Shown piece after piece: positions 1 through 64,000 of a stretch of DNA of 64,000 nucleotides (within the stretch, counting starts at the first letter, position 1; every line of letters starts with the position of its first letter). The notes beneath the pieces are model-generated. The model was not told the DNA's origin. It was given only the letters and a program-made list of their open reading frames with translations, and searched no databases. The stretch comes from Calothrix anomala FACHB-343 (lineage in GTDB: Bacteria > Cyanobacteriota > Cyanobacteriia > Cyanobacteriales > Nostocaceae): positions 112,667 through 176,666 of the forward strand of contig NZ_JACJQG010000008.1 in assembly GCF_014696435.1 (NCBI RefSeq), in the 5' to 3' direction. The position numbers and the translations under genes were made by a program.

Positions 1-119
1 TGATTTTTACAAACTGCACATACTTGCAATTCATATACTCCTAATGAGTCTGTTTTCTTATACAGATAGACAACCATTAGTTTCATCCAAATTAGTCACA
101 GATATAAACAGGTAAGACC

Positions 120-1748
120 ATGAACGTAATAACAGAGTTTGAATATTTGATAATTGGTGCTGGCCCTGCTGGATTACAACTAGGTTATTTCTTAGAAAAA
201 TGCCAAAGAAAATATTTGATACTAGAATCAGGAGACTCTCCAGGGACTTCTTTTGAAAAGTTTCCCCGACACGGTAAGTTAATTTCGATTAATAAAATTC
301 ATACTGGCTATGATGATAAAGAAATTAATCTGAGGTGGGATTGGAATTCTCTATTGAATGATAGCGATATCATGCTGTTCAAGAATTACAGCAGGAAATA
401 TTTTCCCAATGCAAGCGATCTCGTCAGATATCTTCACGATTTTGCTAACCACTTTCATCTCAACGTTAAATACGGCTGCCAAGTTGTCAATATCAATAAA
501 GATAGTAAATTTGTTGTCACTGACAAAGACAGTAACATATATTCTGCATCCCGTCTCATCATTGCTACAGGGTTTGCAAAACCCTACATTCCACAAATAC
601 CTGGAATTGAACTAGCAGAAAACTACGTTGATGTCAGCACAGATCCAGAAGATTTTGTGAATCAAAAAGTCTTAATAATTGGTAAAGGAAATTCTGGCTT
701 TGAAACAGCTGATAATCTCATCGATACAGCCGCAATAATTCATATAGCTAGTCAAAATCCTATATCTATGGCCTGGAAGACTAAATATGTAGGACATCTA
801 CGAGCAGTCAATAATAATTTTCTCGATACATACCAGCTAAAATCTCAGAATGCTGTTTTAGATGCAAGTATTACTAAGATAGAGCGTCATGAAGGTAAAT
901 TCATTGTATCTTTTGCCTATACACACGCTAATGGAGAAGAAGAAGATCTAGTTTACGATCGCGTTATTGTCTGCACTGGCTTTCGCTTTGATGATTCAAT
1001 TTTTGATAAATCCTGTAAACCTGAGTTAGTTATTAACAACCGTTTTCCGGCTCAAACTAGTGAATGGGAATCAGTCAATATTAAAGATTTGTACTTTATC
1101 GGAGTACTGAGTCATATGCGAGATTTCAAGAAAAAGCAATCCGGCTTTATTCATGGATTTCGTTATAATATTCGTGCAATTCAAAAAATTTTAGATTATA
1201 AGTATCATAACCAAGAATTGCCCTATCAATTACTCACTGCTACACCTGAAGCTTTGACAGAGGAAATTTTAAAGCGAGTTAATACAAGTTCTGGATTATG
1301 GCAGCAAACAGGCTTTCTCTGCGACTTAATAGTTATTTCAGAGCTAGGTAAATCAGCTAAGTATTATCAGGAACTACCTAAAGACTATATCCATGAAAGT
1401 AAACTTGGTAAATGTAATCATTACTATACTATTTCCTTAGAATTTGGTTTGGAAGTAGGTGAAATTTCAGATCCTTTCGCACTTGATCGGGTTCATAAAA
1501 ATAATGCTAGCAATGCTGCACAAAGCGCTTTCATCCATCCTATTATTAGACGTTTTTGTGGTAGTAGATTAATTCAAGAACATCATGTTATTGAGGATTT
1601 GGCGGCAGAATGGTTAGAAGATGTGCATATAATACCATTGTTAGAATTCTTCAAAGTTCAACTATCAGAAAATTTAGAATCTTCTCTAGTAAATGAAGAT
1701 AAAGGATATTTAACTTCTGAGATGTTAAGTCTAGCTCTTGTGGAGTAA
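120..1748 (+). CDS. FAD/NAD(P)-binding flavin monooxygenase-like oxidoreductase
   Basis: 542 residues. An N-terminal FAD-binding Rossmann motif (GAGPAG, residues about 13-18) and a second dinucleotide-binding motif (IGKGNSG, about residue 187) give the two-nucleotide layout of flavin-containing monooxygenases and FOXRED2-like proteins. The motif ATGFAKP follows the first domain, as in that superfamily. The C-terminal 150 residues (after about 390) match no domain I recognise and make the protein longer than a minimal monooxygenase. Substrate is unknown; N- or S-oxygenation of a small metabolite is inference only. It stands alone, convergent with the large kinase gene that ends 128 bp downstream. 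The ATG at 120 is the first in-frame start; the 119 bp before it carry no other gene. Confidence 0.8.
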   Translation: MNVITEFEYLIIGAGPAGLQLGYFLEKCQRKYLILESGDSPGTSFEKFPRHGKLISINKIHTGYDDKEINLRWDWNSLLNDSDIMLFKNYSRKYFPNASDLVRYLHDFANHFHLNVKYGCQVVNINKDSKFVVTDKDSNIYSASRLIIATGFAKPYIPQIPGIELAENYVDVSTDPEDFVNQKVLIIGKGNSGFETADNLIDTAAIIHIASQNPISMAWKTKYVGHLRAVNNNFLDTYQLKSQNAVLDASITKIERHEGKFIVSFAYTHANGEEEDLVYDRVIVCTGFRFDDSIFDKSCKPELVINNRFPAQTSEWESVNIKDLYFIGVLSHMRDFKKKQSGFIHGFRYNIRAIQKILDYKYHNQELPYQLLTATPEALTEEILKRVNTSSGLWQQTGFLCDLIVISELGKSAKYYQELPKDYIHESKLGKCNHYYTISLEFGLEVGEISDPFALDRVHKNNASNAAQSAFIHPIIRRFCGSRLIQEHHVIEDLAAEWLEDVHIIPLLEFFKVQLSENLESSLVNEDKGYLTSEMLSLALVE

Positions 1749-1875
1749 AATTTAAACCTTTTTAAACTATTCTGCAATCAGAGATGTAACTATTTTATGT
1801 GTAATGAAATTGTCTAAGCAGGAAGAAATCTGATTCATATCTAGCCTGAGGGACACTACAGTGCGTTTTGTTCAC

Positions 1876-4800
1876 TTACATCGGAATTTCAATGATAAAT
1901 TCTGTACCTTCACCTGGAGTAGAACTACAGAGCAATTGACCTTTATGTTTATCGACGACTACCTGATAGCTAATTGATAAGCCCAAACCTGTACCACTAC
2001 CTACAGGTTTAGTAGTAAAAAATGGGTCGAAAATTTTCTGTATAATTAGCTCTGGTATACCACAACCATTATCAATAATTCTAATCTTAACGGTATTTGA
2101 TTCGCCTAATTCTGTGCAAATACGAATTGTTGGTTGGGAATTTTTATTTTTTCTATTTTCTGACTCCTCTAAGGCATCAATTGCATTACTTAAAATATTC
2201 ATAAATACCTGATTGAGTTGACTGGCATAACAATTGACTTCTGGCAATTGCTGATACTCTTTGATAACCTGAATCTCAGGGCGATCGCTTTTTTTCTGAA
2301 GTCGGTGTTGTAAAATCATCAAAGTGTTTTCCAGTCCATCATGAATATTAGCCCGCTTCATGTCAGATTCATCTAATCTGGAGAAGTTACGTAAACCCAA
2401 AACAATATTCCGGATTCTTGTACTGCCTGTTTTCATTGAATCTAGTATTTTCAGCAAATCTGACGCAATAAAATCTAAATCAATTTCCGCCGCTTTTTCA
2501 TTAAAAAAATCAGCAGATGCATATTCTTCTTGGCATATATTAATGAATTCTAATAATTCTTTTATATATTCACCAATGTGATTGATATTACCATGAATAA
2601 AATTAATAGGATTATTAATTTCATGAGCTACTCCCGCTACCATTTGCCCCAAACTAGACATTTTTTCTGTTTGAATTAATTGAGTTTGAGTGCGGCGTAG
2701 TTCCTGTATTGCTTGCTGCAAACTTTGATTTTTTTCGTTAAGTTCTTGTGTCCTTGCCTCTACTTTGTCTTCTAAAGAATGGTTATATTCTTCTAAATGT
2801 TTGTTGGCTTGGTTCAAATTATTGTAGAGAATAGAATTTTCCAGAGAAATAGCTGCTTGAGTAGTTAAGAGTTTAATAGTTTCTATCCGATCTTGCGTAA
2901 ATGCTCCTGTTGCCATATTATTCTCTAGATAAAGAATACCTAGTAATTTACCTTGATTCACAACAGGTATACATAAAATGCTTTTAGGCTTTTGACACAA
3001 CAAATATCTTTCATCTACTAAAAATTTATCAATTTTAGCATCATCAATTACTAATATTTCTCTTGTTCGTTTGACATAGTTAATGATATTTATAGGTACA
3101 TCATCACTTGATTCTATATGAGTTGATATAATACTTGTAGAAGTATAGATTTCACTAGAATTACTATTAGCCGCATTAATTATTAAACTGAAATCATCAC
3201 CTTGATTTAAGATAAAAGCTGATTTCGATGCTCCGGCATTTTCCATTAAAACTTCCATTAATACAGCAATCAAGCGCTCCATCTCCATCTCTCCAGATAA
3301 AGCTTGCGAGGCTTTAATTACAGCTAACAAATCTAGAGAATCTGAAATACTGGTTTTACCACCAATCATAGTTTGGTGGCTACTATGAGTTGATAAATTT
3401 ATTTCATTGATTAATGGTTTTCTTCTAACAAAATTTAGGCTATTTCTTTCTTCTTGAAGAATTGGATTAAGGAATTGAGAGTAACGTTTTTCCAATTCGC
3501 TAACTTTGGCTTTAGCTCCCCAGTATATATAGCCATAATATGCATCAATTAAGTGAATTTTAGCAATTTTGTGCTTGCCCCAGCCTAAATATAATTTAGC
3601 AGCAAGTTCGTTAGCGATTGCTTCTTCATGAAGATATCCATTTTCATGGGCTATAGATATAGCATTTTCATATTTATCCATTGCCTCTATATATTTACCA
3701 GTAACTCGATATATTTCAGCTTCAACTAAATAAAATTTATGCAAATAGTTCATGGGTGCATAATGTGCCCAATTTTCTAATTTTGAATTATTTGCTATTA
3801 ATCTTTCCATGATTTCTTGTTGCTGAGATGCATCAACATCTGAATAGATAGACAGATGAGCTAATGAGTCGTAAAAATGAAATTGAACAATTATTAGCGT
3901 TCCTATGCCAGCATACAAATATTGTTGTGCTTGCTTGGCATTTTCTATTGCTTTTGGGTAATCTGCTAGCAAATAACACAGTTGAAGTTTAGCTGTAAAT
4001 AATAAAGAAAGAGCAATACCATCATTAGATTTAATATGAATAGGTAACATCTTTACTTCATCATATGCTTCACCAACTAAATAATAAGGATTCTCTACTT
4101 TTCCTAATAGATTTAAAATCGTTTGTCGATATATTTCATTCCAGTAAAAAGCTCTATATTGTTTAATCTGATGAATAATTTTGCCGTTATTTGTTACATC
4201 TTTTTCAAGTATTAATAACTCTTGTCCAATAAAATATGCACTATAAGAGTAAGCATAAATAGCATAAGAAGCAAATTCTAAATCTCCTGTTTCGAGATTG
4301 GTAGAATATGCTTCCATTAAAGGCTGTAAAGTATCTTTAATATGTTCTTTCCAAGGTCTAATGAGTTGATTAAATGTTTCTAGAACTTTTAAGTTAACTG
4401 CTTTGTTTGGAAATTTATTTAGCATAGTCACAGCTAATTTACCGAATTGATACCCAGACTCGATGTCTCCAATTACCCCACACAGCATTACCCCATATGC
4501 AACATAAGAGAAAGCAGACAAAGGGCCATTACCATAGTTGATCGATAAATTGATCTGTTTGAGTACAATTAAGGGAAATAGTGCAGGAATGGCAGTATAA
4601 GCAAAAACAGTTGTATTCGATAAAATACGCATAACTACTAATGCTTGAGTATCTGTCATTTGCGGTAAATTGATTAAGTCTTCAATATTCCTTCCTGCTA
4701 GATTTGATGCTGTTTCTGCAATTGCTTTCTGAATATCATACTGACTAGGTTGTTCAGGGAATTCCACTGCTAATAATTTCAGTAAGCCTAATGCAATATT

Positions 4801-7467
4801 TACGGCTTCTAGTACTTTACCTTGTGCTCCATAAGCTTGAATTTTGACTTCATAAACTTTAACTTTGTCTAGCAGTACTTTAGCGTTTATCAAGACTACT
4901 TCTACTAATTTTTCCATCTCCGCAAATTCGCCAGCTAAATATGCTGCTTCTGCTGCTGTTCCATATAAAGCTAAAGTCAGTTCATATTTGCTATCCCAGC
5001 TATCGTCAGCTAGTAATTCAATACCAATCTTTAAATACTTAAGTGCAGATGAATAAGCTGTTGAAGCTAAGGCTTTACGTCCAGCCATTAAATTCATCTC
5101 AGCCAAATTATTACGTTTAGATTGGTGAGTAATAAACTCTAAAGCAATATTGAATTGGTTAACAAGCTCAAAAATCTTTTCTTCTCGTTCAGATAGAGGA
5201 ATATTACTTAATAACAAAATGCCAATTTTTAAATGAATTGGCTTTTTATCTTCAACTGGAATTAAAGAATAGGCGGCTTGCTGGATTCTGTCATGAACAA
5301 ATTTATATTTGGGAAATTGAAAGTTAGATGTTTGGAATGGCTGCTTTTCTTGACGTTCAATACTAATTTCTAGAGCTTTTTCATTCTGAAATAATTTGTA
5401 AGCTTCATTCTGAGGTAAAACTAAGCCATCACGTAATGCTGGTAATAAATCTAATGCTGTATCTTGAGCAGATTTTTCATGGACGATCGCTAAAGTCTTT
5501 AAGTCAAATTCATTACCAATACATGATGCTAGCATCAATACATTTTGAGTAGGTAATGGCAGCTTTTCTATTTGCATCGCCATGAATTTAACAACATCAT
5601 CCGTCAAAGATAATGCTTCTATTTCTCTAATATCATATTCCCAAAAGCCAGTATCAAAGTTAAATTTAATTAAATTATCATCATGCAAGCTCTGGATAAA
5701 TTGATTAGCAAAAAATGGATTACCTTTAGTTTTTGCAAATACCATTTGTGTTAATGGTGCGGCAGTTATCTCTTGACAATAGAGAGTATCTACAATTAAG
5801 TGGTTTAAATCGCTTTGAGTTAAAGGTGCTAAATTTATATGATTAATTGTTGCTCCTATCTTCTCAATCTCTTGGAGTTTCAAATAAAGGGGGTGAGCCT
5901 GTGAAACTTCATTATCTCTATAAGCACCAATCAGTAGTAACCCTCTAGCTATTTCTGCTTGATTTTCAATTTCACCAATAATCTGAGAAGATGTATTTTC
6001 ACTCATTAATAATTGAATGAATTTTAAAGAAGTGACATCTGCCCATTGCAAGTCATCTAAAAAAATTACTAGAGGATGCTCTTTTGTGCTAAATACTTGG
6101 AGGAATCTTTGAAATAATAAATTGAAGCGATTTTGTGAGGCGCTACCAGAAAGTTCTGTAACTTCAGGCTGCTTACCTAGAATTAATTCTAGTTCGGGAA
6201 TCACATCAATAATTACCTGACTTTGTTCGCCTAAAGCTGACAAAATCTTTGTTTTCCATTGTTGAATTTGGGCGTCTGTTTCGCTTAATAATTGCCCAAT
6301 TAAATCGCGAAATGCTTGTACTAATCCAGATAAGGGTATGTCACGCTGGAATTGATCGAATTTACCTTTAATGAAGTAACTCCGTTGGCGGACAATTGGT
6401 TTATGGACTTCATTAACTACAGCAGTTTTACCAATTCCCGATGAACCTGTAACTAAAACCATTTCGGTTTTACCACTGGCGACTCTTTCAAAAGCAGCAA
6501 GTAGAGTTTCTACTTCTTGTTGACGACCATAGAGTTTTTCTGGGATGAGGAAGCGATCGCAAAAATCACGCAATCCTAACTCAAATGTGGGAATATCGCC
6601 TGTATCTTGCCACAGTTGGCGACATTTTTCTAAGTCATGCTTCAGGCCTTGGCTGCTTTGATAGCGGTCTTCGGCATTTTTCGCCATCAACTTATCGATA
6701 ATATCAGATAATATCTGTGGTATACTAGGATTAATTTGGCTGGCTTTTGGTGCTTCTTTGGCGATGTGGCAATAAACTAACTCCATCGGATCGGTTGTAG
6801 TGAAAGGTAACTGTCCGGTGAGGAGTTCAAAAAGAGTAACACCTAAAGAATAAAAATCGGTACGGTAATCAATACCTCTGTTCATTCTTCCCGTTTGTTC
6901 GGGAGAAATATAAGCTAATGTTCCTTCTAAAACGTTGGGATTAGTCAGGAATTGAATTTCTCTAGGTAGGAGAGTTGCAAGACTAAAATCAATAATTTTA
7001 ACTTCACCTGAAGTAGGGTGAATTAAAATGTTAGCTGGTTTAATATCCTTATGAATAATGCGATCGCGATGCAATTCTTCTAATATAGATGTAATTTCGA
7101 TGGCGATAGGAAAAAACTCATCAAGGTAAATACAATTAGCTTCTAATTTCTGATGAGATAATTGCCATTCCTTGAGAGAGAGTCCACCAAAATCTTCCAT
7201 GATTAAGGCGTAGCCATTGCGGCAATTTTCTAAGCTTAAAGGCTGGACTATGCCTTTAATATCCAGGTTTTTGATAATGTTATATTGATTGCGGAATTGA
7301 GCAATTTCGCTAAATGTCGGGTATTCATTCCGCATCAGTTTAATGATGACAGATTGTTGCTCTTGTTCTCGGATACCCCGATAAACTAGGGTTTTAGTAC
7401 CTGAGTAAATTTTCTCTGTTAGACGATAACCAGTAATAAGATTTAATGTATTGATCAGTGCGGACAT
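1876..7467 (-). CDS. Giant hybrid: Ser/Thr kinase, AAA-type ATPase, GAF, histidine kinase
   Basis: 1863 residues. Order: protein kinase domain (about 10-285; catalytic loop HKDIKPAN at 139-146; metal-binding motif is DFS rather than DFG at 160-162), AAA/NACHT-like ATPase (Walker A GSSGIGKT at 341-348, Walker B ending LDD followed by QWAD), a long alpha-helical TPR-like region (about 750-1330), a GAF domain (about 1380-1530), a coiled coil, and a histidine kinase with His1615 in an HEINNP motif and ATPase G-box GSGTGLGLS near the C-terminus. This is the HstK-type dual kinase architecture known from Nostoc and Anabaena. No membrane segment is seen, so it is probably cytoplasmic, with the GAF domain as sensor. 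No response regulator lies next to it. Isolated, divergent from the genes beginning at 8120. Confidence 0.92.
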
Positions 7468-8119
7468 TGGATTTAAGTTTTATATACTTGCTTGTTAGTT
7501 ATTATTCCCAGGTAACTCTGGCAAATATCATAAAACTTTAAAAAGATGTCTTAAGAAACACACTTTTGGTGTAATTTTGTCAGTAATACAAGCTAGAAAT
7601 AGTTAATGCAGAAGTCTAACTATCCTATAAAAATAATTTATTAATTTCAAATCCACTGATTAAAGTTTCCCAATGAGTATCGTTGTGTAATTAAACAACA
7701 GCAGCACTGGATTGTTGATATATGACTCAGAATTCAAAAATTGATATTTCCGGCTTTTATGCCAATACCTTTCAGTTAGCATCAAAAACCTTAAACCGCG
7801 TAGGTTGGGTTGAGGAACGTAGACGCGGAGCGGCTTCCCGTAGGGTAACCCAACATTTTCGGCGATTTGTTGGGTTTCACTTCGTTCAACCCAACCTACA
7901 TTGCTCCTTAACTGAACCGTATTAGCTTTTATACTGCTTTGAGTAATTTGAATTTTAAATGTTTTCTAAATTACTTAAAATATTTACATTTAAGAATAAA
8001 TCCATCAGGATGCGATCGCATTTCCAGGGTAAATCAAGTAAATATACTTAACCCAAACGTAGGAAGTATTTTTACGGGTAATTGTGCGAACCTAGAACTA
8101 CCTCATCTAGGATCAAGTT
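7468..8119. other. Intergenic region upstream of the hybrid kinase
   Basis: 652 bp between the divergent kinase gene and the small membrane-protein gene. It holds the inverted-repeat element at 7800-7899 and otherwise only AT-rich sequence in which I see no gene. The open frame that can be drawn across the element at 7722-7925 is mostly repeat and is not convincing as a gene. Confidence 0.6.
7800..7899. repeat. 100-bp inverted-repeat element with 14-bp perfect ends
   Basis: Ends GTAGGTTGGGTTGA and TCAACCCAACCTAC are perfect inverted complements. A second internal pair (GGGTAACCCAAC against GTTGGGTTT) suggests nested hairpins. The right half, GTTGGGTTT...AACCCAACCTAC, recurs twice near 63754-63782 and 63832-63861. 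This is a non-coding MITE-like or REP-like element of a type scattered through cyanobacterial genomes. No obvious target duplication is visible at its edges. Confidence 0.75.
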
Positions 8120-8491
8120 ATGGCTTCTCAATCACAAAACAACCTAGAGCCAGCGCACAATTTCCGAGTTGCAGCTACCGCTAAAATCTGGGGAACTACG
8201 GTAGGAATCTTTGCATTATGCATTCCTCTGTCAGCCGTTACAAGAAGCGGAGCAATTTTACCTTTAGCGGCTCTCGGTGGTGCCGCAGTTGGTACAGTCG
8301 CTGTATGGCGTGGTGATGACAAAAAATCTCAACCTAATTATTTGGCGCAACAGCAGATACAACTTTTAGAAACTAGAATTGCAAATTTAGAAACAATTGT
8401 TAGCAGTAATGATTTGGATTTGCACATGAAAATTCAACAATTAGCAGCGAGCGATCGCCATCCAGATTCACTACCAGAACGTCAAAATTAA
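8120..8491 (+). CDS. Small membrane protein with coiled-coil tail
   Basis: 123 residues, family not recognised. After a polar N-terminus (about 1-22) come two hydrophobic stretches (about 25-43 and 46-63), small-residue rich (AALGGAAVG). They are followed by a charged turn and a helical, Gln/Leu-rich segment (about 75-105) with coiled-coil character. Probably an inner or thylakoid membrane protein with its C-terminus exposed. The ATG at 8120 is preceded by an AT-rich leader and no clear ribosome site. No functional link to its neighbours is apparent. Confidence 0.65.
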   Translation: MASQSQNNLEPAHNFRVAATAKIWGTTVGIFALCIPLSAVTRSGAILPLAALGGAAVGTVAVWRGDDKKSQPNYLAQQQIQLLETRIANLETIVSSNDLDLHMKIQQLAASDRHPDSLPERQN

Positions 8492-8894
8492 AATCAACTG
8501 CTATTTATCGTTGATGTTGATCTGATTACTGAAGCTTGAGAGTTAGCATAATCAGATGATTTTGATATAGCTATCTATAGTTTAGCATTTCTGCTGCCAT
8601 TACTGTCAGCCTTTAATCAAACTATTCATTGCTGTCAGAACTGTTTCCATCGAAACAATATATTATTCTCTATATTAGTTAGAATGATTTGACATCAATT
8701 AACTCTCTATACCTCAGCCATATCAGTTATTGTGTGTTTGAGGGCTATCTAGGTGTATCTTTACCGCGAACATCTGCTTTTGCTTGTGTTCTCTGAGACT
8801 GTTAGAATTACGGAATTTTCATCCACAAAGATGATTAACTTGAGTAATTGTATTCGTATAGATTACCTTAAGTATGCAATAGTGTGCGGCTCTA
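8492..8894. other. Intergenic region without recognisable gene
   Basis: 403 bp of AT-rich sequence between the small membrane protein and the WD40 gene. I see no tRNA-like fold, no tandem repeat and no open frame of note. It probably contains the promoter of the WD40 gene. Confidence 0.5.
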
Positions 8895-10688
8895 ATGCAG
8901 ATGGATTGGATTAGCTTACTCAAAGCTCAACAAGCTGACTTTCTCCAACGAGTCAAAAAACTTAAAACTTATGACTTGTCTGTACTCAAAAGTCAAATGA
9001 AAGGTTGTCATAGTGAAATTATGACTTTTTGGGGTGAGCCATTGGCTCAATTAATCGAATTATCGCGCCAACAAGCGGAAATTTTCGCCAAAAATCCACC
9101 ACCAACACCACCAGAATATCCCGAACCTCCTGATTGGACGATTCCTTTTCCCCAATACTTTCAACAGCAAGCTCAAGATTATCTTTTGCGCGAACAAATT
9201 GTCGATCGCGCGATCGCCGAACGTTTGGGTAAGATAGTGAAAAAGGTGTCTCATGATACCATCAACAACATGGTTTTAGATGATGAGGGCAATTTACGCG
9301 GTGATAGTAAATTTGCTTATGTACTCTCAGCTAACAAAAAACTGAGTATTCAAGTTTACGCTGCTGATGGCGAAAGTTTTAATAGTCTGAAAAAGAATAA
9401 AATTAATTGGACAGTTACCCAAGAGGATTTAAAAAAGCACCAAGTCTTAATTTTTTTGGCTTTATTTTATCCAAATTCTAGTAAAATTGGCTACGAAAAA
9501 AAAGTTATAATTGCTGGCTTTTTACCTACTGCCCAATTAGAATTTACTGAACAAAAAATTACCATCAATCCCAGTAATTTATTGTATGCAGGAGGATTGA
9601 ATTGGTATTTAGAATCACTAGTGAAGAAGCAAGATCTAGCTATAATAGTGAATGAGGTAAGAATAGCCGAAAAAGTTGAGACTGTCGCCGCAGAACATCC
9701 CCTGAAAAAAATCATTGGTGACTGGGAATATTGGCAGACTTTAAAAGGACATACTAGAGGAATTAATTGTCTAGCCTATTCTGCGAGAATCCCACAACAG
9801 AATGTTTCGGTATGTAGTCTCAGTAAAACACCGCCGATATTAGCTAGCGGGAGTCGAGGCGAAACTAAGTTATGGGATTTATCTAGAGGAGAATTAATCG
9901 AAACATTATCAGAGTCACCTTGGGTTGTCTCTGGATTAGTTGATGAAGTTAATTCCCTGGCTTTTAGTGCTGATGGACAAACTTTAGCCAGCGTCGGCGC
10001 AGATTCCACGATTAAAATTTGGCATGTCGGTGCATTAGATTTAATTGATATCTTGCACAAACATAACGGGGTAGTGAGATGCGTAGCTTTTACCCCTGAT
10101 GGCAGAATGTTAGCTACTGGTGGAGACGATCGCAAAATCTTATTTTGGGATTTGATGCAGCGTCAAGTGGCGATCGCACTTTCTCTTGATGATACCGCAG
10201 CCCATTCTCTCGCATTAAGTCAAGATGGTCAAACTATCGTTACCGGTAGTTATCGCAAAATTAAAGTCTGGTGTACTTCTCACCTCGAAGGTGTCAAAGA
10301 TTTTCAAGATGTGCAACCCCTTTACACCCTCATGGGACATTCTCATATTGTTCGCTCTTTAGCGATTTCTGGGGATGGTAAACTCTTAGTTAGTGGCAGT
10401 CGCGATCAAACAATCAAAATTTGGCATTTAGCAACTGGGGAATTAATTCGTACCCTTAAAGGACATCAAGATGAAGTCTGTACAATTAGCCTCAGTCCCG
10501 ATGAGCAAATTATCGCTAGTGGTAGCGCTGATAAAACTATCAAATTGTGGCATTTAGCAACTGGAGAACTACTCGCTACTTTTATCGGACATACGGATAC
10601 TGTCACAGCAGTCACTTTTACAGCTTCCGGCGAGATGTTAGTTAGTGGAAGTTTGGATAAAACAATTAAAATTTGGCAACGCAGCTGA
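8895..10688 (+). CDS. WD40 beta-propeller protein with unassigned N-terminal domain
   Basis: 597 residues. Residues about 1-275 form a domain I do not recognise, with a Pro-rich stretch (about 65-85) and a mixed alpha/beta remainder. From about 275 to the end there are seven WD40 repeats, each with a GH or related turn and a terminal W-D or I-W, as in KIWHLATGE. Seven blades are enough for one closed propeller. The first blade carries an insertion of about 20 residues. WD40 proteins are scaffolds, so a protein-interaction role is likely, but the partner is unknown. The start is ATG 8895; an in-frame ATG two codons later is also possible. No operon partner. Confidence 0.8.
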   Translation: MQMDWISLLKAQQADFLQRVKKLKTYDLSVLKSQMKGCHSEIMTFWGEPLAQLIELSRQQAEIFAKNPPPTPPEYPEPPDWTIPFPQYFQQQAQDYLLREQIVDRAIAERLGKIVKKVSHDTINNMVLDDEGNLRGDSKFAYVLSANKKLSIQVYAADGESFNSLKKNKINWTVTQEDLKKHQVLIFLALFYPNSSKIGYEKKVIIAGFLPTAQLEFTEQKITINPSNLLYAGGLNWYLESLVKKQDLAIIVNEVRIAEKVETVAAEHPLKKIIGDWEYWQTLKGHTRGINCLAYSARIPQQNVSVCSLSKTPPILASGSRGETKLWDLSRGELIETLSESPWVVSGLVDEVNSLAFSADGQTLASVGADSTIKIWHVGALDLIDILHKHNGVVRCVAFTPDGRMLATGGDDRKILFWDLMQRQVAIALSLDDTAAHSLALSQDGQTIVTGSYRKIKVWCTSHLEGVKDFQDVQPLYTLMGHSHIVRSLAISGDGKLLVSGSRDQTIKIWHLATGELIRTLKGHQDEVCTISLSPDEQIIASGSADKTIKLWHLATGELLATFIGHTDTVTAVTFTASGEMLVSGSLDKTIKIWQRS

Positions 10689-11250
10689 AGGTGAGTCACC
10701 CAACACATCAAAACCTTGTTTATGTTGGGTTTCCACAAGGTAAGCTCAATCTACCCATTTGTCGCATTTTTTACCTACAATTATCCTTAACAGAAGCGTG
10801 TTGCCGTATAAATAGTCACTTTCTTTATGAAAAATTCATAAACTTGCTGAGTGGCATAGTTGCATACTATGACGTAATTATACATATTTTGGGATATTTA
10901 TTGCCAAAATTAAGTAGCTAATTTAATATATTTTTTACGTAAAGACACTGTATAAACTTGTTTTTTAAAGGAAATTTTTGTAGATTAAGTGTGTTATCAG
11001 TAATCAAATAATTTATACAAAATTATTTGCGTACACAAAAGCATACCTAAAAGTTAAAGTTATCTTTTAGTAAGACTTTTAGTACAAGATGCTTTACCAA
11101 TAGAGAGAAAGCGTTGGTAATAGTTGTAGCATCTATCGCTCAATATTCTGCTGCTGTAATTAATTTTTTTTGGGTATACTGCGCGCCATTATCCGCAACT
11201 TTGTATACCCAGATTTTCTCCAACCTTGAAGCTTTTGAGGAATAAATTTC
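10689..11250. other. Intergenic region between WD40 and PEP-CTERM genes
   Basis: 562 bp. Just after the WD40 stop there is a hairpin with arms ACCCAACA (10698-10705) and TGTTGGGT (10723-10730), which may end transcription but has no strong T-run. The middle is AT-rich with no convincing gene. The right end carries the symmetric site at 11171-11211. Confidence 0.5.
11171..11211. promoter_or_regulatory. Long-spaced inverted repeat upstream of PEP-CTERM gene
   Basis: Perfect 9-bp arms TGGGTATAC (11171-11179) and GTATACCCA (11203-11211) are separated by 23 nt, 39 bp before the start codon of the PEP-CTERM gene. It could be a 5'-UTR hairpin or a two-half-site operator. The arms are exact; the role is inferred. 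Confidence 0.4.
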
Positions 11251-11895
11251 ATGACTTGTGTAACTTTTTTCAAGAAGTTATCAATAGCTACTGCTGGAGC
11301 AGTGTTGATTGGTATGGGGATGGGCGGAACAGCTCATGCGGCTGCAATTAACTTTGATTCACCTACAATAGACGCCAGTAATGGCGAGTGGAGCCTGGGT
11401 TTTAAATTCTCCACTAATAAACAAATCGCCATCAATCAACTTGGGTTTTATGATGACCAGAAAAATGATTTAACGCAAACACATGATGTTGGTATCTTTA
11501 ATGATGCTGGACAGCTTCTAGTGTCGGGAACTGTCAAACCTGGCGATACCTTAGACGGATGGTTCCGCTATACATCAGTAGCTAAAACAATCTTAGATGC
11601 GGGTAAAACTTTTATTATTGCAGCTGCTACTGGCTCAGAGAATTACACTTGGAATCCAGTTGGTTTTACAGTAGACCCAGCCATCAACTTTATCGGTGAT
11701 TTGTTTGTAAATAGCCCAACTTTAGTTTTTCCACTTTATGGGCCTAGTGTAGCGCAAGGATACTTTGGCCCAAACTTCAAAACTGCGGCTTATTCTGTCC
11801 CCGAACCTCTAACTATAGGCGGTACATTAGTAGCTGGTGGTCTTGGTTTGCTAATTAAGAGAAGAAAAACTGCTTCTCAACAAGCTAGCGCTTAA
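11251..11895 (+). CDS. PEP-CTERM sorted secreted protein
   Basis: 214 residues. A signal peptide covers about 1-30 (Lys-Lys, hydrophobic core, AHA-AA cleavage region). The body is a beta-rich domain (about 31-180) resembling DUF4082-type extracellular modules. The C-terminus has the PEP-CTERM signal: VPEP at 183-186, a hydrophobic helix (about 188-202) and the basic stop KRRK. Such proteins are expected to be processed by an exosortase and exported to the surface or extracellular polymer. No exosortase gene lies in the window. A 161-bp mobile repeat starts 4 bp after its stop codon and separates it from its own terminator at 12089. Confidence 0.85.
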   Translation: MTCVTFFKKLSIATAGAVLIGMGMGGTAHAAAINFDSPTIDASNGEWSLGFKFSTNKQIAINQLGFYDDQKNDLTQTHDVGIFNDAGQLLVSGTVKPGDTLDGWFRYTSVAKTILDAGKTFIIAAATGSENYTWNPVGFTVDPAINFIGDLFVNSPTLVFPLYGPSVAQGYFGPNFKTAAYSVPEPLTIGGTLVAGGLGLLIKRRKTASQQASA

Positions 11896-11899
11896 TTTC

Positions 11900-12060
11900 G
11901 GGAGCATCCCAAATGTGCAAAAACGCCCTCACCCTATAAGGGTGGGGCTAGAAATACGAAGCCTGCCTTCGCAGGCTAAAAGTTTGATAGCCTGCGAAGG
12001 CAGGCTTTGTTGGTATAGCAATACTCTTCTAGGGTATTGCGTCAAAATTGGGATGCTCCC
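11900..12060. mobile_element. 161-bp MITE-like element, copy 1, with 8-bp target duplication
   Basis: Terminal inverted repeats GGGAGCATCCCAA and TTGGGATGCTCCC (13 bp, perfect) bound a non-coding element. The sequence TTAATTTC flanks it on both sides (11892-11899 and 12061-12068), an 8-bp target-site duplication. Inside are nested palindromes: AAGCCTGCCTTCGCAGGCT and its reverse complement, a CACCCT/AGGGTG stem, and a GCAATAC/GTATTGC stem. Copy 2 at 14663-14823 differs at two bases. It is too short to encode a transposase, so it is presumably moved by one encoded elsewhere. Confidence 0.88.
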
Positions 12061-12088
12061 TTAATTTCCGGCTTTACACAGTTAAATT

Positions 12089-12131
12089 AAATAGTCAAGA
12101 GTCTAGAGTATAGAACTTTTGACTATTTTTT
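12089..12131 (+). terminator. Rho-independent terminator of PEP-CTERM gene
   Basis: Perfect 10-bp arms AAATAGTCAA (12089-12098) and TTGACTATTT (12119-12128) run into a T-tract. Without the mobile element it would lie close behind the PEP-CTERM stop codon; the insertion has moved it about 170 bp away. Confidence 0.7.
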
Positions 12132-12251
12132 ATATTCACAGAGTCAGTAATTTATAAAGTAATATTAAAAACCTTGGAAAAATATTGAGAAATTGACGCA
12201 TCGTCAAACCTGGTTCTAAGGTAGAACCTATAAGATAGACTTGAGGCGAAT

Positions 12252-12572
12252 GTGATGAACATGAATAATATTCAAAACTATCGATTTGTCTGTACTTTAA
12301 CCTTTGGTGATATATACGGTCAAATAATTGTTTGGTTAATTACAATTACTATAAGTTTGGCATCGGCATTGGCACTGATGGGTGCGAGAAGACCGGTGTA
12401 TGCTTTAGCTACTGTCGGTCTTGTCGTTCTGTTATCTCTGCCTTTCTTGTTATTTGCATTTGTAACTACATTGTTAAATCATATTGAACTAACTGCTGTC
12501 GAGCCAGGAACAAAAACTGAACCAATTCCAGGTAATGTTTCTCAACAAAAACCCGTACAAGCAACTAGCTGA
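12252..12572 (+). CDS. Small two-TM membrane protein
   Basis: 106 residues, not recognised. Two hydrophobic segments (about 22-45 and 50-73) are joined by a short basic turn (ARRP), followed by a polar Thr/Gln-rich tail. This suggests a small integral membrane protein with both ends on the same side. The frame opens with GTG 12252 followed directly by ATG 12255; the GAGG at 12243-12246 is spaced 8 nt from the ATG, which I favour as the start. It lies alone between the PEP-CTERM terminator and a field of short repeats. Confidence 0.6.
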   Translation: MMNMNNIQNYRFVCTLTFGDIYGQIIVWLITITISLASALALMGARRPVYALATVGLVVLLSLPFLLFAFVTTLLNHIELTAVEPGTKTEPIPGNVSQQKPVQATS

Positions 12573-12932
12573 ACAGTTAGGGGCTAGGGGCTAGAGGCTA
12601 GGGGCTAGAGATTTTTATATTTGGTTGTGGGTTTTTCCCATGAAGGACTAGCTAAAAAATATTCCGGAAGTGATGGTTGACTATTGACTGTTGACTATTG
12701 ACTGTTGACTGTTAATAACTTGAACGGAATAAGTGATTTTTTCGAGTTCCTGTGAAAGTTGAGATTTGCTGTTAGGGATTGAGTCGTCTGGCTTAAGAAA
12801 TATAAATATCTCAGCGATAAGTTACCTAAATTATGCAAAATCTCAAAATACAATCCAAGATCGCAACTATATCCCTGTCCTGTGGCAGGGAATTTCTTTG
12901 TCTACACTATTAAAAATTCATAAAAATTAATT
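12573..12932. repeat. Intergenic region with short tandem heptamer repeats
   Basis: 360 bp before sdhA. At 12577-12610 there are four to five units of a GGGGCTA-type heptamer. At 12677-12713 there are five units of alternating TTGACTA/TTGACTG heptamers. A short hairpin TCCCTG/CAGGGA lies at about 12872-12891. These are the short tandemly repeated repetitive sequences typical of heterocyst-forming cyanobacteria. No gene is seen. Confidence 0.75.
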
Positions 12933-14660
12933 ATGCTGGAACATGATGTAATTATTGTTGGTGGTGGCTTGGCGGGATGTCGTGCGGCGGTGGAAATTGC
13001 CCGGATTAATCCCAGTTTAAATGTAGCTGTCGTGGCAAAAACTCACCCGATTCGTTCCCACTCGGTAGCGGCGCAAGGTGGCATGGCAGCATCGTTAAAA
13101 AATGTCGATTCTGAAGATAGTTGGGAAGCCCATGCCTTTGATACTGTTAAGGGTTCGGATTATTTAGCAGACCAAGATGCTGTGGCTATTCTCGCCCAAG
13201 AAGCGCCAGATGTGGTGATTGATTTGGAACACATGGGCGTGTTGTTCTCCCGGTTACCAGATGGAAGGATTGCCCAGCGTGCTTTTGGCGGACATTCTCA
13301 CAATCGTACCTGCTATGCGGCTGATAAAACCGGTCACGCAATTTTACATGAATTGGTGAATAATTTACGGCGCTATGGTGTGCAAATTTACCAAGAATGG
13401 TACGTAATGCGCCTGATTTTGGAAGAGGGACAGGCAAAAGGTGTGGTGATGTATCACCTGCTGAATGGGCATATAGAAGTATTACGCGCCAAAGCTGTGA
13501 TGTTTGCCACTGGGGGATATGGTCGCGTATATAACACGACCTCAAATGATTATGCTTCGACCGGTGACGGTTTAGCAATGACAGCGATCGCAGGTTTGCC
13601 CCTCGAAGACATGGAATTTGTGCAATTTCACCCCACAGGATTGTACCCTGTAGGCGTGCTAATTTCTGAAGCTGTGCGGGGCGAAGGGGCTTATTTAATC
13701 AACTCCGAAGGCGATCGCTTTATGGCAACCTACGCCCCCAGTCGGATGGAACTAGCACCCCGCGATATTACATCAAGAGCGATCGCTTATGAAATTCGTG
13801 CTGGGCGGGGTATACATGCCGATGGTAGCGCTGGGGGGCCGTTTGTCTACCTGGATTTGCGCCACATGGGTAAAGAAAAAATCATGAGTCGCGTTCCCTT
13901 CTGTTGGGAAGAAGCCCATCGCTTAGTTGGTGTTGATGCAGTGACTCAACCTATGCCAGTCCGCCCGACTATTCACTATTGTATGGGCGGTATCCCAGTG
14001 AACATTGATGGCAAAGTCCGCAGTGGTGGCGATGAATTTGTTGAAGGCTTTTTTGCTGCTGGGGAAACTTCTTGCGTGTCTGTACATGGCGCTAATCGCT
14101 TAGGTAGTAATTCCCTATTGGAATGTGTAGTTTATGGCAAACGTACCGGAGCCGCGATCGCTCAATTTGTGCAAAACCGCAAATTACCCACAGTCGATGA
14201 ACAACGTTACATCAAGGAAGCGAAAGAACAAATTCAAGCTTTACTAGAACAGCCAGGAACATACCGAATTAATGAAATTCGCCAAGCCTTTCAAGATTGC
14301 ATGACTCAATATTGCGGCGTTTTTCGTACCGCAGCAGTGATGCAGGAAGGGTTGGAAAAACTTACCCAAATACAACAGCAATATCCACAAATATATTTAG
14401 ATGACAAAGGTAATTCTTGGAATACAGAAATTGTTGAAGCTTTGGAATTGCGGAGTTTAATGGTAGTAGGACAGACGATTTTAGCTTCCGCTTTAAATCG
14501 TCAAGAAAGTCGCGGCGCACACTTCCGTGAAGACTATCCCCAAAGAGATGATGAAAAATTCCTCAAGCATACAATGGCTTATTATTCACCAGCAGGAATT
14601 GATATTCAATATCGTTCGGTAGCCATTAACATGTTTCAGCCACAGGAGAGGAAATATTAG
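12933..14660 (+). CDS. sdhA: Succinate dehydrogenase/fumarate reductase flavoprotein subunit
   Basis: 575 residues, the usual length of SdhA/FrdA. It oxidises succinate to fumarate (or the reverse) with FAD and feeds the plastoquinone pool of the thylakoid respiratory chain. Residues 10-15 (GGGLAG) bind ADP. His43 in [10 protein letters not shown] aligns with the histidine that carries covalent FAD in this family. HPTGLYPVG and RLGSNSLLE are substrate-capping and FAD-domain signatures. The iron-sulfur subunit is not adjacent, as is common in cyanobacteria, where sdh genes are dispersed. The second copy of the 161-bp element begins 2 bp after the stop codon. Confidence 0.93.
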
Positions 14661-14662
14661 TT

Positions 14663-14823
14663 GGGAGCATCCCAAATGTGCAAAAACGCCCTCACCCTAT
14701 AAGGGTGGGGCTAGAAATACGAAGCCTGCCTTCGCAGGCTAAAAGTTTGATAGCCTGCGAAGGCAGGCTTTGTTGGTATAGCAATACCCTTCTAGGGTAT
14801 TGCGTCACAATTGGGATGCTCCC
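14663..14823. mobile_element. 161-bp MITE-like element, copy 2
   Basis: Same 13-bp terminal repeats, length and internal nested palindromes as 11900-12060; I count two base differences. It lies in the same orientation relative to the upstream gene and begins 2 bp after the sdhA stop. No clear target duplication is visible at this copy, so it may be older or one flank may have changed. Confidence 0.85.
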
Positions 14824-15043
14824 CAGTCATTTATCAGTTTTTTGGCGATCGCATCATGAAAAATATTAGGGCTTACGCAGTGTCAGATATTTTTCATGCT
14901 TTTTGTCAATGGTCAATTGACCATTGACTTTTGACTTTTGACGAAGTTAGGTAATTTTTGTTTACTTGCACTCATACAAGGGAACTCTAGATTAAGCACC
15001 ACTAGAGCGTCTAGGAAAACTAATCTGCTACGGCTTCAAAGAT
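14824..15043. repeat. Leader of PAS kinase with GTCAA-type repeats
   Basis: The stretch holds at 14905-14942 a symmetric GTCAATGGTC/GACCATTGAC palindrome followed by two TTTTGAC units, which belong to the short heptamer repeats of this genome. The remainder up to the ATG is AT-rich leader. No gene is seen. Confidence 0.65.
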
Positions 15044-17677
15044 ATGACTCAGTTCTCTTCCAGTCACGACGAGATATCCCCAGAATCAGTATTTCTAGAA
15101 ACTGAGAGCGTAGCTAGCCTCAAGCAAGAAATCATCACTCTCCGACAGAGGGTAGCGCAGTTAGAGCAAGAGTTAGCAAATTTATGGGAATCACCATCTT
15201 TACAACAAAAAACGATACTAGAACTAGAAGCTAAGAGTTTTTTTCAGCCAGCGAGGGAAGAACACCAAGCTTTGATGACAATTCTCGAAGCTAGTGCCGA
15301 TTTTATTGGTATTGCATCAATGACAGGACAGCCTTTTTACCTCAATCCAGCAGGAATGAAGTTAGTTGGATTGCAGGATATGGAGGAAACTAAAACCAAA
15401 CATCTCAGTGATTTTATCTTACCTGAAGACATGGAACTATTTCAGGAAAGTATTTTACCAACTGTAATCCAGGAAGGTTATTGGCAAAGTGAATTTCGGT
15501 TTCGCCATCTTGTGACGGGAGAGCCAATTTTAATTGACTATACTCTGTTTTTAGTGAAAGATCCAGTTACGAATCAGCCTATAGGCTTGGCAACTATTAG
15601 CCGCGATATTCGCGATCGCAAATGCACCGAACAGCGTCTTTTAGAACAAACTCAGCTATTACAAAGTGTCTGGGAAGGCGTAGACTACGGCATTTTTGTC
15701 TTTGATGTTTTAGATAACGGTCAAGAATTCCGCTTTGTCGATTATAATCCGGCGATCGCTCGTAGCAGAACTGTAGATATGCCAAGCATCTTGGGTAAAA
15801 CTTTAGCGGAAGCGATGTCTAAGGATATGGCTGCACTTTACCGTCAACATTATGCAGAGGCTGTCCATTCCGGTACAACTAGCTTTTTTGAAGAACATTT
15901 TTGTGCTAATGGCCAAGAAACCTGGTGGTCTGTCAGTGTCACACCTTTAAAAGATAGTAGTTCGCGCATCCATCAAATTGTCGTCACCGCCACAGATATT
16001 ACAGAACGCAAACAAGCTCAAAACGCACTAGAACAACAAGAAATTCTCTACCGTACCATTTTTGAAAATGTTAGTGATGGTATCAACATCATTGATATAG
16101 AAACAGGAAAAATTGTTGTCGCTAATCATGCTATTTGTCAGATGCATGGCTATTCTCAAGAGGAATTTGTCAAACTTCAGCCGCCAGAGTTTGTCCATGA
16201 AGATACCTTACCAAGATTTGCTGAGTTTATCCGTGACATTAGAGCTGGTAATCAATTTCACGGTCAAGGATTAGATCTACACAAAGATGGCACTTTGATA
16301 GATGTTGAGGTATCAGCCAGTCCTATTTTTTACAATGGTAAAATCCATGCCTTGGGAGTCATTAGAGATATTAGTGAACGCAAGCGTTCTGAACTGGCGT
16401 TGGCTGAAAGCGAAGCCAAATTCCGCAACCTTGTAGAAAATGCCAATGATGTTATATGGACTACTTTAGTAGATAGTACTATCACTTATATATCGCCAAA
16501 ATTTCAGGAGATTTTTGGCTACGAAGTTTGCGAATGGTTAAATCAATCATTTGTACCATTGATTCACCCTGATGATTTACCGCAAGTGATGGCATTTCTC
16601 AAGCAAATTATTGAGACAGGTGAGAGTATTAATGACATAGAGTTTCGCCATCCGAAAAAAGATGGAACTTGGGGTTGGGTAACATCTAATGCCTCAATTC
16701 TCAAAGATGCTGATGGTCAAGTCATGGGATGGCAGGGGATTTTGCGAGATATTAGCGATCGCAAACAAGCAGAAATTCAACTCCAACAACAAACCCAAGA
16801 ACTAGAAAACACCTTGTACGAACTCAAACAAACCCAACTGCAAATGATTCAAAGTGAAAAAATGTCCAGTTTGGGGCAAATGGTTGCAGGTGTAGCCCAT
16901 GAAATTAATAACCCTGTTAACTTTATTCATGGTAATCTTTCTCATATTAGTGAATATACTCAAGATTTAATAAATCTCGTAGCACTATATCAACAATATT
17001 ATCCTCAACCGCCAGAAGAAATTGCCGATGTCCTCGAATCTATCGATATAGAATTTCTCATCGAAGACTTAAGTAAAGCCTTGCAATCCACGCGCATAGG
17101 AACTACGAGAATTCGAGAAATTGTGCTTTCGTTAAGGAATTTCTCGCGTTTGGATGAAGCCGAAGTTAAAGATGTAAATATTCACGATGGCATTGATAGC
17201 ACTATTATTATTCTCCACAATCGTTTAAAAGCACATTCAGAACGCCCAGAGATTCAAGTTATCAAGAAATATGGTGATTTACCGCCTGTGGAATGTCATG
17301 CAGGACAATTAAATCAGGTATTTATGAATATTCTTAGTAATGCGATTGATGCTTTAGAAGAACATAGTCAGCAACAATTGCAAACAGGAATTTCTGTTAA
17401 TTCCAGGATTATTTCAATTCACACAGAAGTAATTAATAACAATTGGGTGCAAATTTGTATCGCTGACAATGGCCCGGGAATTAAACCAGAAATTTGTCAG
17501 AAGTTATTCGATCCCTTCTTTACGACAAAGCCAGTTGGTAAAGGTACAGGCTTAGGTTTATCTATTAGTTATCAAATTATTACTGAAAAGCATGGCGGTA
17601 AATTGTGGTGTGAATCTACACCAGGACAAGGAACAAAATTTATCATTGAAATCCCCATAATTTATGTCAATAGATAA
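15044..17677 (+). CDS. Multi-PAS sensor histidine kinase
   Basis: 877 residues, no membrane segment. A coiled coil (about 22-48) precedes four PAS domains (about 76-195, 200-325, 333-452 and 460-578), each ending in a DI(R/T/S)(D/E)RK-type linker. A second coiled coil (about 580-608) leads to the histidine kinase core. His619 lies in [12 protein letters not shown], an N-box follows (NILSNAID), and the G-boxes are DNGPGI and GKGTGLGLS. Likely a cytoplasmic sensor of redox, light or a small ligand; no chromophore-binding cysteine can be assigned. The kinase core is very close to those at 1876-7467 and 34032-35099. No response regulator is adjacent, so it is an orphan kinase. Confidence 0.9.
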   Translation: MTQFSSSHDEISPESVFLETESVASLKQEIITLRQRVAQLEQELANLWESPSLQQKTILELEAKSFFQPAREEHQALMTILEASADFIGIASMTGQPFYLNPAGMKLVGLQDMEETKTKHLSDFILPEDMELFQESILPTVIQEGYWQSEFRFRHLVTGEPILIDYTLFLVKDPVTNQPIGLATISRDIRDRKCTEQRLLEQTQLLQSVWEGVDYGIFVFDVLDNGQEFRFVDYNPAIARSRTVDMPSILGKTLAEAMSKDMAALYRQHYAEAVHSGTTSFFEEHFCANGQETWWSVSVTPLKDSSSRIHQIVVTATDITERKQAQNALEQQEILYRTIFENVSDGINIIDIETGKIVVANHAICQMHGYSQEEFVKLQPPEFVHEDTLPRFAEFIRDIRAGNQFHGQGLDLHKDGTLIDVEVSASPIFYNGKIHALGVIRDISERKRSELALAESEAKFRNLVENANDVIWTTLVDSTITYISPKFQEIFGYEVCEWLNQSFVPLIHPDDLPQVMAFLKQIIETGESINDIEFRHPKKDGTWGWVTSNASILKDADGQVMGWQGILRDISDRKQAEIQLQQQTQELENTLYELKQTQLQMIQSEKMSSLGQMVAGVAHEINNPVNFIHGNLSHISEYTQDLINLVALYQQYYPQPPEEIADVLESIDIEFLIEDLSKALQSTRIGTTRIREIVLSLRNFSRLDEAEVKDVNIHDGIDSTIIILHNRLKAHSERPEIQVIKKYGDLPPVECHAGQLNQVFMNILSNAIDALEEHSQQQLQTGISVNSRIISIHTEVINNNWVQICIADNGPGIKPEICQKLFDPFFTTKPVGKGTGLGLSISYQIITEKHGGKLWCESTPGQGTKFIIEIPIIYVNR

Positions 17678-17687
17678 GTATGTTGGG

Positions 17688-17740
17688 GTCAACAGTCAAC
17701 AGTCAACAGTCAACAGTCAACAGTCAACAGTCAACAGTCA
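17688..17740. repeat. GTCAACA heptamer array, 7 copies
   Basis: Seven perfect GTCAACA units plus a partial unit, followed by pyrimidine-rich CTTGTC-type repeats to about 17780. It fills the space between two convergent genes. The same heptamer recurs inside the M16 protease gene and before the redoxin gene. Confidence 0.92.
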
Positions 17741-17844
17741 TTTATCTCCCTTGTCCTCCTTGTCTTCCCTTCCCTGCCTGCATAGCGATTAGTTATTTTT
17801 TGAATTGGAAGTCACCACAACCTATTTGGAATTGCTGTAGATGA

Positions 17845-19224
17845 TTAAACAAAGTACTCTTTGATACGTGGTGTTAGCCCGAATAATGTCAAAAGCGCGA
17901 TCGCACTCAGCGCTACTGTAGCTTTAAGTTCAAAACCTTCGAGATCGCGAAAGCCTTGCTTGATTGCTTTGTCGAAAGCAGCTTGGTTAATATCAAAAGC
18001 TTTTTGATTAGTTGCTTTCAACTGTTCAAACGCCCAAATTGACTGTCCTGGGTTATTACCTAAGGATAAAGCGATCGCTTGTTGATGTTTGCCGCTTTTT
18101 TCTAAATCGCGAATTTGGCGATCGATTGTCAAATAAGTGCCCAAACTCGCCAGATTTGCTAATGTCGCTGCTTTTTCACCTGTAAAAACAATATTTTTCA
18201 GTTCATCAGCTAGGTAACCTGTAAACCCATCAACTTTGGCATACTCATATTTATAAGCTTCTACTACTGACTCAATAGTCTTTCCTGGCGGTACTTGGGC
18301 AATTTGAGCGATATTTTGTCCAAAAGCTTGTTCGTGGCTGCTAGCAAAAGCTGTATCAAGTAAATAGCGACTTTTGGCAGTATTAGCGATATAGGCGATC
18401 GCTCTAGCTTGGCGTAAGGTATGCATAGAAGTAAAAGCGTCTTCTGTCGCTACTCTCAGGTTTTGGGAAGCTGATAACAACGCGCCAGCAGTATAATTTA
18501 ACAAGCCAAGTGCGATCGCAGTAGCTAATAACAGCGCTGGATTAAAAGTGCGACGCATCCGTTGGCTGAGAAATATTTGTAGCCAACCCAGTAAAACAAT
18601 CAGTGCTAAACCAATTAAGAAAATAGAAAATATATAATTTTGTGTGGCAACTTTTTTTTGAGTGTAAGTAGCGTCTAAAGCTTGCAGATTTACCTTATCT
18701 AACTCATCGGCTGCGGGGAGAAGGGTTTTATCCATGATTTCGCTAGCAGCACGATAAGCAATCAGCATGGCATTATTATCCCCACGGGCGTGAGAATCTC
18801 TCGCTTGCTGGATTTTAGCTAAGTAGTTACCTAAAGCCAATTGCATAGTTTCAATTTGTTTGCGTTCTATATCTCCAAATGAGATACTTTCAGCCGCAGC
18901 TACTAACCTTTCCGTAACTCTTAAATATCGTTCTTCGTAACCTTTAATAGCATCTTGGTTTTGTCCCGTTGGTACTAACAATTCGTTCACAACATTAGCA
19001 TCCATCCCCGCCAGCCCATCTTTTAGGCGTTGCGCTGTGACGATACTGGGGGTGGAATCTTGTCCTACAGTTTTAATCGCCTGTCTTTGCGCCTGCACTC
19101 CGCTAATAATACTAATTAGTAGTAAGACGCTGGATATCCAGGTTAGATATAAACCACTTTTGAGCAATTGCGGCGTCGTCAGTCCGCGAATAGCTTTATT
19201 TGAAACTGCAATAATTTTACTCAT
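17845..19224 (-). CDS. GlnX-like four-TM receptor of the PknG cluster
   Basis: 459 residues from the ATG at 19224; the frame extends further upstream only through GGGGCAT repeat sequence, so I reject a longer start. Four membrane helices are predicted (about 22-44, 197-218, 229-250 and 435-452), leaving two large, alpha-helical outside domains (about 45-195 and 252-433). This layout is that of GlnX, the membrane partner of PknG in mycobacteria, and resembles four-helix-bundle sensor domains. The assignment as GlnX-like rests on topology plus linkage to the PknG gene, not on recognised sequence motifs. It is the last gene of the minus-strand cluster, 49 bp after the FHA gene, the spacer being filled with GGGGCAT repeats. 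Probably senses an external solute or envelope state. Confidence 0.65.
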   Translation of the reverse strand: MSKIIAVSNKAIRGLTTPQLLKSGLYLTWISSVLLLISIISGVQAQRQAIKTVGQDSTPSIVTAQRLKDGLAGMDANVVNELLVPTGQNQDAIKGYEERYLRVTERLVAAAESISFGDIERKQIETMQLALGNYLAKIQQARDSHARGDNNAMLIAYRAASEIMDKTLLPAADELDKVNLQALDATYTQKKVATQNYIFSIFLIGLALIVLLGWLQIFLSQRMRRTFNPALLLATAIALGLLNYTAGALLSASQNLRVATEDAFTSMHTLRQARAIAYIANTAKSRYLLDTAFASSHEQAFGQNIAQIAQVPPGKTIESVVEAYKYEYAKVDGFTGYLADELKNIVFTGEKAATLANLASLGTYLTIDRQIRDLEKSGKHQQAIALSLGNNPGQSIWAFEQLKATNQKAFDINQAAFDKAIKQGFRDLEGFELKATVALSAIALLTLFGLTPRIKEYFV

Positions 19225-19230
19225 ATTGGG

Positions 19231-19261
19231 TATGGGGCATGGGGCATGGGGCATGGGGCAT
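19231..19261. repeat. GGGGCAT heptamer array, 4 copies
   Basis: Four tandem GGGGCAT units between the FHA and GlnX-like genes. They can be read through as codons for Met-Pro-His-Ala, which produces a false N-terminal extension of the downstream gene. Confidence 0.85.
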
Positions 19262-19273
19262 TTGTGACTTATT

Positions 19274-19933
19274 TCAGCGAATTGCTGCGATCGCAATTCT
19301 TGTCCAATGTCCTAAAGTGAATTCATCGCCATCTTGTAGAGAAATATCTACCATTGGTTTTAACTCTACGCCTTTGAATTGCGTACCGTTAGAAGAACCA
19401 ATATCGCGCAGGGTGAATGTACCATCTGCTTGACGGTTTAATAAAGCATGGCGGTGAGAAACTGCGCCGTCAAAATCTAGAGCAATTTCTGGATGAATGG
19501 CTCTAGCTTGACTATTGCGACCGATAAGGTTAGTTTCCTTTTCTAATGGAAAAACTATCGGCGCTTGTGCTGTTGGGGGTTCTGGACTTTCGGGATGACG
19601 CAGAGATGGATCGATTGTCACTACCAATTGCCAACCAATAATCGGGGATGGGGGAGTAGAAACAGATGCTTGTTTTTGTGTTACCTTTTCTTCTTGGGGA
19701 ATTTTAGCGATCGCTAATTCTCCATGTGCTTGAGTAACAAAGTTATAACCACAAATCTCGCAATAGTCCCCACTGTCAACCTCGTGAGGCGCACTACAAG
19801 CTGGACAGGTTTCAATATTTACTGTTGTTTTAGCTATTTTTGGTTCAGCTATACCGAGAATTTTGGCACCACACTCCGAACAAAAATCTGATTCTGTGGA
19901 TTCGTGACCTTTAGGACATTGATATATAGGCAT
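19274..19933 (-). CDS. Zinc-ribbon FHA-domain protein
   Basis: 219 residues from ATG 19933 (an in-frame TTG two codons earlier is less likely). There are two N-terminal zinc ribbons: CPKGH with FCSECG (about 6-24) and CPACS with YCEICG (about 42-65). A linker leads to a C-terminal FHA domain (about 130-219) with the phosphopeptide-binding signature GR, SHRH and DIGSSNGT. FHA domains bind phosphothreonine. In actinobacteria the FHA protein GarA/OdhI is the substrate of PknG, so this protein is the natural candidate effector of the neighbouring kinase. The ETTS phosphorylation motif of GarA is not present. Mid-cluster, between the VWA and GlnX-like genes. Confidence 0.85.
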   Translation of the reverse strand: MPIYQCPKGHESTESDFCSECGAKILGIAEPKIAKTTVNIETCPACSAPHEVDSGDYCEICGYNFVTQAHGELAIAKIPQEEKVTQKQASVSTPPSPIIGWQLVVTIDPSLRHPESPEPPTAQAPIVFPLEKETNLIGRNSQARAIHPEIALDFDGAVSHRHALLNRQADGTFTLRDIGSSNGTQFKGVELKPMVDISLQDGDEFTLGHWTRIAIAAIR

Positions 19934-19939
19934 GGTCAA

Positions 19940-20067
19940 TAGTCATTAGTCATTTGTCAATAGAGACGCGATTAATCGCGTCTGTACAATAATCATTTAT
20001 CATTTGTGACTTATTTGTTTCTGTTCCTTCTGCCTTCTGCCTCCTGCCCTCTGCCTTTTTTCACTCA
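19940..20067. repeat. Spacer with palindrome and heptamer-like repeats
   Basis: Within the PknG cluster. Contains GTCATTAGTCATTTGTCA repeats, a perfect palindrome of AGACGCGATT and AATCGCGTCT (19964-19983), and pyrimidine-rich CTTCTGCC units (about 20025-20058). A related palindrome, GAGACGCGAT/ATCGCGTCTC, lies in the next spacer upstream (about 22487-22509). Confidence 0.75.
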
Positions 20068-21345
20068 CTAAGACTTAGGAATGCGAGTAGTTTTTGTAGA
20101 ACGAGTTTCTAATGCCATCGCGTCTTCCTTGGCTACATCTCGCTTTAACCGCACTGTACCTGTAGGTGCATCTTCCACATCAACAACAGTTTTGAGCAGT
20201 TTGGCTGTGGCTTCATTCCCAGATTCATGAGCTAATTTCACAGCTTTACCTAATTTGGCGGTAGCAACTTCAATATCGCCCTTAGCACGAGCTTCTAATC
20301 CTTCTTGAATTGATTGCGCTAGTTCTGCTTGTCCGGTATAGTGCGCAACTCGCTTATTAATTTTGGTAGATTTGGCTTCGTCATCTGTCCAAGTTGCCAA
20401 AATTCGGGCTTCTGCAACTTTTGTTTCTACACCATTAACGGTGTAAACTAAGCTGGCGCGACCAGCTAACATTTCATCACCCACATTACCGGCATTAACT
20501 TCGATGCAAAAGTGGTAATCGCGGGACTCATCCCTACCCCAAGCACCAGTAGGATATTCCAACATCTGTGGTTTAACTGCTTTACCACGCTGTGTTAAAT
20601 CAACAATATCTGGACTCACCTGTTTGCAAAATAGTACCTTAGCTCCTTGGGGCGTCCACAAACGCATAGTGACATCGCTGACATTCTTACTCATAGCTTT
20701 TGCTAAAATTGCCTGAAAATCAGCTTCAATCATTGCCGCATCGGGAATAATATCAGTCGTTCCCAGCAGTTTCCCAGCGATTTGTTGGAGTTGAGCAACC
20801 CGCCAATCAGTCCCCACACCCCGGCAATCGCACTGAAATACACCCTCACATTGCTGTAAAATCTTCTGCAGTGCTTGCTCATCTGTATCATCATTCATGC
20901 CATCGGTGAGTAGTAAAGCTTGGCGCACAGCATCGGGTTTCTTGTTAAACTGTGCCAGCGCTTCAGTTAACCACTTAGACATGAGCGTACCACCATTAGC
21001 CAGGATTCTTTTAATTGCGGCGATCGCTTCTTCTTTCTTTTCAGGTGTAGCTTTAGACACCGGGAAAACTACACTCGCTTTACTAGAACCCGTGACAATA
21101 AAAAAGTAAGCATCCTCTGGTAACAAACTCACAACTTTTACCATTGCATCCTTAGCAGCGTGAATTTTACCGCCGCCCATTGAACCAGAGACATCACAGA
21201 TAATACCAAAAAGTCTGTCATTACCAGTAGAAACGGGTACACCATCACCCTTTTCCACGCTGACAGTCATGATCGCATGAACTTCTTTAGCACCTTCGTG
21301 TAAATATTGGTTTTGAAAAACTTCCGCTTTGAATTGGTTTGACAT
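20068..21345 (-). CDS. VWA-domain protein of the PknG cluster
   Basis: 425 residues. A von Willebrand A domain spans about 43-230 with an intact MIDAS metal site: DVSGS (Asp51, Ser53, Ser55), the Thr in GGTLMS, and the Asp in LLTDGMND. The rest (about 240-425) contains a beta-rich part followed by a helical segment rich in Lys and Ala (about 335-390). VWA domains form metal-dependent protein contacts, so a scaffold or adaptor role in the kinase-phosphatase-FHA set is likely. No signal peptide, so cytoplasmic. Lies between the PP2C and FHA genes with spacers of about 140 bp. Confidence 0.85.
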   Translation of the reverse strand: MSNQFKAEVFQNQYLHEGAKEVHAIMTVSVEKGDGVPVSTGNDRLFGIICDVSGSMGGGKIHAAKDAMVKVVSLLPEDAYFFIVTGSSKASVVFPVSKATPEKKEEAIAAIKRILANGGTLMSKWLTEALAQFNKKPDAVRQALLLTDGMNDDTDEQALQKILQQCEGVFQCDCRGVGTDWRVAQLQQIAGKLLGTTDIIPDAAMIEADFQAILAKAMSKNVSDVTMRLWTPQGAKVLFCKQVSPDIVDLTQRGKAVKPQMLEYPTGAWGRDESRDYHFCIEVNAGNVGDEMLAGRASLVYTVNGVETKVAEARILATWTDDEAKSTKINKRVAHYTGQAELAQSIQEGLEARAKGDIEVATAKLGKAVKLAHESGNEATAKLLKTVVDVEDAPTGTVRLKRDVAKEDAMALETRSTKTTRIPKS

Positions 21346-21491
21346 ATTAGGGGCTAGGGGTTAGGAGCTAGTGGTTTATCGCCAAAATTTTGATGAGTTT
21401 ACTCATTCTTAATATTTCTTCTTTTCTTTCTTCATTTTCTTCTTCGTGTACTTCGCGTCTTCGCGGTTCGTTTTTTACACCATAATTGAGC
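21346..21491. repeat. Spacer with GGGGCTA-type and CTTC-rich repeats
   Basis: 146 bp in the PknG cluster. Contains GGGGCTA-type heptamers next to the VWA start (about 21350-21372) and a CTTCTTTTC/CTTCG-rich stretch (about 21415-21470). No gene is seen; a stem-loop or processing site is possible but not evident. Confidence 0.6.
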
Positions 21492-22451
21492 TTATAACGC
21501 CAAAACAGCCACCGTAATATTGTCATGTCCGCCACCTTGCCGCGCAAACTCCACCAAACTCCGAGATACACTCATCGCATCTTTACCAGGCGATCGCGCT
21601 ACTAACTGAGCTAATTCCTCAGCTTTTGGAGCATAATTCCATAATCCATCACTACATAAAAGCAAATATCCCGACTCAGGAATCGTAAAATTGACTATTG
21701 AAGGTGTAGCATCCGCAACTGCATCTGCTCCTAGCCAGCGAGTAATCGCATGAGCTTGAGGAGATTTTCTCGCTTCAGCTTCGCTCATTTCTCCTGCGGC
21801 TACCACCTCATATAACCAGGAATCATCCCGAGTTAATTGTTGGGAAGCCTTACCAGAAATCCAATAAGCACGGCTGTCACCTAACCAACCAATAGTAACG
21901 GTACGGTTATATACAATCGCAGCCACAATAGTAGTTGATGGTGGATCGGAATTTACACCAGATATACAAGGAATATTACATACAGAATCGAGCGCCGCAG
22001 CAAAGGCGGATTTAATCGCTAACTCTGGTTTTTCTCCACTTTGCCAAACATGAGCTAATTTCCCAGCCGCAGTTTCAGCAGCATTACGAGCCGCTAAATC
22101 TGGTTGTTCCGCGCTAGAAACACCATCGCAAACTACGAGAATATTTACCTGGGAGTCATTAATCTGGTGTAGAGCCAAAAAATCTTCATTGCGGTGATGT
22201 CTCAAACCGCGATCGCTCACTCCCGCTAACTGTGAATTAATAATTATTTCGATGCGATCGCTCTTTTTGGCTTCCCTGCGAAATCCGCAATTACTACAGT
22301 AACCATCAGTATCAATGGCTTCTATTCCCGCACCGCATTTTTCACAGCCTTGTGTATTTGTTGGCGGTTTACTAGCGGTTAAAGGCGTACCGCATTCCTC
22401 ACAAAATTTGTCCCCTACTAGGACTGAAGCACCACATTTTGGGCATTGCAT
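21492..22451 (-). CDS. Zinc-ribbon PP2C-type protein phosphatase
   Basis: 319 residues from ATG 22451; the longer frame begins inside GGGCATT repeats. Two zinc ribbons come first: CPKCG with FCEECG (about 3-22) and CEKCG with YCSNCG (about 35-60). A PP2C catalytic domain follows (about 80-319), with metal-binding and core motifs SDRGLRHHRNED, VCDGVSS, GWLGDSRAY, CSDGLW and HDN. It should dephosphorylate Ser/Thr-phosphorylated proteins using two Mn/Mg ions. Next to the PknG-type kinase (75 bp downstream of it), it is the obvious opposing enzyme. The ribbon TDGYCSNCG closely matches EDGYCNVCG in the kinase. Confidence 0.9.
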   Translation of the reverse strand: MQCPKCGASVLVGDKFCEECGTPLTASKPPTNTQGCEKCGAGIEAIDTDGYCSNCGFRREAKKSDRIEIIINSQLAGVSDRGLRHHRNEDFLALHQINDSQVNILVVCDGVSSAEQPDLAARNAAETAAGKLAHVWQSGEKPELAIKSAFAAALDSVCNIPCISGVNSDPPSTTIVAAIVYNRTVTIGWLGDSRAYWISGKASQQLTRDDSWLYEVVAAGEMSEAEARKSPQAHAITRWLGADAVADATPSIVNFTIPESGYLLLCSDGLWNYAPKAEELAQLVARSPGKDAMSVSRSLVEFARQGGGHDNITVAVLAL

Positions 22452-22526
22452 AATTATTATTGGGCATTGGGCATTGGGCATTGGGCGGAGACGCGATGAA
22501 TCGCGTCTCTACAATTGTCTGCTGAC
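22452..22526. repeat. Spacer with GGGCATT repeats and palindrome
   Basis: About three GGGCATT units (22461-22486) followed by a palindrome of GAGACGCGAT and ATCGCGTCTC separated by GA (about 22487-22509). It lies between the PknG-type and PP2C genes. Its translation gives a false N-terminal extension of the phosphatase. Confidence 0.8.
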
Positions 22527-24704
22527 TTAAATGAAAGTCCTTGGGCGTATGCGGTTGGCTTGATCAACTAAGTGGATTTTCTCTTTACCTGTAGCTAGGT
22601 GTGCCATGTCTCGCAAGGCTTTTTCTAGTCCTTGGCGCAGATGTTTTTCTTGCAGGGGTTGTCCTAAAATCTTCATACTAGGAGTAACTTTTAATTGCTT
22701 TGAGGTGAGTAAATTTAAGGCTGTTTCTAGAACTTGTTGAATGAGCCGATAGCGATCCATTCCTTCTAAAGTTAGGGTTTCAATCGCAGAGGAAGCTGTT
22801 TGTAGTTCTTGAAAACTGGGAATATCGCGATCGCGGTTGATTAAAGTCCGAGCAATTTCGACTCGCGATCGCATAAATAAACTAGAACTTGGCGGTACTC
22901 TTCCTAAAGCGGCGACTGCTCCTTGGCGATCGCCTGTTGCTGACAAACAACGGGCTAAACCAAAGGCTGCTGTCACATAGCTGGGATCTGTACGGATAAC
23001 TAACTCGTACATCTTAATTGCTAGTTGATAATTTTGCGCCTGTTCTGCGGCTAAACCTAGCGCCAATTTGGGTGCTAACTCTCCCGGTAAGTCAAAATAA
23101 ACTTGATCGAAAGCTTTTTGCGCGGCTTGTGCTTGATTGTGCGCCATTAAAGCCCGCCCCCGATACCAAAAAATGCGCCAATCCCACGGATCTTTAGCTT
23201 CGAGTTTGGCTAAGGTTTGCTCTGCTTCGGCAAAATTCAACCCCTCAATCAAGCTATTGGCTAACCGCAGTAATGCTTCGCGGGAATCAGGAAATTGCTT
23301 GACGACTTCATCTAAACTCATTGCCCGTTTCATCGGATCGGCGATCGCGCTAGCATTTAGCACAGCATTAAATCCAGGATCGTTAGCATCTAAGATTGGT
23401 AACGGTAATTGTTCATAATCTGGTTTAATTGGCTCCAAACTACCACCGTAAGTCAGCGCTAGCATATCTCCCCCTAACACATGACTAGCAGCTGGACGAG
23501 GAATATTAGTTTCCAGGGCGACAACTTCCCGCAGTACACCCAATAATTGATCCGCCATTTCATCGGCTGATTGAAAGCGATCGTCAGGATTTTCCGCAGT
23601 GGCTTTAATTAAGAAGCGATACAGAGATTCTTGTTGCCCAAATAACGGTTCTTCTTCAGGACTGGGTAATGTATACAGGTGTTCTTTACTAAAGCCTTTA
23701 ATATTAGTCAGCAATACTGCCAAAGTTCTGCCAACAGTAAATAAATCGGATACGACTGTCGGCCCTTCACCTGCTTCTGGGGCGCTATAACCTACTGTAC
23801 CGTAAATATCGCCATCTAAATCCTCAATTCGGCGCACGCCACCCAAGTCAATTAACTTCACATCGCCGCCTTCAACCATAATATTGTCTGGTTTGAAGTC
23901 GCAATATACCATGCCTAAAGAATGTAAATAAGCAAAAGCACTGAGAATGCGGTGAATATAAGCGATCGCTTCCGCTACAGGTAAAGGCCCCCGACTTTTA
24001 CGAATTTCCTTGAGAGTTTTACCGCCAACATATTCCATGACAATAAAACCCTCAGTACCGTGATTCACAAAGTTGTAAATTCCTACGATATTGGCGTGTT
24101 TTACGGCTGCGAGGAATTGTCTTTCGGCTACAGCTACGGCTGCACTAGCTGCATCTTCTGTATTCAGAAGTCCTTTTAAAACGACATAGCGAGAGAGAGT
24201 TTTATCGAAACCTAAATAAATCCAGCCTAAACCACCATAAGCGATCGCACCTTTAACTTCATATTGTCCGACAACCAAATCCCCAGGATTCAGACTAGGA
24301 ATAAACGAATATTTCTGTCCGCACTTGCTACAAAATCCCTTTTCCCGGCGCAACTGGTGATTGCAATTACTACAAAAACGCTTATTCTCTGGCACCATTG
24401 GGTTAAGCAGAATCGCCTTTTCTGGATCGGTGGAAGGTAATTCTGGTACAGAGATTAACCCAGCACCTAATTGTCTGCGACTACTGCGAGCAGAAGTGCC
24501 ACTAGTACGCCGCGAACCCTTAGAACGGTTAGTTAACGGCGAAGAACCCGTACCCGTAGTCACCGGAGAACTTCTCGCAGTAACATTTACACTTTGCTTT
24601 TGGCTGACAGGGGCAGATTTTACCGCCGCCAACCCACAGACATTACAGTAACCATCTTCAATCATGCCAGTACAGGCATTTCTCGTACAGCGATCGCCGT
24701 TCAT
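22527..24704 (-). CDS. pknG: PknG-type Ser/Thr protein kinase with zinc ribbons and TPR
   Basis: 725 residues with the full PknG architecture. A first zinc ribbon (Cys6, Cys11, Cys20, Cys23) is followed by a Ser/Thr/Arg-rich disordered linker (about 30-85). Then come a rubredoxin-like ribbon (Cys111, Cys114, Cys125, Cys128), a kinase domain (about 148-400) and a TPR region (about 455-725). The kinase has AYGGLGWIYL as glycine loop, ERQFLA for the helix C glutamate, CDFKPDN (268-274), IDLGGVRRI and GPTVVSDLFTVGR. The last two are PknG hallmarks. In actinobacteria PknG phosphorylates the FHA protein GarA/OdhI and so controls 2-oxoglutarate use. The neighbours here (PP2C, VWA, FHA, GlnX-like) fit such a pathway. 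It differs from mycobacterial PknG by the extra first ribbon. Start ATG 24704. Confidence 0.92.
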   Translation of the reverse strand: MNGDRCTRNACTGMIEDGYCNVCGLAAVKSAPVSQKQSVNVTARSSPVTTGTGSSPLTNRSKGSRRTSGTSARSSRRQLGAGLISVPELPSTDPEKAILLNPMVPENKRFCSNCNHQLRREKGFCSKCGQKYSFIPSLNPGDLVVGQYEVKGAIAYGGLGWIYLGFDKTLSRYVVLKGLLNTEDAASAAVAVAERQFLAAVKHANIVGIYNFVNHGTEGFIVMEYVGGKTLKEIRKSRGPLPVAEAIAYIHRILSAFAYLHSLGMVYCDFKPDNIMVEGGDVKLIDLGGVRRIEDLDGDIYGTVGYSAPEAGEGPTVVSDLFTVGRTLAVLLTNIKGFSKEHLYTLPSPEEEPLFGQQESLYRFLIKATAENPDDRFQSADEMADQLLGVLREVVALETNIPRPAASHVLGGDMLALTYGGSLEPIKPDYEQLPLPILDANDPGFNAVLNASAIADPMKRAMSLDEVVKQFPDSREALLRLANSLIEGLNFAEAEQTLAKLEAKDPWDWRIFWYRGRALMAHNQAQAAQKAFDQVYFDLPGELAPKLALGLAAEQAQNYQLAIKMYELVIRTDPSYVTAAFGLARCLSATGDRQGAVAALGRVPPSSSLFMRSRVEIARTLINRDRDIPSFQELQTASSAIETLTLEGMDRYRLIQQVLETALNLLTSKQLKVTPSMKILGQPLQEKHLRQGLEKALRDMAHLATGKEKIHLVDQANRIRPRTFI

Positions 24705-24716
24705 TTAGGTCTCCTA

Positions 24717-24747
24717 GTCATTTGTCATTTGTCATTTGTCATTTGTG
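24717..24747. repeat. GTCATTT heptamer array, 4 copies
   Basis: Four tandem GTCATTT units ending 13 bp upstream of the pknG start codon, and so possibly in its 5' leader. The same heptamer occurs at about 47952-47975. Confidence 0.88.
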
Positions 24748-24767
24748 AAGAGATAAGGGTGAAATTT

Positions 24768-24998
24768 CGAGATAAAAAGCTCAACTTCCGAGATAAAAGG
24801 CTCAACTTCCGAGATAAAAGGCTCAACTTCCGAGATAAAAGGTGCAACGTTCGAGATAAAAGGCTCAACTTCCGAGATAAAAGCTTCAACGTTCGAGATA
24901 AAAGGCTCAACCTTCGAGATAAAAGGCTCAACCTTCGAGATAAAAGGCTCAACTTCCGAGATAAAAGGTGCAACATTCGAGATAAAAGCCTCAACAGC
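24768..24998. repeat. 21-bp minisatellite, 11 units
   Basis: Eleven head-to-tail units of exactly 21 bp, consensus CGAGATAAAAGGCTCAACTTC on the plus strand, with variation confined mostly to the last ten bases (GTGCAACGT, CTCAACCTT and others). Because the unit is divisible by three and has no stop in several frames, both strands read as heptad-like peptides (for example VEPFISK on the minus strand). Composition and mutually exclusive frames argue against coding. It lies within the transcribed direction of the PknG cluster. Confidence 0.93.
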
Positions 24999-25087
24999 CA
25001 TCATCAATTCATTACCCACCTTCTCCCCCTTGTCTCCCTTGTCCTCCTTGTCCCCTTTGCCTCCTTCCACGCCCCATGCCCCATGCC

Positions 25088-26329
25088 CTATGCCCTATTC
25101 CCCATACCCCAATTCAACCGCTTCTCATACTGAGAGACTAACTCAGCCGCCTTATCTAAAGCCGTGGGGCGCGTGTATAAAATTTGCTTTGCTTGTGCAG
25201 CTATATCGGATAGTTTGCCATCTTCAATTAATCCTTTAGCTAATGCTTTAGCTTGGAGAGCATCTAAACGTCCTCGTAACTCCTGACGATTGGCTAAAAG
25301 GGCGCTATTAGCAGTAAATACTTGTTGTTCTGATGCTATGTAAGCTTGCGCTTTATCGATCCAATTCTCTAAACCGATGATAACTGGATTGACTAACCCC
25401 TCCGCTAGCTTAGTTTCTAACCTAGTTAACCATTGAGTCAGGGCATTTAACTCCTCAGGCGTCAATGAAGGCGATTTGATTAAATACCCCACGATTTTCT
25501 CCTGAGTTTCCGCAAAAGTAACTAGAGAATTTGCCTGGATTGTAGTTAATTTTTCTAACAAATCGCGAGCGATCGCCAATCTTGCGCGAATTTGACGTTG
25601 CTGTTTCAGTGCTTGTTCAACAACTGACTTTACTTTTACCAACATCGGCTGAATTTGTTGTTCAACCTCCACCCTCACCCCTAGAGGATCTTCTTCTACT
25701 CTTTGACGCAAAGATGCGATCGCAGTTTGAATTTGTACCAGTTCATCAATCACTTGACTATCTAAGAATTCTGCTGAGTTTTGCAGTGCGTAAATTTGCG
25801 ATTCTGCATCTGCCAAAATGTTATCTAGATGATTCCAAGCCTCATCCACAGCTAAAACAGCATCCCTAGCCACAGAAAAAGCGTGAGTCATCACTTGTAA
25901 TAACTCCCCAGGTGCGATCGCATTTACTGTATGAGTAGCACTCAGCAATTCTCTTTGTGCAAGCGGCGTATGTACTGCTGGTAAATCAATGGAAGCACCT
26001 ATCAACAGTTGTTTAATCTCATCAATCTTGTCTGCGCTGGCTAAAAATCGTGGTAATTGCTGACGTAACTTACTCGCCTTCTCCACCACCTGCACTAATA
26101 AGTCGAAATATTGAAACAAATCATTCATCGCCTCCAGTGCCGGAGTCACCCTTATCGCCGTAATTCCCGCCAAACTTAGCTGAGGATAGCCAGAATAACC
26201 ACAAAGCCTTTGATATGTAGACTGTTCTTGTAATTCCAGGAGATTTTGGCTAGCCGCATTAATTTTCTGCTGCCAATCAGCCAAAAGTTGGTCGATTTCA
26301 TCTATCACAGCGCAGACTCCCGTATTCAA
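25088..26329 (-). CDS. Long alpha-helical protein heading the PknG cluster
   Basis: 413 residues, family not recognised. Almost entirely helical, rich in Leu, Ala, Gln and Glu, with coiled-coil stretches (about 160-280 and 300-390), no signal peptide and no membrane helix. It is first in the minus-strand gene order (helical protein, PknG, PP2C, VWA, FHA, GlnX-like), which suggests an adaptor or effector of the same set, although a 383-bp repeat spacer separates it from pknG. The last few residues (WGMGNRA) are encoded by GGGGCAT-type repeat sequence, so the original C-terminus may have been changed. The start may instead lie a few codons downstream of ATG 26329. Confidence 0.65.
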   Translation of the reverse strand: MNTGVCAVIDEIDQLLADWQQKINAASQNLLELQEQSTYQRLCGYSGYPQLSLAGITAIRVTPALEAMNDLFQYFDLLVQVVEKASKLRQQLPRFLASADKIDEIKQLLIGASIDLPAVHTPLAQRELLSATHTVNAIAPGELLQVMTHAFSVARDAVLAVDEAWNHLDNILADAESQIYALQNSAEFLDSQVIDELVQIQTAIASLRQRVEEDPLGVRVEVEQQIQPMLVKVKSVVEQALKQQRQIRARLAIARDLLEKLTTIQANSLVTFAETQEKIVGYLIKSPSLTPEELNALTQWLTRLETKLAEGLVNPVIIGLENWIDKAQAYIASEQQVFTANSALLANRQELRGRLDALQAKALAKGLIEDGKLSDIAAQAKQILYTRPTALDKAAELVSQYEKRLNWGMGNRA

Positions 26330-26677
26330 GAAACTGTTGCACTCAAGAGCGATCGCTATCTGCTCACAAAGTATTATCTGTACTTTTGCTTTATAACAAC
26401 CATTGGTTAACGAAAGTTGAAGATTTTTACCTTTCCTGAGAATTACCGCCTCCCTTGCTAGAAATGCACCTAATGATTTTGAGATATATAGAACCTCAAA
26501 AAACCTCAGCGTACCTTCGCGCCAACCTCAGCGTACCTTTGCGTTAAAAAAATAAATTTCCTCCTCCCAAGCCAGAGTAGAACAAACCCTGCCTTCAAAG
26601 TTCGGTTTCACCAACCCTCCCAAAATCAACAACCCGATAAATTAATAAATAAATCAACCGCAATTGAAGTAAAAAAC
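26330..26677. other. Divergent intergenic region
   Basis: 348 bp between the helical protein and the DUF760 gene, so probably the promoters of both. It contains a direct repeat of CCTCAGCGTACCTT (about 26504-26540) of a kind common in cyanobacterial intergenic DNA. No other structure is seen. Confidence 0.5.
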
Positions 26678-27031
26678 ATGAGTAACCTTTCCCCTCGCCA
26701 GCCAGATTACTTTGAATCGCCAACCCAAAACAATAACTTGTTGCAATACATACAATCATTAAATCCCCAAACAGTTGCTCAACTTTCTCGACCCACATCA
26801 CCCGAAGTATTGCGTTTAATTCAACGCGCCATTGTAGAAATGTTAGGTAATTTACCCAATGACAAATATCAGTCCTTAATTACCACCAGCCGCGAAGAAC
26901 TAGGTAGACTCTTAGGTTCCGCAATGGTAGACGGTTATTTCCTCCGCAACGTCGAACAACGCCTAGAAATGGAAAAAACATTACAACTTACAGGTATTAC
27001 CTCCACAGAACCTGACAGCCATAATGCTTAA
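26678..27031 (+). CDS. DUF760 family protein
   Basis: 117 residues, the usual size for this family, which is found in cyanobacteria and in plant chloroplasts. Conserved features are an N-terminal LLQYIQSLNPQTV segment (about 21-33) and a helical core with SREELGRLLGSAMVDGYFLR (about 68-87). Soluble, no signal peptide. In plants DUF760 proteins are linked to chloroplast protein turnover; the bacterial role is unknown. Single gene, convergent with pilQ. Confidence 0.85.
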   Translation: MSNLSPRQPDYFESPTQNNNLLQYIQSLNPQTVAQLSRPTSPEVLRLIQRAIVEMLGNLPNDKYQSLITTSREELGRLLGSAMVDGYFLRNVEQRLEMEKTLQLTGITSTEPDSHNA

Positions 27032-27072
27032 ATTATTATTACCTTCCTCACTCAAAACCCAAAAAATAAATA

Positions 27073-27102
27073 GAGATGAGAGACCAATAAATCTCTCATC
27101 TC
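27073..27102 (-). terminator. Hairpin terminator at end of pil operon
   Basis: Perfect 11-bp arms GAGATGAGAGA and TCTCTCATCTC with an 8-nt loop, between convergent DUF760 and pilQ. On the minus strand a T-rich run (TATTTATTTTTT) follows, so it best fits the pilQ transcript. It may act in both directions. Confidence 0.6.
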
Positions 27103-27189
27103 CCTAATCCCAAAATCTCTAAAATTCGTCAACAAATTCTCACCAGCCTCCGTAATTACGAATTACGCATTACGAATTACGAATTAACA

Positions 27190-29616
27190 TTATCGCTTAT
27201 TAGAAGGTTGCCAACCGCGACGTTCCAACAATTGTCGCACCTCTGGACTGGGATTATAGTTATAGCCATAAGATGAGCGTTCTGAATCATCCATAATTTG
27301 AGGTGTCAGCATCACAATCACCTCTCTACGTTCATTACTTCTGTTAGTTCTTCTAAACAGCGAACCAATTAAAGGTAAGTCACCTAAGATAGGAATCTTA
27401 GAAACACTAGTTCTATCTTGGTCTTGAATAATACCTGAGAGAATCAGCGTTTGACCATCTCGCAAGCGAATCATCCCAGAAGTCAAAGAGCGTTCAGATA
27501 CTAAAATGATTTGGCCATTTCCTGTATTTTCAGCAGCGGTAGGTGCGCTGACAGTAGGAGCAACCGAGAGAGAAACAAAACCATTGTCATCAATACGTTC
27601 AATTTTTACATTCAACGTCAGACCAACTTTTTGTTTATCTATTGTTCTCTCAGTTCTTGAGCCGCCTGAAGTATCCGTTGTTTGAATAGTTATGTTCCCC
27701 ACAACTTCCTGAGTTAGATTGACAAGTGCTTGCTGACCTTCTTGCACAATTAAAGTTGGGTCAGTCAAAATCTTGGCATTACCATTTGTCACCTGAGCTT
27801 GCAAACTAGCAAGTAAACGTTTGGGGAATTGGTACAAAGACGGAAGAGCTGTTGTAACTGTACCAAGAGTACCCCGTGCGACACTTGTTGTTCCATCAGC
27901 ATTCCGCGTTACAACGGTATCAGTAGCTGGAGTGATATTAGAGAAACCTGGTTGTAGCGGATTGGTACTACTCGGAGCAATAGGTTGATAAAAGGTTCCA
28001 CTTCCAGGGTTTTGGGTTCTCGTGGTTGTACCATCTGGATTCACTACTATAGTACCTGGGGTAGTCCCAGGAATACTGATACCGCTATTAGGATCAATAA
28101 AAGGTGTTCCTGAAACAGGGTTAGTAATAACTGGAGTTTCACTTACACTTCTTGATGCTTCAGTAGCGCTAGCAGGTCTAGAGCCACCAAAATTGAAAGA
28201 TGCTGCACCACCATCCACAGCAAAGAAGTTGTTCCCTGCACCAAAAGAAAAGCTCGTGTTGTAATCCTGCGTCCCTGTGAGATTCACATCCACAATTTTG
28301 ACATTAACCACCACTTGACGACGGCGGATATCAAGCTGAGTTAATTGCGCCATCGCAATATCAATCAGCCTCGGAGAACCAATCAAGGTAATAGAATTAG
28401 TGCGCTCGTCTCCTAAGGCCTGTAAACCTCTTAGTAATGGATTAGAGTCTTTAAAATCAACTCTTTGAGTTTCTAATTTAGTTTCTGTAGTCGTCTGAGT
28501 TTGGGTAACTGCGGCGGCTGAATTACCTACAGGAACAGCACTGACACTAGTAACCAATCGTTCACGGCTAATGGCACTTTCTGCACCCATACCGACTAAA
28601 AAGTTGAGCGCCACACCCACTGTTACCTGATTCAGACGCAGACTACGCATCACGGTGTCACGGGTAGAAGTAGGCAGCTTTGACCCTACAAAAATAGTCC
28701 GCCCACTCCGATTAGCCTCTAAACCACTCAAACGCAAGACGTAATTAAACACATCTTGAACAGGTTCGTTTTCTATATCTAAAGAGATGGTTTGAGAAAT
28801 AGCTTGTCCACCGGCATTAGTACCGCCACCTGCGCCTTCTCCACCTATATAGGCGAGGTTTAAACCAGCGGCGCGAGCTAGTAGTGACAACACCTCCCGC
28901 ACTGGTGCATCTCTAAGTACTAACCGCGGGACACGTTCTTGAGTAGCTAGGTCAATCGTACTGGGAGAAGCATCAGTATTAGAGATAGCAATATCTCCTA
29001 CTGGTGGAGCCACAGCTCTAGGTAAGAAAGGCGGCCCTTGATATACAGGTTGACCAGGGCCAGCTGGTTGTGCAGGCTTCCCATCAATCGTCACTTCCGG
29101 ATTGGGGACTAGAACACCTGACGGTTGACCTGGTTGGGATGGGGTAGTAGTAGATGGTGTAGTCGATGGTGGAGTTGCTGCTGGTGTTGGTGTTGACGCT
29201 GTCGTACCAGCAGCAGGGCTAAAGCTAAGAGTAATACCATTATCTTTTCGCACTACAGGCTGATTGCTAGGGGTATTATTGCTTCCAGTTACCACCACCC
29301 GGACGCTATTAGCATCAAGCTGAATAATTTCGACGGAGGCAATTCCCGAAGTGGGGTTATCTTTACGGAAATTATTGCCTTGTGGTAAACGTAGTTGAGT
29401 ATTAATAATATCTGTAACTAGAGCTTTACCTCTTTTTGTTGTGAAAATTTGTGGGCGCGAACCTGAGGAGGTTTTTAAAACGACATTAATTCCGCCATCA
29501 ACTGGATTTAGCTGTACATCAGTAATCTGACTAATATCTGCCCAAACCGGTTGAGCCGCCAAGAAGATAAATGCGGCAGTGCCCAATAATAAATTATTAC
29601 CGTGAAGCTGTTTCAC
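27190..29616 (-). CDS. pilQ: Type IV pilus secretin PilQ
   Basis: 808 residues. A signal peptide (about 1-27), an AMIN domain (about 30-130) that binds cell-wall glycan, a Pro/Thr/Ser-rich linker (about 135-215), secretin N-domains (about 235-345) and the C-terminal secretin barrel domain (about 600-775), with IPILGDLPLIGSLF and VMLTPQI signatures. It forms the outer-membrane pore through which type IV pili pass, used for motility and DNA uptake. An insertion of about 120 residues rich in Thr, Pro and Gly (about 470-590) precedes the secretin core. Last gene of pilMNOQ; there is no pilP, which is usual in cyanobacteria. Confidence 0.95.
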   Translation of the reverse strand: MKQLHGNNLLLGTAAFIFLAAQPVWADISQITDVQLNPVDGGINVVLKTSSGSRPQIFTTKRGKALVTDIINTQLRLPQGNNFRKDNPTSGIASVEIIQLDANSVRVVVTGSNNTPSNQPVVRKDNGITLSFSPAAGTTASTPTPAATPPSTTPSTTTPSQPGQPSGVLVPNPEVTIDGKPAQPAGPGQPVYQGPPFLPRAVAPPVGDIAISNTDASPSTIDLATQERVPRLVLRDAPVREVLSLLARAAGLNLAYIGGEGAGGGTNAGGQAISQTISLDIENEPVQDVFNYVLRLSGLEANRSGRTIFVGSKLPTSTRDTVMRSLRLNQVTVGVALNFLVGMGAESAISRERLVTSVSAVPVGNSAAAVTQTQTTTETKLETQRVDFKDSNPLLRGLQALGDERTNSITLIGSPRLIDIAMAQLTQLDIRRRQVVVNVKIVDVNLTGTQDYNTSFSFGAGNNFFAVDGGAASFNFGGSRPASATEASRSVSETPVITNPVSGTPFIDPNSGISIPGTTPGTIVVNPDGTTTRTQNPGSGTFYQPIAPSSTNPLQPGFSNITPATDTVVTRNADGTTSVARGTLGTVTTALPSLYQFPKRLLASLQAQVTNGNAKILTDPTLIVQEGQQALVNLTQEVVGNITIQTTDTSGGSRTERTIDKQKVGLTLNVKIERIDDNGFVSLSVAPTVSAPTAAENTGNGQIILVSERSLTSGMIRLRDGQTLILSGIIQDQDRTSVSKIPILGDLPLIGSLFRRTNRSNERREVIVMLTPQIMDDSERSSYGYNYNPSPEVRQLLERRGWQPSNKR

Positions 29617-29750
29617 AGTTCATTCCTCACCTAATAAAACCTTGTTGACAAATAATTTTTGAGTAGGTATATTTCAACCTGTTTTACCCATAAAAGGTTG
29701 ACGGGCTGGGGATTAGGGTTATTTCCTGGCTTTTTTGTGACTAATTGCTG

Positions 29751-30524
29751 TTACTTCTTAGGCGGGGTAGCTGCTGCTGCTGCTGCTGCTATTTCCTCTG
29801 GAGTAAGTGGCATTAATGCTTGTAACTGGAAATTTGTATTAATTGAGGTGAGAAAAGCAGTTGGCTTTTTTGCACCTTGGTCGGACGACGATTCAATGGG
29901 TATTCTTTCCAAATTTGATTGATAATCTTTGACGATCAACAATGGCTGTAAACGCTCAATATTCCGCAGAATTGATTGCGTTTGTTCATAAGTACCAACA
30001 ATTTGAATATTGACGCTGCTACGTTTTAGCTTGCCATCAACTTGTAGCCCCAGACTGCCATCTACTATCGGTTCTGCTTTTTGTGATACTGGTGCAAATT
30101 TTTTCAGTTCACCTCTGACACCAGTGGCAGAAACTTGAGCATTGGTAGTTTCCACTAAGCGATTCAAATCTAGTAACAATGTATCTAAGGTTTTTTCACT
30201 AGCAAATAAACTTAAAACCTGGACTTGTTGCTGTTTTGCCTGCTCTAGTTCAGCCTTTACCTGATCAATTTTTTTTAGGCTAGCTTTTTTTTGATCGACT
30301 TGTCCTTGTAGTTCACCAATTTTTCCTTGCTGTTGTTGATAGCTATCCCAAGCAGGCATTACCATATTCAAGACAACATATAAGGCTCCAGCAATACCCA
30401 AAACCGCTACTAAAATACCAATCAGTTGGGGGGTGATACTAATGCCAAACAGCTGTTTACCACCTGAAGATTCACTCAATTCCCCATTATTTTCTGCAAA
30501 ATTAAAATCTTCACTCACCGTCAT
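29751..30524 (-). CDS. pilO: Type IV pilus inner-membrane assembly protein PilO
   Basis: 257 residues. One membrane helix (about 34-55), a coiled coil (about 62-105), then the PilO fold that pairs with PilN in the periplasm. The C-terminus ends in seven alanines and TPPKK, encoded by a GCT trinucleotide run (about 29770-29790 on the plus strand), which may vary in length by slippage without changing frame. It overlaps pilN by 4 bp, indicating translational coupling; 134 bp separate it from pilQ. Confidence 0.93.
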   Translation of the reverse strand: MTVSEDFNFAENNGELSESSGGKQLFGISITPQLIGILVAVLGIAGALYVVLNMVMPAWDSYQQQQGKIGELQGQVDQKKASLKKIDQVKAELEQAKQQQVQVLSLFASEKTLDTLLLDLNRLVETTNAQVSATGVRGELKKFAPVSQKAEPIVDGSLGLQVDGKLKRSSVNIQIVGTYEQTQSILRNIERLQPLLIVKDYQSNLERIPIESSSDQGAKKPTAFLTSINTNFQLQALMPLTPEEIAAAAAAATPPKK

Positions 30525-31291
30525 TTGGCAATGACTCCTGTTTGTTGCATACTACGAATTCGTGCCACCAATCCTACTGTGCCTTTCTGCTCCAGTTCTC
30601 GGATTAATTCCGAGGCGGGAACATCGCTCAAGCTTGATTGAATAGTGTATTTAACCACTCGAAGCGGCGGAATTTTTTTACCCTCTTTAGCATTAACAGC
30701 TGCTGGTTGTACTGGTGCATCCACTAAATCTGCTGTCACAATTTTGCTTTCTGAGGACTTTAAAAATCTCGACTGTTGCAAACTGAGCAAGAAATCATTG
30801 ACATCGTTGAAAGAGCGTGCCATTCCTACAATTTCTATGCCACCAGCCGGATTACCTGCTGGTTGACCTGCTACTGGGGCTGTAGATGCTATTTGCTTGA
30901 TGTTTTCAATTTGCACTTTAGCTGGAATGCGATCGCGCAAATCTTGTAACATAGCTGACCAAGGGCGAATTTGGTCAAACACTGACACTAAAGCTTGTGT
31001 CTCTCCTTTAACTTTGTTAGTCTCTTCTTTAATTTTGTTAATATTTCCAATTTCTGTGTCTAACTTCTTGTTTTCCTCATCTAGTTGTGCTATTTTTTGC
31101 TCTGACTCCACCACTTTCGCTTGTAACCACCACAAACCACCTACCGCCGCAGCAGGGAAGCAAATGCCTAATGCTACTCCCACATATAACGGTGTTAAAT
31201 TCCCAGTCGGGAATTTAATTCCAGGTTTTTTACTGGTATTTTTTTGGTAATTTGGGCGGTCTTTGAGAAAGTTAATATCCAGACTGTACAT
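30521..31291 (-). CDS. pilN: Type IV pilus assembly protein PilN
   Basis: 256 residues. A short cytoplasmic N-terminus with the conserved INFL motif (residues 6-9) that binds PilM, one membrane helix (about 37-57), a coiled coil (about 58-95), then a ferredoxin-like periplasmic domain. It overlaps pilO by 4 bp and starts 4 bp after pilM, so the three genes are tightly coupled. Confidence 0.94.
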   Translation of the reverse strand: MYSLDINFLKDRPNYQKNTSKKPGIKFPTGNLTPLYVGVALGICFPAAAVGGLWWLQAKVVESEQKIAQLDEENKKLDTEIGNINKIKEETNKVKGETQALVSVFDQIRPWSAMLQDLRDRIPAKVQIENIKQIASTAPVAGQPAGNPAGGIEIVGMARSFNDVNDFLLSLQQSRFLKSSESKIVTADLVDAPVQPAAVNAKEGKKIPPLRVVKYTIQSSLSDVPASELIRELEQKGTVGLVARIRSMQQTGVIAK

Positions 31292-31295
31292 TCTG

Positions 31296-32402
31296 TTAAA
31301 CCTCCCTCATTCCTAGACCTAGTACTGTCGCTAACCCAGAGCGTTGTACTACAGGGTACTTTTCGTCGTTAATTTCTAAGGATAAAGATGCTATTGGATC
31401 GATTTGGGCAGTTGGCAAGCTTAATCTTTGGGTGAAAAACTCATCTAGCTGTTGTAGCCCACCACCAGGGCCAGCCAGAAAGATTTGTGCTATCTCTAGG
31501 TTTTCACTCTGATTGAGATAAAAATCGATGGAACGCCGCAGTTCGTCAGTTAGTTCTCCCAAAACTCTTAATATAGCTGCCATACCTGGATTGATGTCGG
31601 TAAGACCAGTTTTTCCAGCCTCTACAGGAGTTGCCATAATCGCCATGCCTTGCAACAATTCCATATCTCGCGTAGTTGGTAAACTCATTGCTTTTGATAA
31701 GGCATGTTGCATTTGATAAGTGCCTATCGGTACAGTTCGCGAAAATTGGGGTACACCATTGACAATGATGGCGATTTCTGAACTGTCAAACTCGATATCG
31801 ACTAATACTGCTGCTTCTTGGGGGCCAAATTGTCGCAGTTGATCGCGAATTGTGCGAATGAGCGCAAAACTGTTAATCTCTAAAACATCAATTTCTAATC
31901 CAGCTTGCTCAAATGTATTTATGTATGTGTCCGTGACCTCCTTACGTGTAGCTACTAATAGTACTTGTACCTTTTCTATCCCATCTTCGTCTACAAAGTA
32001 GCCGAGTTTTTGGTAATCTACATCAGCTTCTTCACGGGGATAGGGTAAATATAAAGCTGCTTCATGGTTGAGTACCATTTCCCGCAGTTCTTTATCATCT
32101 AACTCGGCTGGTACAGGTATTAAACGTACAATTGAATCTCGTCCTGGTACAGCAGTCGCAACCCGAGAAGCTTTGATTTTATTGTCATTCAGCGCTTGCT
32201 GAATTAACAGCGCCATTGCTGGCGGATCGACAATTTGACCATCGGTAATTAGTCCTTCAGGAACTTCTACCGATACTAAGGCTTCTATTTTAAAGCCTTG
32301 ACGCTGTTTGCGTAATTGAACTATATTCACACGTTCAGGTGCTAGTTCAATACCGACTCCTTTATTCGATTTGCCAAACAGACTATTGAAGCTTTTCACC
32401 AC
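31296..32402 (-). CDS. pilM: Type IV pilus assembly ATPase-like protein PilM
   Basis: 368 residues, the normal length. Actin/FtsA-like fold with a phosphate-binding motif near the N-terminus (GIELAPERVNIVQL, about 17-30) and the FLAGPGGGL motif (about 312-320). A cytoplasmic protein that holds the PilN tail and links the pilus motor to the membrane complex. First gene of pilMNOQ; the promoter should lie in the 141 bp shared with the divergent solute-binding protein gene. Confidence 0.95.
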   Translation of the reverse strand: MVKSFNSLFGKSNKGVGIELAPERVNIVQLRKQRQGFKIEALVSVEVPEGLITDGQIVDPPAMALLIQQALNDNKIKASRVATAVPGRDSIVRLIPVPAELDDKELREMVLNHEAALYLPYPREEADVDYQKLGYFVDEDGIEKVQVLLVATRKEVTDTYINTFEQAGLEIDVLEINSFALIRTIRDQLRQFGPQEAAVLVDIEFDSSEIAIIVNGVPQFSRTVPIGTYQMQHALSKAMSLPTTRDMELLQGMAIMATPVEAGKTGLTDINPGMAAILRVLGELTDELRRSIDFYLNQSENLEIAQIFLAGPGGGLQQLDEFFTQRLSLPTAQIDPIASLSLEINDEKYPVVQRSGLATVLGLGMREV

Positions 32403-32543
32403 TTTCTTGCCCGTCGCACTGCTAAATTGAAAAGTTAAATGATACTAAAAAACTATCTTGGTACTAGGTAATTGATTTAGCCTATAATCTCGACAATTCT
32501 GCATAAGCTTTTCGTTCAAAGCAAGCGTAAATATACTAGTAAA

Positions 32544-33845
32544 ATGTTTAAAATTCACAAATTCAAGCGTCTTTCTGTATTTGTACTGCTAGGTTTATTA
32601 ACTAGCTGGATTGTTAGTTGCAGCACGGGTAAAGTTGCTACAGAAACAAAACAATCTGTGGCACAAGGAGCAAAGATTGAGTTTTGGACAATGCAACTTC
32701 AACCTCAATTTACGGACTATTTTCAAAACTTGATTGCTCGTTTTGAGTCACAAAATCAAGGTATAAAGATTAATTGGGTTGATATACCCTGGGCTGCGAT
32801 GGAGAACAAAATCTTAACAGCTGTATCAGGGAAAACGCCACCTGATGTTGTCAACCTCAATCCGGATTTTGCGGCGCAACTTGCAGGACGAAATGCTTGG
32901 TTGGATCTAGATACTAAAGTTCCACAAGAAGTACGTTCCTCCTATTTGCCCAATATTTGGAAAGCCAGCACAATCAATGGTAAAAGTTTTGGTATTCCCT
33001 GGTACCTCACCACTCGGCTAACCATTTATAACACTGATTTGTTAAAACAGGCAGGTATCAACAAATCACCGAGTACTTACGCAGAATTAGCCCAAGCTGC
33101 CCAACAAATTAAAGATAAAACTGGTAAATATGCCTTTTTTGTCACTTTTGTACCGCAAGATTCCGGAGAAGTATTAGAATCTTTTGTGCAAATGGGAGTC
33201 ACCTTAGTAGATACCGAAGGGAAAGCAGCTTTTAATTCTCCTCCAGGAAAAGCCGCTTTTCAGTATTGGGTGGATTTGTATAACAAAGGATTGTTGCCGA
33301 AAGAGGTATTAACTCAAGGTCATCGTCATGCTATTGATTTATATCAAGCTGGAGAAACAGCATTTTTGGCTTCTGGGCCTGAGTTTCTGAAAACGATCGC
33401 CAATAATGCACCAAAAATTGCTCAAGCTTCCGCGATCGCACCGCAAATTACCGGCGATACTGGGAAGAAAAATGTTGCTGTGATGAATGTAGTCATCCCC
33501 AAAGATAGTAAGTATCCAGATGCGGCAGTAAAATTTGCCCTATTTCTCACTAACGATCAAAATCAATTAGCTTTTGCTAAAGCGGCTAATGTTCTGCCCT
33601 CTACAGTTAAATCACTTACTGACAGCTACTTTAAAGATGTTACAGCTAATGCCACAACTGTAGAAAAAGCTAGGGTTGTCAGCGCCCAACAACTACAACA
33701 GGCGGAAATATTAAAGCCGAATTTGAAAGACATTAAAAAATTGCAAACGACAATTTATGAGAACTTGCAAGCAGCTATGTTAGGAGAAAAAACTGTAGAT
33801 AAAGCTGTAGAAGATGCAGCGCAAGAATGGAATAATCGGGTGTAG
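32544..33845 (+). CDS. Sugar ABC transporter solute-binding lipoprotein
   Basis: 433 residues. A lipoprotein signal with lipobox ending at Cys26 (WIVSC) and a type I extracellular solute-binding fold, with EFWTMQLQP near the start of the mature protein and the typical NTDLLKQAGI segment (about 171-180). The family delivers oligosaccharides or glycerol phosphates to ABC importers. No permease or ATPase gene is adjacent, so it is an orphan component and its ligand cannot be named. Divergent from pilM. Confidence 0.88.
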   Translation: MFKIHKFKRLSVFVLLGLLTSWIVSCSTGKVATETKQSVAQGAKIEFWTMQLQPQFTDYFQNLIARFESQNQGIKINWVDIPWAAMENKILTAVSGKTPPDVVNLNPDFAAQLAGRNAWLDLDTKVPQEVRSSYLPNIWKASTINGKSFGIPWYLTTRLTIYNTDLLKQAGINKSPSTYAELAQAAQQIKDKTGKYAFFVTFVPQDSGEVLESFVQMGVTLVDTEGKAAFNSPPGKAAFQYWVDLYNKGLLPKEVLTQGHRHAIDLYQAGETAFLASGPEFLKTIANNAPKIAQASAIAPQITGDTGKKNVAVMNVVIPKDSKYPDAAVKFALFLTNDQNQLAFAKAANVLPSTVKSLTDSYFKDVTANATTVEKARVVSAQQLQQAEILKPNLKDIKKLQTTIYENLQAAMLGEKTVDKAVEDAAQEWNNRV

Positions 33846-33860
33846 GGCATTGGTAATACC

Positions 33861-33918
33861 AATTCAAAATTCAAAATTCAAAATTCAAAATTAAGAAACT
33901 CAGAATTAAGAAACTCAG
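33861..33918. repeat. AATTCAAA and AGAAACTCAGAATTA direct repeats
   Basis: Four units of an AATTCAAA-type repeat followed by two units of AAGAAACTCAGAATTA. It fills the gap between the solute-binding protein and the convergent histidine kinase. Similar AATTCAAAATTAAG tracts occur at about 50598-50625 and 54215-54232. Confidence 0.8.
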
Positions 33919-34031
33919 AATGTATCTGGGTTTCTGGTTTTGAATTTGTTGCTCTATTTTAGAGAATTTGGTTTAAATCTCAAAGCCAAAATAGAAAATT
34001 TACAGTTGTTTGCCTTTAGTTACTTCTAGCA

Positions 34032-35099
34032 TTAACTAGTGGGGATTTGGATAACAAACTCAGCACCTTTTCCTGGTTCTGAATAGCATTCTAATTTCCC
34101 ATTATGTAAGTCAATAATAATTTGGTAACTAATTGCTAAACCTAAACCTGTACCTTTACCTACTTGTTTAGTTGTAAAGAAGGGATCGAATAATTTTGTC
34201 CGCACTTTTTCATCCATGCCCATACCATTATCAGCAATCCGAATTTCTAGCCAATTATTCTGTATAACTGCTGTTTGAATTTTAATTTCTGGTTGCTGAA
34301 TAATTGATTGAGAATCAGTTTTAGCTGCATTTAATATTGCTTCTTCCAAAGAATCAATAGCATTAACTAAAATGTTTATAAATACTTGATTCATGTGTCC
34401 GGCATAACAATTAATTAAGGGTAGGTTGCCATAATTTTTACTGACTTTAATTTCGGCAATGTTACCGCCTGCTCGTTTGAGCCGATTATTTAAAATAACT
34501 AGTGTACTATCGATACCTTGATGAATATCAACTGCTTTAAATTCAGCTTCATCTAATCGGGAAAAAGTCCTGAGTGATTTAACTATCTCTGTAATTCTCT
34601 CTGCTCCTACATTCATAGATTGGAAAATTTTCTCCAAATCTCGCTGGAGAAAATCAAGGTCAATTTCTTTTATTTCTTTTTTAATTGCTAAATCTGGTTC
34701 AGGATAATATTGTTGATAAAGTAAAATTAGCCTCAGTAAATCTTGAAAATATTGTTGAGCATAATTTAAATTAGCATAGATAAAGTTGACTGGGTTGTTA
34801 ATTTCATGGGCAATCCCAGCCACCATTACTCCTAAAGCGGACATCTTTTCCGATTCCACTAATTTCATTTGTAAAGTTTTGAGATTTTTGAGCGCCTCCT
34901 CTAACTCATCGCCACGATTTTTCAGAGCTATTTGTGACTCCTCTAACTCAGAAATGACATTTTTGAGGATGTTTTCTCTGACTTCGCTGGCGTTTTCTAG
35001 TTGTTGGCGATCGGCTTCCGATCGCTCTAGCTTCTTTTTTAATGTCCGAACATTTTTTTCTAATTCTTTTAGTTTTTTCTCATAGTCAATGGGTTCCAT
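34032..35099 (-). CDS. Soluble histidine kinase paired with FIST sensor
   Basis: 355 residues. A long N-terminal coiled coil (about 5-85) leads directly to the histidine kinase core: His98 in [13 protein letters not shown]-box NILVNAID, G-boxes DNGMGM and GKGTGLGLA. There is no PAS, GAF or membrane segment, so the input must come from another protein. The FIST protein gene ends 5 bp upstream in the same direction, so the two are surely co-transcribed and FIST is the likely sensor. The kinase core resembles those at 1876-7467 and 15044-17677. Confidence 0.9.
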
Positions 35100-35104
35100 A
35101 GTCC

Positions 35105-36271
35105 CTATTTTGTTCCTAGAAGCAAAGTCACAAAAGTTTCTTGATGATAGTAAGAAGAACCATGAGGTTCTAGAGGCGCAAATTCACCATAGGTATAGAA
35201 TCCACAAATAGGTATTGCTTGAGCAACGGCATTTTTTACTAGTTGATATTCTTCTTTTGCTCTAGTGCCTAAAAGCCAACGGCGACAGCAACAAGAAAAT
35301 AATAAAATCGCTTCTGGCTCAGTTCCGGGATAATTTGTTAAAGCAGTTTGGAATGAAGCTTCAGCAGCAGCAATTACCTCATCCCGACGACTATCTGTAA
35401 CTTGAATTGTGGCATTCTCTGGGACATTACCGAGAAAATTGATGCTACCAGTTTCCATATCGTGTTTATTAGGCACGCGCATATAATAGCGATCGCTATC
35501 TCCTTCATATACGGCTAAGGGATGTTCTGCTGTTGGCGGGCGATCGCCTAAATATTTCTGATAATATTCCATTGCTGTTCTACCATCAATTTCGTAAAGG
35601 ACGGTGCCTTCAGCTTTGGTAACTACACTTTTGCGTCCAATCGGTTGCCAACCACAGGCAATGCCATAAGAAAAATTAATATCTCCGGCAAATATCAAAA
35701 CTGGTAAAGTATCAGTCAGTACTTGATTGTGAAAAAATTGGTAGGTTTTTTGAAATCTAAACTGATCTCCTGCTGCACCGCCGACAATTGGCATTTGGGA
35801 GCCTAAGACTAGTTTCAAACCCTGGAGAATTAACTCTCCATTTGTTGTTGAACCATCTTCTAAATAGCTAGCTGGTAGAGTAATACATAATTTTGGGCTA
35901 TTAGTCATTTTTGCTGTTGCTTGTTTGACAGCTTGTTCAGCAGCAGCAAAGGGGTTTTCTTTGGCTCCATAACCAATACCAGCACTGATTTCTACAGTAT
36001 CAGAATAAAACAGCATTAGGGTTACAGAGTCTTGTTGAAACCCTAATACTGAGGAGGTTTCACCATCTGTGGTACAACCTATCAAATCTAGTTCGGGAAA
36101 TACTTGGTTAATTTCTTTGAGAATTAACTCATGCTCAAAATCAATAGCTGTAAATAAGATACCTGCTTGAGGTATAACTCCTGCTAAATCGTGAACACAA
36201 TGTTCTAAAACTTCGGCAATTGCGCCTTGAGAATCTGGATCGTCACTGTGACCAACAACTACTTTTAGCAT
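35105..36271 (-). CDS. FIST domain sensory protein
   Basis: 388 residues. FIST N domain (about 30-220, with GCTTDGE at about 65-71 and SYGIACGWQPIG at about 199-210) and FIST C domain (about 225-375, ending LFSCCCRRW...GFYTYGEFAP). FIST modules are predicted ligand-binding sensors found fused or next to signalling enzymes. Here the protein stands alone and its partner, a histidine kinase lacking any sensor, begins 5 bp downstream. Ligand unknown. The promoter should be in the 368-bp region upstream. Confidence 0.92.
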   Translation of the reverse strand: MLKVVVGHSDDPDSQGAIAEVLEHCVHDLAGVIPQAGILFTAIDFEHELILKEINQVFPELDLIGCTTDGETSSVLGFQQDSVTLMLFYSDTVEISAGIGYGAKENPFAAAEQAVKQATAKMTNSPKLCITLPASYLEDGSTTNGELILQGLKLVLGSQMPIVGGAAGDQFRFQKTYQFFHNQVLTDTLPVLIFAGDINFSYGIACGWQPIGRKSVVTKAEGTVLYEIDGRTAMEYYQKYLGDRPPTAEHPLAVYEGDSDRYYMRVPNKHDMETGSINFLGNVPENATIQVTDSRRDEVIAAAEASFQTALTNYPGTEPEAILLFSCCCRRWLLGTRAKEEYQLVKNAVAQAIPICGFYTYGEFAPLEPHGSSYYHQETFVTLLLGTK

Positions 36272-36639
36272 ATTTATCTCCTATTAAGTAGAAATTGCTA
36301 TAGCAGTGTCAAATCAGGTATTTTTCTGCCAGACAATTTCTCAGTTAATTTTGCCCAGAAAATATAGTTGTAGCCACAAATATAAATTAAATTTACATAA
36401 TAAATTTAAATACTCACTATCAGCGTTTAAACTAAGTAAAACCACAACAACCAACTAGGGAAAAGTCTTTGCTAGTGAAGTTTGTAGCTTTTAGTTGTGA
36501 AGCGATCGCACTCATCAAGAGTTCTGATATTTCCAGGAAGTGTGTTTAAGTTATCAGAAATATATGACAATTTGTAATTTTTTTTAATAAACCATTTATT
36601 TGACAATACATATATAAATTCAAAGTTGTATTGCCTCAA
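36272..36639. other. Intergenic region between FIST and folC genes
   Basis: 368 bp, AT-rich, with one HIP1 octamer (GCGATCGC at about 36503). I see no open frame, no tandem repeat and no convincing hairpin. Presumably the promoter of the FIST-kinase pair and the 3' end of the folC transcript. Confidence 0.5.
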
Positions 36640-37890
36640 TTATTTATTGGCGAGAAAATGTCCGATTAAATATAGGGAACCGCACAAGACAACTAAATTG
36701 TCTGATGCCGTAAAAGCTGCTTCTAGGGCTGATAATAAATCTGGATAGGATTGGCAAAAACTTAAGTTTGGACAAATATCAGTAGCTAGTTTGGCTAATT
36801 TATCGGGACTAGCTGAAGATGTATCCGGTACTGGTACGAGAAATAATTTATCTTCTGGGCGTAATAATACTTGAAAAATATCAGCGTGGTCTTTATTCGC
36901 CATCATTCCCATCACCCAAGTCACAGAGGGATGATTGAGACTATCTACATAATCGCGTAATACTTTAGCACCAGCCGGGTTATGGGCACCATCAAGTAAT
37001 AATGTATGCTTTTGCCAAGTTACCCATTGAATACGTCCAGGCCATTTAGTTTGTCCCATGCCATTAATTATGGCTGTTTGGGAAATGTGCCATCCCTGCT
37101 TTTGGAGAATTTCTATAGCAGCTAAAGCTAAGGCTGAATTAGTTAACTGAATTTGTCCTTGTAAAGGTAGGGGATATTGAATAATTTTAGAATTTTCCTG
37201 AGTTTGGTATTCAGCCCAGCCGGAGGATATGGAGCGTGCAGGCTGGGGGATGACTACTGGGCATTGTAATTCTCCAATTCGCGATCGCACAACTTCTAGG
37301 GCATCTGCTGGTAATTGTCCCACAACCACAGGGCATCCAGGTTTAAGAATTCCCGCTTTTTCTCTAGCAATATCGGCTACAGTCGGGCCTAGTTGTTGCC
37401 AATGTTCGCGACTGATGGAAGTAATTACTGTTACTAACGGGTGATCGCACACATTAGTTGCATCTAAGCGCCCGCCCAATCCCACTTCTACCACCGCCAC
37501 ATCAACTTGCTGCTGGGCGAAGTATAACCAAGCTGCGGCGGTAATCACTTCAAATTGAGTTGGCGATTCTTCATTAGGTGCGTTCGCACTTTGCACTTTA
37601 TGTAATAATTCAGACAATTTTTCTGAGGAAATTGCCTGTTCATTAATACAAATCCGTTCATTCCAATCAACTAAATGGGGAGAAATATAACGTCCTGTAC
37701 GATACCCAGCCTCAGTCAAAATCGATGAAAGATAAGCACATACAGAACCTTTACCATTAGTACCTGCAACATGAATTACTGGCACTTGCTGATGAGGATT
37801 GCCCAGATTATCCAAGAGTTTAACAATCCGTGCAAGTCCTAAATTGATACCAAAAGGTTGGAACGATTGAAGTAAAGAATCAATATCCAC
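36640..37890 (-). CDS. folC: Folylpolyglutamate/dihydrofolate synthase
   Basis: 416 residues, normal FolC length. The P-loop GTNGKGS (about 44-50) binds ATP; YISPHL and the GLGGRLDATN segment (about 138-147) are family signatures, and LLDGAHNPAG (about 294-303) marks the C-terminal domain. It adds glutamate to folates, and possibly to dihydropteroate, in the cytoplasm. Single gene; minus strand, downstream of psbY. Confidence 0.95.
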   Translation of the reverse strand: MDIDSLLQSFQPFGINLGLARIVKLLDNLGNPHQQVPVIHVAGTNGKGSVCAYLSSILTEAGYRTGRYISPHLVDWNERICINEQAISSEKLSELLHKVQSANAPNEESPTQFEVITAAAWLYFAQQQVDVAVVEVGLGGRLDATNVCDHPLVTVITSISREHWQQLGPTVADIAREKAGILKPGCPVVVGQLPADALEVVRSRIGELQCPVVIPQPARSISSGWAEYQTQENSKIIQYPLPLQGQIQLTNSALALAAIEILQKQGWHISQTAIINGMGQTKWPGRIQWVTWQKHTLLLDGAHNPAGAKVLRDYVDSLNHPSVTWVMGMMANKDHADIFQVLLRPEDKLFLVPVPDTSSASPDKLAKLATDICPNLSFCQSYPDLLSALEAAFTASDNLVVLCGSLYLIGHFLANK

Positions 37891-37975
37891 AGATTTGAGG
37901 AGGATGAATAAGGATTAGGTAGTAAAGGGAACATAGAAAACAAAGGAAAATAATCAATGCCCCATGCCCAATGAC

Positions 37976-38016
37976 GCCAGTTGCTTCAACGCGGGAAACC
38001 CGCGCAACGCACTGGC
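37976..38016. repeat. Large palindromic repeat
   Basis: GCCAGT...ACTGGC outer arms, GTTGC/GCAAC middle arms and CGCGGG/CCCGCG around an AAA loop form one extended hairpin between psbY and folC. GC-rich compared with its surroundings; flanked by CCCATGCCCAATG repeats. A dispersed palindromic element of cyanobacterial type, possibly acting as terminator or RNA stabiliser. Confidence 0.7.
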
Positions 38017-38039
38017 TCCCCAATGCCCTAACATTAACT

Positions 38040-38073
38040 AACCGACTGTTCCTAGAAAAAGAAACAGCCGGTT
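38040..38073 (-). terminator. Hairpin downstream of psbY
   Basis: Arms AACCGGCTGTT and AACAGTCGGTT (minus strand, one G-T pair) with a T-rich loop, 25 bp after the psbY stop. The T-run after the stem is weak, so termination efficiency is uncertain. Confidence 0.5.
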
Positions 38074-38098
38074 AAAAAATGTTAATTTTTATGTAAGT

Positions 38099-38224
38099 TT
38101 AGGCTTCTCTGTTTAAAAAGTTTTGCACTTGTCTTAATGCAGCAGCGCCAATGTTAAATACAGCCCAACCAGCAGCTATAGCGATTGGAGCTAAAACAAC
38201 TGCTACGCGAAAATCAATGTCCAT
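38099..38224 (-). CDS. psbY: Photosystem II protein Y
   Basis: A 41-residue protein beginning [13 protein letters not shown]. One membrane helix (about 6-24, rich in Val, Ala and Ile), then the family signature [18 protein letters not shown] (about 17-34) and a polar C-terminus. The length and signature match cyanobacterial PsbY, a small single-helix subunit at the edge of photosystem II near cytochrome b559. Monocistronic: repeats lie upstream (38337-38391) and a hairpin downstream. Confidence 0.93.
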
Positions 38225-38336
38225 ATTTAGAACCCCTCTGTTAAATAAATTAAACTTTTGTCAACTACTCTCATTTTTATTGTTAGCTGAAGTGGACAAT
38301 TTTTCCAGTCCCGTTTGTAAAGAATGTTTACAATTT

Positions 38337-38391
38337 GGGCATGGGGCATGGGGCATGGGGCATGGGGCATGGGGCATGGGGCATGGGGCAT
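38337..38391. repeat. GGGGCAT heptamer array, 7-8 copies
   Basis: Seven perfect GGGGCAT units preceded by a partial one, followed by a pyrimidine-rich CCTTGTCTT array (about 38412-38452). Together they fill the gap between psbY and the gamma-carbonic-anhydrase-like gene. Confidence 0.93.
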
Positions 38392-38456
38392 GGAACATTT
38401 GTTATCCCTGTTATCCTTGTCTTCCTTGTCTTCCTTGTCTCCCTTGTCCCCCAGCC

Positions 38457-39035
38457 TCATCCCGGCTTGGTAAAGCCAATATCAGTTCCCTTACCGGCGT
38501 GAACCAAGGCTAATTTTTGGTATTTTTCAGCGTGTGCGATTAATTCTGCGGCTTCGGTGTCGGTAATTTGGCGGACGACTTTGCCAGGAACGCCCATAAC
38601 TAAGGAAAATGGTGGTACATCCTTAGTAACTACAGCACCAGCACCAATAATGCTACCAGTGCCTACACGTACACCATCTAAAATGATTGCGCCAATGCCA
38701 ATCAAACTTCCTCGCTCAATGTAGGCAGAATGTATCACAGCACGATGTCCTACGGTGACACGATCTTCTAAGATAGTAGGAAAGCCAGGGTCACAGTGTA
38801 GGATTGCACCATCTTGGATATTTGTGTATTCACCAATATCAATGCGTTCTACATCTGCTCTGACTACTGCTCCATACCAAATGCTTACCCCGCTTTTGAT
38901 GTTTACTGAACCGACAACGATCGCATTAGCTGCTATAAAAGCAGCAACAGAAAAATCAGGAGATGGCCAGTAAGAAGCTGTAGACACGATAGAATATAAA
39001 TATGGTACCCAGGAACACTGGAGAAACTCCAACAT
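38457..39035 (-). CDS. Gamma-carbonic-anhydrase-like hexapeptide-repeat protein
   Basis: 192 residues from ATG 39035. A left-handed beta-helix of hexapeptide repeats (about 30-150) of the gamma-CA/YrdA/CaiE family. Three histidines suit a trimer-interface metal site: His in ILHCD and two in VGHRAVIHS. Carbonic anhydrase activity is possible, but many relatives lack it. Start is uncertain: GTG 38987 would give the N-terminus STASYWPSPDFS typical of homologues, and GTG 39065 gives a longer form. Downstream are GGGGCAT repeats and then psbY. Confidence 0.85.
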   Translation of the reverse strand: MLEFLQCSWVPYLYSIVSTASYWPSPDFSVAAFIAANAIVVGSVNIKSGVSIWYGAVVRADVERIDIGEYTNIQDGAILHCDPGFPTILEDRVTVGHRAVIHSAYIERGSLIGIGAIILDGVRVGTGSIIGAGAVVTKDVPPFSLVMGVPGKVVRQITDTEAAELIAHAEKYQKLALVHAGKGTDIGFTKPG

Positions 39036-39065
39036 TTCAGGCTGGTTGCAAAACCAGAATATCAC

Positions 39066-39301
39066 AGGGTCAACTCAAGACTAAAGTCGGAAGTCTAAAG
39101 TCTGAAATTCTGAATTCATCCTTTAAACTTCAAACTTCTTTGGTCAACCTTCTATACTGAGGAAGACACTGGTGAATACTGTTCTTGCTATCAGTCAGTA
39201 GACTGTGTAGCAATGAGGTGGTAACCCCAATTGGTGGAGCCGAAGTGTAAAATCAAACCCACTGGTGCTGGTGAAGACAAAACTATGTTTCTACGCACTT
39301 C
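39066..39301. other. Leader region of the TIGR02652-type gene
   Basis: 236 bp. Contains a hairpin at 39187-39211 (GCTA-T-CAGTC / GACTG-TG-TAGC) and a GT-rich, T-poor stretch (about 39212-39280) that differs in composition from the AT-rich spacers around it. It may be a structured 5' leader; I recognise no known riboswitch. Confidence 0.35.
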
Positions 39302-39823
39302 ATGATGAATCCAGGCTTGCAGTACCCAATATTTGGCCCCGAAATTCAGTGTCCCCACTGTCGCCAAACAATTCAGGCGTTGACGCTTACGGATACCTAT
39401 TTATGTCCGCGTCATGGGGCTTTTGAAGCTAATCCGAAAACGGGTGAATTAATCCATTTACAGTCGGGACGCCATTGGCGAAAGTGGAATAACGAATGGT
39501 ATAGACAACATACCCATCCCGATGGTATAAGGTTTGAAATTCACGAAGCGTTGGATAAACTTTATACTCAAGGTTTCCGAGCTACGCGGGTAATTATTGC
39601 GCGTCGTTATCAAGAGTTAATGAGTGGTTATTTAGAACGCAGCACTACTTGGCGTTCTGGACAACAACAGACGACGGAAAATACCTCAGCGCGGCTATAC
39701 GGTTTACCGGTAGAGTTTAGCCCCGATCCCACAGATGAACCCTGTTGGGAAGTGATTAATTTTGATTTGGAAAAAGAGCCTGGTGTCCCTGTACGCTATC
39801 CTTATTTCCGATTGTTTGAGTAA
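39302..39823 (+). CDS. Cyanobacterial conserved protein, TIGR02652 type
   Basis: 173 residues. The N-terminal zinc-type motif C-x2-C-x14-C-x2-H (CPHC about residue 17, CPRH about residue 35) and the length match the TIGR02652 family, known only from cyanobacteria. A conserved middle part contains HWRKWNNEWYRQH. Probably a soluble, metal-binding protein; function unknown. ATG 39302 is chosen; the next codon is also ATG. Confidence 0.88.
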   Translation: MMNPGLQYPIFGPEIQCPHCRQTIQALTLTDTYLCPRHGAFEANPKTGELIHLQSGRHWRKWNNEWYRQHTHPDGIRFEIHEALDKLYTQGFRATRVIIARRYQELMSGYLERSTTWRSGQQQTTENTSARLYGLPVEFSPDPTDEPCWEVINFDLEKEPGVPVRYPYFRLFE

Positions 39824-39909
39824 AGCGTCAATAGTCAATAGTCAATAGTCCAAAGTCTGGAATTTCTCGACGATTGACCGTTGACCATTGACCATTGACA
39901 AATAACAAA

Positions 39910-40338
39910 ATGATGCACCACGCTTCAATTCGGACTGCGAATATTCATCGGGCGATCGCTTTTTACGAACAATTGGGGTTTACAGTTTGCGAACGCTTCA
40001 CTACAGGCTATACCCTGGCTTGTTGGATGGAAGGATTGGGTGGGAGAATTGAACTAATCCAAATTCCCGAACCGAAACCAGCCCCAGATGCTTTTGCGGA
40101 TGAGCATTATGTGGGTTATTATCATCTTTCCTTTGATTTAACGGAAATTACACCAGATTTGCCCAGTTGGTTAACTAATTTACAACAACAAGTGGCAACA
40201 ACAGATTTAGCACCAATAAAAATACTTTTAGAACCGACACAGCAACAAATAGGCGATCGTATTTTTGAAGTGGCTTTTATTGCAGATACTGATGGCTTAC
40301 CTCTGGAATTTTTGCGAATTTTAGCAAAAATAAATTAA
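39910..40338 (+). CDS. VOC-superfamily (glyoxalase/dioxygenase-like) protein
   Basis: 142 residues from ATG 39910; an in-frame TTG at 39895 lies in TTGACC repeat sequence and is rejected. Two beta-alpha-beta-beta-beta modules: HASIRTANIHRAIAFYEQLGF at the N-terminus, typical of glyoxalase-fold proteins, and a second half ending DTDGLPLEFL. Possible metal ligands are His in MHHAS, Glu in RIELIQ, His in YHLSF and Glu in PLEFL. The substrate cannot be named. Follows the TIGR02652-type gene by 86 bp. Confidence 0.82.
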   Translation: MMHHASIRTANIHRAIAFYEQLGFTVCERFTTGYTLACWMEGLGGRIELIQIPEPKPAPDAFADEHYVGYYHLSFDLTEITPDLPSWLTNLQQQVATTDLAPIKILLEPTQQQIGDRIFEVAFIADTDGLPLEFLRILAKIN

Positions 40339-40478
40339 TTTCTAGTTTATTTCTCCGATCTTGGCTGGTAGAATATCTTATCTCTATGACTGTGCTGAGG
40401 TAAGAGACTGATTATAGGGATTAAACTAGATGAATCACTCAATTTATGTAACTTAGTTTACAAGCATCTGCAAAATCC

Positions 40479-43331
40479 ATGCCTGTGTTTTCTACCTTGT
40501 ATCGATATCGTTTTTTGTTATTGCTGTTCACTTTATGGATGATTGCGGTATTGTTATTTAGCAGTAAATCTGCTGTTAGCCAACATATAGTTAGATCGCA
40601 GCAAATACATGCTCAGTCAATAGTAAATCCACAAGAAAATCTACCCCCAACAGTGACAGAAAACGTCCGCAAGACATTACTCGAAAATGGCCTGACAGTA
40701 CTGACAAAAGAAGTACATACTGCGCCAGTAGTAACTGTACAAGTATGGTACAAGGTAGGTTCGCGCAACGAAGAATCAGGGCTGAATGGGATTGCGCACC
40801 AGTTGGAACATATGATGTTTAAAGGGACGGAAACTCGTCCAATTCAATTTGGCAGGTTATTTAGCGCTTTAGGTAGCGATTCCAACGCTTTCACCAGCTA
40901 CGATCAAACCGCATATTACGGTACTGCGGAACGCAATAAGCTGAAAGCACTGCTAATTTTAGAAGCAGATAGGATGCAAAAATCAGTAATTGATACCGAA
41001 CAGCTAGCTAGTGAAAAACGAGTAGTTATTTCTGAGTTACAAGGTTACGAAAATAGCCCAGAATACCGCCTCAATCGGGCTGTGATGCGTGCAGCTTTTC
41101 CCAATCATGCTTATGGTTTACCTGTTGGGGGAACAAAAGCCGATGTAGAAAAATTTACAGTCGAGCAGGTGAGAAAGTACTATCAAAAATATTACAGTCC
41201 TGACAATGCTGTTTTAGTTATCGTGGGAGATTTTCAAACTGCGCCCACTCTGGAAGTAGTAAAAGAGATATTTGGGAAATTACCGCAGAGTCAACAGTCA
41301 ACAGTCAACAGTCAACAGTCAACAGTCAACAGTCAACAGTCAACAGTCAACAGTCAACAGTCAACAGTCAACAGTCAACAGTTATCCGAATCTCCTATTG
41401 TATTGCGAGAAGCAGGTGCGGGGGAACTGTTGCAAGTCGTTTACCCCTTACCTGATATCAACCATCCAGATGTACCTGCATTGGATGTGATGGATTATAT
41501 TTTGACAGAAGGGCGAAATTCGCGCTTGGATCGGGTATTGATAGAATCTGGGTTAGCTAGTGATATTGGCGCTTCTGTGACTAGCTTGCGAGAATTTGGT
41601 TGGTATGAATTGTTGGTGACAGCAGCTTATAATCAAAGTTTAGAGAAAATTGACTCGGTTTTAAATCGGGCGATCGCGGATTTAGTCAAATCAGGAGTCA
41701 CAGCAGCAGAAGTTAATCGTGCAAAAACCCAATTAGAAGCTGCGGTAATTTTAGCTAACCGCGATCTCACGAATCAAGCAATGCAATTGGGTAATGATGA
41801 AACCACAACTGGTGACTATCGCCATACAGAACGCTACTTAGCTGCTATCCGCAAGGTAACGCCAGCAGATGTTGTTGCTGTAGTCAAAAAATACCTGAAA
41901 CCAGAAGCACGTACAGTTGGCTACTTTGAACCCAGCCAAAAAGAGTTAAAAGGTACAAGCAAACCCAATTCTGCTCAAACTACAGAAAATTTCGGTTTAG
42001 GCTCGCCTGTAGCACCCACTGAAGTATTAAAATACTTACCCCCAGTGGATGAAATCACAGATATTGGCGAGCGAGAAATACCACAACAATTTCAACTTGC
42101 CAATGGTTTAAAATTATTACTACTACCCGATCGCAGTATTCCTACTATCACCCTTAGCGGTCATATTAATGCAGGTACGGAATTTGACCCTGAGGATAAA
42201 GCAGGATTAGCATCTTTAGTAGCAGATAACTTAATGAATGGCACGAAAACTCAAGATTTTTTACAAATTGCCCAAGCTTTAGAAGATAGAGGTGCAAATT
42301 TAGAGTTTAGAGCCTACCGCGAAGGCGTGCGCATTGATGGTGACAGTTTAGCTGGCGACTTACCTGTAATTTTAAAAACTTTAGCAGATGTCGTTAAAAA
42401 TAGTAACTTCCCGGCGAAAGAGTGGGAACTTGAGCGCCAACAAGCTTTAACTAATCTCAAATTAGATTTAGACGATCCAGATGAAGTAGCGATTAGAACC
42501 TTTGTGCAGTCGATTTATCCGCACAAACATCCTTTACATAACTTTCCTACAGCAGAAAGTTTAAAAAAGATTAAGCGCAAAGATGCGATCGCTTTTAAAG
42601 AAAAATATTATCGTCCTGATAATATGGTGTTAACAATAGTAGGAGATTTTGAACCAGCCAAAGTGCGATCGCTACTAGAAAAAGAATTTGGCGGATGGAA
42701 AGTTAGCGGCGAAGCGCCAAAATTACAATATCCTCAAGTATCAATGCCCGACAAGGAAGTACGTGTCAACTCTATCCTACCGGGTAAAGCCCAAGCAATT
42801 ACTTATATGGGTTACAAGGGTATTAACCGTAAAGATCCCCGATTTTATGCAGCTTTAGTCTTAAATCAGATTTTGGGAGGCGATACCCTATCTAGTAGAT
42901 TAGGCGCAGAAGTACGCGATCGCCAAGGGCTAACCTATGGAATTTATAGTTACTTCCAAGTCGGGAAAAATGCAGGCACATTTTGGATAGAATTGCAAAC
43001 TAGTCCAGAAGATACCATAAAAGCGATCGCTAGCACTCAAAAACTCTTAAAGCAAATTCATCAACAAGGTGTTGTAGCCGCAGAAATTGAAGCAGCTAAA
43101 CAAACATTAATTAGCAACTACAATGTTTCTTTAGCTAATCCAGAAGAATTAACGAAAACTATTTTGATGAATCAAGTACATGGACTCGATAAAGTCGAAC
43201 TCCGCTCTTTTACAGACAAAATTCAGCAAGTTACCCTCAATCAAGTCAATCAAGCCGCTCGTGAATTAATCCATCCAGATAAGATTGTAGTAGCAACAGC
43301 AGGCCCGGCTGTATTAGCCCAAATGAAATAA
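40479..43331 (+). CDS. M16 family zinc protease (two tandem peptidase units)
   Basis: 950 residues. An N-terminal signal or anchor helix (about 11-30), then two M16 units (about 60-490 and 530-945). The first carries the inverted zinc motif HQLEH (His107, Glu110, His111) with downstream Glu186; the second lacks HxxEH and should be the inactive half. The protein is thus a two-unit pitrilysin-type peptidase, periplasmic or membrane-anchored. Residues about 271-301 are encoded by thirteen copies of the GTCAACA heptamer, giving a repeat of STVNSQQ in a loop of the first unit. Any change in heptamer number not divisible by three would shift the frame. Confidence 0.92.
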   Translation: MPVFSTLYRYRFLLLLFTLWMIAVLLFSSKSAVSQHIVRSQQIHAQSIVNPQENLPPTVTENVRKTLLENGLTVLTKEVHTAPVVTVQVWYKVGSRNEESGLNGIAHQLEHMMFKGTETRPIQFGRLFSALGSDSNAFTSYDQTAYYGTAERNKLKALLILEADRMQKSVIDTEQLASEKRVVISELQGYENSPEYRLNRAVMRAAFPNHAYGLPVGGTKADVEKFTVEQVRKYYQKYYSPDNAVLVIVGDFQTAPTLEVVKEIFGKLPQSQQSTVNSQQSTVNSQQSTVNSQQSTVNSQQLSESPIVLREAGAGELLQVVYPLPDINHPDVPALDVMDYILTEGRNSRLDRVLIESGLASDIGASVTSLREFGWYELLVTAAYNQSLEKIDSVLNRAIADLVKSGVTAAEVNRAKTQLEAAVILANRDLTNQAMQLGNDETTTGDYRHTERYLAAIRKVTPADVVAVVKKYLKPEARTVGYFEPSQKELKGTSKPNSAQTTENFGLGSPVAPTEVLKYLPPVDEITDIGEREIPQQFQLANGLKLLLLPDRSIPTITLSGHINAGTEFDPEDKAGLASLVADNLMNGTKTQDFLQIAQALEDRGANLEFRAYREGVRIDGDSLAGDLPVILKTLADVVKNSNFPAKEWELERQQALTNLKLDLDDPDEVAIRTFVQSIYPHKHPLHNFPTAESLKKIKRKDAIAFKEKYYRPDNMVLTIVGDFEPAKVRSLLEKEFGGWKVSGEAPKLQYPQVSMPDKEVRVNSILPGKAQAITYMGYKGINRKDPRFYAALVLNQILGGDTLSSRLGAEVRDRQGLTYGIYSYFQVGKNAGTFWIELQTSPEDTIKAIASTQKLLKQIHQQGVVAAEIEAAKQTLISNYNVSLANPEELTKTILMNQVHGLDKVELRSFTDKIQQVTLNQVNQAARELIHPDKIVVATAGPAVLAQMK
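41290..41380. repeat. GTCAACA array of 13 copies inside M16 protease gene
   Basis: 91 bp, thirteen perfect GTCAACA units in the coding strand. It is read as a 7-residue repeat because three units make 21 bases. It is the same heptamer found in spacers at 17688-17740 and 47971-48009, which shows that the repeat has expanded within a gene. Confidence 0.96.
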
Positions 43332-43406
43332 TTACTAATTCGTAATTCGTAATTCGTAATTAAGTGAATAGGTGCAAAAAAACAAATTTAAATACTCTTT
43401 TGGACG

Positions 43407-43862
43407 ATGAAAACTATTAAGGGGATTTATATAATTGTATTATTCATGCTCTGTTTGATTGTCAGCCATCATCCAGCATTAGCAGCAACTGGATCTGGTG
43501 ATTTACTCAAGCAACCAGCAGTTGAAGTTTCTGTTAGTTTGGGTAATGCAGCTAACGAACTCAAATTTGAGCCAAATAGTTTAGAATTTGTGGCGGGAAA
43601 ACGTTACAATCTCCGGCTGACTAACCCTAGCCAAATGAAACACTATTTTACAGCTAAAGATTTTGCCGATGCTATCTGGACGCAAAAAGTCGAAGCCGGG
43701 AAAGTAGAAATTAAAGGAGCTATTCATGAAGTGGAACTCAAACCCGGTGCGACGGCAGACTGGGTATTTGTACCGCTCAAGTCAGGAAAATATACCCTAC
43801 GCTGTTCAGTAGCAGGACATACAGAAGCAGGTATGACCGGAGAGATTACTGTTACCAATTGA
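43407..43862 (+). CDS. Exported cupredoxin (plastocyanin/azurin-like)
   Basis: 151 residues. A signal peptide (about 1-27, ending PALA) and a single cupredoxin domain (about 38-150). Type I copper ligands are visible as His in QMKHYFTA and the C-terminal Cys-x4-His-x4-Met (CSVAGHTEAGM). It resembles copper-binding plastocyanin-like proteins, but is not PetE by its motif spacing. Likely a periplasmic or lumenal copper or electron-transfer protein. It begins 75 bp after the M16 gene, separated by AATTCGT repeats. Confidence 0.88.
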   Translation: MKTIKGIYIIVLFMLCLIVSHHPALAATGSGDLLKQPAVEVSVSLGNAANELKFEPNSLEFVAGKRYNLRLTNPSQMKHYFTAKDFADAIWTQKVEAGKVEIKGAIHEVELKPGATADWVFVPLKSGKYTLRCSVAGHTEAGMTGEITVTN

Positions 43863-44101
43863 AAATTCAAAAGTTAAAATGAATTGACTGAAAAAGCAGC
43901 TTAAGACCAAGAGTAATTCTATTTACTCCTGAGAGATAATGTTATGCCATTTTCTGAATTTTCAGTAGGGAAATGGCTTAGTTACTGTCAAAAATCAATA
44001 AGCCAGTAAAAATAAGTTAATTTAAATATAGATATTATTTCTCAACTAATCTAGAAAAAACTTAACCATCAGCGTTACAGCGCCGATCGCTTTAATCTCT
44101 C
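43863..44101. other. Intergenic leader of map
   Basis: 239 bp, AT-rich, no gene or repeat seen. It should contain the promoter of map. Confidence 0.45.
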
Positions 44102-44929
44102 ATGAACATACTCAGTAACTTACTTGCTCAAGCCACTCAGCCACCATCTCCCAGTAAACAACGCCGAGGTATCGAACTTAAATCACCGCGTGAAATTGAT
44201 ATCATGCGAGAATCGGCAAAAATTGTCGCTACCGTACTCAAAGAAATTTCTGAGCTAGTCCAACCAGGAATGACTACGGCTGATTTGGATGCTTATGCAG
44301 AAAAACGCATTCGCGAAATGGGTGCGACCCCAAGCTTTAAGGGATATCACGGATTTACTGGTACTATTTGTGCCAGTATTAACAACGAAGTTGTACATGG
44401 AATCCCAAATCCAAAGAAAGTAATTCGGACTGGGGATGTATTAAAAGTAGATACAGGCGCTTATTTTCAAGGTTTTCATGGCGATTCTTGCATTACAATT
44501 GCTGTCGGTGAAGTCACCCCAGAAGCCGCTAAACTAATTCGCGTAGCTGAAGAAGCTCTTTACAAAGGTATTGAACAAGTAAAGGCGGGTGCATACTTAA
44601 TGGATCTAGCCGGGGCCATTGAAGACCATGTGAAAGTCAATGGTTTTACAGTGGTAGAAGAATTCACAGGACATGGTGTAGGACGCAATTTACACGAAGA
44701 ACCTTCTGTATTTAACTACCGTACTAGAGAAATGCCGAATGTAAAATTACGTGCGGGAATGACTTTAGCCATCGAGCCAATTTTAAATGCAGGTTCTAAG
44801 CATACCAGAACTTTAGCCGATCGCTGGACAGCAGTAACTGTAGATAATTCTTTATCAGCCCAGTTTGAACATACTGTATTAGTGACAGAAACCGGCTATG
44901 AAATTTTGACCGATCGCACAAAGATTTAG
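44102..44929 (+). CDS. map: Methionine aminopeptidase, type I
   Basis: 275 residues: a catalytic domain of normal type I size plus an extension of about 24 residues at the N-terminus. Metal ligands of the pita-bread fold are visible: Asp in VDTGAYF, Asp in HGDSCIT, His in [13 protein letters not shown], Glu in IEPIL and Glu in QFEHTV. It removes the initiator methionine from new proteins. Convergent with the debranching enzyme gene; the 62-bp gap is filled with TTGACTG heptamers. Confidence 0.95.
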
Positions 44930-44952
44930 TCAATTGTCCAAAGTCAATTATC

Positions 44953-44988
44953 TGTTGACCGTTGACTGTTGACTGTTGACTGTTGACT
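44953..44988. repeat. TTGACTG heptamer array, 4-5 copies
   Basis: Tandem TTGACCG/TTGACTG units (reverse complement of the GTCAACA heptamer with phase shift) between the convergent map and debranching-enzyme genes. Confidence 0.9.
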
Positions 44989-44991
44989 CTT

Positions 44992-47064
44992 CTAAAGCTG
45001 AGAATTTGGTAGATAACGAATAACCTCAGCCACTGACCAAGCTTGGGCGATCGCACCTTTGGGTTGATGGGGTGGATCGCCATCAAAAATTTCGGAAATT
45101 GAGCCAAGGCAAGCATCATCTAAAAAGTGCTTTAATAGAGGTTGCCAATCAAAAGGTACTGGTTGTTCGGGATAAAAACGTTGCCAAGCACGAATAAACG
45201 GCCCTATCAGCCAACTCCAAACTGTACCTTGATGGTAGGCGCGATCGCGTTGTTCTGGGTTACCTTGATATTTGCCAATATACTGGGGATCGGTAGGCGC
45301 TAGACTCCGCAGTCCATAGGGAGTGAGTAAGCAAGAAGCCGCAACTGCAAGTACTTGACGCCCTTGTTCTGCTGGAAATCCGCAATGATATAAGGATAAT
45401 GCTAAAACTGCGTTAGGGCGGATTTGCGCGTGACGGCGATCGTCTAGTTCGATAGTGTCGTAAAAATAACCGAGTTTTGCATTCCAAAATTTTTGTAGGG
45501 AAGCTTTTACCTGTTCTGCTTGTTGTCCATAACGCTGTGCTTGCTTTGCCAGTCGTTCTGAATTAGCATCCTGATTGTGGCTTAATCTTTCTGCCCACTG
45601 ACTCAGCCAACACAAAGCAGAATACCACAAAGCATTAATTTCTACTGGCTTACCCAAGCGAGGTGTGACAGGTTCTCCTTTCACTACAGCATCCATCCAA
45701 GTCAAAGCTACATGAGGCGCATCCCAACTCACTAGCCAATCAGTAGCATCAACATGAATGTTGTAGCGGGTAGCACCAACAAATGCTTTGTAAATTTGCT
45801 GTACTATCGGGAATTGTTCGGCTAAAAACTGCCAATCTTCAGTAGCTTCTAAATAAAGTCCTAGAGTTTCAATCCACAATAGTGCAGCATCAATGCTGTT
45901 GTAAAAAGGCTCACCACCAACATCGGGAAATGCATTAGGAATTAAACCTTGGTGACAGTAATTTCCAAAGGTTTGCAACAATCCTTTTGCTAAATCAAAG
46001 CGTTGCGTTACTAGTGCTAAACCTGGTAACGCAATTAAAGTATCGCGTCCCCAATCATTAAACCAATGATAACCAGCAATCACAGTAGGGCCAGCAATTG
46101 AAGCACGATAAACAATAAATTGATCGCTGGCTTTAAGTAATTTCTTCCATATTGAGTATAGGGCATGGGGCATTGGGCATGGGGCATTGGGGTTTTGATT
46201 AGTCCCTCGATCAAAGCCAAAAATTTGGGCTAATCTTTCTTCTTCTGCAGCGATCGCTTCGCTAAAGGTTTCACAAGTTAAGGGTTCTGGCTGGGGATTG
46301 GGGAAACCGACTCTGGCTTCTAAGGTGACAACATCACCTGGTTGGAGATGTACAGTTAAATAACCTGGACTATAAAGATCTTCCTTGTCGCCTAATCCCC
46401 GCCGAGTTTCTTCTGTTAATTGATAATCCCAATACCAGACACCATCAGCTTTATAGTCTCCTTTTGTCCAGCGTAAATGCCAAGGCGTGCCAAAACTCCC
46501 ATTCATAATTGCTTGGAGACAAATTTGCTGGGGTAATAGCACTTGAGAAAAGTGTAATTCTGGGGAAGCTGTTTGTTGATGATGAAAATCGCGATCGCCT
46601 ATTAGCAGTCGTAACCTTAAAATACTGGCTTCTGTGCCTTCATAACGATACTGAATCAATAGCCGATGGCATAATTCCGGCGCAGAATTTGGCGAATTTA
46701 CCTTTCCCCCACTTTCAGTTTCTACCAAACCATAAGGCATGACCAATTGCCGACTCAACTGCCAATTATCCTGTCGCCAAATCCATTTTGGGACTGGATG
46801 AATCTCAAAATCCCGTAGCAGTTGGTAACCAGTAGCTTCTATTCGTCCGCTACCCCAGTAATTTGTCCCTAAGGTGACAACTTTTTCTTCTACTTCTAGG
46901 CTAGCTTCTAAGTGCGAAAGCAGCAGAGTTCGCCCAGATGGGGGGTTTGTCGCCGCAAATAGCCAACCGTGGTAGGTGCGTGTCCTGACATCGGCTACTG
47001 TCCCACTGGCAAAACTACCTAAGCCATTGGTCAATAACCACTCTCTTTGATCTAAATCAACCAT
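44992..47064 (-). CDS. Glycogen debranching enzyme (amylo-alpha-1,6-glucosidase type)
   Basis: 690 residues. An N-terminal beta-sandwich (about 1-270, starting with the conserved REWLLTNGLGSFASGTV) and a C-terminal (alpha/alpha)6 catalytic domain of the GH133 type (about 305-690). Signatures are YHWFNDWGRDTLIALPGL (catalytic Asp expected here), GNYCHQGLIPN and YHQGTVWSWLIGP. It hydrolyses alpha-1,6 branches in glycogen. Residues about 291-301 (NAPCPMPHALY) are encoded by GGGGCAT-type repeat DNA at 46161-46194, in the linker between the two domains. Divergent from the peroxiredoxin gene. Confidence 0.92.
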   Translation of the reverse strand: MVDLDQREWLLTNGLGSFASGTVADVRTRTYHGWLFAATNPPSGRTLLLSHLEASLEVEEKVVTLGTNYWGSGRIEATGYQLLRDFEIHPVPKWIWRQDNWQLSRQLVMPYGLVETESGGKVNSPNSAPELCHRLLIQYRYEGTEASILRLRLLIGDRDFHHQQTASPELHFSQVLLPQQICLQAIMNGSFGTPWHLRWTKGDYKADGVWYWDYQLTEETRRGLGDKEDLYSPGYLTVHLQPGDVVTLEARVGFPNPQPEPLTCETFSEAIAAEEERLAQIFGFDRGTNQNPNAPCPMPHALYSIWKKLLKASDQFIVYRASIAGPTVIAGYHWFNDWGRDTLIALPGLALVTQRFDLAKGLLQTFGNYCHQGLIPNAFPDVGGEPFYNSIDAALLWIETLGLYLEATEDWQFLAEQFPIVQQIYKAFVGATRYNIHVDATDWLVSWDAPHVALTWMDAVVKGEPVTPRLGKPVEINALWYSALCWLSQWAERLSHNQDANSERLAKQAQRYGQQAEQVKASLQKFWNAKLGYFYDTIELDDRRHAQIRPNAVLALSLYHCGFPAEQGRQVLAVAASCLLTPYGLRSLAPTDPQYIGKYQGNPEQRDRAYHQGTVWSWLIGPFIRAWQRFYPEQPVPFDWQPLLKHFLDDACLGSISEIFDGDPPHQPKGAIAQAWSVAEVIRYLPNSQL
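46161..46194. repeat. GGGGCAT-type repeats inside the debranching enzyme gene
   Basis: About five alternating GGGCATG/GGGCATT units lying in frame within the coding region, between the two domains. The same family occurs in spacers at 19231-19261, 22461-22486, 38337-38391 and 50643-50688. Confidence 0.9.
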
Positions 47065-47084
47065 TTGCTACTCAAAATCGTTAT

Positions 47085-47099
47085 GACTATGATATAGTC
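47085..47099. promoter_or_regulatory. Short palindrome in divergent promoter region
   Basis: GACTAT and ATAGTC arms around GAT, midway between the divergent debranching-enzyme and peroxiredoxin starts. It could be an operator; this is inferred from symmetry and location only. Confidence 0.3.
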
Positions 47100-47202
47100 G
47101 TAACAGATCGTAATTAAACTGTGACAGCGTGGAAGGGAAAGTTTTCACTGACCCGAATTCCAACGCTAGTAAATGCATATAAGTTGAAGGAGAATTAAGA
47201 TA

Positions 47203-47814
47203 ATGTCCCTCACTTACGGAACAGAAGGATGCCTCCGCGTTGGTCAACAGGCTCCAGAATTTACAGCAACAGCTGTATCGGATCAGGAATTTAAGAGCAT
47301 CAAACTTTCCGACTATCGCGGTAAGTATGTTGTTCTATTCTTTTATCCACTAGACTTTACCTTTGTTTGTCCCACTGAGATCACAGCATTTAGCGATCGC
47401 TACGAAGAATTCAAGAAAATCAACACCGAGATTCTTGGTGTTTCCGTAGATAGTGAGTTTTCTCACCTAGCTTGGATTCAAACTGACCGCAAATCTGGTG
47501 GTGTTGGCGACTTGAATTATCCCTTAGTTTCCGACATTAAGAAAGAAATCAGCGCAGCTTACAACGTTCTCGATCCAGCAGCAGGTATTGCTTTACGCGG
47601 TCTGTTCATCATCGATAAAGATGGTGTAATCCAGCACGCAACCATTAACAACCTCGCTTTTGGTCGTAGCGTTGATGAAACCCTGCGGACATTACAAGCA
47701 ATTCAGTACGTTCAGTCTCACCCAGACGAAGTTTGTCCTGCCGGTTGGCAACCAGGGGATAAAACCATGAATCCCGACCCCGTGAAATCTAAAGTTTACT
47801 TCTCCGCAGTCTAG
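47203..47814 (+). CDS. Typical 2-Cys peroxiredoxin
   Basis: 203 residues. Peroxidatic cysteine in FTFVCPTE (about residue 57) and resolving cysteine in EVCPAGW (about residue 178); [10 protein letters not shown] is the GG(L/V)G motif and a C-terminal YF (VYFSAV) is present, both linked to sensitivity to overoxidation. It reduces hydrogen peroxide and alkyl peroxides with electrons from thioredoxin. A strong ribosome site AAGGAG lies at 47187-47192, 10 nt before ATG 47203, unusual among the genes here and consistent with high expression. Confidence 0.95.
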
Positions 47815-47873
47815 ATTGCTCTTGCCATAAATTGGCAACGCAGTATACTGGATTGAAGAGCAGTATCATTTAT

Positions 47874-47947
47874 AACCACAGATAATCACCGATGAACACA
47901 GATACAGATGAATCAGTGTTAACTTCAGTGCCTATCTGTGGTTTTTT
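47874..47947 (+). terminator. Long hairpin with T-tract after peroxiredoxin gene
   Basis: Perfect 11-bp arms AACCACAGATA (47874-47884) and TATCTGTGGTT (47933-47943) followed by a run of T. The 48-nt loop contains CACAGATA-like direct repeats. Probably terminates the peroxiredoxin transcript; also a dispersed repeat of the ACACAGAT type. Confidence 0.6.
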
Positions 47948-47949
47948 CG

Positions 47950-48009
47950 TTTGTCATTTGTCATTTGTCATTTGTCAACAGTCAACAGTCAACAGTCAAC
48001 AGTCAACAG
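47950..48009. repeat. GTCATTT and GTCAACA heptamer arrays joined
   Basis: Three GTCATTT units run directly into five GTCAACA units, showing that the two heptamer families are related by point changes and can sit in one array. It lies in the leader of the redoxin gene; an open frame through it is a false N-terminal extension. Confidence 0.9.
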
Positions 48010-48036
48010 ATAATTGACTTATCAAGGATATTAAAT

Positions 48037-48582
48037 ATGCTAACTTCAACTGATTTTAGCGGCTTAATAAATGAGCGTTTCTTTCGGAATTTTCTGCCAA
48101 TTCCTCCGATAAATGAGTTAAGACTGGAAGTGGGAACGCCAGATTTTCAATTACCAGATATTACAAATAATAGTTTGGTAAAATTGTCTGGGTTTCGCGG
48201 TAAGCGACCAGTATTATTGGCTTTTACCAGGATATTTACAGAAAAGCAATATTGCCCATTTTGCTATCCGCACATCAAATCTTTGAATGAAAACTACGAG
48301 CAATTTCAAGAGCGTGATGTCGAGATATTGCTGATTACTAGTACTGACGAAAAACAAAGCGAAATAGTAGTCAGAGACTTAGGTTTAAAAATGCCTTTAC
48401 TCAGCGATCCTGCTTGTGGTGTCTTTCGCAGATATCGCGTAGGACAAGCCTTAGGCGCACCTTTACCTGCACAATTTGTATTAGATAAATCAGGCAAGCT
48501 CCGCTATTATCATTTATTTTCTTTTCTGGATCATAATGCTAGTGTGGAGACATTATTAGCACAATTTGATGCTTGTAGTTGA
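48037..48582 (+). CDS. Redoxin/AhpC-TSA family peroxiredoxin-like protein
   Basis: 181 residues from ATG 48037; the upstream frame reads only through heptamer repeats. Thioredoxin-fold peroxiredoxin with CPFC (about 71-74), a two-cysteine site more like a BCP/PrxQ or thiol reductase centre than a 2-Cys peroxiredoxin. Likely a thiol peroxidase or reductase in the cytoplasm. The GST gene starts 19 bp after its stop, so the two are probably one operon for handling peroxides or electrophiles. Confidence 0.85.
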   Translation: MLTSTDFSGLINERFFRNFLPIPPINELRLEVGTPDFQLPDITNNSLVKLSGFRGKRPVLLAFTRIFTEKQYCPFCYPHIKSLNENYEQFQERDVEILLITSTDEKQSEIVVRDLGLKMPLLSDPACGVFRRYRVGQALGAPLPAQFVLDKSGKLRYYHLFSFLDHNASVETLLAQFDACS

Positions 48583-48601
48583 GTGAAAATAGGATTTACA
48601 G

Positions 48602-49258
48602 ATGCTCAAACTTTATCACCAACCGATTTCATTTAACTCCCGTCGTCCTTGGATTGCTTTACTAGAAAAGGGACTGGATTTTGAATTAATCGAAATGCAA
48701 CTGAATGGCGATCAGTTTCAGCCAGAGTTTGTGGCGCTAAATCCCTTTCATCATGTTCCCGTATTAGTTGATGATGATTTTCGGGTAGTTGAATCTTTAG
48801 CAATTCTCGATTATATAGAAGCTAAGTATCCTAACCCTAGTTTATTGCCCAAAGAAGAGAAAGCTTTAGCAATTGTGCGCATGGTGGAGATGGTAACCGT
48901 AAATGAACTTTTACCAGCCATCAATCCCCTATTGCGGCAAATGATTGGCTTAGACTCGGAGCCTGAGAAAATTGAGGAAGCAAAACAGAAAGCAGCTGTT
49001 GTACTAAATTTTTTTGAGCAACTACTAGGCGATCGCCCTTACTTTGGTAGCGAACAATTAACTCTGGCGGATATTGTGGCAGGTACTAGCATTCTTTTCT
49101 TACCACAAATGGGAGTGACTTTTAATTCTAAATTGCAAAGTTGGAGCGATCGCATTACGCAACGCCCATCTTGGCAAACTACTCAACCTACTCCAAAGGC
49201 AATTGCAGCGTTTAAGTCTCGGATAAAAACTTTAATGGCGAAAAATCAAGCTAAATAA
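48602..49258 (+). CDS. Glutathione S-transferase family protein
   Basis: 218 residues. N-terminal thioredoxin fold (about 1-78) with HHVPVLVDDDF and VESLAILDYIE (glutathione-binding segments) and an all-helical C-terminal domain (about 85-215) with LTLADIVAGTSI. Resembles bacterial beta/theta-type GSTs; the catalytic residue is probably Ser in the PISFNSRRPW segment (about 8-17). Conjugates glutathione to electrophiles. In the likely operon with the redoxin gene just upstream. Confidence 0.88.
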   Translation: MLKLYHQPISFNSRRPWIALLEKGLDFELIEMQLNGDQFQPEFVALNPFHHVPVLVDDDFRVVESLAILDYIEAKYPNPSLLPKEEKALAIVRMVEMVTVNELLPAINPLLRQMIGLDSEPEKIEEAKQKAAVVLNFFEQLLGDRPYFGSEQLTLADIVAGTSILFLPQMGVTFNSKLQSWSDRITQRPSWQTTQPTPKAIAAFKSRIKTLMAKNQAK

Positions 49259-49272
49259 ACCATAAACATGGC

Positions 49273-49306
49273 TTCGCGCCCAGAATCATGGAATCTGAGG
49301 CGCGAA
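49273..49306. terminator. Hairpin between convergent GST and dnaJ genes
   Basis: Arms TTCGCGCCCAGA (49273-49284) and TCTG-A-GGCGCGAA (49294-49306) form a 12-bp stem with one bulged base. It lies in the 55-bp gap between convergent genes and can serve both. Confidence 0.65.
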
Positions 49307-49313
49307 ACATTTC

Positions 49314-50294
49314 TTATAACTTGACCTGTTGCAAGTGACTGCGGGGATTATAAGTACGTATAGACCGAATTTTTTCATAATATTCCCGCTCTTGTTGGCT
49401 AAGTTCTTTGGGTGGTACAATTGCCACCTTCACCAACTGATCGCCTCTTCCACCCTTAGCTATCGGCCAGCCTTTACCACGCAAACGCAGGGATTGACCA
49501 GAACGTACACCCGCAGGTAGCTTAACGTTCACAGAACCATCAGGTGTCGGTACATCAATGGAAGCGCCTAAAGTAGCTTCATCCGGTGTAATTGGGAGTT
49601 CGCAAACCAAATTATCGCCTTCGATTTGGAAGAAAGAATGGGGTTGTAATTCTACCTTTAAGTACAAATCACCCCGTTGTTGAGTCATGGGGTTAATTTG
49701 ACCTTTCCCTCGCACGCGCAGACGAGTACCCGATTTAGCACCAGCCGGGATACGCACATCTATGGTTTCGCTACCTAAACTAAAGCGCTTCTGCACGCCA
49801 GCAAACGCTTCACTAAAAGTTAGAGATATAGTTGCTTCACTATCTTGTGAACCACCAGCACCTACATCTTGGAAACCAAAATCATTAAAACCGCCAAAAC
49901 CCCCAGGTCTACCTGTGGAACTTTTATAAGAATAGCTTCGGCTACTGCGAGGCCCAGCACCACCAAATAACTCATTTAGGAAGTCATTAAAACTACCATA
50001 TTGGCTAAAGTCAAAGCCGCCCATATCAACCCCAGCACCACCGGGGAAGCCTTCGCCAGCTTGTTTCCAGTATTGACCAAATTGGTCATACTTTTTGCGC
50101 TTATCTGGGTCAGACAATACCTCATAAGCTTCGTTAACTTCTTTAAAACTAGCTTCCGCCTGTTTATTGCCTGGGTTAACATCAGGATGATATTTGCGGG
50201 CTAACCGACGAAAAGCTTGTTTAATTTCCTCTGGACTAGCAGTCTTACTAATTCCCAAAATTGTGTAATAGTCTTTAAAGTCGGTTGCAGCCAT
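49314..50294 (-). CDS. DnaJ/CbpA-type J-domain protein without zinc fingers
   Basis: 326 residues. J domain (about 6-75) with HPD in KYHPDVNPG, a Gly/Phe/Ser-rich region (about 80-150) and the two C-terminal substrate-binding domains (about 155-310). The cysteine-rich zinc domain of DnaJ is absent, so this is a class B (CbpA-like) cochaperone that stimulates a DnaK ATPase. No dnaK is adjacent. Start ATG 50294. Confidence 0.92.
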   Translation of the reverse strand: MAATDFKDYYTILGISKTASPEEIKQAFRRLARKYHPDVNPGNKQAEASFKEVNEAYEVLSDPDKRKKYDQFGQYWKQAGEGFPGGAGVDMGGFDFSQYGSFNDFLNELFGGAGPRSSRSYSYKSSTGRPGGFGGFNDFGFQDVGAGGSQDSEATISLTFSEAFAGVQKRFSLGSETIDVRIPAGAKSGTRLRVRGKGQINPMTQQRGDLYLKVELQPHSFFQIEGDNLVCELPITPDEATLGASIDVPTPDGSVNVKLPAGVRSGQSLRLRGKGWPIAKGGRGDQLVKVAIVPPKELSQQEREYYEKIRSIRTYNPRSHLQQVKL

Positions 50295-50773
50295 CTACCA
50301 GCCTCCTCTAGAAATTTCTGTTATGTTATTCTTACAAAGTTCTGTTCGTCAGAGACGTTAGCGGAGCCATCGAAGGAAACCTCCGCTCAGACTTTGCGCT
50401 TTTTCTAAGATATGAGATTCTGTGAGTTGCCAGGTATAATCTCAAGCTCTATAGCATCTGATTTTAAATTAACAAACATCAGAGAAAATCAAGTGAGGTT
50501 CTCGCTCACCGCAAGAGTGCAATATCCGTACTTTCGTGATGACGGACGGGAGGGAAGGGAGACAAGGAGGACAAGGAAGACAAGGAGGAGAAACAATTCA
50601 AAAATCAAAATTCAAAATTAAGAATTCTATTTGACTTTTTCCCAATGCCCCATGCCCAATGCCCAATGCCCAATGCCCAATGCCCCTATTTTTAAGGCTT
50701 GGCTCTTGACATAGTCCCATTTTCTCAACCAAGCATTACTATTAAATCAATCAAGACAAAATCGGTGTGTCAT
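50295..50773. repeat. Repeat-rich intergenic region before thioredoxin
   Basis: 479 bp without a credible gene. Contents: a GGAAACCTCCGCTCAGACTTTGC motif (about 50373-50395) that recurs inverted at 54234-54258; GACAAGGA-type purine repeats (about 50545-50590); AAAATTCAAAATTAAG tract (about 50605-50622); and CCCAATG/CCCATG heptamers (50643-50688). A frame extending the thioredoxin gene upstream to 50699 is possible but not needed. Confidence 0.75.
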
Positions 50774-51091
50774 ATGGCTACTAAAAAACAATTCAACAGC
50801 TTTGAAGAGATGTTGTCTGGTTCTGATGTACCTGTGTTGGTAGATTTTTATGCTTCATGGTGCGGCCCTTGTCAAATGATGGTGCCAATTTTAGAGCAGG
50901 TTAATGCCCAACTTAAAGATAAGTTACGGATTGTGAAAATAGACACAGAAAAATATGAAGAAATAGCTAGCCAGTATCAAATTTACGCTCTCCCAACTTT
51001 GGTACTGTTTAAGCAAGGTAAACCAGTAGATAGAATTGAAGGCGTGATGCAAGCACCTCAGTTAGTACAACATCTCCAAGAGATTCTTTAA
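50774..51091 (+). CDS. trxA: Thioredoxin
   Basis: 105 residues from ATG 50774, standard thioredoxin length. Active site WCGPC (about 28-32) in FYASWCGPCQMM, followed by the cis-proline segment ALPTLVLF (about 71-78). A dithiol reductant for enzymes including the 2-Cys peroxiredoxin nearby. A longer start at 50699 would add 25 residues lacking family similarity. Cyanobacteria carry several thioredoxins; which class this is cannot be settled, so the symbol is tentative. Confidence 0.92.
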   Translation: MATKKQFNSFEEMLSGSDVPVLVDFYASWCGPCQMMVPILEQVNAQLKDKLRIVKIDTEKYEEIASQYQIYALPTLVLFKQGKPVDRIEGVMQAPQLVQHLQEIL

Positions 51092-51111
51092 GATTTGGCA
51101 TCAAAAACAGC

Positions 51112-51132
51112 AGCCTACCCAAAAGGTAGGCT
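51112..51132 (-). terminator. Rho-independent terminator of prmA
   Basis: Perfect 8-bp arms AGCCTACC and GGTAGGCT around a 5-nt loop. On the minus strand GCTGTTTTT follows, so it suits the serA-prmA transcript; it lies in the gap between convergent trxA and prmA. Confidence 0.7.
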
Positions 51133-51166
51133 AACGCCAATTAGCAAAATCAACAGGCTGGTTAGT

Positions 51167-52087
51167 TCAAGAACGGCGGACATTCAAACAACACCACTCT
51201 TTCTTTTTCCACAAGGTAGCAACAATCCAGCCATTATCTTCTAAGGCATCAGCTACAGCTTTTGATTGCTCTAGGAGAATACCGCTAAAGACAGCCCAAG
51301 TAGTGGGTTTGACGATCGCACTCATTTCGGGTAGTAATTCGATAATGACATCAGCCAAAATATTGCAGACAATTCCGTCTAGTGGTTGAGCGATGAGTTT
51401 TTGTAATATGTCTACACTGCCTTCTGCTGGTACTAAGCGTTCTGGGCTAACATCGTTGAGTGCGCGATTGCTGAAGGTAGATTGCACTGCTAAAGGATCG
51501 GTATCGACGGCATAGACTTTTTCTGCACCTAATAGGACTGCCCCAATAGAAAGGATACCAGAACCACAACCTATATCCGCAATTACCACAGGCTCTTTTT
51601 TAGTTGATACACGAGTGAAAGACTTTGGTAATTCACTCATCCGCATTTCTAGAGATTCTAAACACAGTTGAGTTGTGGCATGATTGCCTGTACCAAATGC
51701 TACTCCGGGATCGAGGCGAATCACGAGGCGATCTGTGGTTTCGGGTAATGGTAGCCAGGCGGGATTAATCAAAAAGCGATCGCCTATTTTCTCCGGTTGC
51801 CAATATTGCTTCCAGCTAGTACCCCAATCTTCCTCATTAATGATCTGCCAATTTAGAGCAGGTGCGGTTAACCCAACACACAAAGCATCTTGACGCAGCC
51901 ACAGCGATAGCGCCGCTAAATCTAACAAATGTGCTTGAAATTCCGGTAAATAAGCCCTGACTAAAGAGGCATTACCTTTATTTTCAACTGCCGTACCGCG
52001 ACAGCCAAAATTTTCCAGACGCCAAAAGATTGAATCTTCTAAGTCTGGTTCACATAAAATTTGTAATTCCCACCAGGTTTTTGCCAT
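51167..52087 (-). CDS. prmA: Ribosomal protein L11 methyltransferase
   Basis: 306 residues, normal length. The N-terminal substrate-recognition domain (about 1-100) is followed by a class I methyltransferase fold with SAM motif [15 protein letters not shown] (about 169-183), [14 protein letters not shown] (about 125-138) upstream, and NILADVI. It trimethylates lysines on ribosomal protein L11. It starts 72 bp after the serA stop in the same direction, so the two are likely co-transcribed. Confidence 0.94.
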
Positions 52088-52159
52088 ATTTTCAAGGATG
52101 AATGGTGAAGGATAAAAGATGAAATTACTTCAGCCTTCATCCCTCATCCTTCATGCTAT

Positions 52160-53740
52160 TTACAGGGTTACCGTGTATGCGTCCCGAATACCAGGCACTT
52201 TGGTAATTTCTGCCAAAATGCCTTCAGGTAAAGGATCGTCGATGCTGAGAGCCATAACTGCATCACCGCGAACAATTTTCCGCCCTACCTGCATACTGGC
52301 AATATTGACATTAAAACTGCCTAGTAAGGAACCGAGTTTACCGATGATCCCTGGCATATCGCGGTGCAGGGTAAACAGCATATATTTGCTGGGGGGAACG
52401 TTAATCGGGAAACCATCAACGTCAGTTAGGTGAATTTCTTTCTCGCCTAACAACGCGCCGGTGACAGAATGAGTTCCCAGAGTCCCTGTAGCTTCTAACC
52501 GCAAGGAACCTGCGTAGTCGCGTACAGAAGCATCTCTGGTTTCAATCACGCGAATTCCCCGTTCTTTAGCTTCAATGTTGGCATTGACGTAATTTACCCG
52601 TTCCCGCAGTGCTTGGTAAAGCAGTCCTTTGAGGGAAGCAACTACTAAAGGCTGACTCTTATTAGTTGCTAGTTCGCCTTGCAATCTGACATTCAGTAAT
52701 TCTACTCGACCGCCAGCTAATTGTCCGACGAGCTTGCCTAAAGTTTCTGCCAATTCCATGTAGGGTTTGAGTTCTTCCAACACATCGGGGCTGAGTCCGG
52801 GAATGTTGACGGCGGAACGTGCAGGAAGTCCTAAAAGCACATCGCGAATTTGTTCAGCTACATCTATGGCGACATTCACTTGGGCTTCGGCTGTGGATGC
52901 GCCTAAGTGGGGGGTGAGGAGGACATTTTTACCGAGCGATCGCAAATCGGATTCGCCTAGTGGTTCAGACTCAAACACATCTAAAGCCGCACCAGCAATT
53001 GTTCCTTGCTTGATGGCTTCAGCTAAAGCCGCTTCATCAATGATGCCACCACGAGCGCAGTTAATAATCCGGGCAGTTGGTTTCATCTTTGCCAAAGTTG
53101 TGGCATTGATTAAATGGGCTGTTTCCGGGGTTTTGGGGATGTGTAAGGTGATATAGTCAGCTTGCTGAATCAGCAAATCTAAATCGACTAACTGACAGCC
53201 AATTTGTTCAGCTCGTTCTGTGGAGATAAAGGGATCGTAGCCTAATAGCTTCATCCCCATCGCCTTAGCAACAGCCGCCACATGGGAGCCAATTTTACCT
53301 AACCCCACTATTCCCAGGGTTTTTTTGTAAACTTCCGCGCCGACAAAAGTTTTGCGATCCCACTCACCTTTTTTCACCGACACATTAGCGTCGGGAATAT
53401 GGCGAGATAAAGATAACATCATCGCGATCGCATGTTCGGCTGCCGCGATCGTGTTACCTTCAGGAGAATTGACTACTACAATACCGTGGCGCGTGGCTGC
53501 GGGGACATCCACGTTATCCACACCCACACCAGCACGCCCAATTATTTTTAATTGCGTACCGGCTTCAATAATTTCTTGAGTAACGCGCGTACCCGAACGA
53601 ATCATCAGCGCGTCATACTCACCAATAATTTCTATCAGTTCTGCTGGTTTTAAACCTGTTTTGACATCAACAGTAGCAACTTGCGAGAGAATGTCAATTC
53701 CAGCTTGGTCAATAGGATCGGAGACAAGAACCTTGGACAT
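52160..53740 (-). CDS. serA: D-3-phosphoglycerate dehydrogenase
   Basis: 526 residues, the long (type 1) form. NAD-binding motif GLGKIGSHVA (about 146-155), catalytic region NCARGGIIDEAAL and the active-site HLGAST (about 278-283), then the allosteric substrate-binding domain (about 320-450) and a C-terminal ACT domain (about 453-526) that binds serine for feedback control. First step of the phosphorylated serine pathway. Upstream of prmA. Confidence 0.96.
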   Translation of the reverse strand: MSKVLVSDPIDQAGIDILSQVATVDVKTGLKPAELIEIIGEYDALMIRSGTRVTQEIIEAGTQLKIIGRAGVGVDNVDVPAATRHGIVVVNSPEGNTIAAAEHAIAMMLSLSRHIPDANVSVKKGEWDRKTFVGAEVYKKTLGIVGLGKIGSHVAAVAKAMGMKLLGYDPFISTERAEQIGCQLVDLDLLIQQADYITLHIPKTPETAHLINATTLAKMKPTARIINCARGGIIDEAALAEAIKQGTIAGAALDVFESEPLGESDLRSLGKNVLLTPHLGASTAEAQVNVAIDVAEQIRDVLLGLPARSAVNIPGLSPDVLEELKPYMELAETLGKLVGQLAGGRVELLNVRLQGELATNKSQPLVVASLKGLLYQALRERVNYVNANIEAKERGIRVIETRDASVRDYAGSLRLEATGTLGTHSVTGALLGEKEIHLTDVDGFPINVPPSKYMLFTLHRDMPGIIGKLGSLLGSFNVNIASMQVGRKIVRGDAVMALSIDDPLPEGILAEITKVPGIRDAYTVTL

Positions 53741-53851
53741 GATTACTTTAAGTTAAAGCTACAGGTTTTGCTGCACAAGACTTTTAAGTGTAGTCTTTAT
53801 CCGTTACAATTCAGCAAAAATTCTTTGTTTTAATATCAACTTATCCTTACA

Positions 53852-53974
53852 CTGACACCTGGGATCGAGGATATGCATCAGTTACAAGGATGGTACGATG
53901 CTGCCTCCTCATTTTGGAGATCGGTAGCCGCTTGCGCCACCTTTGGGTAAATATAAACCATTAACTGGTGTCAG
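53852..53974. ncRNA. Candidate structured RNA with embedded 25-codon ORF
   Basis: Perfect 8-bp closing arms CTGACACC (53852-53859) and GGTGTCAG (53967-53974) enclose about 107 nt. Inside is a hairpin of GCTGCC/GGTAGC with an inner CTCC/GGAG stem (about 53899-53928). On the plus strand an ATG at 53873 opens a 25-codon frame (to TAA 53948-53950) with two tryptophans, starting MHQLQGWYDA, preceded closely by GAGG. Read on the minus strand the same fold would lie in the serA leader, about 110 nt before its start. Strand and nature are undecided. Confidence 0.3.
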
Positions 53975-54233
53975 CAATATATATTTATTAATAGTTAAGA
54001 GTTACCTAGATTTCTCAGAGACTCGGTAGATGCTGGGTAATTCATCTTGTCTTGGTAATGGAGCGAAAAAGGCGATCGCTACCAGTAAATTTCCCAGACT
54101 AGCAATTGTCGCCTTTGCTTCTCACAACTACTTATAAATTTAGTACATCTATCTAGAGATAGATTTTAGAGCATGGGGCATTGGGTATTGGGCAAAAGTC
54201 AAATAAAATTCTTAATTCTTAATTTTGAATTTT

Positions 54234-54275
54234 GCGGAAAGTCTGAGCGGAGGTTTCCTCCGATCAGAACTTTCC
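54234..54275. repeat. Palindromic repeat with CGGAGG/CCTCCG core
   Basis: CGGAGG-TTT-CCTCCG core with flanking AGTCTGAG and ATCAGAACT. The left half is the reverse complement of a segment at about 50373-50397, so it is a dispersed element present twice in the window in opposite orientation. Confidence 0.7.
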
Positions 54276-54314
54276 AAGAGAGAATTTTGAATTTTGAATT
54301 GTTTGTCCCCTTCC

Positions 54315-56384
54315 CTAATGCGATCGCCAAATTTTAATCGTCCTGTCGCTACTACCACTAATGACACTCTGTCCATCTGGGGTAATTACTACACTATTTA
54401 CTGCACTTCTATGCCCAGTTAGAGTATTTTTAATTGCTCCAGTTTTAAGATTCCAGATTTTAATGCGATCGTCCCAACTACCACTCACTAAAGTCTCACT
54501 ATTTGAACTAATTGCTAAAGTACTAACTGGATAAAAATGTTCGGTAAGCGTATTAGTTAATTTTCCAGTTATTAAATTCCAAATTTTAATCGTATCATCT
54601 GAACTACCACTGACTAAAGTTTCATTATTAGGGCTAATCGCCACACTCATCACTGATTCTTTATGTCCGGTGAGAGTATTCTTTAATTGTCCATTTTCTA
54701 GATTCCAAATCTTGATAGTATTATCAGCGCTACCACTAGCTAAAGTTTGCCCATCAGAGCTAATAGCAACAGCCATCACAGATTTTGTATGTCCAGTGAG
54801 GGTATTTTTTAGCTTTCCAGTTTCCAGATTTCAAATCTGGATTGTATTACCTCCAGCACTAACTAAAGTTTCACGATCTGGTGTGATTGCAACATAATTT
54901 ACTGCATCTTTACTCTTTAGTAGAGTAGTTTTTAATGTCCCCTCTGGTAAATTCCAAATCTGGATATTACCATCTTTACTGCCACTAAATAAAGTTTTTC
55001 CATCACGGCTAATAGCAACAGAATTAACCGCGTCTAAATTTTTGCTAAGAGTAGTTTTTAAATCTCCAGATCCTAACTTCCAAATTTTAATTTTATTATC
55101 TGCCCCTCCACTAATTAAAGTTTGTCCATCAGCAGTAATTGCTAGGGAATTAACCGAGCCATCATGAGCATCTAAGGTATTAGCTAATGCTAATTTTTCC
55201 GCCTCAATTTTTTTATTTACAATAGGTTGACTTAATTGCAAAACACCATATCCTCCCAAACCCAGAATTAAGATAGCACCACTTACCAGCAAAGGTAATT
55301 TTAATTGCTGTTTTGGTTTTGCTAAGTCTACTACTGTTGATGGCGGAGGTTGATAGTCTAATTTTGTTGGTAATTCTGTTGATGAATTTGATGATGGAAT
55401 TTGATAATTTACCGTCGGTACTAATTCCGGTGATGGTGGTGAGGCTAACTGCGGATAAGCAACTGTATCAGGAATTTGTGAATGAGATTCGATATCATTG
55501 ATATCTTGTAAAACTTCCTCTGCTGATTGATAACGTTCCTGATAATTCAGTTGCAGCAACTTATCCAAAATCATCGCTAATTTGTGACTAATTGGTAGCG
55601 ATAAATACTGTCGCCAATTAGCAACCCAACCATATCCTTGTTGCTTCCATAATTCCCAAGGTGCAACACCAGTTAATAAATGAAAGCAAGTAGTACCTAT
55701 ACTATATAAATCGCTAGCTGGATATACTTGTCCATCTTGCATTTGTTCTGGAGGCGCATAACCAAAAGAGCCGATAGTTGTGCCTGGTTGAGTAATTACC
55801 GTCTCACTCAATTGTTTTGATGCACCAAAATCAATGAGTACAATATCACCATGATTTTTAGAAGGTAATTTACGCCGGATAATATTCGGCGGCTTAATAT
55901 CTCTATGAATTACCTTTTGCTCGTGAACTGTTTGCAGAATAGTTAATAAATTGATCAGTAAATCCCAAATCTTTTGCTCGTTAAAATTACCCTGTTGTTT
56001 TAATTCATCAAATAAATTATCTCCATCAATAAACTGCTGCACTAAATACAATCGATTATCTTGCTCAAAATATGCTAACAGTGTAGGAATTTGGGGATGT
56101 TCTCCTAAAAATTGCAGTCGCCTTGCTTCTTGCTCAAATAATTCCGTTGCTTTTTGTAGCGCACCAGCACCCTGTATTTGGGGAGCAAATTGCTTAATTA
56201 CACATAGTTCATTAAACTTTTCTACATCTTCTGCTAAATAAGTTTTGCCAAATCCGCCACTACCTAATACCCGAATTGGACGATAATGGCGCAATACAAT
56301 TAAGGGAACACCACAGTGAGAACAAAACTCTGTTCCATCAGCATGGGGTGGATTATGACAAGAAGAATTGAGGCAACATATCAT
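54315..56384 (-). pseudogene. Ser/Thr kinase-WD40 gene interrupted by one in-frame stop
   Basis: 690 codons in one frame with a single TGA at 54833-54831. Upstream part, 517 residues: zinc ribbon (Cys3/Cys9 with FCSHCG), kinase domain (about 34-295; GSGGFGKTY, HRDIKPPN, IDFGAS), one membrane helix (about 362-382) and the first three WD40 blades. After the stop the same frame continues with four more blades to 54315 (TAA). The stop replaces the conserved Trp of the blade end (IQI-stop-NLETG, where sister blades read IKIWNL), so a single TGG to TGA change broke it. The truncated product could still be an active kinase without a closed propeller. Sequencing error or readthrough is not excluded. 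ATG 54779 could restart the last blades. Confidence 0.85.
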
Positions 56385-56489
56385 AAAGAAATGTTTATCA
56401 GTAAATAGAGTAGCGATCGCATAATGATTAATTGCTGTCAGTAACCCCAGAAATCGCTATAATTCTGGTGAGTTTTGGGGAAAGCCGCC

Positions 56490-57230
56490 ATGTTAAACTA
56501 CAATCTGCCTCGGTACTTGCCCTCAGCCGAAGAACTACCAGACTCTGACGACACACCTGTGGATAATGAACTACAAGAATTAATACCAGGATTACTGAAG
56601 GCAATTCTGCTGATACTTTGGGCAGATAGAATGGATTGGTTTTTTGGGGTAGACATGGGTATATATTATCACCCCGATGAACCTGCAATTGTGCCCGATG
56701 GGTTTCTGAGTTTAGGTGTAGAGAGGTTTTACGATGAAGAATTGCGTCCCAGTTATGTATTGTGGGATGAGAATGTTATACCTAGTTTGGTGTTAGAAGT
56801 AGTTTCCCAAAATTATCGTAAAGAATACACAGCTAAATTAGATCAATATGCCAAATTAGGCGTACTGTACTATGTAATTTATTCTTCTCGCCGTCGTCGT
56901 AAACCGCGCCTAGAAGTATATAAGTTAGTTAATGGTAAATATGAATTGCAATCAGGAAACCCAGTTTGGTTACCAGAAATTGGCTTAGGAATTGGTTGCG
57001 AACGCGGAAATTATAGCGGTGTTACTAGAGAATGGCTCTATTGGTACGACGCAGACGGTAAACGCTATCCCACCCCAAAAGAACAAATTCAACAAGAAGT
57101 ACAACGCGCACAGCAAGAAGCTCAACGCGCACAGCAAGCAGAGCAACGCGCACAACAAGCAGAGCAACGCGCTCAACTATTGGCGGAACAATTAAGAGCG
57201 TTAGGAATCGATCCCGATAGTCTCGGTTAA
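56490..57230 (+). CDS. Uma2 family (DUF820) PD-(D/E)XK nuclease-like protein
   Basis: 246 residues from ATG 56490 (an in-frame TTG at 56475 is less likely). The nuclease fold (about 30-190) shows the motif residues Asp in IVPDGFLS, Glu in LVLEVVS and Lys in AKLDQYAKLGV. The C-terminal tail (about 195-246) is a coiled coil of QRAQQAE repeats ending ALGIDPDSL, a common tail in cyanobacterial Uma2 proteins. The family is greatly expanded in cyanobacteria and often near mobile DNA; its role is unclear. Divergent from the broken kinase gene. Confidence 0.88.
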   Translation: MLNYNLPRYLPSAEELPDSDDTPVDNELQELIPGLLKAILLILWADRMDWFFGVDMGIYYHPDEPAIVPDGFLSLGVERFYDEELRPSYVLWDENVIPSLVLEVVSQNYRKEYTAKLDQYAKLGVLYYVIYSSRRRRKPRLEVYKLVNGKYELQSGNPVWLPEIGLGIGCERGNYSGVTREWLYWYDADGKRYPTPKEQIQQEVQRAQQEAQRAQQAEQRAQQAEQRAQLLAEQLRALGIDPDSLG

Positions 57231-57465
57231 ATATCATCAAGTAATACCAATTTTAAAAAAGAATGCAACAGATTGTAGGGGCATTGGCACTGCCATGCCC
57301 TCTACAATATATGGATATAAAAGACTCTCACCCTGAGCGAAGTCTCTGTTCTTGACTTACTTAGTTTCCAGAAAATAAATTATCCAATTTCGAGAGAAGA
57401 TATTCTTATTTTTTCCCCCTGCTCCCTGCTCCCTGCCCCCTTGCCAGAAAAGCGATAGTATATTT
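57231..57465. repeat. Spacer with dispersed repeats
   Basis: 235 bp between convergent genes. It holds an imperfect palindrome TTGTAGGGGCA...TGCCCTCTACAA (about 57272-57306), a dispersed cyanobacterial type whose variant lies near 62728-62756, and a CTGCTCCC pyrimidine repeat (about 57419-57440). Confidence 0.6.
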
Positions 57466-58338
57466 TCAGTTGGAAATTCCTGACTTATTCCTCTGCGGGA
57501 TCGCATTTCGCATTCCACCTTTAGCGCCGACAGTATCACCTTTGTAGCGAGGGATAATATGAATACTGGCGTGCATCATATTTTGTCCGGCTGCTCGATT
57601 AATATTCATTCCCACATTAAAACCATCTGGTGCAAATTCTTGTTGCAGAATTTCTTGAACTTTGTTTGCCATGAGCCAGCAAGCAGATTGTTCTTTAAAC
57701 GGTAGCTCAAAATAGTTGCTAACATGGCGTTTAGGAATGACTAAAACATGACCTTTACTGATAGGATAGCCATCAAAAATTGCATAAGCTGTTGCTGATT
57801 CTGTTAATAATGTGAGATGTTTATAAGGATTGCAGAATATACAGTTATGAGATGAATTGCGTTGATAATTATAATGAGTATATTCATAAAACTCTCGCAT
57901 ATCATCCAAATAAATAGAATGAAACGGGAGTTTAACTACACATTGATAGGTAGGTTTTTTATGGATATAATGCTCCCGGAAACCTTCTTTTTTAATATCC
58001 CTTCTAACTGCATAATAAGCTTTACCTCCTGGCTTGAGTAGATGAGAGACTTCCATCAAGACATTGGCTTGTTCTTCAAGAAATAAAACATTTAATACAT
58101 AAAAGCAGATAATAGTATCAAATTTTTCTTGAGGATATTCAGGAGAATAATAAGGATCGTAACCTGTAATATCAAATCCTTTTTGACGTAAAATTTTCAC
58201 ATCATTACCAAAGCCACAACCAAAATCAAGGATTTTACCTTGCAACAGATTTTGATTTAATAAAAACTGTGCCGGGAATGAAAGGTTATTTCTTTCTATA
58301 GCTGTGAGATGGCTGAATTGATTTTTTGGCAATTTCAT
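57466..58338 (-). CDS. Methyltransferase-HIT domain fusion protein
   Basis: 290 residues. N-terminal class I SAM-dependent methyltransferase (about 1-125; motif ILDFGCGFGND at 36-46, LKPGG at 101-105), then a HIT domain (about 164-290; CIFC at 166-169, GHVLVIPKRH at 196-205). The HIT histidine triad reads HASIH (256-260): the central histidine, which is the nucleophile in HIT nucleotide hydrolases, is replaced by Ser258. The HIT half may therefore bind a nucleotide without hydrolysing it, or use another mechanism. The fusion suggests the two activities act on one nucleotide-linked substrate. Palindromic DNA (58358-58399) lies just upstream. Confidence 0.85.
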   Translation of the reverse strand: MKLPKNQFSHLTAIERNNLSFPAQFLLNQNLLQGKILDFGCGFGNDVKILRQKGFDITGYDPYYSPEYPQEKFDTIICFYVLNVLFLEEQANVLMEVSHLLKPGGKAYYAVRRDIKKEGFREHYIHKKPTYQCVVKLPFHSIYLDDMREFYEYTHYNYQRNSSHNCIFCNPYKHLTLLTESATAYAIFDGYPISKGHVLVIPKRHVSNYFELPFKEQSACWLMANKVQEILQQEFAPDGFNVGMNINRAAGQNMMHASIHIIPRYKGDTVGAKGGMRNAIPQRNKSGISN

Positions 58339-58357
58339 GGAATTTCGGTGCTGATGT

Positions 58358-58399
58358 GCTACTCCGCCTTTAGGTAGATTTTTGGTAAAGCGGGGTAGC
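58358..58399. repeat. Imperfect palindrome upstream of fusion gene
   Basis: Arms GCTACTCCGC (58358-58367) and GCGGGGTAGC (58390-58399), one G-T pair, with a 22-nt loop. It sits between the fusion gene and the Uma2 remnant; it could end transcription of the lost Uma2 gene. Confidence 0.5.
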
Positions 58400-58419
58400 T
58401 TATTATTCCCGTTATTCCT

Positions 58420-58497
58420 TTATGCGATCGCATCCGGATCGACATCTAACCCACGTAACCTAGCAGCTAACTTTTCAGCGCGTTGGCGTTCTTGTTT
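58420..58497 (-). pseudogene. Remnant of a Uma2 gene (C-terminal tail only)
   Basis: Only the last 25 codons and stop remain: the minus strand reads QERQRAEKLAARLRGLDVD followed by PDAIA and TAA. This is the typical coiled-coil tail and LxxLGIDP ending of cyanobacterial Uma2 proteins, as in the intact gene at 56490. An in-frame stop (58500-58498) lies directly upstream, and no nuclease domain is found. It marks a deletion or replacement breakpoint beside the NACHT gene. Confidence 0.75.
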
Positions 58498-58574
58498 TTA
58501 AATTATCGTAAAATCTGCAATGCTTCCTGAGACTGATGTATATACTCGTAGTCAAAATATCAATAGACACGAGT

Positions 58575-61500
58575 ATGCTGATTGAATGGTTCACTACCTG
58601 GGTAGCTGGTAAAGCATTTGGATTTCTCGTCAAAACCATTATCAGCGAAGACTTTGCCAAAGATTTAGTCAAAGACTGCGCTAAAGACTTTTTTAAATTT
58701 ATCTTTCACTCTGCTGTAACTGTCCCTTTTCAGCAAGAACCACTGCAAAAAGCTGAAGTCATGGCGCTGACGGAATTTTTGCAACTGATGCAGCAGGATT
58801 TAGAATATCATGCACTTGATGAAGATGAAATTAAAAACTATATTCAGCCCATCAAGCAATTTCTCAAGCATCCCCAAGTTAGAGAAATATTAGGCAATGC
58901 TTTTGAGTATAACTGTCAAGCTATCAACACCAATAAATTAGCAGAAATTTGGTATCAACTTAATGCTTCATCTCCCTTACCAGATGATTTTAATTGGAAC
59001 CTGCTGAGTAAGAAATATATCAAGAAAGTTAAAGAAATAATTTTAGAAGTTCCTGAACTAAGAGCAATCCTTGATTCTCATAATTTAGATACAATTCGCG
59101 AGAACACTACACAGATTGCCGGGATTATTCCTGATTTTGATTTAGAACGCTATCAAGAAGGAATTCGAGAAAGTTACGGTCATCTCAAGTTAGATAGCTT
59201 TGATACTAGTGGTTACGCTTATAACGAACTAAAATTATGGCGCATATTTATCGAGCAAAATGTCCGGGAAGTTGAACAAGTTTTACCCGCAGTTTACGAA
59301 CTACCCAAAGAACATCTCAGACGATTAAAAGAAACTAACCAATTAGAAACAGAAGTCGCAACAGAAGAATTAGAAAAGCATAAACGTGTTTATTTAGAAC
59401 AACCAATACGTCCAGTATTAGATATAGTCAATGAAAAGCAAAAGTATAAATATGTTGTGATTTTGGGCGATCCTGGTTCAGGTAAGTCTACATTGTTGCA
59501 ATATCTGGCTTTAAATTGGGCAGAGTCGCCACTGAATAATATTATCTCCTTACCGATTCCTTTATTAATTGAGTTACGCACTTATATGCGACGGCGAGAT
59601 GAAAAGGAATGCCATAATTTTCTTGAATTTTTCCATAAATGTAGCGGTGCAATTTCTCACCTCAATCAACATCAACTGCACGCACAGCTTAAGGCTGGTA
59701 AAGCTTTGGTGATGTTTGATGGTTTAGATGAAGTTTTTGAGCCTGGTAAGCGAGAGGATGTAATTACAGATATTCATCGCTTTACTAATGAATATCCTCA
59801 AGTCCAGGTAATTGTCACTTCCCGCGTCATTGGCTATAAACCGCAACGGTTAAAGAATGCTGAGTTTCATCACTTCATGTTGCAAGATTTAGACTCAGCA
59901 CAAATTCAGAATTTTATTCAGCGTTGGCATGATTTAACTTTTAGCGATGCAGCAGATAAAGTCAGAAAACGGGAGCGACTGCAAAGAGGAATTGAGAATT
60001 CTAAGGCTATTAAAGAATTAGCAGGAAATCCCTTATTGTTGACAATGATGGCAATTCTCAATCGTAATCAGGAATTACCCAGAGATAGAGCCGAACTTTA
60101 TAACCAAGCATCGCGGGTATTGTTACATCAATGGGATGTAGAACGTGCATTACTAGAAGATAAAAGAATAGATCCTAAAACTATTGATTATAAAGATAAG
60201 CAAGCAATGCTGCGTCAAGTTGCTTATTTTATGCAAACTAGCGACAAAGGTTTAGCAGGTAATTTAATTAGTGCAAGTAATTTAGAGAAGATTTTGACTG
60301 ACTATCTCAAAACTATAGAAGTCAGTCAAGCCAGAGAAGCTGCGAGGGTAATGATTAATCAACTGCGGACTCGCAATTTTATGTTATGTTTCTTGGGTGC
60401 AGATTACTACGCTTTTGTACATCGAACCTTCTTAGAATATTTCTGTGCTTGGGAGTTTGTCTGGCAGTTTAAAGAAACGCAAACGTTAACAATTGAGCAA
60501 CTTAAGAATGAAGTTTTTGGTAAACACTGGCAAGATGAAACTTGGCATGAGGTATTACTGCTAATTGCAGGAATGATTGAGCCGAAATTTGTTGGTGAAA
60601 TTATTGAATATTTAATGCTGCAAGATGGGGACGAGGAAAAGTTTGTCAATTTATTTCTAGCAGCTAAGTGCCTTGCAGAGGTGAGAAATAGCTCGTTAAT
60701 TGCGTCAATAGCCAATGAATTACTGAACAAGATAAAAGCTTTAATTAGTTATGACCTCTGGTACTATTACGTACCCTATTACGATGAAGAAGAAACTCAG
60801 TTAGTTCAGAAGATTCGCACTCAAGCAGTTGCAGCAGTCGCAACGACTTGGCAAGAATCTCTCGATATCAAAACCTGGCTCAAAGACCGCGCTACCCAAG
60901 ATGATGATAACTATGTGCGACTTACAGCGATCGCACAATTAGCCGATCACTTCCGAGATGACTCCGACACCAAAACCTGGCTCAAACACCACGCTACCCA
61001 GGATGATAATTGGGTTGTGCGACTTACAGCGATCGAACAATTAGCCGAACACTTCCGAGATGACCCGGACACCAAAACCATCCTCAAACACCGCGCTACC
61101 CAGGATGATGATAACTTTGTGCGACGTACAGCGATCGCACAATTAGCCCAGCACTTCCCAGATGATCCCGACACTAAAACCTTCCTCAAAGACCGCGCTA
61201 CCCAGGATGATGATAACTATGTGCGATTTGTAGCCATCCAACAATTAGCCGAGAAATTCAAAGATGACCCGGACACCAAAACCATCCTCAAACACTGCGC
61301 TACCCAGGATGATGATAACTATGTGCGAGGTGAAGCCATCCAACAATTAGCCGAGCACTTTAAAGATGACCTGGACACCAAAACCTTCCTCAAAGACCGC
61401 GCTACCCAGGATGATGATAACTATGTGCGACGTACCGCGATCACACAATTAGCCCAGCACTTCAAAGATGACCCCAACACCAAAACCATCCTCAAAGACC

Positions 61501-62315
61501 GCGCTACCCAGGATGATAATTGGGATGTGCAAGGTAGAGCGATCGCACAATTAGCCCAGCACTTTAAAGATGACCCCGACACCAAAACCATCCTCAAACA
61601 CCGCGCTACCCAGGATGATCATTACAATGTGCGAGGTACAGCGATCGCACAATTAGCCGAGAAATTCAAAGATGACCCGGACACCAAAACCATCCTCAAA
61701 GACCGCGCTACCCAGGATAATAATAACTATGTGCGAGGTACAGCGATCGCACAATTAGCCCAGCACTTTAAAGATGACCCCGACACCAAAACCATCCTCA
61801 AAGACCGCACTACCCAGGATGATCATTACTCTGTGCGAGGTGCAGCGATCGCACAATTAGCCGAGAACTTCCAAAATGACCCCGATACCAAAACCTTCCT
61901 CAAATACCGCGCTACCCAGGATAATTTTTTCGATGTGCGAGGTACAGCGATCACACAATTAGCCCAGCACTTCAAAGATGACCCCAACACCACAACCATC
62001 CTCAAAGACCGCGCTACCCAGGATGATGATAACTATGTGCGACGTACAGCGATCCAACAATTAGCTAAACATTTTAAATATCAACTTGAGTTATTTGAAA
62101 TTTACTACCACTGCGCTGCTAATGACTTGTTTCAGGATAGCCATAATCCTCCGTCTAACCCAAATCCTCGGTACATTGCCCTTGACATAATTATCAAGCA
62201 GTTTCCTCAACATCCTCAGACTTTACCACTGTTACAGGACAAAGCCAAAAATGACCCAGATGAGAAAGTGCGGGAGTTTGCTCAGAAAAAGTTGAAGCAG
62301 TTAGAAGTCATTTAA
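58575..62315 (+). CDS. NACHT NTPase with C-terminal HEAT-like repeat array
   Basis: 1246 residues from ATG 58575; ATG 58536 would add 13 residues, but the later start gives an N-terminus like related NACHT proteins (MxEW...). Order: helical N-terminal domain (about 1-270), NACHT ATPase (Walker A GDPGSGKS 298-305, Walker B ALVMFDGLDEV 377-387, VIVTSR sensor 412-417), helical winged part (about 450-640), and twelve 34-residue HEAT-like repeats (767-1174) with a degenerate end. This STAND-type plan (switch ATPase plus superhelical sensor) matches bacterial NACHT proteins, some of which are shown to block phages. No effector enzyme domain is recognised at the N-terminus. The repeats are nearly identical in protein and DNA. 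Divergent neighbour is a Uma2 remnant. Confidence 0.9.
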   Translation: MLIEWFTTWVAGKAFGFLVKTIISEDFAKDLVKDCAKDFFKFIFHSAVTVPFQQEPLQKAEVMALTEFLQLMQQDLEYHALDEDEIKNYIQPIKQFLKHPQVREILGNAFEYNCQAINTNKLAEIWYQLNASSPLPDDFNWNLLSKKYIKKVKEIILEVPELRAILDSHNLDTIRENTTQIAGIIPDFDLERYQEGIRESYGHLKLDSFDTSGYAYNELKLWRIFIEQNVREVEQVLPAVYELPKEHLRRLKETNQLETEVATEELEKHKRVYLEQPIRPVLDIVNEKQKYKYVVILGDPGSGKSTLLQYLALNWAESPLNNIISLPIPLLIELRTYMRRRDEKECHNFLEFFHKCSGAISHLNQHQLHAQLKAGKALVMFDGLDEVFEPGKREDVITDIHRFTNEYPQVQVIVTSRVIGYKPQRLKNAEFHHFMLQDLDSAQIQNFIQRWHDLTFSDAADKVRKRERLQRGIENSKAIKELAGNPLLLTMMAILNRNQELPRDRAELYNQASRVLLHQWDVERALLEDKRIDPKTIDYKDKQAMLRQVAYFMQTSDKGLAGNLISASNLEKILTDYLKTIEVSQAREAARVMINQLRTRNFMLCFLGADYYAFVHRTFLEYFCAWEFVWQFKETQTLTIEQLKNEVFGKHWQDETWHEVLLLIAGMIEPKFVGEIIEYLMLQDGDEEKFVNLFLAAKCLAEVRNSSLIASIANELLNKIKALISYDLWYYYVPYYDEEETQLVQKIRTQAVAAVATTWQESLDIKTWLKDRATQDDDNYVRLTAIAQLADHFRDDSDTKTWLKHHATQDDNWVVRLTAIEQLAEHFRDDPDTKTILKHRATQDDDNFVRRTAIAQLAQHFPDDPDTKTFLKDRATQDDDNYVRFVAIQQLAEKFKDDPDTKTILKHCATQDDDNYVRGEAIQQLAEHFKDDLDTKTFLKDRATQDDDNYVRRTAITQLAQHFKDDPNTKTILKDRATQDDNWDVQGRAIAQLAQHFKDDPDTKTILKHRATQDDHYNVRGTAIAQLAEKFKDDPDTKTILKDRATQDNNNYVRGTAIAQLAQHFKDDPDTKTILKDRTTQDDHYSVRGAAIAQLAENFQNDPDTKTFLKYRATQDNFFDVRGTAITQLAQHFKDDPNTTTILKDRATQDDDNYVRRTAIQQLAKHFKYQLELFEIYYHCAANDLFQDSHNPPSNPNPRYIALDIIIKQFPQHPQTLPLLQDKAKNDPDEKVREFAQKKLKQLEVI
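60873..62096 (+). repeat. Twelve 102-bp coding repeats (34-residue HEAT-like units)
   Basis: Twelve units of exactly 102 bp inside the NACHT gene. Constant parts are ATQDD (7-11), the AIxQLAxxF core (19-27) and DDPDTKT at the seam. Variable positions cluster at 12-14 (DNY, DNF, NWV, NWD, HYN, HYS, FFD) and 17-18 (LT, RT, FV, GE, GR, GA). Many units contain a GCGATCGC HIP1 octamer at the same phase. Divergence outside the variable positions is low, so the array has been expanded or homogenised recently. Confidence 0.93.
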
Positions 62316-62966
62316 GCTAATATCAATTCTCTGTAAACTGGCACTTAATAATTACTTCTTTTCTCTTGGCGTACTTGGCGTACTTGGCGGTTCATTAAAT
62401 AAATAATAAGTGCATCATTATAGCGAATTGGTATGAGACTATGCTGAATTTTTAACCCTGCAAAATTAATTAAAGCTACAGATGTAGTGGTTTATCGCAT
62501 TAATTTTGTTGCTTTACTAGATCCCCGACTTCTTCAAGAAGTCGGGGATCTGACCACCGCCAATTTATTGCATTTGTCGTATTCTTTTTTAAATTGGGAT
62601 AGTAATTAATTACAGTCATTACAAATAAAGCAAAGCAATAGCCAAATCGTTGTAATTGCTTAACTTCACCTCATACTATTTGCAATGACATCTTACCGCA
62701 GATTGCAAGTTGCTGAGATACAGATAATTGTAAGGGCATGGCAGTACCATACCCCGAAGTGCGTACTTCATTTACCTGATATACGCTGTATCAATAAAAA
62801 ATCTACTCTTTGTATCTGTTTAGACCCTAACCAAGCCTGACGACTAAACAACAAACATCAATTTCTGCCAAAATAGCCGCAAAATGTTCAATTAGCCAAA
62901 ACAGTGGGAATTATATACTGAGCAAACAATGCTACCAAGCTCATATAACTACCAAAGGAATTGGCA
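62316..62966. other. Intergenic region after the NACHT gene
   Basis: 651 bp without a convincing gene. It holds a CTTGGCGTA direct repeat (about 62367-62390), the perfect hairpin at 62519-62551, and a GTAAGGGCATGGCAGTACCATACCCC element (about 62730-62756) related to 57272-57306. The last 100 bp include the ribosome site AAAGGA (about 62954-62959) for the next gene. Confidence 0.6.
62519..62551. repeat. Perfect 33-bp hairpin repeat
   Basis: Arms AGATCCCCGACTTCTT and AAGAAGTCGGGGATCT around a single C. A GC-rich perfect palindrome of a type dispersed in many cyanobacterial genomes. It could end the NACHT transcript, although it lies 203 bp downstream and has no clear T-run. Confidence 0.85.
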
Positions 62967-63443
62967 ATGCCCTATCAAAATATTACTGCAACCGTTTCCC
63001 CAGAAGACATCCAAGAAATTAAAGCAGCACTACAAACCATCCAAAAAAAGCTACCCTTTCTCATTACCCTAAGTACAGAAGAACGGCGCAAATTATACAA
63101 AATGGGTGATAAAAGCTTCGCCTTTGTCAACAATAGCGTCAGTGCGGCGCAATCTAACCGGGAGATTCTCCCAGCCAGCTTTAACGTTGAGGAATTGGTG
63201 CAAGATTATCAATTAGCCACTACACTCACCGAACTTTTAATCTCAATGCGCCAACTCACCGAGCAAGTAGATGATACCCTGTTAGCCGTTGGTAGTGAAG
63301 CTATGACTAGCAGTTTAACGGTGTATGATTACGTCAAAACTGCTGCGAAAAAAACACCAGGCTTAAAAACTCTAGCAGAACAGTTAGGTGAACGCTTTAA
63401 AGCTCTCAAAGGTAGACCAACTAAAGCTGCATCTGGTAATTAA
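62967..63443 (+). CDS. Conserved soluble hypothetical protein
   Basis: 158 residues from ATG 62967 with AAAGGA a few bases upstream; an in-frame TTG at 62961 is less likely. Not recognised as a named family. Mostly helical: TVSPEDIQEIKAALQTIQ (about 9-26), LSTEERRKLYKMGDK (about 34-48), and a C-terminal half rich in Leu and Thr with TVYDYVKTAAKKTPGLKTLAEQLGERF. No signal peptide or membrane helix. Similar small four-helix-like proteins are seen in cyanobacteria with no known function. Surrounded by repeats on both sides. Confidence 0.7.
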   Translation: MPYQNITATVSPEDIQEIKAALQTIQKKLPFLITLSTEERRKLYKMGDKSFAFVNNSVSAAQSNREILPASFNVEELVQDYQLATTLTELLISMRQLTEQVDDTLLAVGSEAMTSSLTVYDYVKTAAKKTPGLKTLAEQLGERFKALKGRPTKAASGN

Positions 63444-63477
63444 TAAATTAATACTGCTAACCGAGGCTTGGAACTTC

Positions 63478-63729
63478 ATTAACCAGCCTCAGATACTCGT
63501 TAATCAGTCTTTGATACTCGTTAATCAGTCTTTGATACTCATTAATCAGTCTTTGATACTCGTTAATCAGTCTTTGATACTCGTTAATCAGTTTTTGATA
63601 CTCGTTAATCAGTCTTTGATACTCATTAACCAGTCTTTGATACTCATTAATCAGTCTTTGATACTCATTAATCAGTCTTTGATACTCATTAATCAGTCTT
63701 TGATACTCATTAATCAGTCTTTGATACTC
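63478..63729. repeat. 21-bp minisatellite, 12 units
   Basis: Twelve head-to-tail 21-bp units, consensus RTTAATCAGTCTTTGATACTC, varying mainly at the first base (A/G) and at one or two others. The first unit is the most diverged. Open frames through it (VNQSLIL repeats) exist because 21 is divisible by three; I do not call a gene. Unit length matches the array at 24768-24998. Confidence 0.93.
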
Positions 63730-63888
63730 GTTAAGCAGCCAAGGTTTTTCGGTGTTGGGTTTCGTTCCTCAACCCAACCTACGTCTGAATTCACCAGTCT
63801 TTGATACTCGTTAAGCAGCCAAGTTTTTCGGTGTTGGGTTTCGTTCCTCAACCCAACCTACGTCTCAATTAACCAGTCTTTGATACTC
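63730..63888. repeat. Two 80-bp tandem copies capped by minisatellite units
   Basis: Copies at 63730-63809 and 63810-63888. Each starts with GTTAAGCAGCCAAG, contains the GTTGGGTTTCGTTCCTCAACCCAAC palindrome (8-bp arms, also related to 7870-7899), and ends with one 21-bp unit (CCAGTCTTTGATACTC). A palindromic element appears to have entered the 21-bp array and then been duplicated with one unit. Confidence 0.88.
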
Positions 63889-63924
63889 GTTAAGGGACTT
63901 CCAGAGAATAAAATATACAGTAAT

Positions 63925-63943
63925 TAAAATGATAATCATTTTA
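63925..63943. promoter_or_regulatory. Fur-box-like site
   Basis: TAAAATGATAATCATTTTA matches the 19-bp Fur consensus GATAATGATAATCATTATC at 15 positions by eye, including the central ATGATAATCAT. It suggests iron control of a gene beyond the right edge of the window. Confidence 0.6.
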
Positions 63944-63946
63944 AGT

Positions 63947-63983
63947 GTGAGAAAGCAGTTGCCGATAACAATCGCTTTCTCAC
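63947..63983. other. Inverted repeat next to the Fur-like site
   Basis: Perfect 10-bp arms GTGAGAAAGC (63947-63956) and GCTTTCTCAC (63974-63983) with a 17-nt loop, starting 4 bp after the Fur-like site. A 5' leader hairpin or a terminator is possible; the downstream context is outside the window. Confidence 0.5.
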
Positions 63984-64000
63984 CCCAATAAATTGTTAAT

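Follow-up and report, generated by a model that had tools for sequence, protein, structure and literature searches.

A six-gene PknG/GlnX cluster of Calothrix anomala as a possible bacterial equivalent of the ArnA/ArnB switch of archaea

Among the closest described relatives of the locus examined here is the actinobacterial GlnH-GlnX-PknG-GarA/OdhI pathway, whose FHA protein, GarA or OdhI, carries an N-terminal ETT phospho-motif. In this pathway, the N-terminal segment of PknG governs the selection of the FHA substrate (PMC8546545). In Sulfolobus, the archaellum regulators ArnA and ArnB, which operate with ArnC/ArnD and PP2A, pair in a phosphorylation-dependent manner: the zinc finger of ArnA touches ArnB before phosphorylation, and the FHA domain of ArnA engages the C terminus of ArnB once that is phosphorylated (PMC12852372). 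The crystal structure 4FX5 and the ArnB paralogue vWA2 have the same tripartite fold, according to PMC6509490. Finally, in the TerY-P triad a VWA protein, a PP2C and a zinc-ribbon Ser/Thr kinase are encoded together.

The window, a stretch of 64,000 nucleotides from Calothrix anomala FACHB-343, contains six open reading frames on the minus strand between 17845 and 26329, to which strand all feature coordinates below refer: HX, a PknG-type kinase, a PP2C, a VWA protein, a zinc-ribbon FHA protein and a GlnX-family membrane protein. The initial annotation had proposed a one-strand PknG/PP2C/VWA/FHA/GlnX-like cluster, and the open reading frames and their Pfam and NCBIfam matches bear this out. 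As in the actinobacterial pathway, the homologous kinase and the GlnX-family receptor have adjoining genes and an FHA protein is present, but the window has an extra PP2C, VWA protein, HX and PknG ribbon, no detected GlnH or E1o target, and an FHA protein that is not GarA/OdhI. It shares the triad of TerY-P but adds FHA and GlnX proteins, has the ribbon at the opposite end of the kinase, and is accompanied by no widely recurring nuclease or Ter effector. The likeness to ArnA/ArnB lies in a zinc-finger FHA protein with a VWA protein for which homology to 4FX5 predicts a comparable tripartite fold, with the beta-sandwich and C-terminal helix bundle that mark this system, in a kinase and a phosphatase, and, putatively, in a nutrient-dependent complex; the archaeal system differs in its kinases and phosphatase, in a C-terminal domain that has no sequence match to the window's VWA protein, in the single RanBP2-type finger of ArnA (the window's FHA protein has a double ribbon), and in that the portions of its literature consulted describe no GlnX-type receptor. 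A secretin gene and a PilO-like gene adjoin the cluster in the window; a link to these pilus genes was rejected because neither family recurs among the loci, as was a type VI secretion kinase cascade, for which no fitting further family recurs around the module.

The kinase (22527..24704) has 725 residues and consists of an N-terminal zinc ribbon, a Ser/Thr-rich linker, and rubredoxin, kinase and TPR domains, as judged by Pfam, alignment with 2pzi and catalytic motifs. Its Pfam matches are all above cut-off (PknG_rubred PF16919, 69.2 bits; Pkinase PF00069, 113 bits; PknG_TPR PF16918, 229 bits) and follow the rubredoxin, kinase, PknG TPR order that marks members of the PknG family, and the solved PknG 2pzi aligns with residues 77-723 (E 1.3e-137). 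The motifs quoted in the initial annotation (CDFKPDN, IDLGG and GPTVVSDLFTVGR) are all found in the translation, and Pfam confirms the ribbon-kinase-TPR layout, to which a second, more N-terminal ribbon besides the rubredoxin can now be added. This extra ribbon (residues 6-24; 24633..24689), located in a motif survey of PknG, occurs in 60 of the 62 proteins checked (the window and L034-L094) and also in L128, L140 and L141. It is absent from all four actinobacterial PknG proteins from genomes without a full-length VWA protein; because these four are close kin, the association between ribbon and VWA protein may rest on one loss. The linker (approximately residues 43-78; 24471..24578) is basic and Ser/Thr-rich, and from the literature on actinobacterial PknG we infer that it is a candidate segment for autophosphorylation and FHA docking.

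Pfam and NCBIfam matches and a motif scan identify the product of 21492..22481 as a PP2C-family phosphatase with an N-terminal double zinc ribbon, in which the metal-site motifs RNED, CDG, SDG and GGHDN are all present. The FHA protein (19274..19939) also begins with a double zinc ribbon, and has the FHA core residues and a Pfam FHA match above cut-off (50.4 bits). These ribbons, on both PP2C and FHA proteins, go beyond what was described initially; all 46 FHA proteins in the family have the motif, with Pfam DZR below cut-off on the window's protein (20.3 of 27.3). The zinc finger and FHA domain that characterize ArnA are thus both found in the window's FHA protein, which resembles ArnA in make-up more closely than it does GarA/OdhI. 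HX (25088..26329; 413 residues), defined by the open reading frame list and by alignment, has a C-terminal ELRGRLxALxAKA motif, matches no Pfam or NCBIfam family above cut-off, and is predicted to be soluble, with no segment of transmembrane strength in a hydropathy scan; its sequence looks helical. Homologues are found at 49 of 61 PknG loci. Searched as a profile against solved structures, HX had prefoldin beta as its best match (E 1.9e-4), followed mostly by coiled-coil segments such as those of viral spikes, which we read as composition and not kinship, so that no known fold was assigned.

The VWA protein (20068..21345) has an intact MIDAS and matches Pfam VWA_3 and, at its C terminus, VWA_3_C. 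It is a homologue of 4FX5, with which its profile aligns over the full length (513.6 bits), but that profile gives no alignment with the C-terminal domain of the archaeal-type chain 8s05, so that beyond the VWA domain the link to ArnB rests on fold and not on sequence. The protein ends in a conserved tail (residues 396-425, GTVRLK...LETRSTKTTR; 20071..20160), a candidate phospho-acceptor. T419 and R421 are invariant in all 27 aligned rows, and position 417 is S or T in 25; the rows were drawn from 48 VWA proteins, leaving out L094, which has no such tail. The conserved tail ends in T-x-T-x-R; 4FX5 has the tail as well. A 12-residue segment of the tail ranks 15th of 414 in conservation, with the neighbouring helical region about equally conserved, and this conservation may be structural.

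The GlnX-family protein (17845..19224; 459 residues) has hydropathy peaks at 25-43, 201-219, 231-249 and 433-451, which enclose two large loops and agree with the initial description of four transmembrane segments and two outside domains; a GxxxRxxEY motif is conserved at the C terminus. It matches the GlnX family, subfamily-level NCBIfam model NF058618 at 291.9 bits (cut-off 250) over profile positions 2-412 of 413, and profile-profile alignment (hhalign) with actinobacterial GlnX gives E 2.7e-29 and a probability of 99.8. With the GlnX equivalog model NF041460 it scores 41.4 bits, below the cut-off of 780, where the glnX-glnH-pknG locus L143 scores 841.9. The published AlphaFold model of GlnX reportedly consists of three four-helix bundles.

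All six genes are co-directional at 34 of the 61 PknG loci, and the remaining 27 lack at least one gene in the fetched stretch; many of these run up to the end of their contig, some are genuinely split, and scattered module genes are still present elsewhere in the same genome. In the fetched stretches, HX is missing from Dormibacterota L084 and PP2C from Bacillota L087. The scan used short conserved peptides, favours close relatives (46 of the 61 are cyanobacterial) and covers the best 80 of 82 loci; L095-L109, generic kinases at 37-79 bits, were removed before this count, and the genome of L107 nevertheless has the module at another locus (L128). Among 244 cyanobacteria, the five genomes with PknG are also the five with full-length GlnX and full-length VWA, a tally that ignores kinship, with four of the five from one family. 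Weaker matches were not counted: VWA hits of approximately 107-111 bits in 18 further cyanobacteria cover the VWA region only, and NF058618 hits of approximately 19-37 bits in cyanobacteria, actinobacteria and Acidobacteriota are partial. In genome G035, GlnX scores 220 and 201 bits, below the curated cut-off. Genome searches scored a limited number of first-look candidates (for example up to 22, 13 or 7 per genome), and absences are to be read at this sensitivity. All 27 genomes picked for the module or its kinase have the VWA protein, 26 of them with scores of at least 448 bits. In three Propionibacteriaceae MAG genomes PknG and VWA are present but full-length GlnX is not, and GlnX may therefore not be obligatory.

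Pairwise comparison of the six proteins' distance matrices (31 rows) gives correlations of r 0.84-0.96, and none of 500 permutations reaches any of the 15 values. Clustering of open reading frames of at least 100 residues found no further family recurring widely around the six genes. Candidates for a seventh gene were limited to two same-strand clusters of six members each, the rest being antisense by coordinates; one is a histidine-kinase-like frame near the window's close relatives, and the other an acetyltransferase-like frame in L038, L040, L044, L053, L081 and L088. Synteny in other cyanobacteria, set beforehand as a test that could refute the proposal, is present for all six genes. Together, the NF058618 match, synteny, co-occurrence and matrix correlation uphold the initial idea of a receptor-kinase-FHA route with a dedicated phosphatase and VWA partner as a conserved unit, and the six genes are a well-supported conserved module.

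Beyond cyanobacteria, the module is found in Acidobacteriota, an Isosphaeraceae MAG, a Dormibacterota MAG, Bacillota MAGs, Trinickia and actinobacteria. Several loci come from MAGs, but copies in two isolates, Granulicella rosea (L069) and Trinickia fusca (L086), show that binning errors do not account for every cross-phylum copy. The copies from cyanobacteria group as a single clade in both the PknG tree (quick, midpoint-drawn, 49 rows, including 41 of the 61 loci) and the VWA tree (careful, midpoint-drawn, 36 rows, with long-branch warnings). The planctomycete L090 falls on the actinobacterial side of the VWA tree (98/92) and has no settled place in the PknG tree.

Two actinobacterial loci, L140 and L141, contain all six genes plus GlnH, with only a partial HX match in L140. 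Their order, glnX-glnH-HX-pknG-pp2c-vwa-fha, is a rotation of the window's with GlnH between GlnX and HX, and L141 shares the VWA tail; no description of this seven-gene cluster was found in the literature text consulted. Four other actinobacterial loci (L143-L146) have only glnX-glnH-pknG and nest within the actinobacterial branch of the PknG tree; the absence of VWA holds genome-wide, and that of HX, PP2C and FHA in the 16-18 kb fetched. Because both kinds of locus exist and the shorter ones are nested in this way, the mycobacterial and corynebacterial GlnH-GlnX-PknG pathway looks like a shortened version of the module, a reading by parsimony on midpoint-drawn PknG and VWA trees.

The mechanism that we infer for the module, and to which we would give an even chance, is that of a Ser/Thr phosphorylation switch that is complete in itself and takes its input from a membrane receptor, a bacterial counterpart of ArnA/ArnB. 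The GlnX-family protein would sense an extracytoplasmic signal, directly or via an unlinked binding protein, and control PknG through the TPR domain of the kinase, with HX as a putative helical adaptor coupled to PknG. Once active, PknG would phosphorylate its own Ser/Thr-rich linker as well as the VWA protein, the latter in its C-terminal helical region and in its tail. As modelled on ArnA-ArnB in Sulfolobus, the FHA protein would sit loosely on the VWA hub via its ribbon and lock by its FHA domain once the threonines are phosphorylated, and PP2C would reset the switch; the similar N-terminal ribbons of kinase, phosphatase and reader may dock all three on the hub. Actinobacterial GlnX-GlnH-PknG would be the same input half after loss of VWA, FHA and PP2C, with GarA/OdhI as substrate instead.

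The VWA protein might alternatively be a separate MIDAS-dependent adaptor with a structural tail, the FHA protein reading autophosphorylated PknG; the Ser/Thr-rich linker does adjoin the rubredoxin, and the actinobacterial segment governing FHA substrate selection (PMC8546545) lies at the same end of PknG, but the presence of VWA in 27 of 27 genomes and its conserved tail would go unexplained, and we consider this improbable. It is also unlikely that the cluster is a receptor-coupled relative of TerY-P with an output to envelope, metal or phage stress. The three activities are those of TerY-P (PMC11090510), the distribution is patchy, in two loci only, Trinickia L086 and Bacillota L087, the gene immediately upstream of that for VWA encodes TelA (PF05816), and PP2C has one weak PADLOC match (PDC-M21C, 26.6 bits). 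However, the kinase ribbons are N-terminal and its C terminus is a TPR domain, where TerY-P kinases carry a ribbon; the VWA protein matches VWA_3, VWA_3_C and 4FX5; PADLOC at E 1e-5 gives no match for VWA, FHA, GlnX or HX and a generic kinase for PknG, and the cluster does not supply the multiple components of any PADLOC anti-phage model. Moreover, no effector family recurs widely near the module, and the single cyanobacterial clade is as expected from mainly vertical descent.

The cluster may have a nitrogen role, but the tie to 2-oxoglutarate and OdhI-type control suggested initially finds no support, and a route in which GlnX senses amino acids and PknG phosphorylates the FHA protein to control a 2-oxoglutarate enzyme is very doubtful. 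GlnX and PknG homology argues for it, as homologous actinobacterial proteins serve such a route (PMC9769921 and PMC6069109). Against it, the E1o C-terminal domain PF16870 has no match in the genome, where the same search matches in 6 of 14 control genomes, and no GlnH orthologue was found there (best of five matches, 53.1 bits over 132 residues); none of the five is on the window's contig, in line with the initial remark that GlnH is not in the cluster. At E 1e-4, GlnH is likewise missing from 40 GlnX loci other than L084, some of which end soon after GlnX, and GlnH beside GlnX is found only within the Dormibacterota/actinobacterial group. The GarA phospho-motif, [DE]TT[ST], which had been noted as missing, occurs in none of the family's 46 FHA proteins, and the OdhI model NF041660 scores 30.8 bits (cut-off 200). 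No NtcA-like GTA-N8-TAC box lies between 21915 and 31345, and thus none upstream of HX or pknG; three are found in coding parts of the cluster (17854, 21227 and 21901).

Returning to the ArnA/ArnB-like switch, we tentatively propose, at somewhat below an even chance, that the cluster represents the complete PknG system, in which PknG joins detachable input (GlnX, later GlnH) and output (PP2C, VWA and zinc-ribbon FHA) halves, and that mycobacteria and corynebacteria would retain a remnant of it without the output half and the docking ribbon, with GarA/OdhI as a substitute. The comparison suggests that archaeal ArnA/ArnB is matched in bacteria by a switch whose membrane sensor is of a known type, and provides a function to pursue for the crystal structure 4FX5. 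If the proposal is true, a much-studied kinase pathway would have arisen by the trimming of a more widespread signalling module, and VWA, FHA, PP2C and HX would be probable native partners of PknG.

The interval 17845–26329 is occupied by six ORFs as called in the window, all on the minus strand. In transcription order, their products are a 413-aa helical-looking protein without a family match above cut-off (HX), a PknG-type kinase (725 aa), a PP2C phosphatase (329 aa), a protein with a VWA domain (425 aa), a protein with an FHA domain (221 aa) and a GlnX-family membrane protein (459 aa counted from the likely ATG). The kinase aligns with the solved PknG structure 2pzi over residues 77–723 (E 1.3e-137), and a motif check finds catalytic and metal-site motifs of the kinase and the phosphatase. 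The MIDAS residues of the VWA protein (D51, S53, S55, T120 and D148) are invariant in 27/27 aligned rows, taken from 48 VWA proteins with that of locus L094 excluded. A 21-bp tandem array of 11 copies (24765–24995) separates the HX gene from pknG, and several 7-bp arrays lie at further gene borders (17688, 19228, 20026, 22459, 24717, 25067 and 27154). Immediately upstream on the same strand are genes for an AMIN-domain secretin and a PilO-like protein (27190–30524), which do not recur beside the module at other loci when the surrounding ORFs are clustered; past the 3' end of glnX, on the opposite strand (12933–17677), are genes for a succinate dehydrogenase/fumarate reductase flavoprotein and a multi-PAS histidine kinase.

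That the six genes form one module is well established. A scan of a one-genome-per-species collection with the kinase gave 76 loci (from the best 80 of 82 matches), of which 61 with a real PknG were retained and 15 with generic kinases (L095–L109) were discarded. The full set, with all genes co-directional, is present at 34 of the 61 loci; 31 of these have the gene order of the window, two have PP2C-VWA-FHA-GlnX-HX-PknG and one has VWA-FHA-GlnX-HX-PknG-PP2C, the three orders being rotations of one another. At the other 27 loci at least one gene is missing from the fetched stretch; many of these stop at a contig end and others are truly split, and in three Chamaesiphon genomes PknG, GlnX and VWA each lie on a contig of their own. 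The distance matrices of the six proteins, computed over 31 rows made up of the window plus 30 loci passing length filters, have pairwise correlations of 0.84–0.96. Clustering of the neighbouring ORFs revealed no seventh widely recurring family, merely two small clusters with six members each. Individual variants include a Desmonostoc module without a PP2C match between PknG and VWA (L074, 9767–16123), and a locus with three genes inserted between PP2C and VWA (L048, 13299–14933), encoding a ParA-like ATPase, an unknown protein and a weak, below-cut-off Mrr_cat-like protein.

The initial annotation had proposed a GlnX-like receptor from topology, and the sequence agrees: the membrane protein reaches 291.9 bits with the NCBIfam model of the GlnX subfamily, above its cut-off of 250. 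It differs from the mycobacterial type, scoring 41.4 bits against the GlnX equivalog model, far under the cut-off of 780. Profiles of 12 cyanobacterial and six actinobacterial GlnX sequences match with a probability of 99.8 (E 2.7e-29, 383 columns), in an alignment that reaches down to a C-terminal GxxxRxxEY common to both groups. By these comparisons the protein is assigned to the GlnX family, and not to mycobacterial-type GlnX.

Among a capped number of candidates scored per genome, PknG_rubred, full-length GlnX (>200 bits; four of five above the curated cut-off) and full-length VWA (>460 bits) occur in an identical five of 244 cyanobacterial genomes, four of them from one family; the remaining 239 have no match to any of the three at these levels. 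VWA is present in all 27 genomes selected by module or kinase (the 23 behind the chosen loci plus G030, G101, G127 and G035), at ≥448 bits in 26 and at 213.9 bits in G246. Full-length GlnX is found in 20 of the 23, the exceptions being three Propionibacteriaceae MAGs, and among candidates scored in 149 Acidobacteriota genomes, the chosen centre is alone in exceeding the cut-offs. The distribution of the module is thus patchy yet coherent. Two GlnX and two VWA copies on contigs C130 and C444 of the cyanobacterium G035 suggest that it carries the module twice.

Homology of the VWA protein to the crystal structure 4FX5 extends over the full length (354.5 bits by sequence, 513.6 by profile). According to Hoffmann et al. 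2019 (PMC6509490), 4FX5 shares the tripartite fold of vWA2, an ArnB paralogue, composed of a VWA domain, a beta-sandwich and a helix bundle at the C terminus. In the accounts of that paper and of a 2026 structure paper (PMC12852372), unphosphorylated ArnB is bound by the finger of ArnA, a zinc-finger FHA protein; ArnB phosphorylated in its C-terminal domain is bound by the ArnA FHA domain, and the complex is nutrient-dependent. The FHA protein of the module likewise has N-terminal ribbons (motif in 46/46), and the conserved C-terminal tail of the VWA protein, lacking in that of L094 outside the alignment, has invariant T419 and R421 in the 27 aligned rows. We infer a specific and testable switch mechanism, to which we give about even chances. 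By one motif, ribbons also lie near the start of PP2C (46/47) and PknG (58/61). The extra PknG ribbon would dock on the VWA hub, and would then be expected to be lost together with VWA. Of 62 PknG proteins (the window and L034–L094), 60 carry its motif; the remaining two are that of Frankia L089, whose ribbon is degenerate, and that of L093, which is cut at its start. L128, L140 and L141 have the motif too. In genomes without full-length VWA the extra ribbon is absent (4/4), the rubredoxin CxxC pair alone being kept. This pattern fits docking on VWA; the four ribbon-less kinases are related, so the loss may be a single event.

The most serious rival is a Ter-like stress role, because a TelA (toxic anion resistance) gene directly precedes the VWA gene in Trinickia (L086, 3984–5204) and a Bacillota MAG (L087, 786–1997), and because VWA, PP2C and a ribbon kinase together resemble the TerY-P triad as defined in PMC11090510; plain TerY-P or Ter membership is nevertheless disfavoured by the position of the ribbons and because no effector recurs widely. 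The suggested tie to 2-oxoglutarate is unsupported. A profile search that was positive in 6/14 control genomes found no E1o C-terminal domain in this genome, a genome search found no GlnH orthologue, and by family-model and motif checks the FHA protein is not of GarA/OdhI type. HX and pknG have no GTA-N8-TAC box upstream, nor is there one anywhere in 21915–31345; in the whole window such boxes are commoner than chance (19 vs 10.6 expected; 1/100 shuffles reaches 19), and three fall within coding parts of the cluster. There is no evidence in favour of the nitrogen reading, which is weak; some nitrogen role is conceivable.

PknG in Calothrix and Ktedonobacter is mentioned by Lisa et al. 2021 (PMC8546545), and the glnX-glnH-pknG operon is conserved in actinobacteria according to Bhattacharyya et al. 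2018 (PMC6069109); the papers listed in literature searches, as far as their open text goes, give no description of PknG, GlnX, VWA, PP2C and FHA as a single module. Among candidates scored per genome, GlnX is above cut-off in 7 of 119 actinobacterial genomes, and full-length VWA is present in three of these seven, compared with none of the other 112. One of the three has a single row, glnX-glnH-HX-pknG-pp2c-vwa-fha (L141), another has the same row with a merely partial HX match of 61 bits (L140), and in the third, Frankia G262, the parts are spread over several contigs. The remaining four (L143–L146) show glnX-glnH-pknG only, within the 16–18 kb fetched. G262 (L126, L127 and L147) has several GlnX-like genes, one of them between two GlnH-like binding proteins.

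In the PknG tree (49 rows) the cyanobacteria come together in a single clade (30 rows), which the Acidobacteriota adjoin, and the Dormibacterota group with actinobacteria; apart from L090, these main groups recur in the VWA tree. GlnH lies beside GlnX at nine loci (L084, L126, L128, L140, L141 and L143–L146), all from Dormibacterota or actinobacteria; it was not found beside the GlnX-like genes of Frankia loci L127 and L147, nor at any of 40 other GlnX loci from the kinase scan, some of which stop shortly after GlnX. L143–L146 are nested within the branch that holds L128, L140, L141, Frankia and Propionibacteriaceae; in the latter five, the output half (PP2C, VWA and zinc-ribbon FHA) is retained at the locus or elsewhere in the genome. 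On the simplest reading, with the rooting unproven, the six-gene form is old, GlnH was added in a single branch, and loss gave rise to the glnX-glnH-pknG form.
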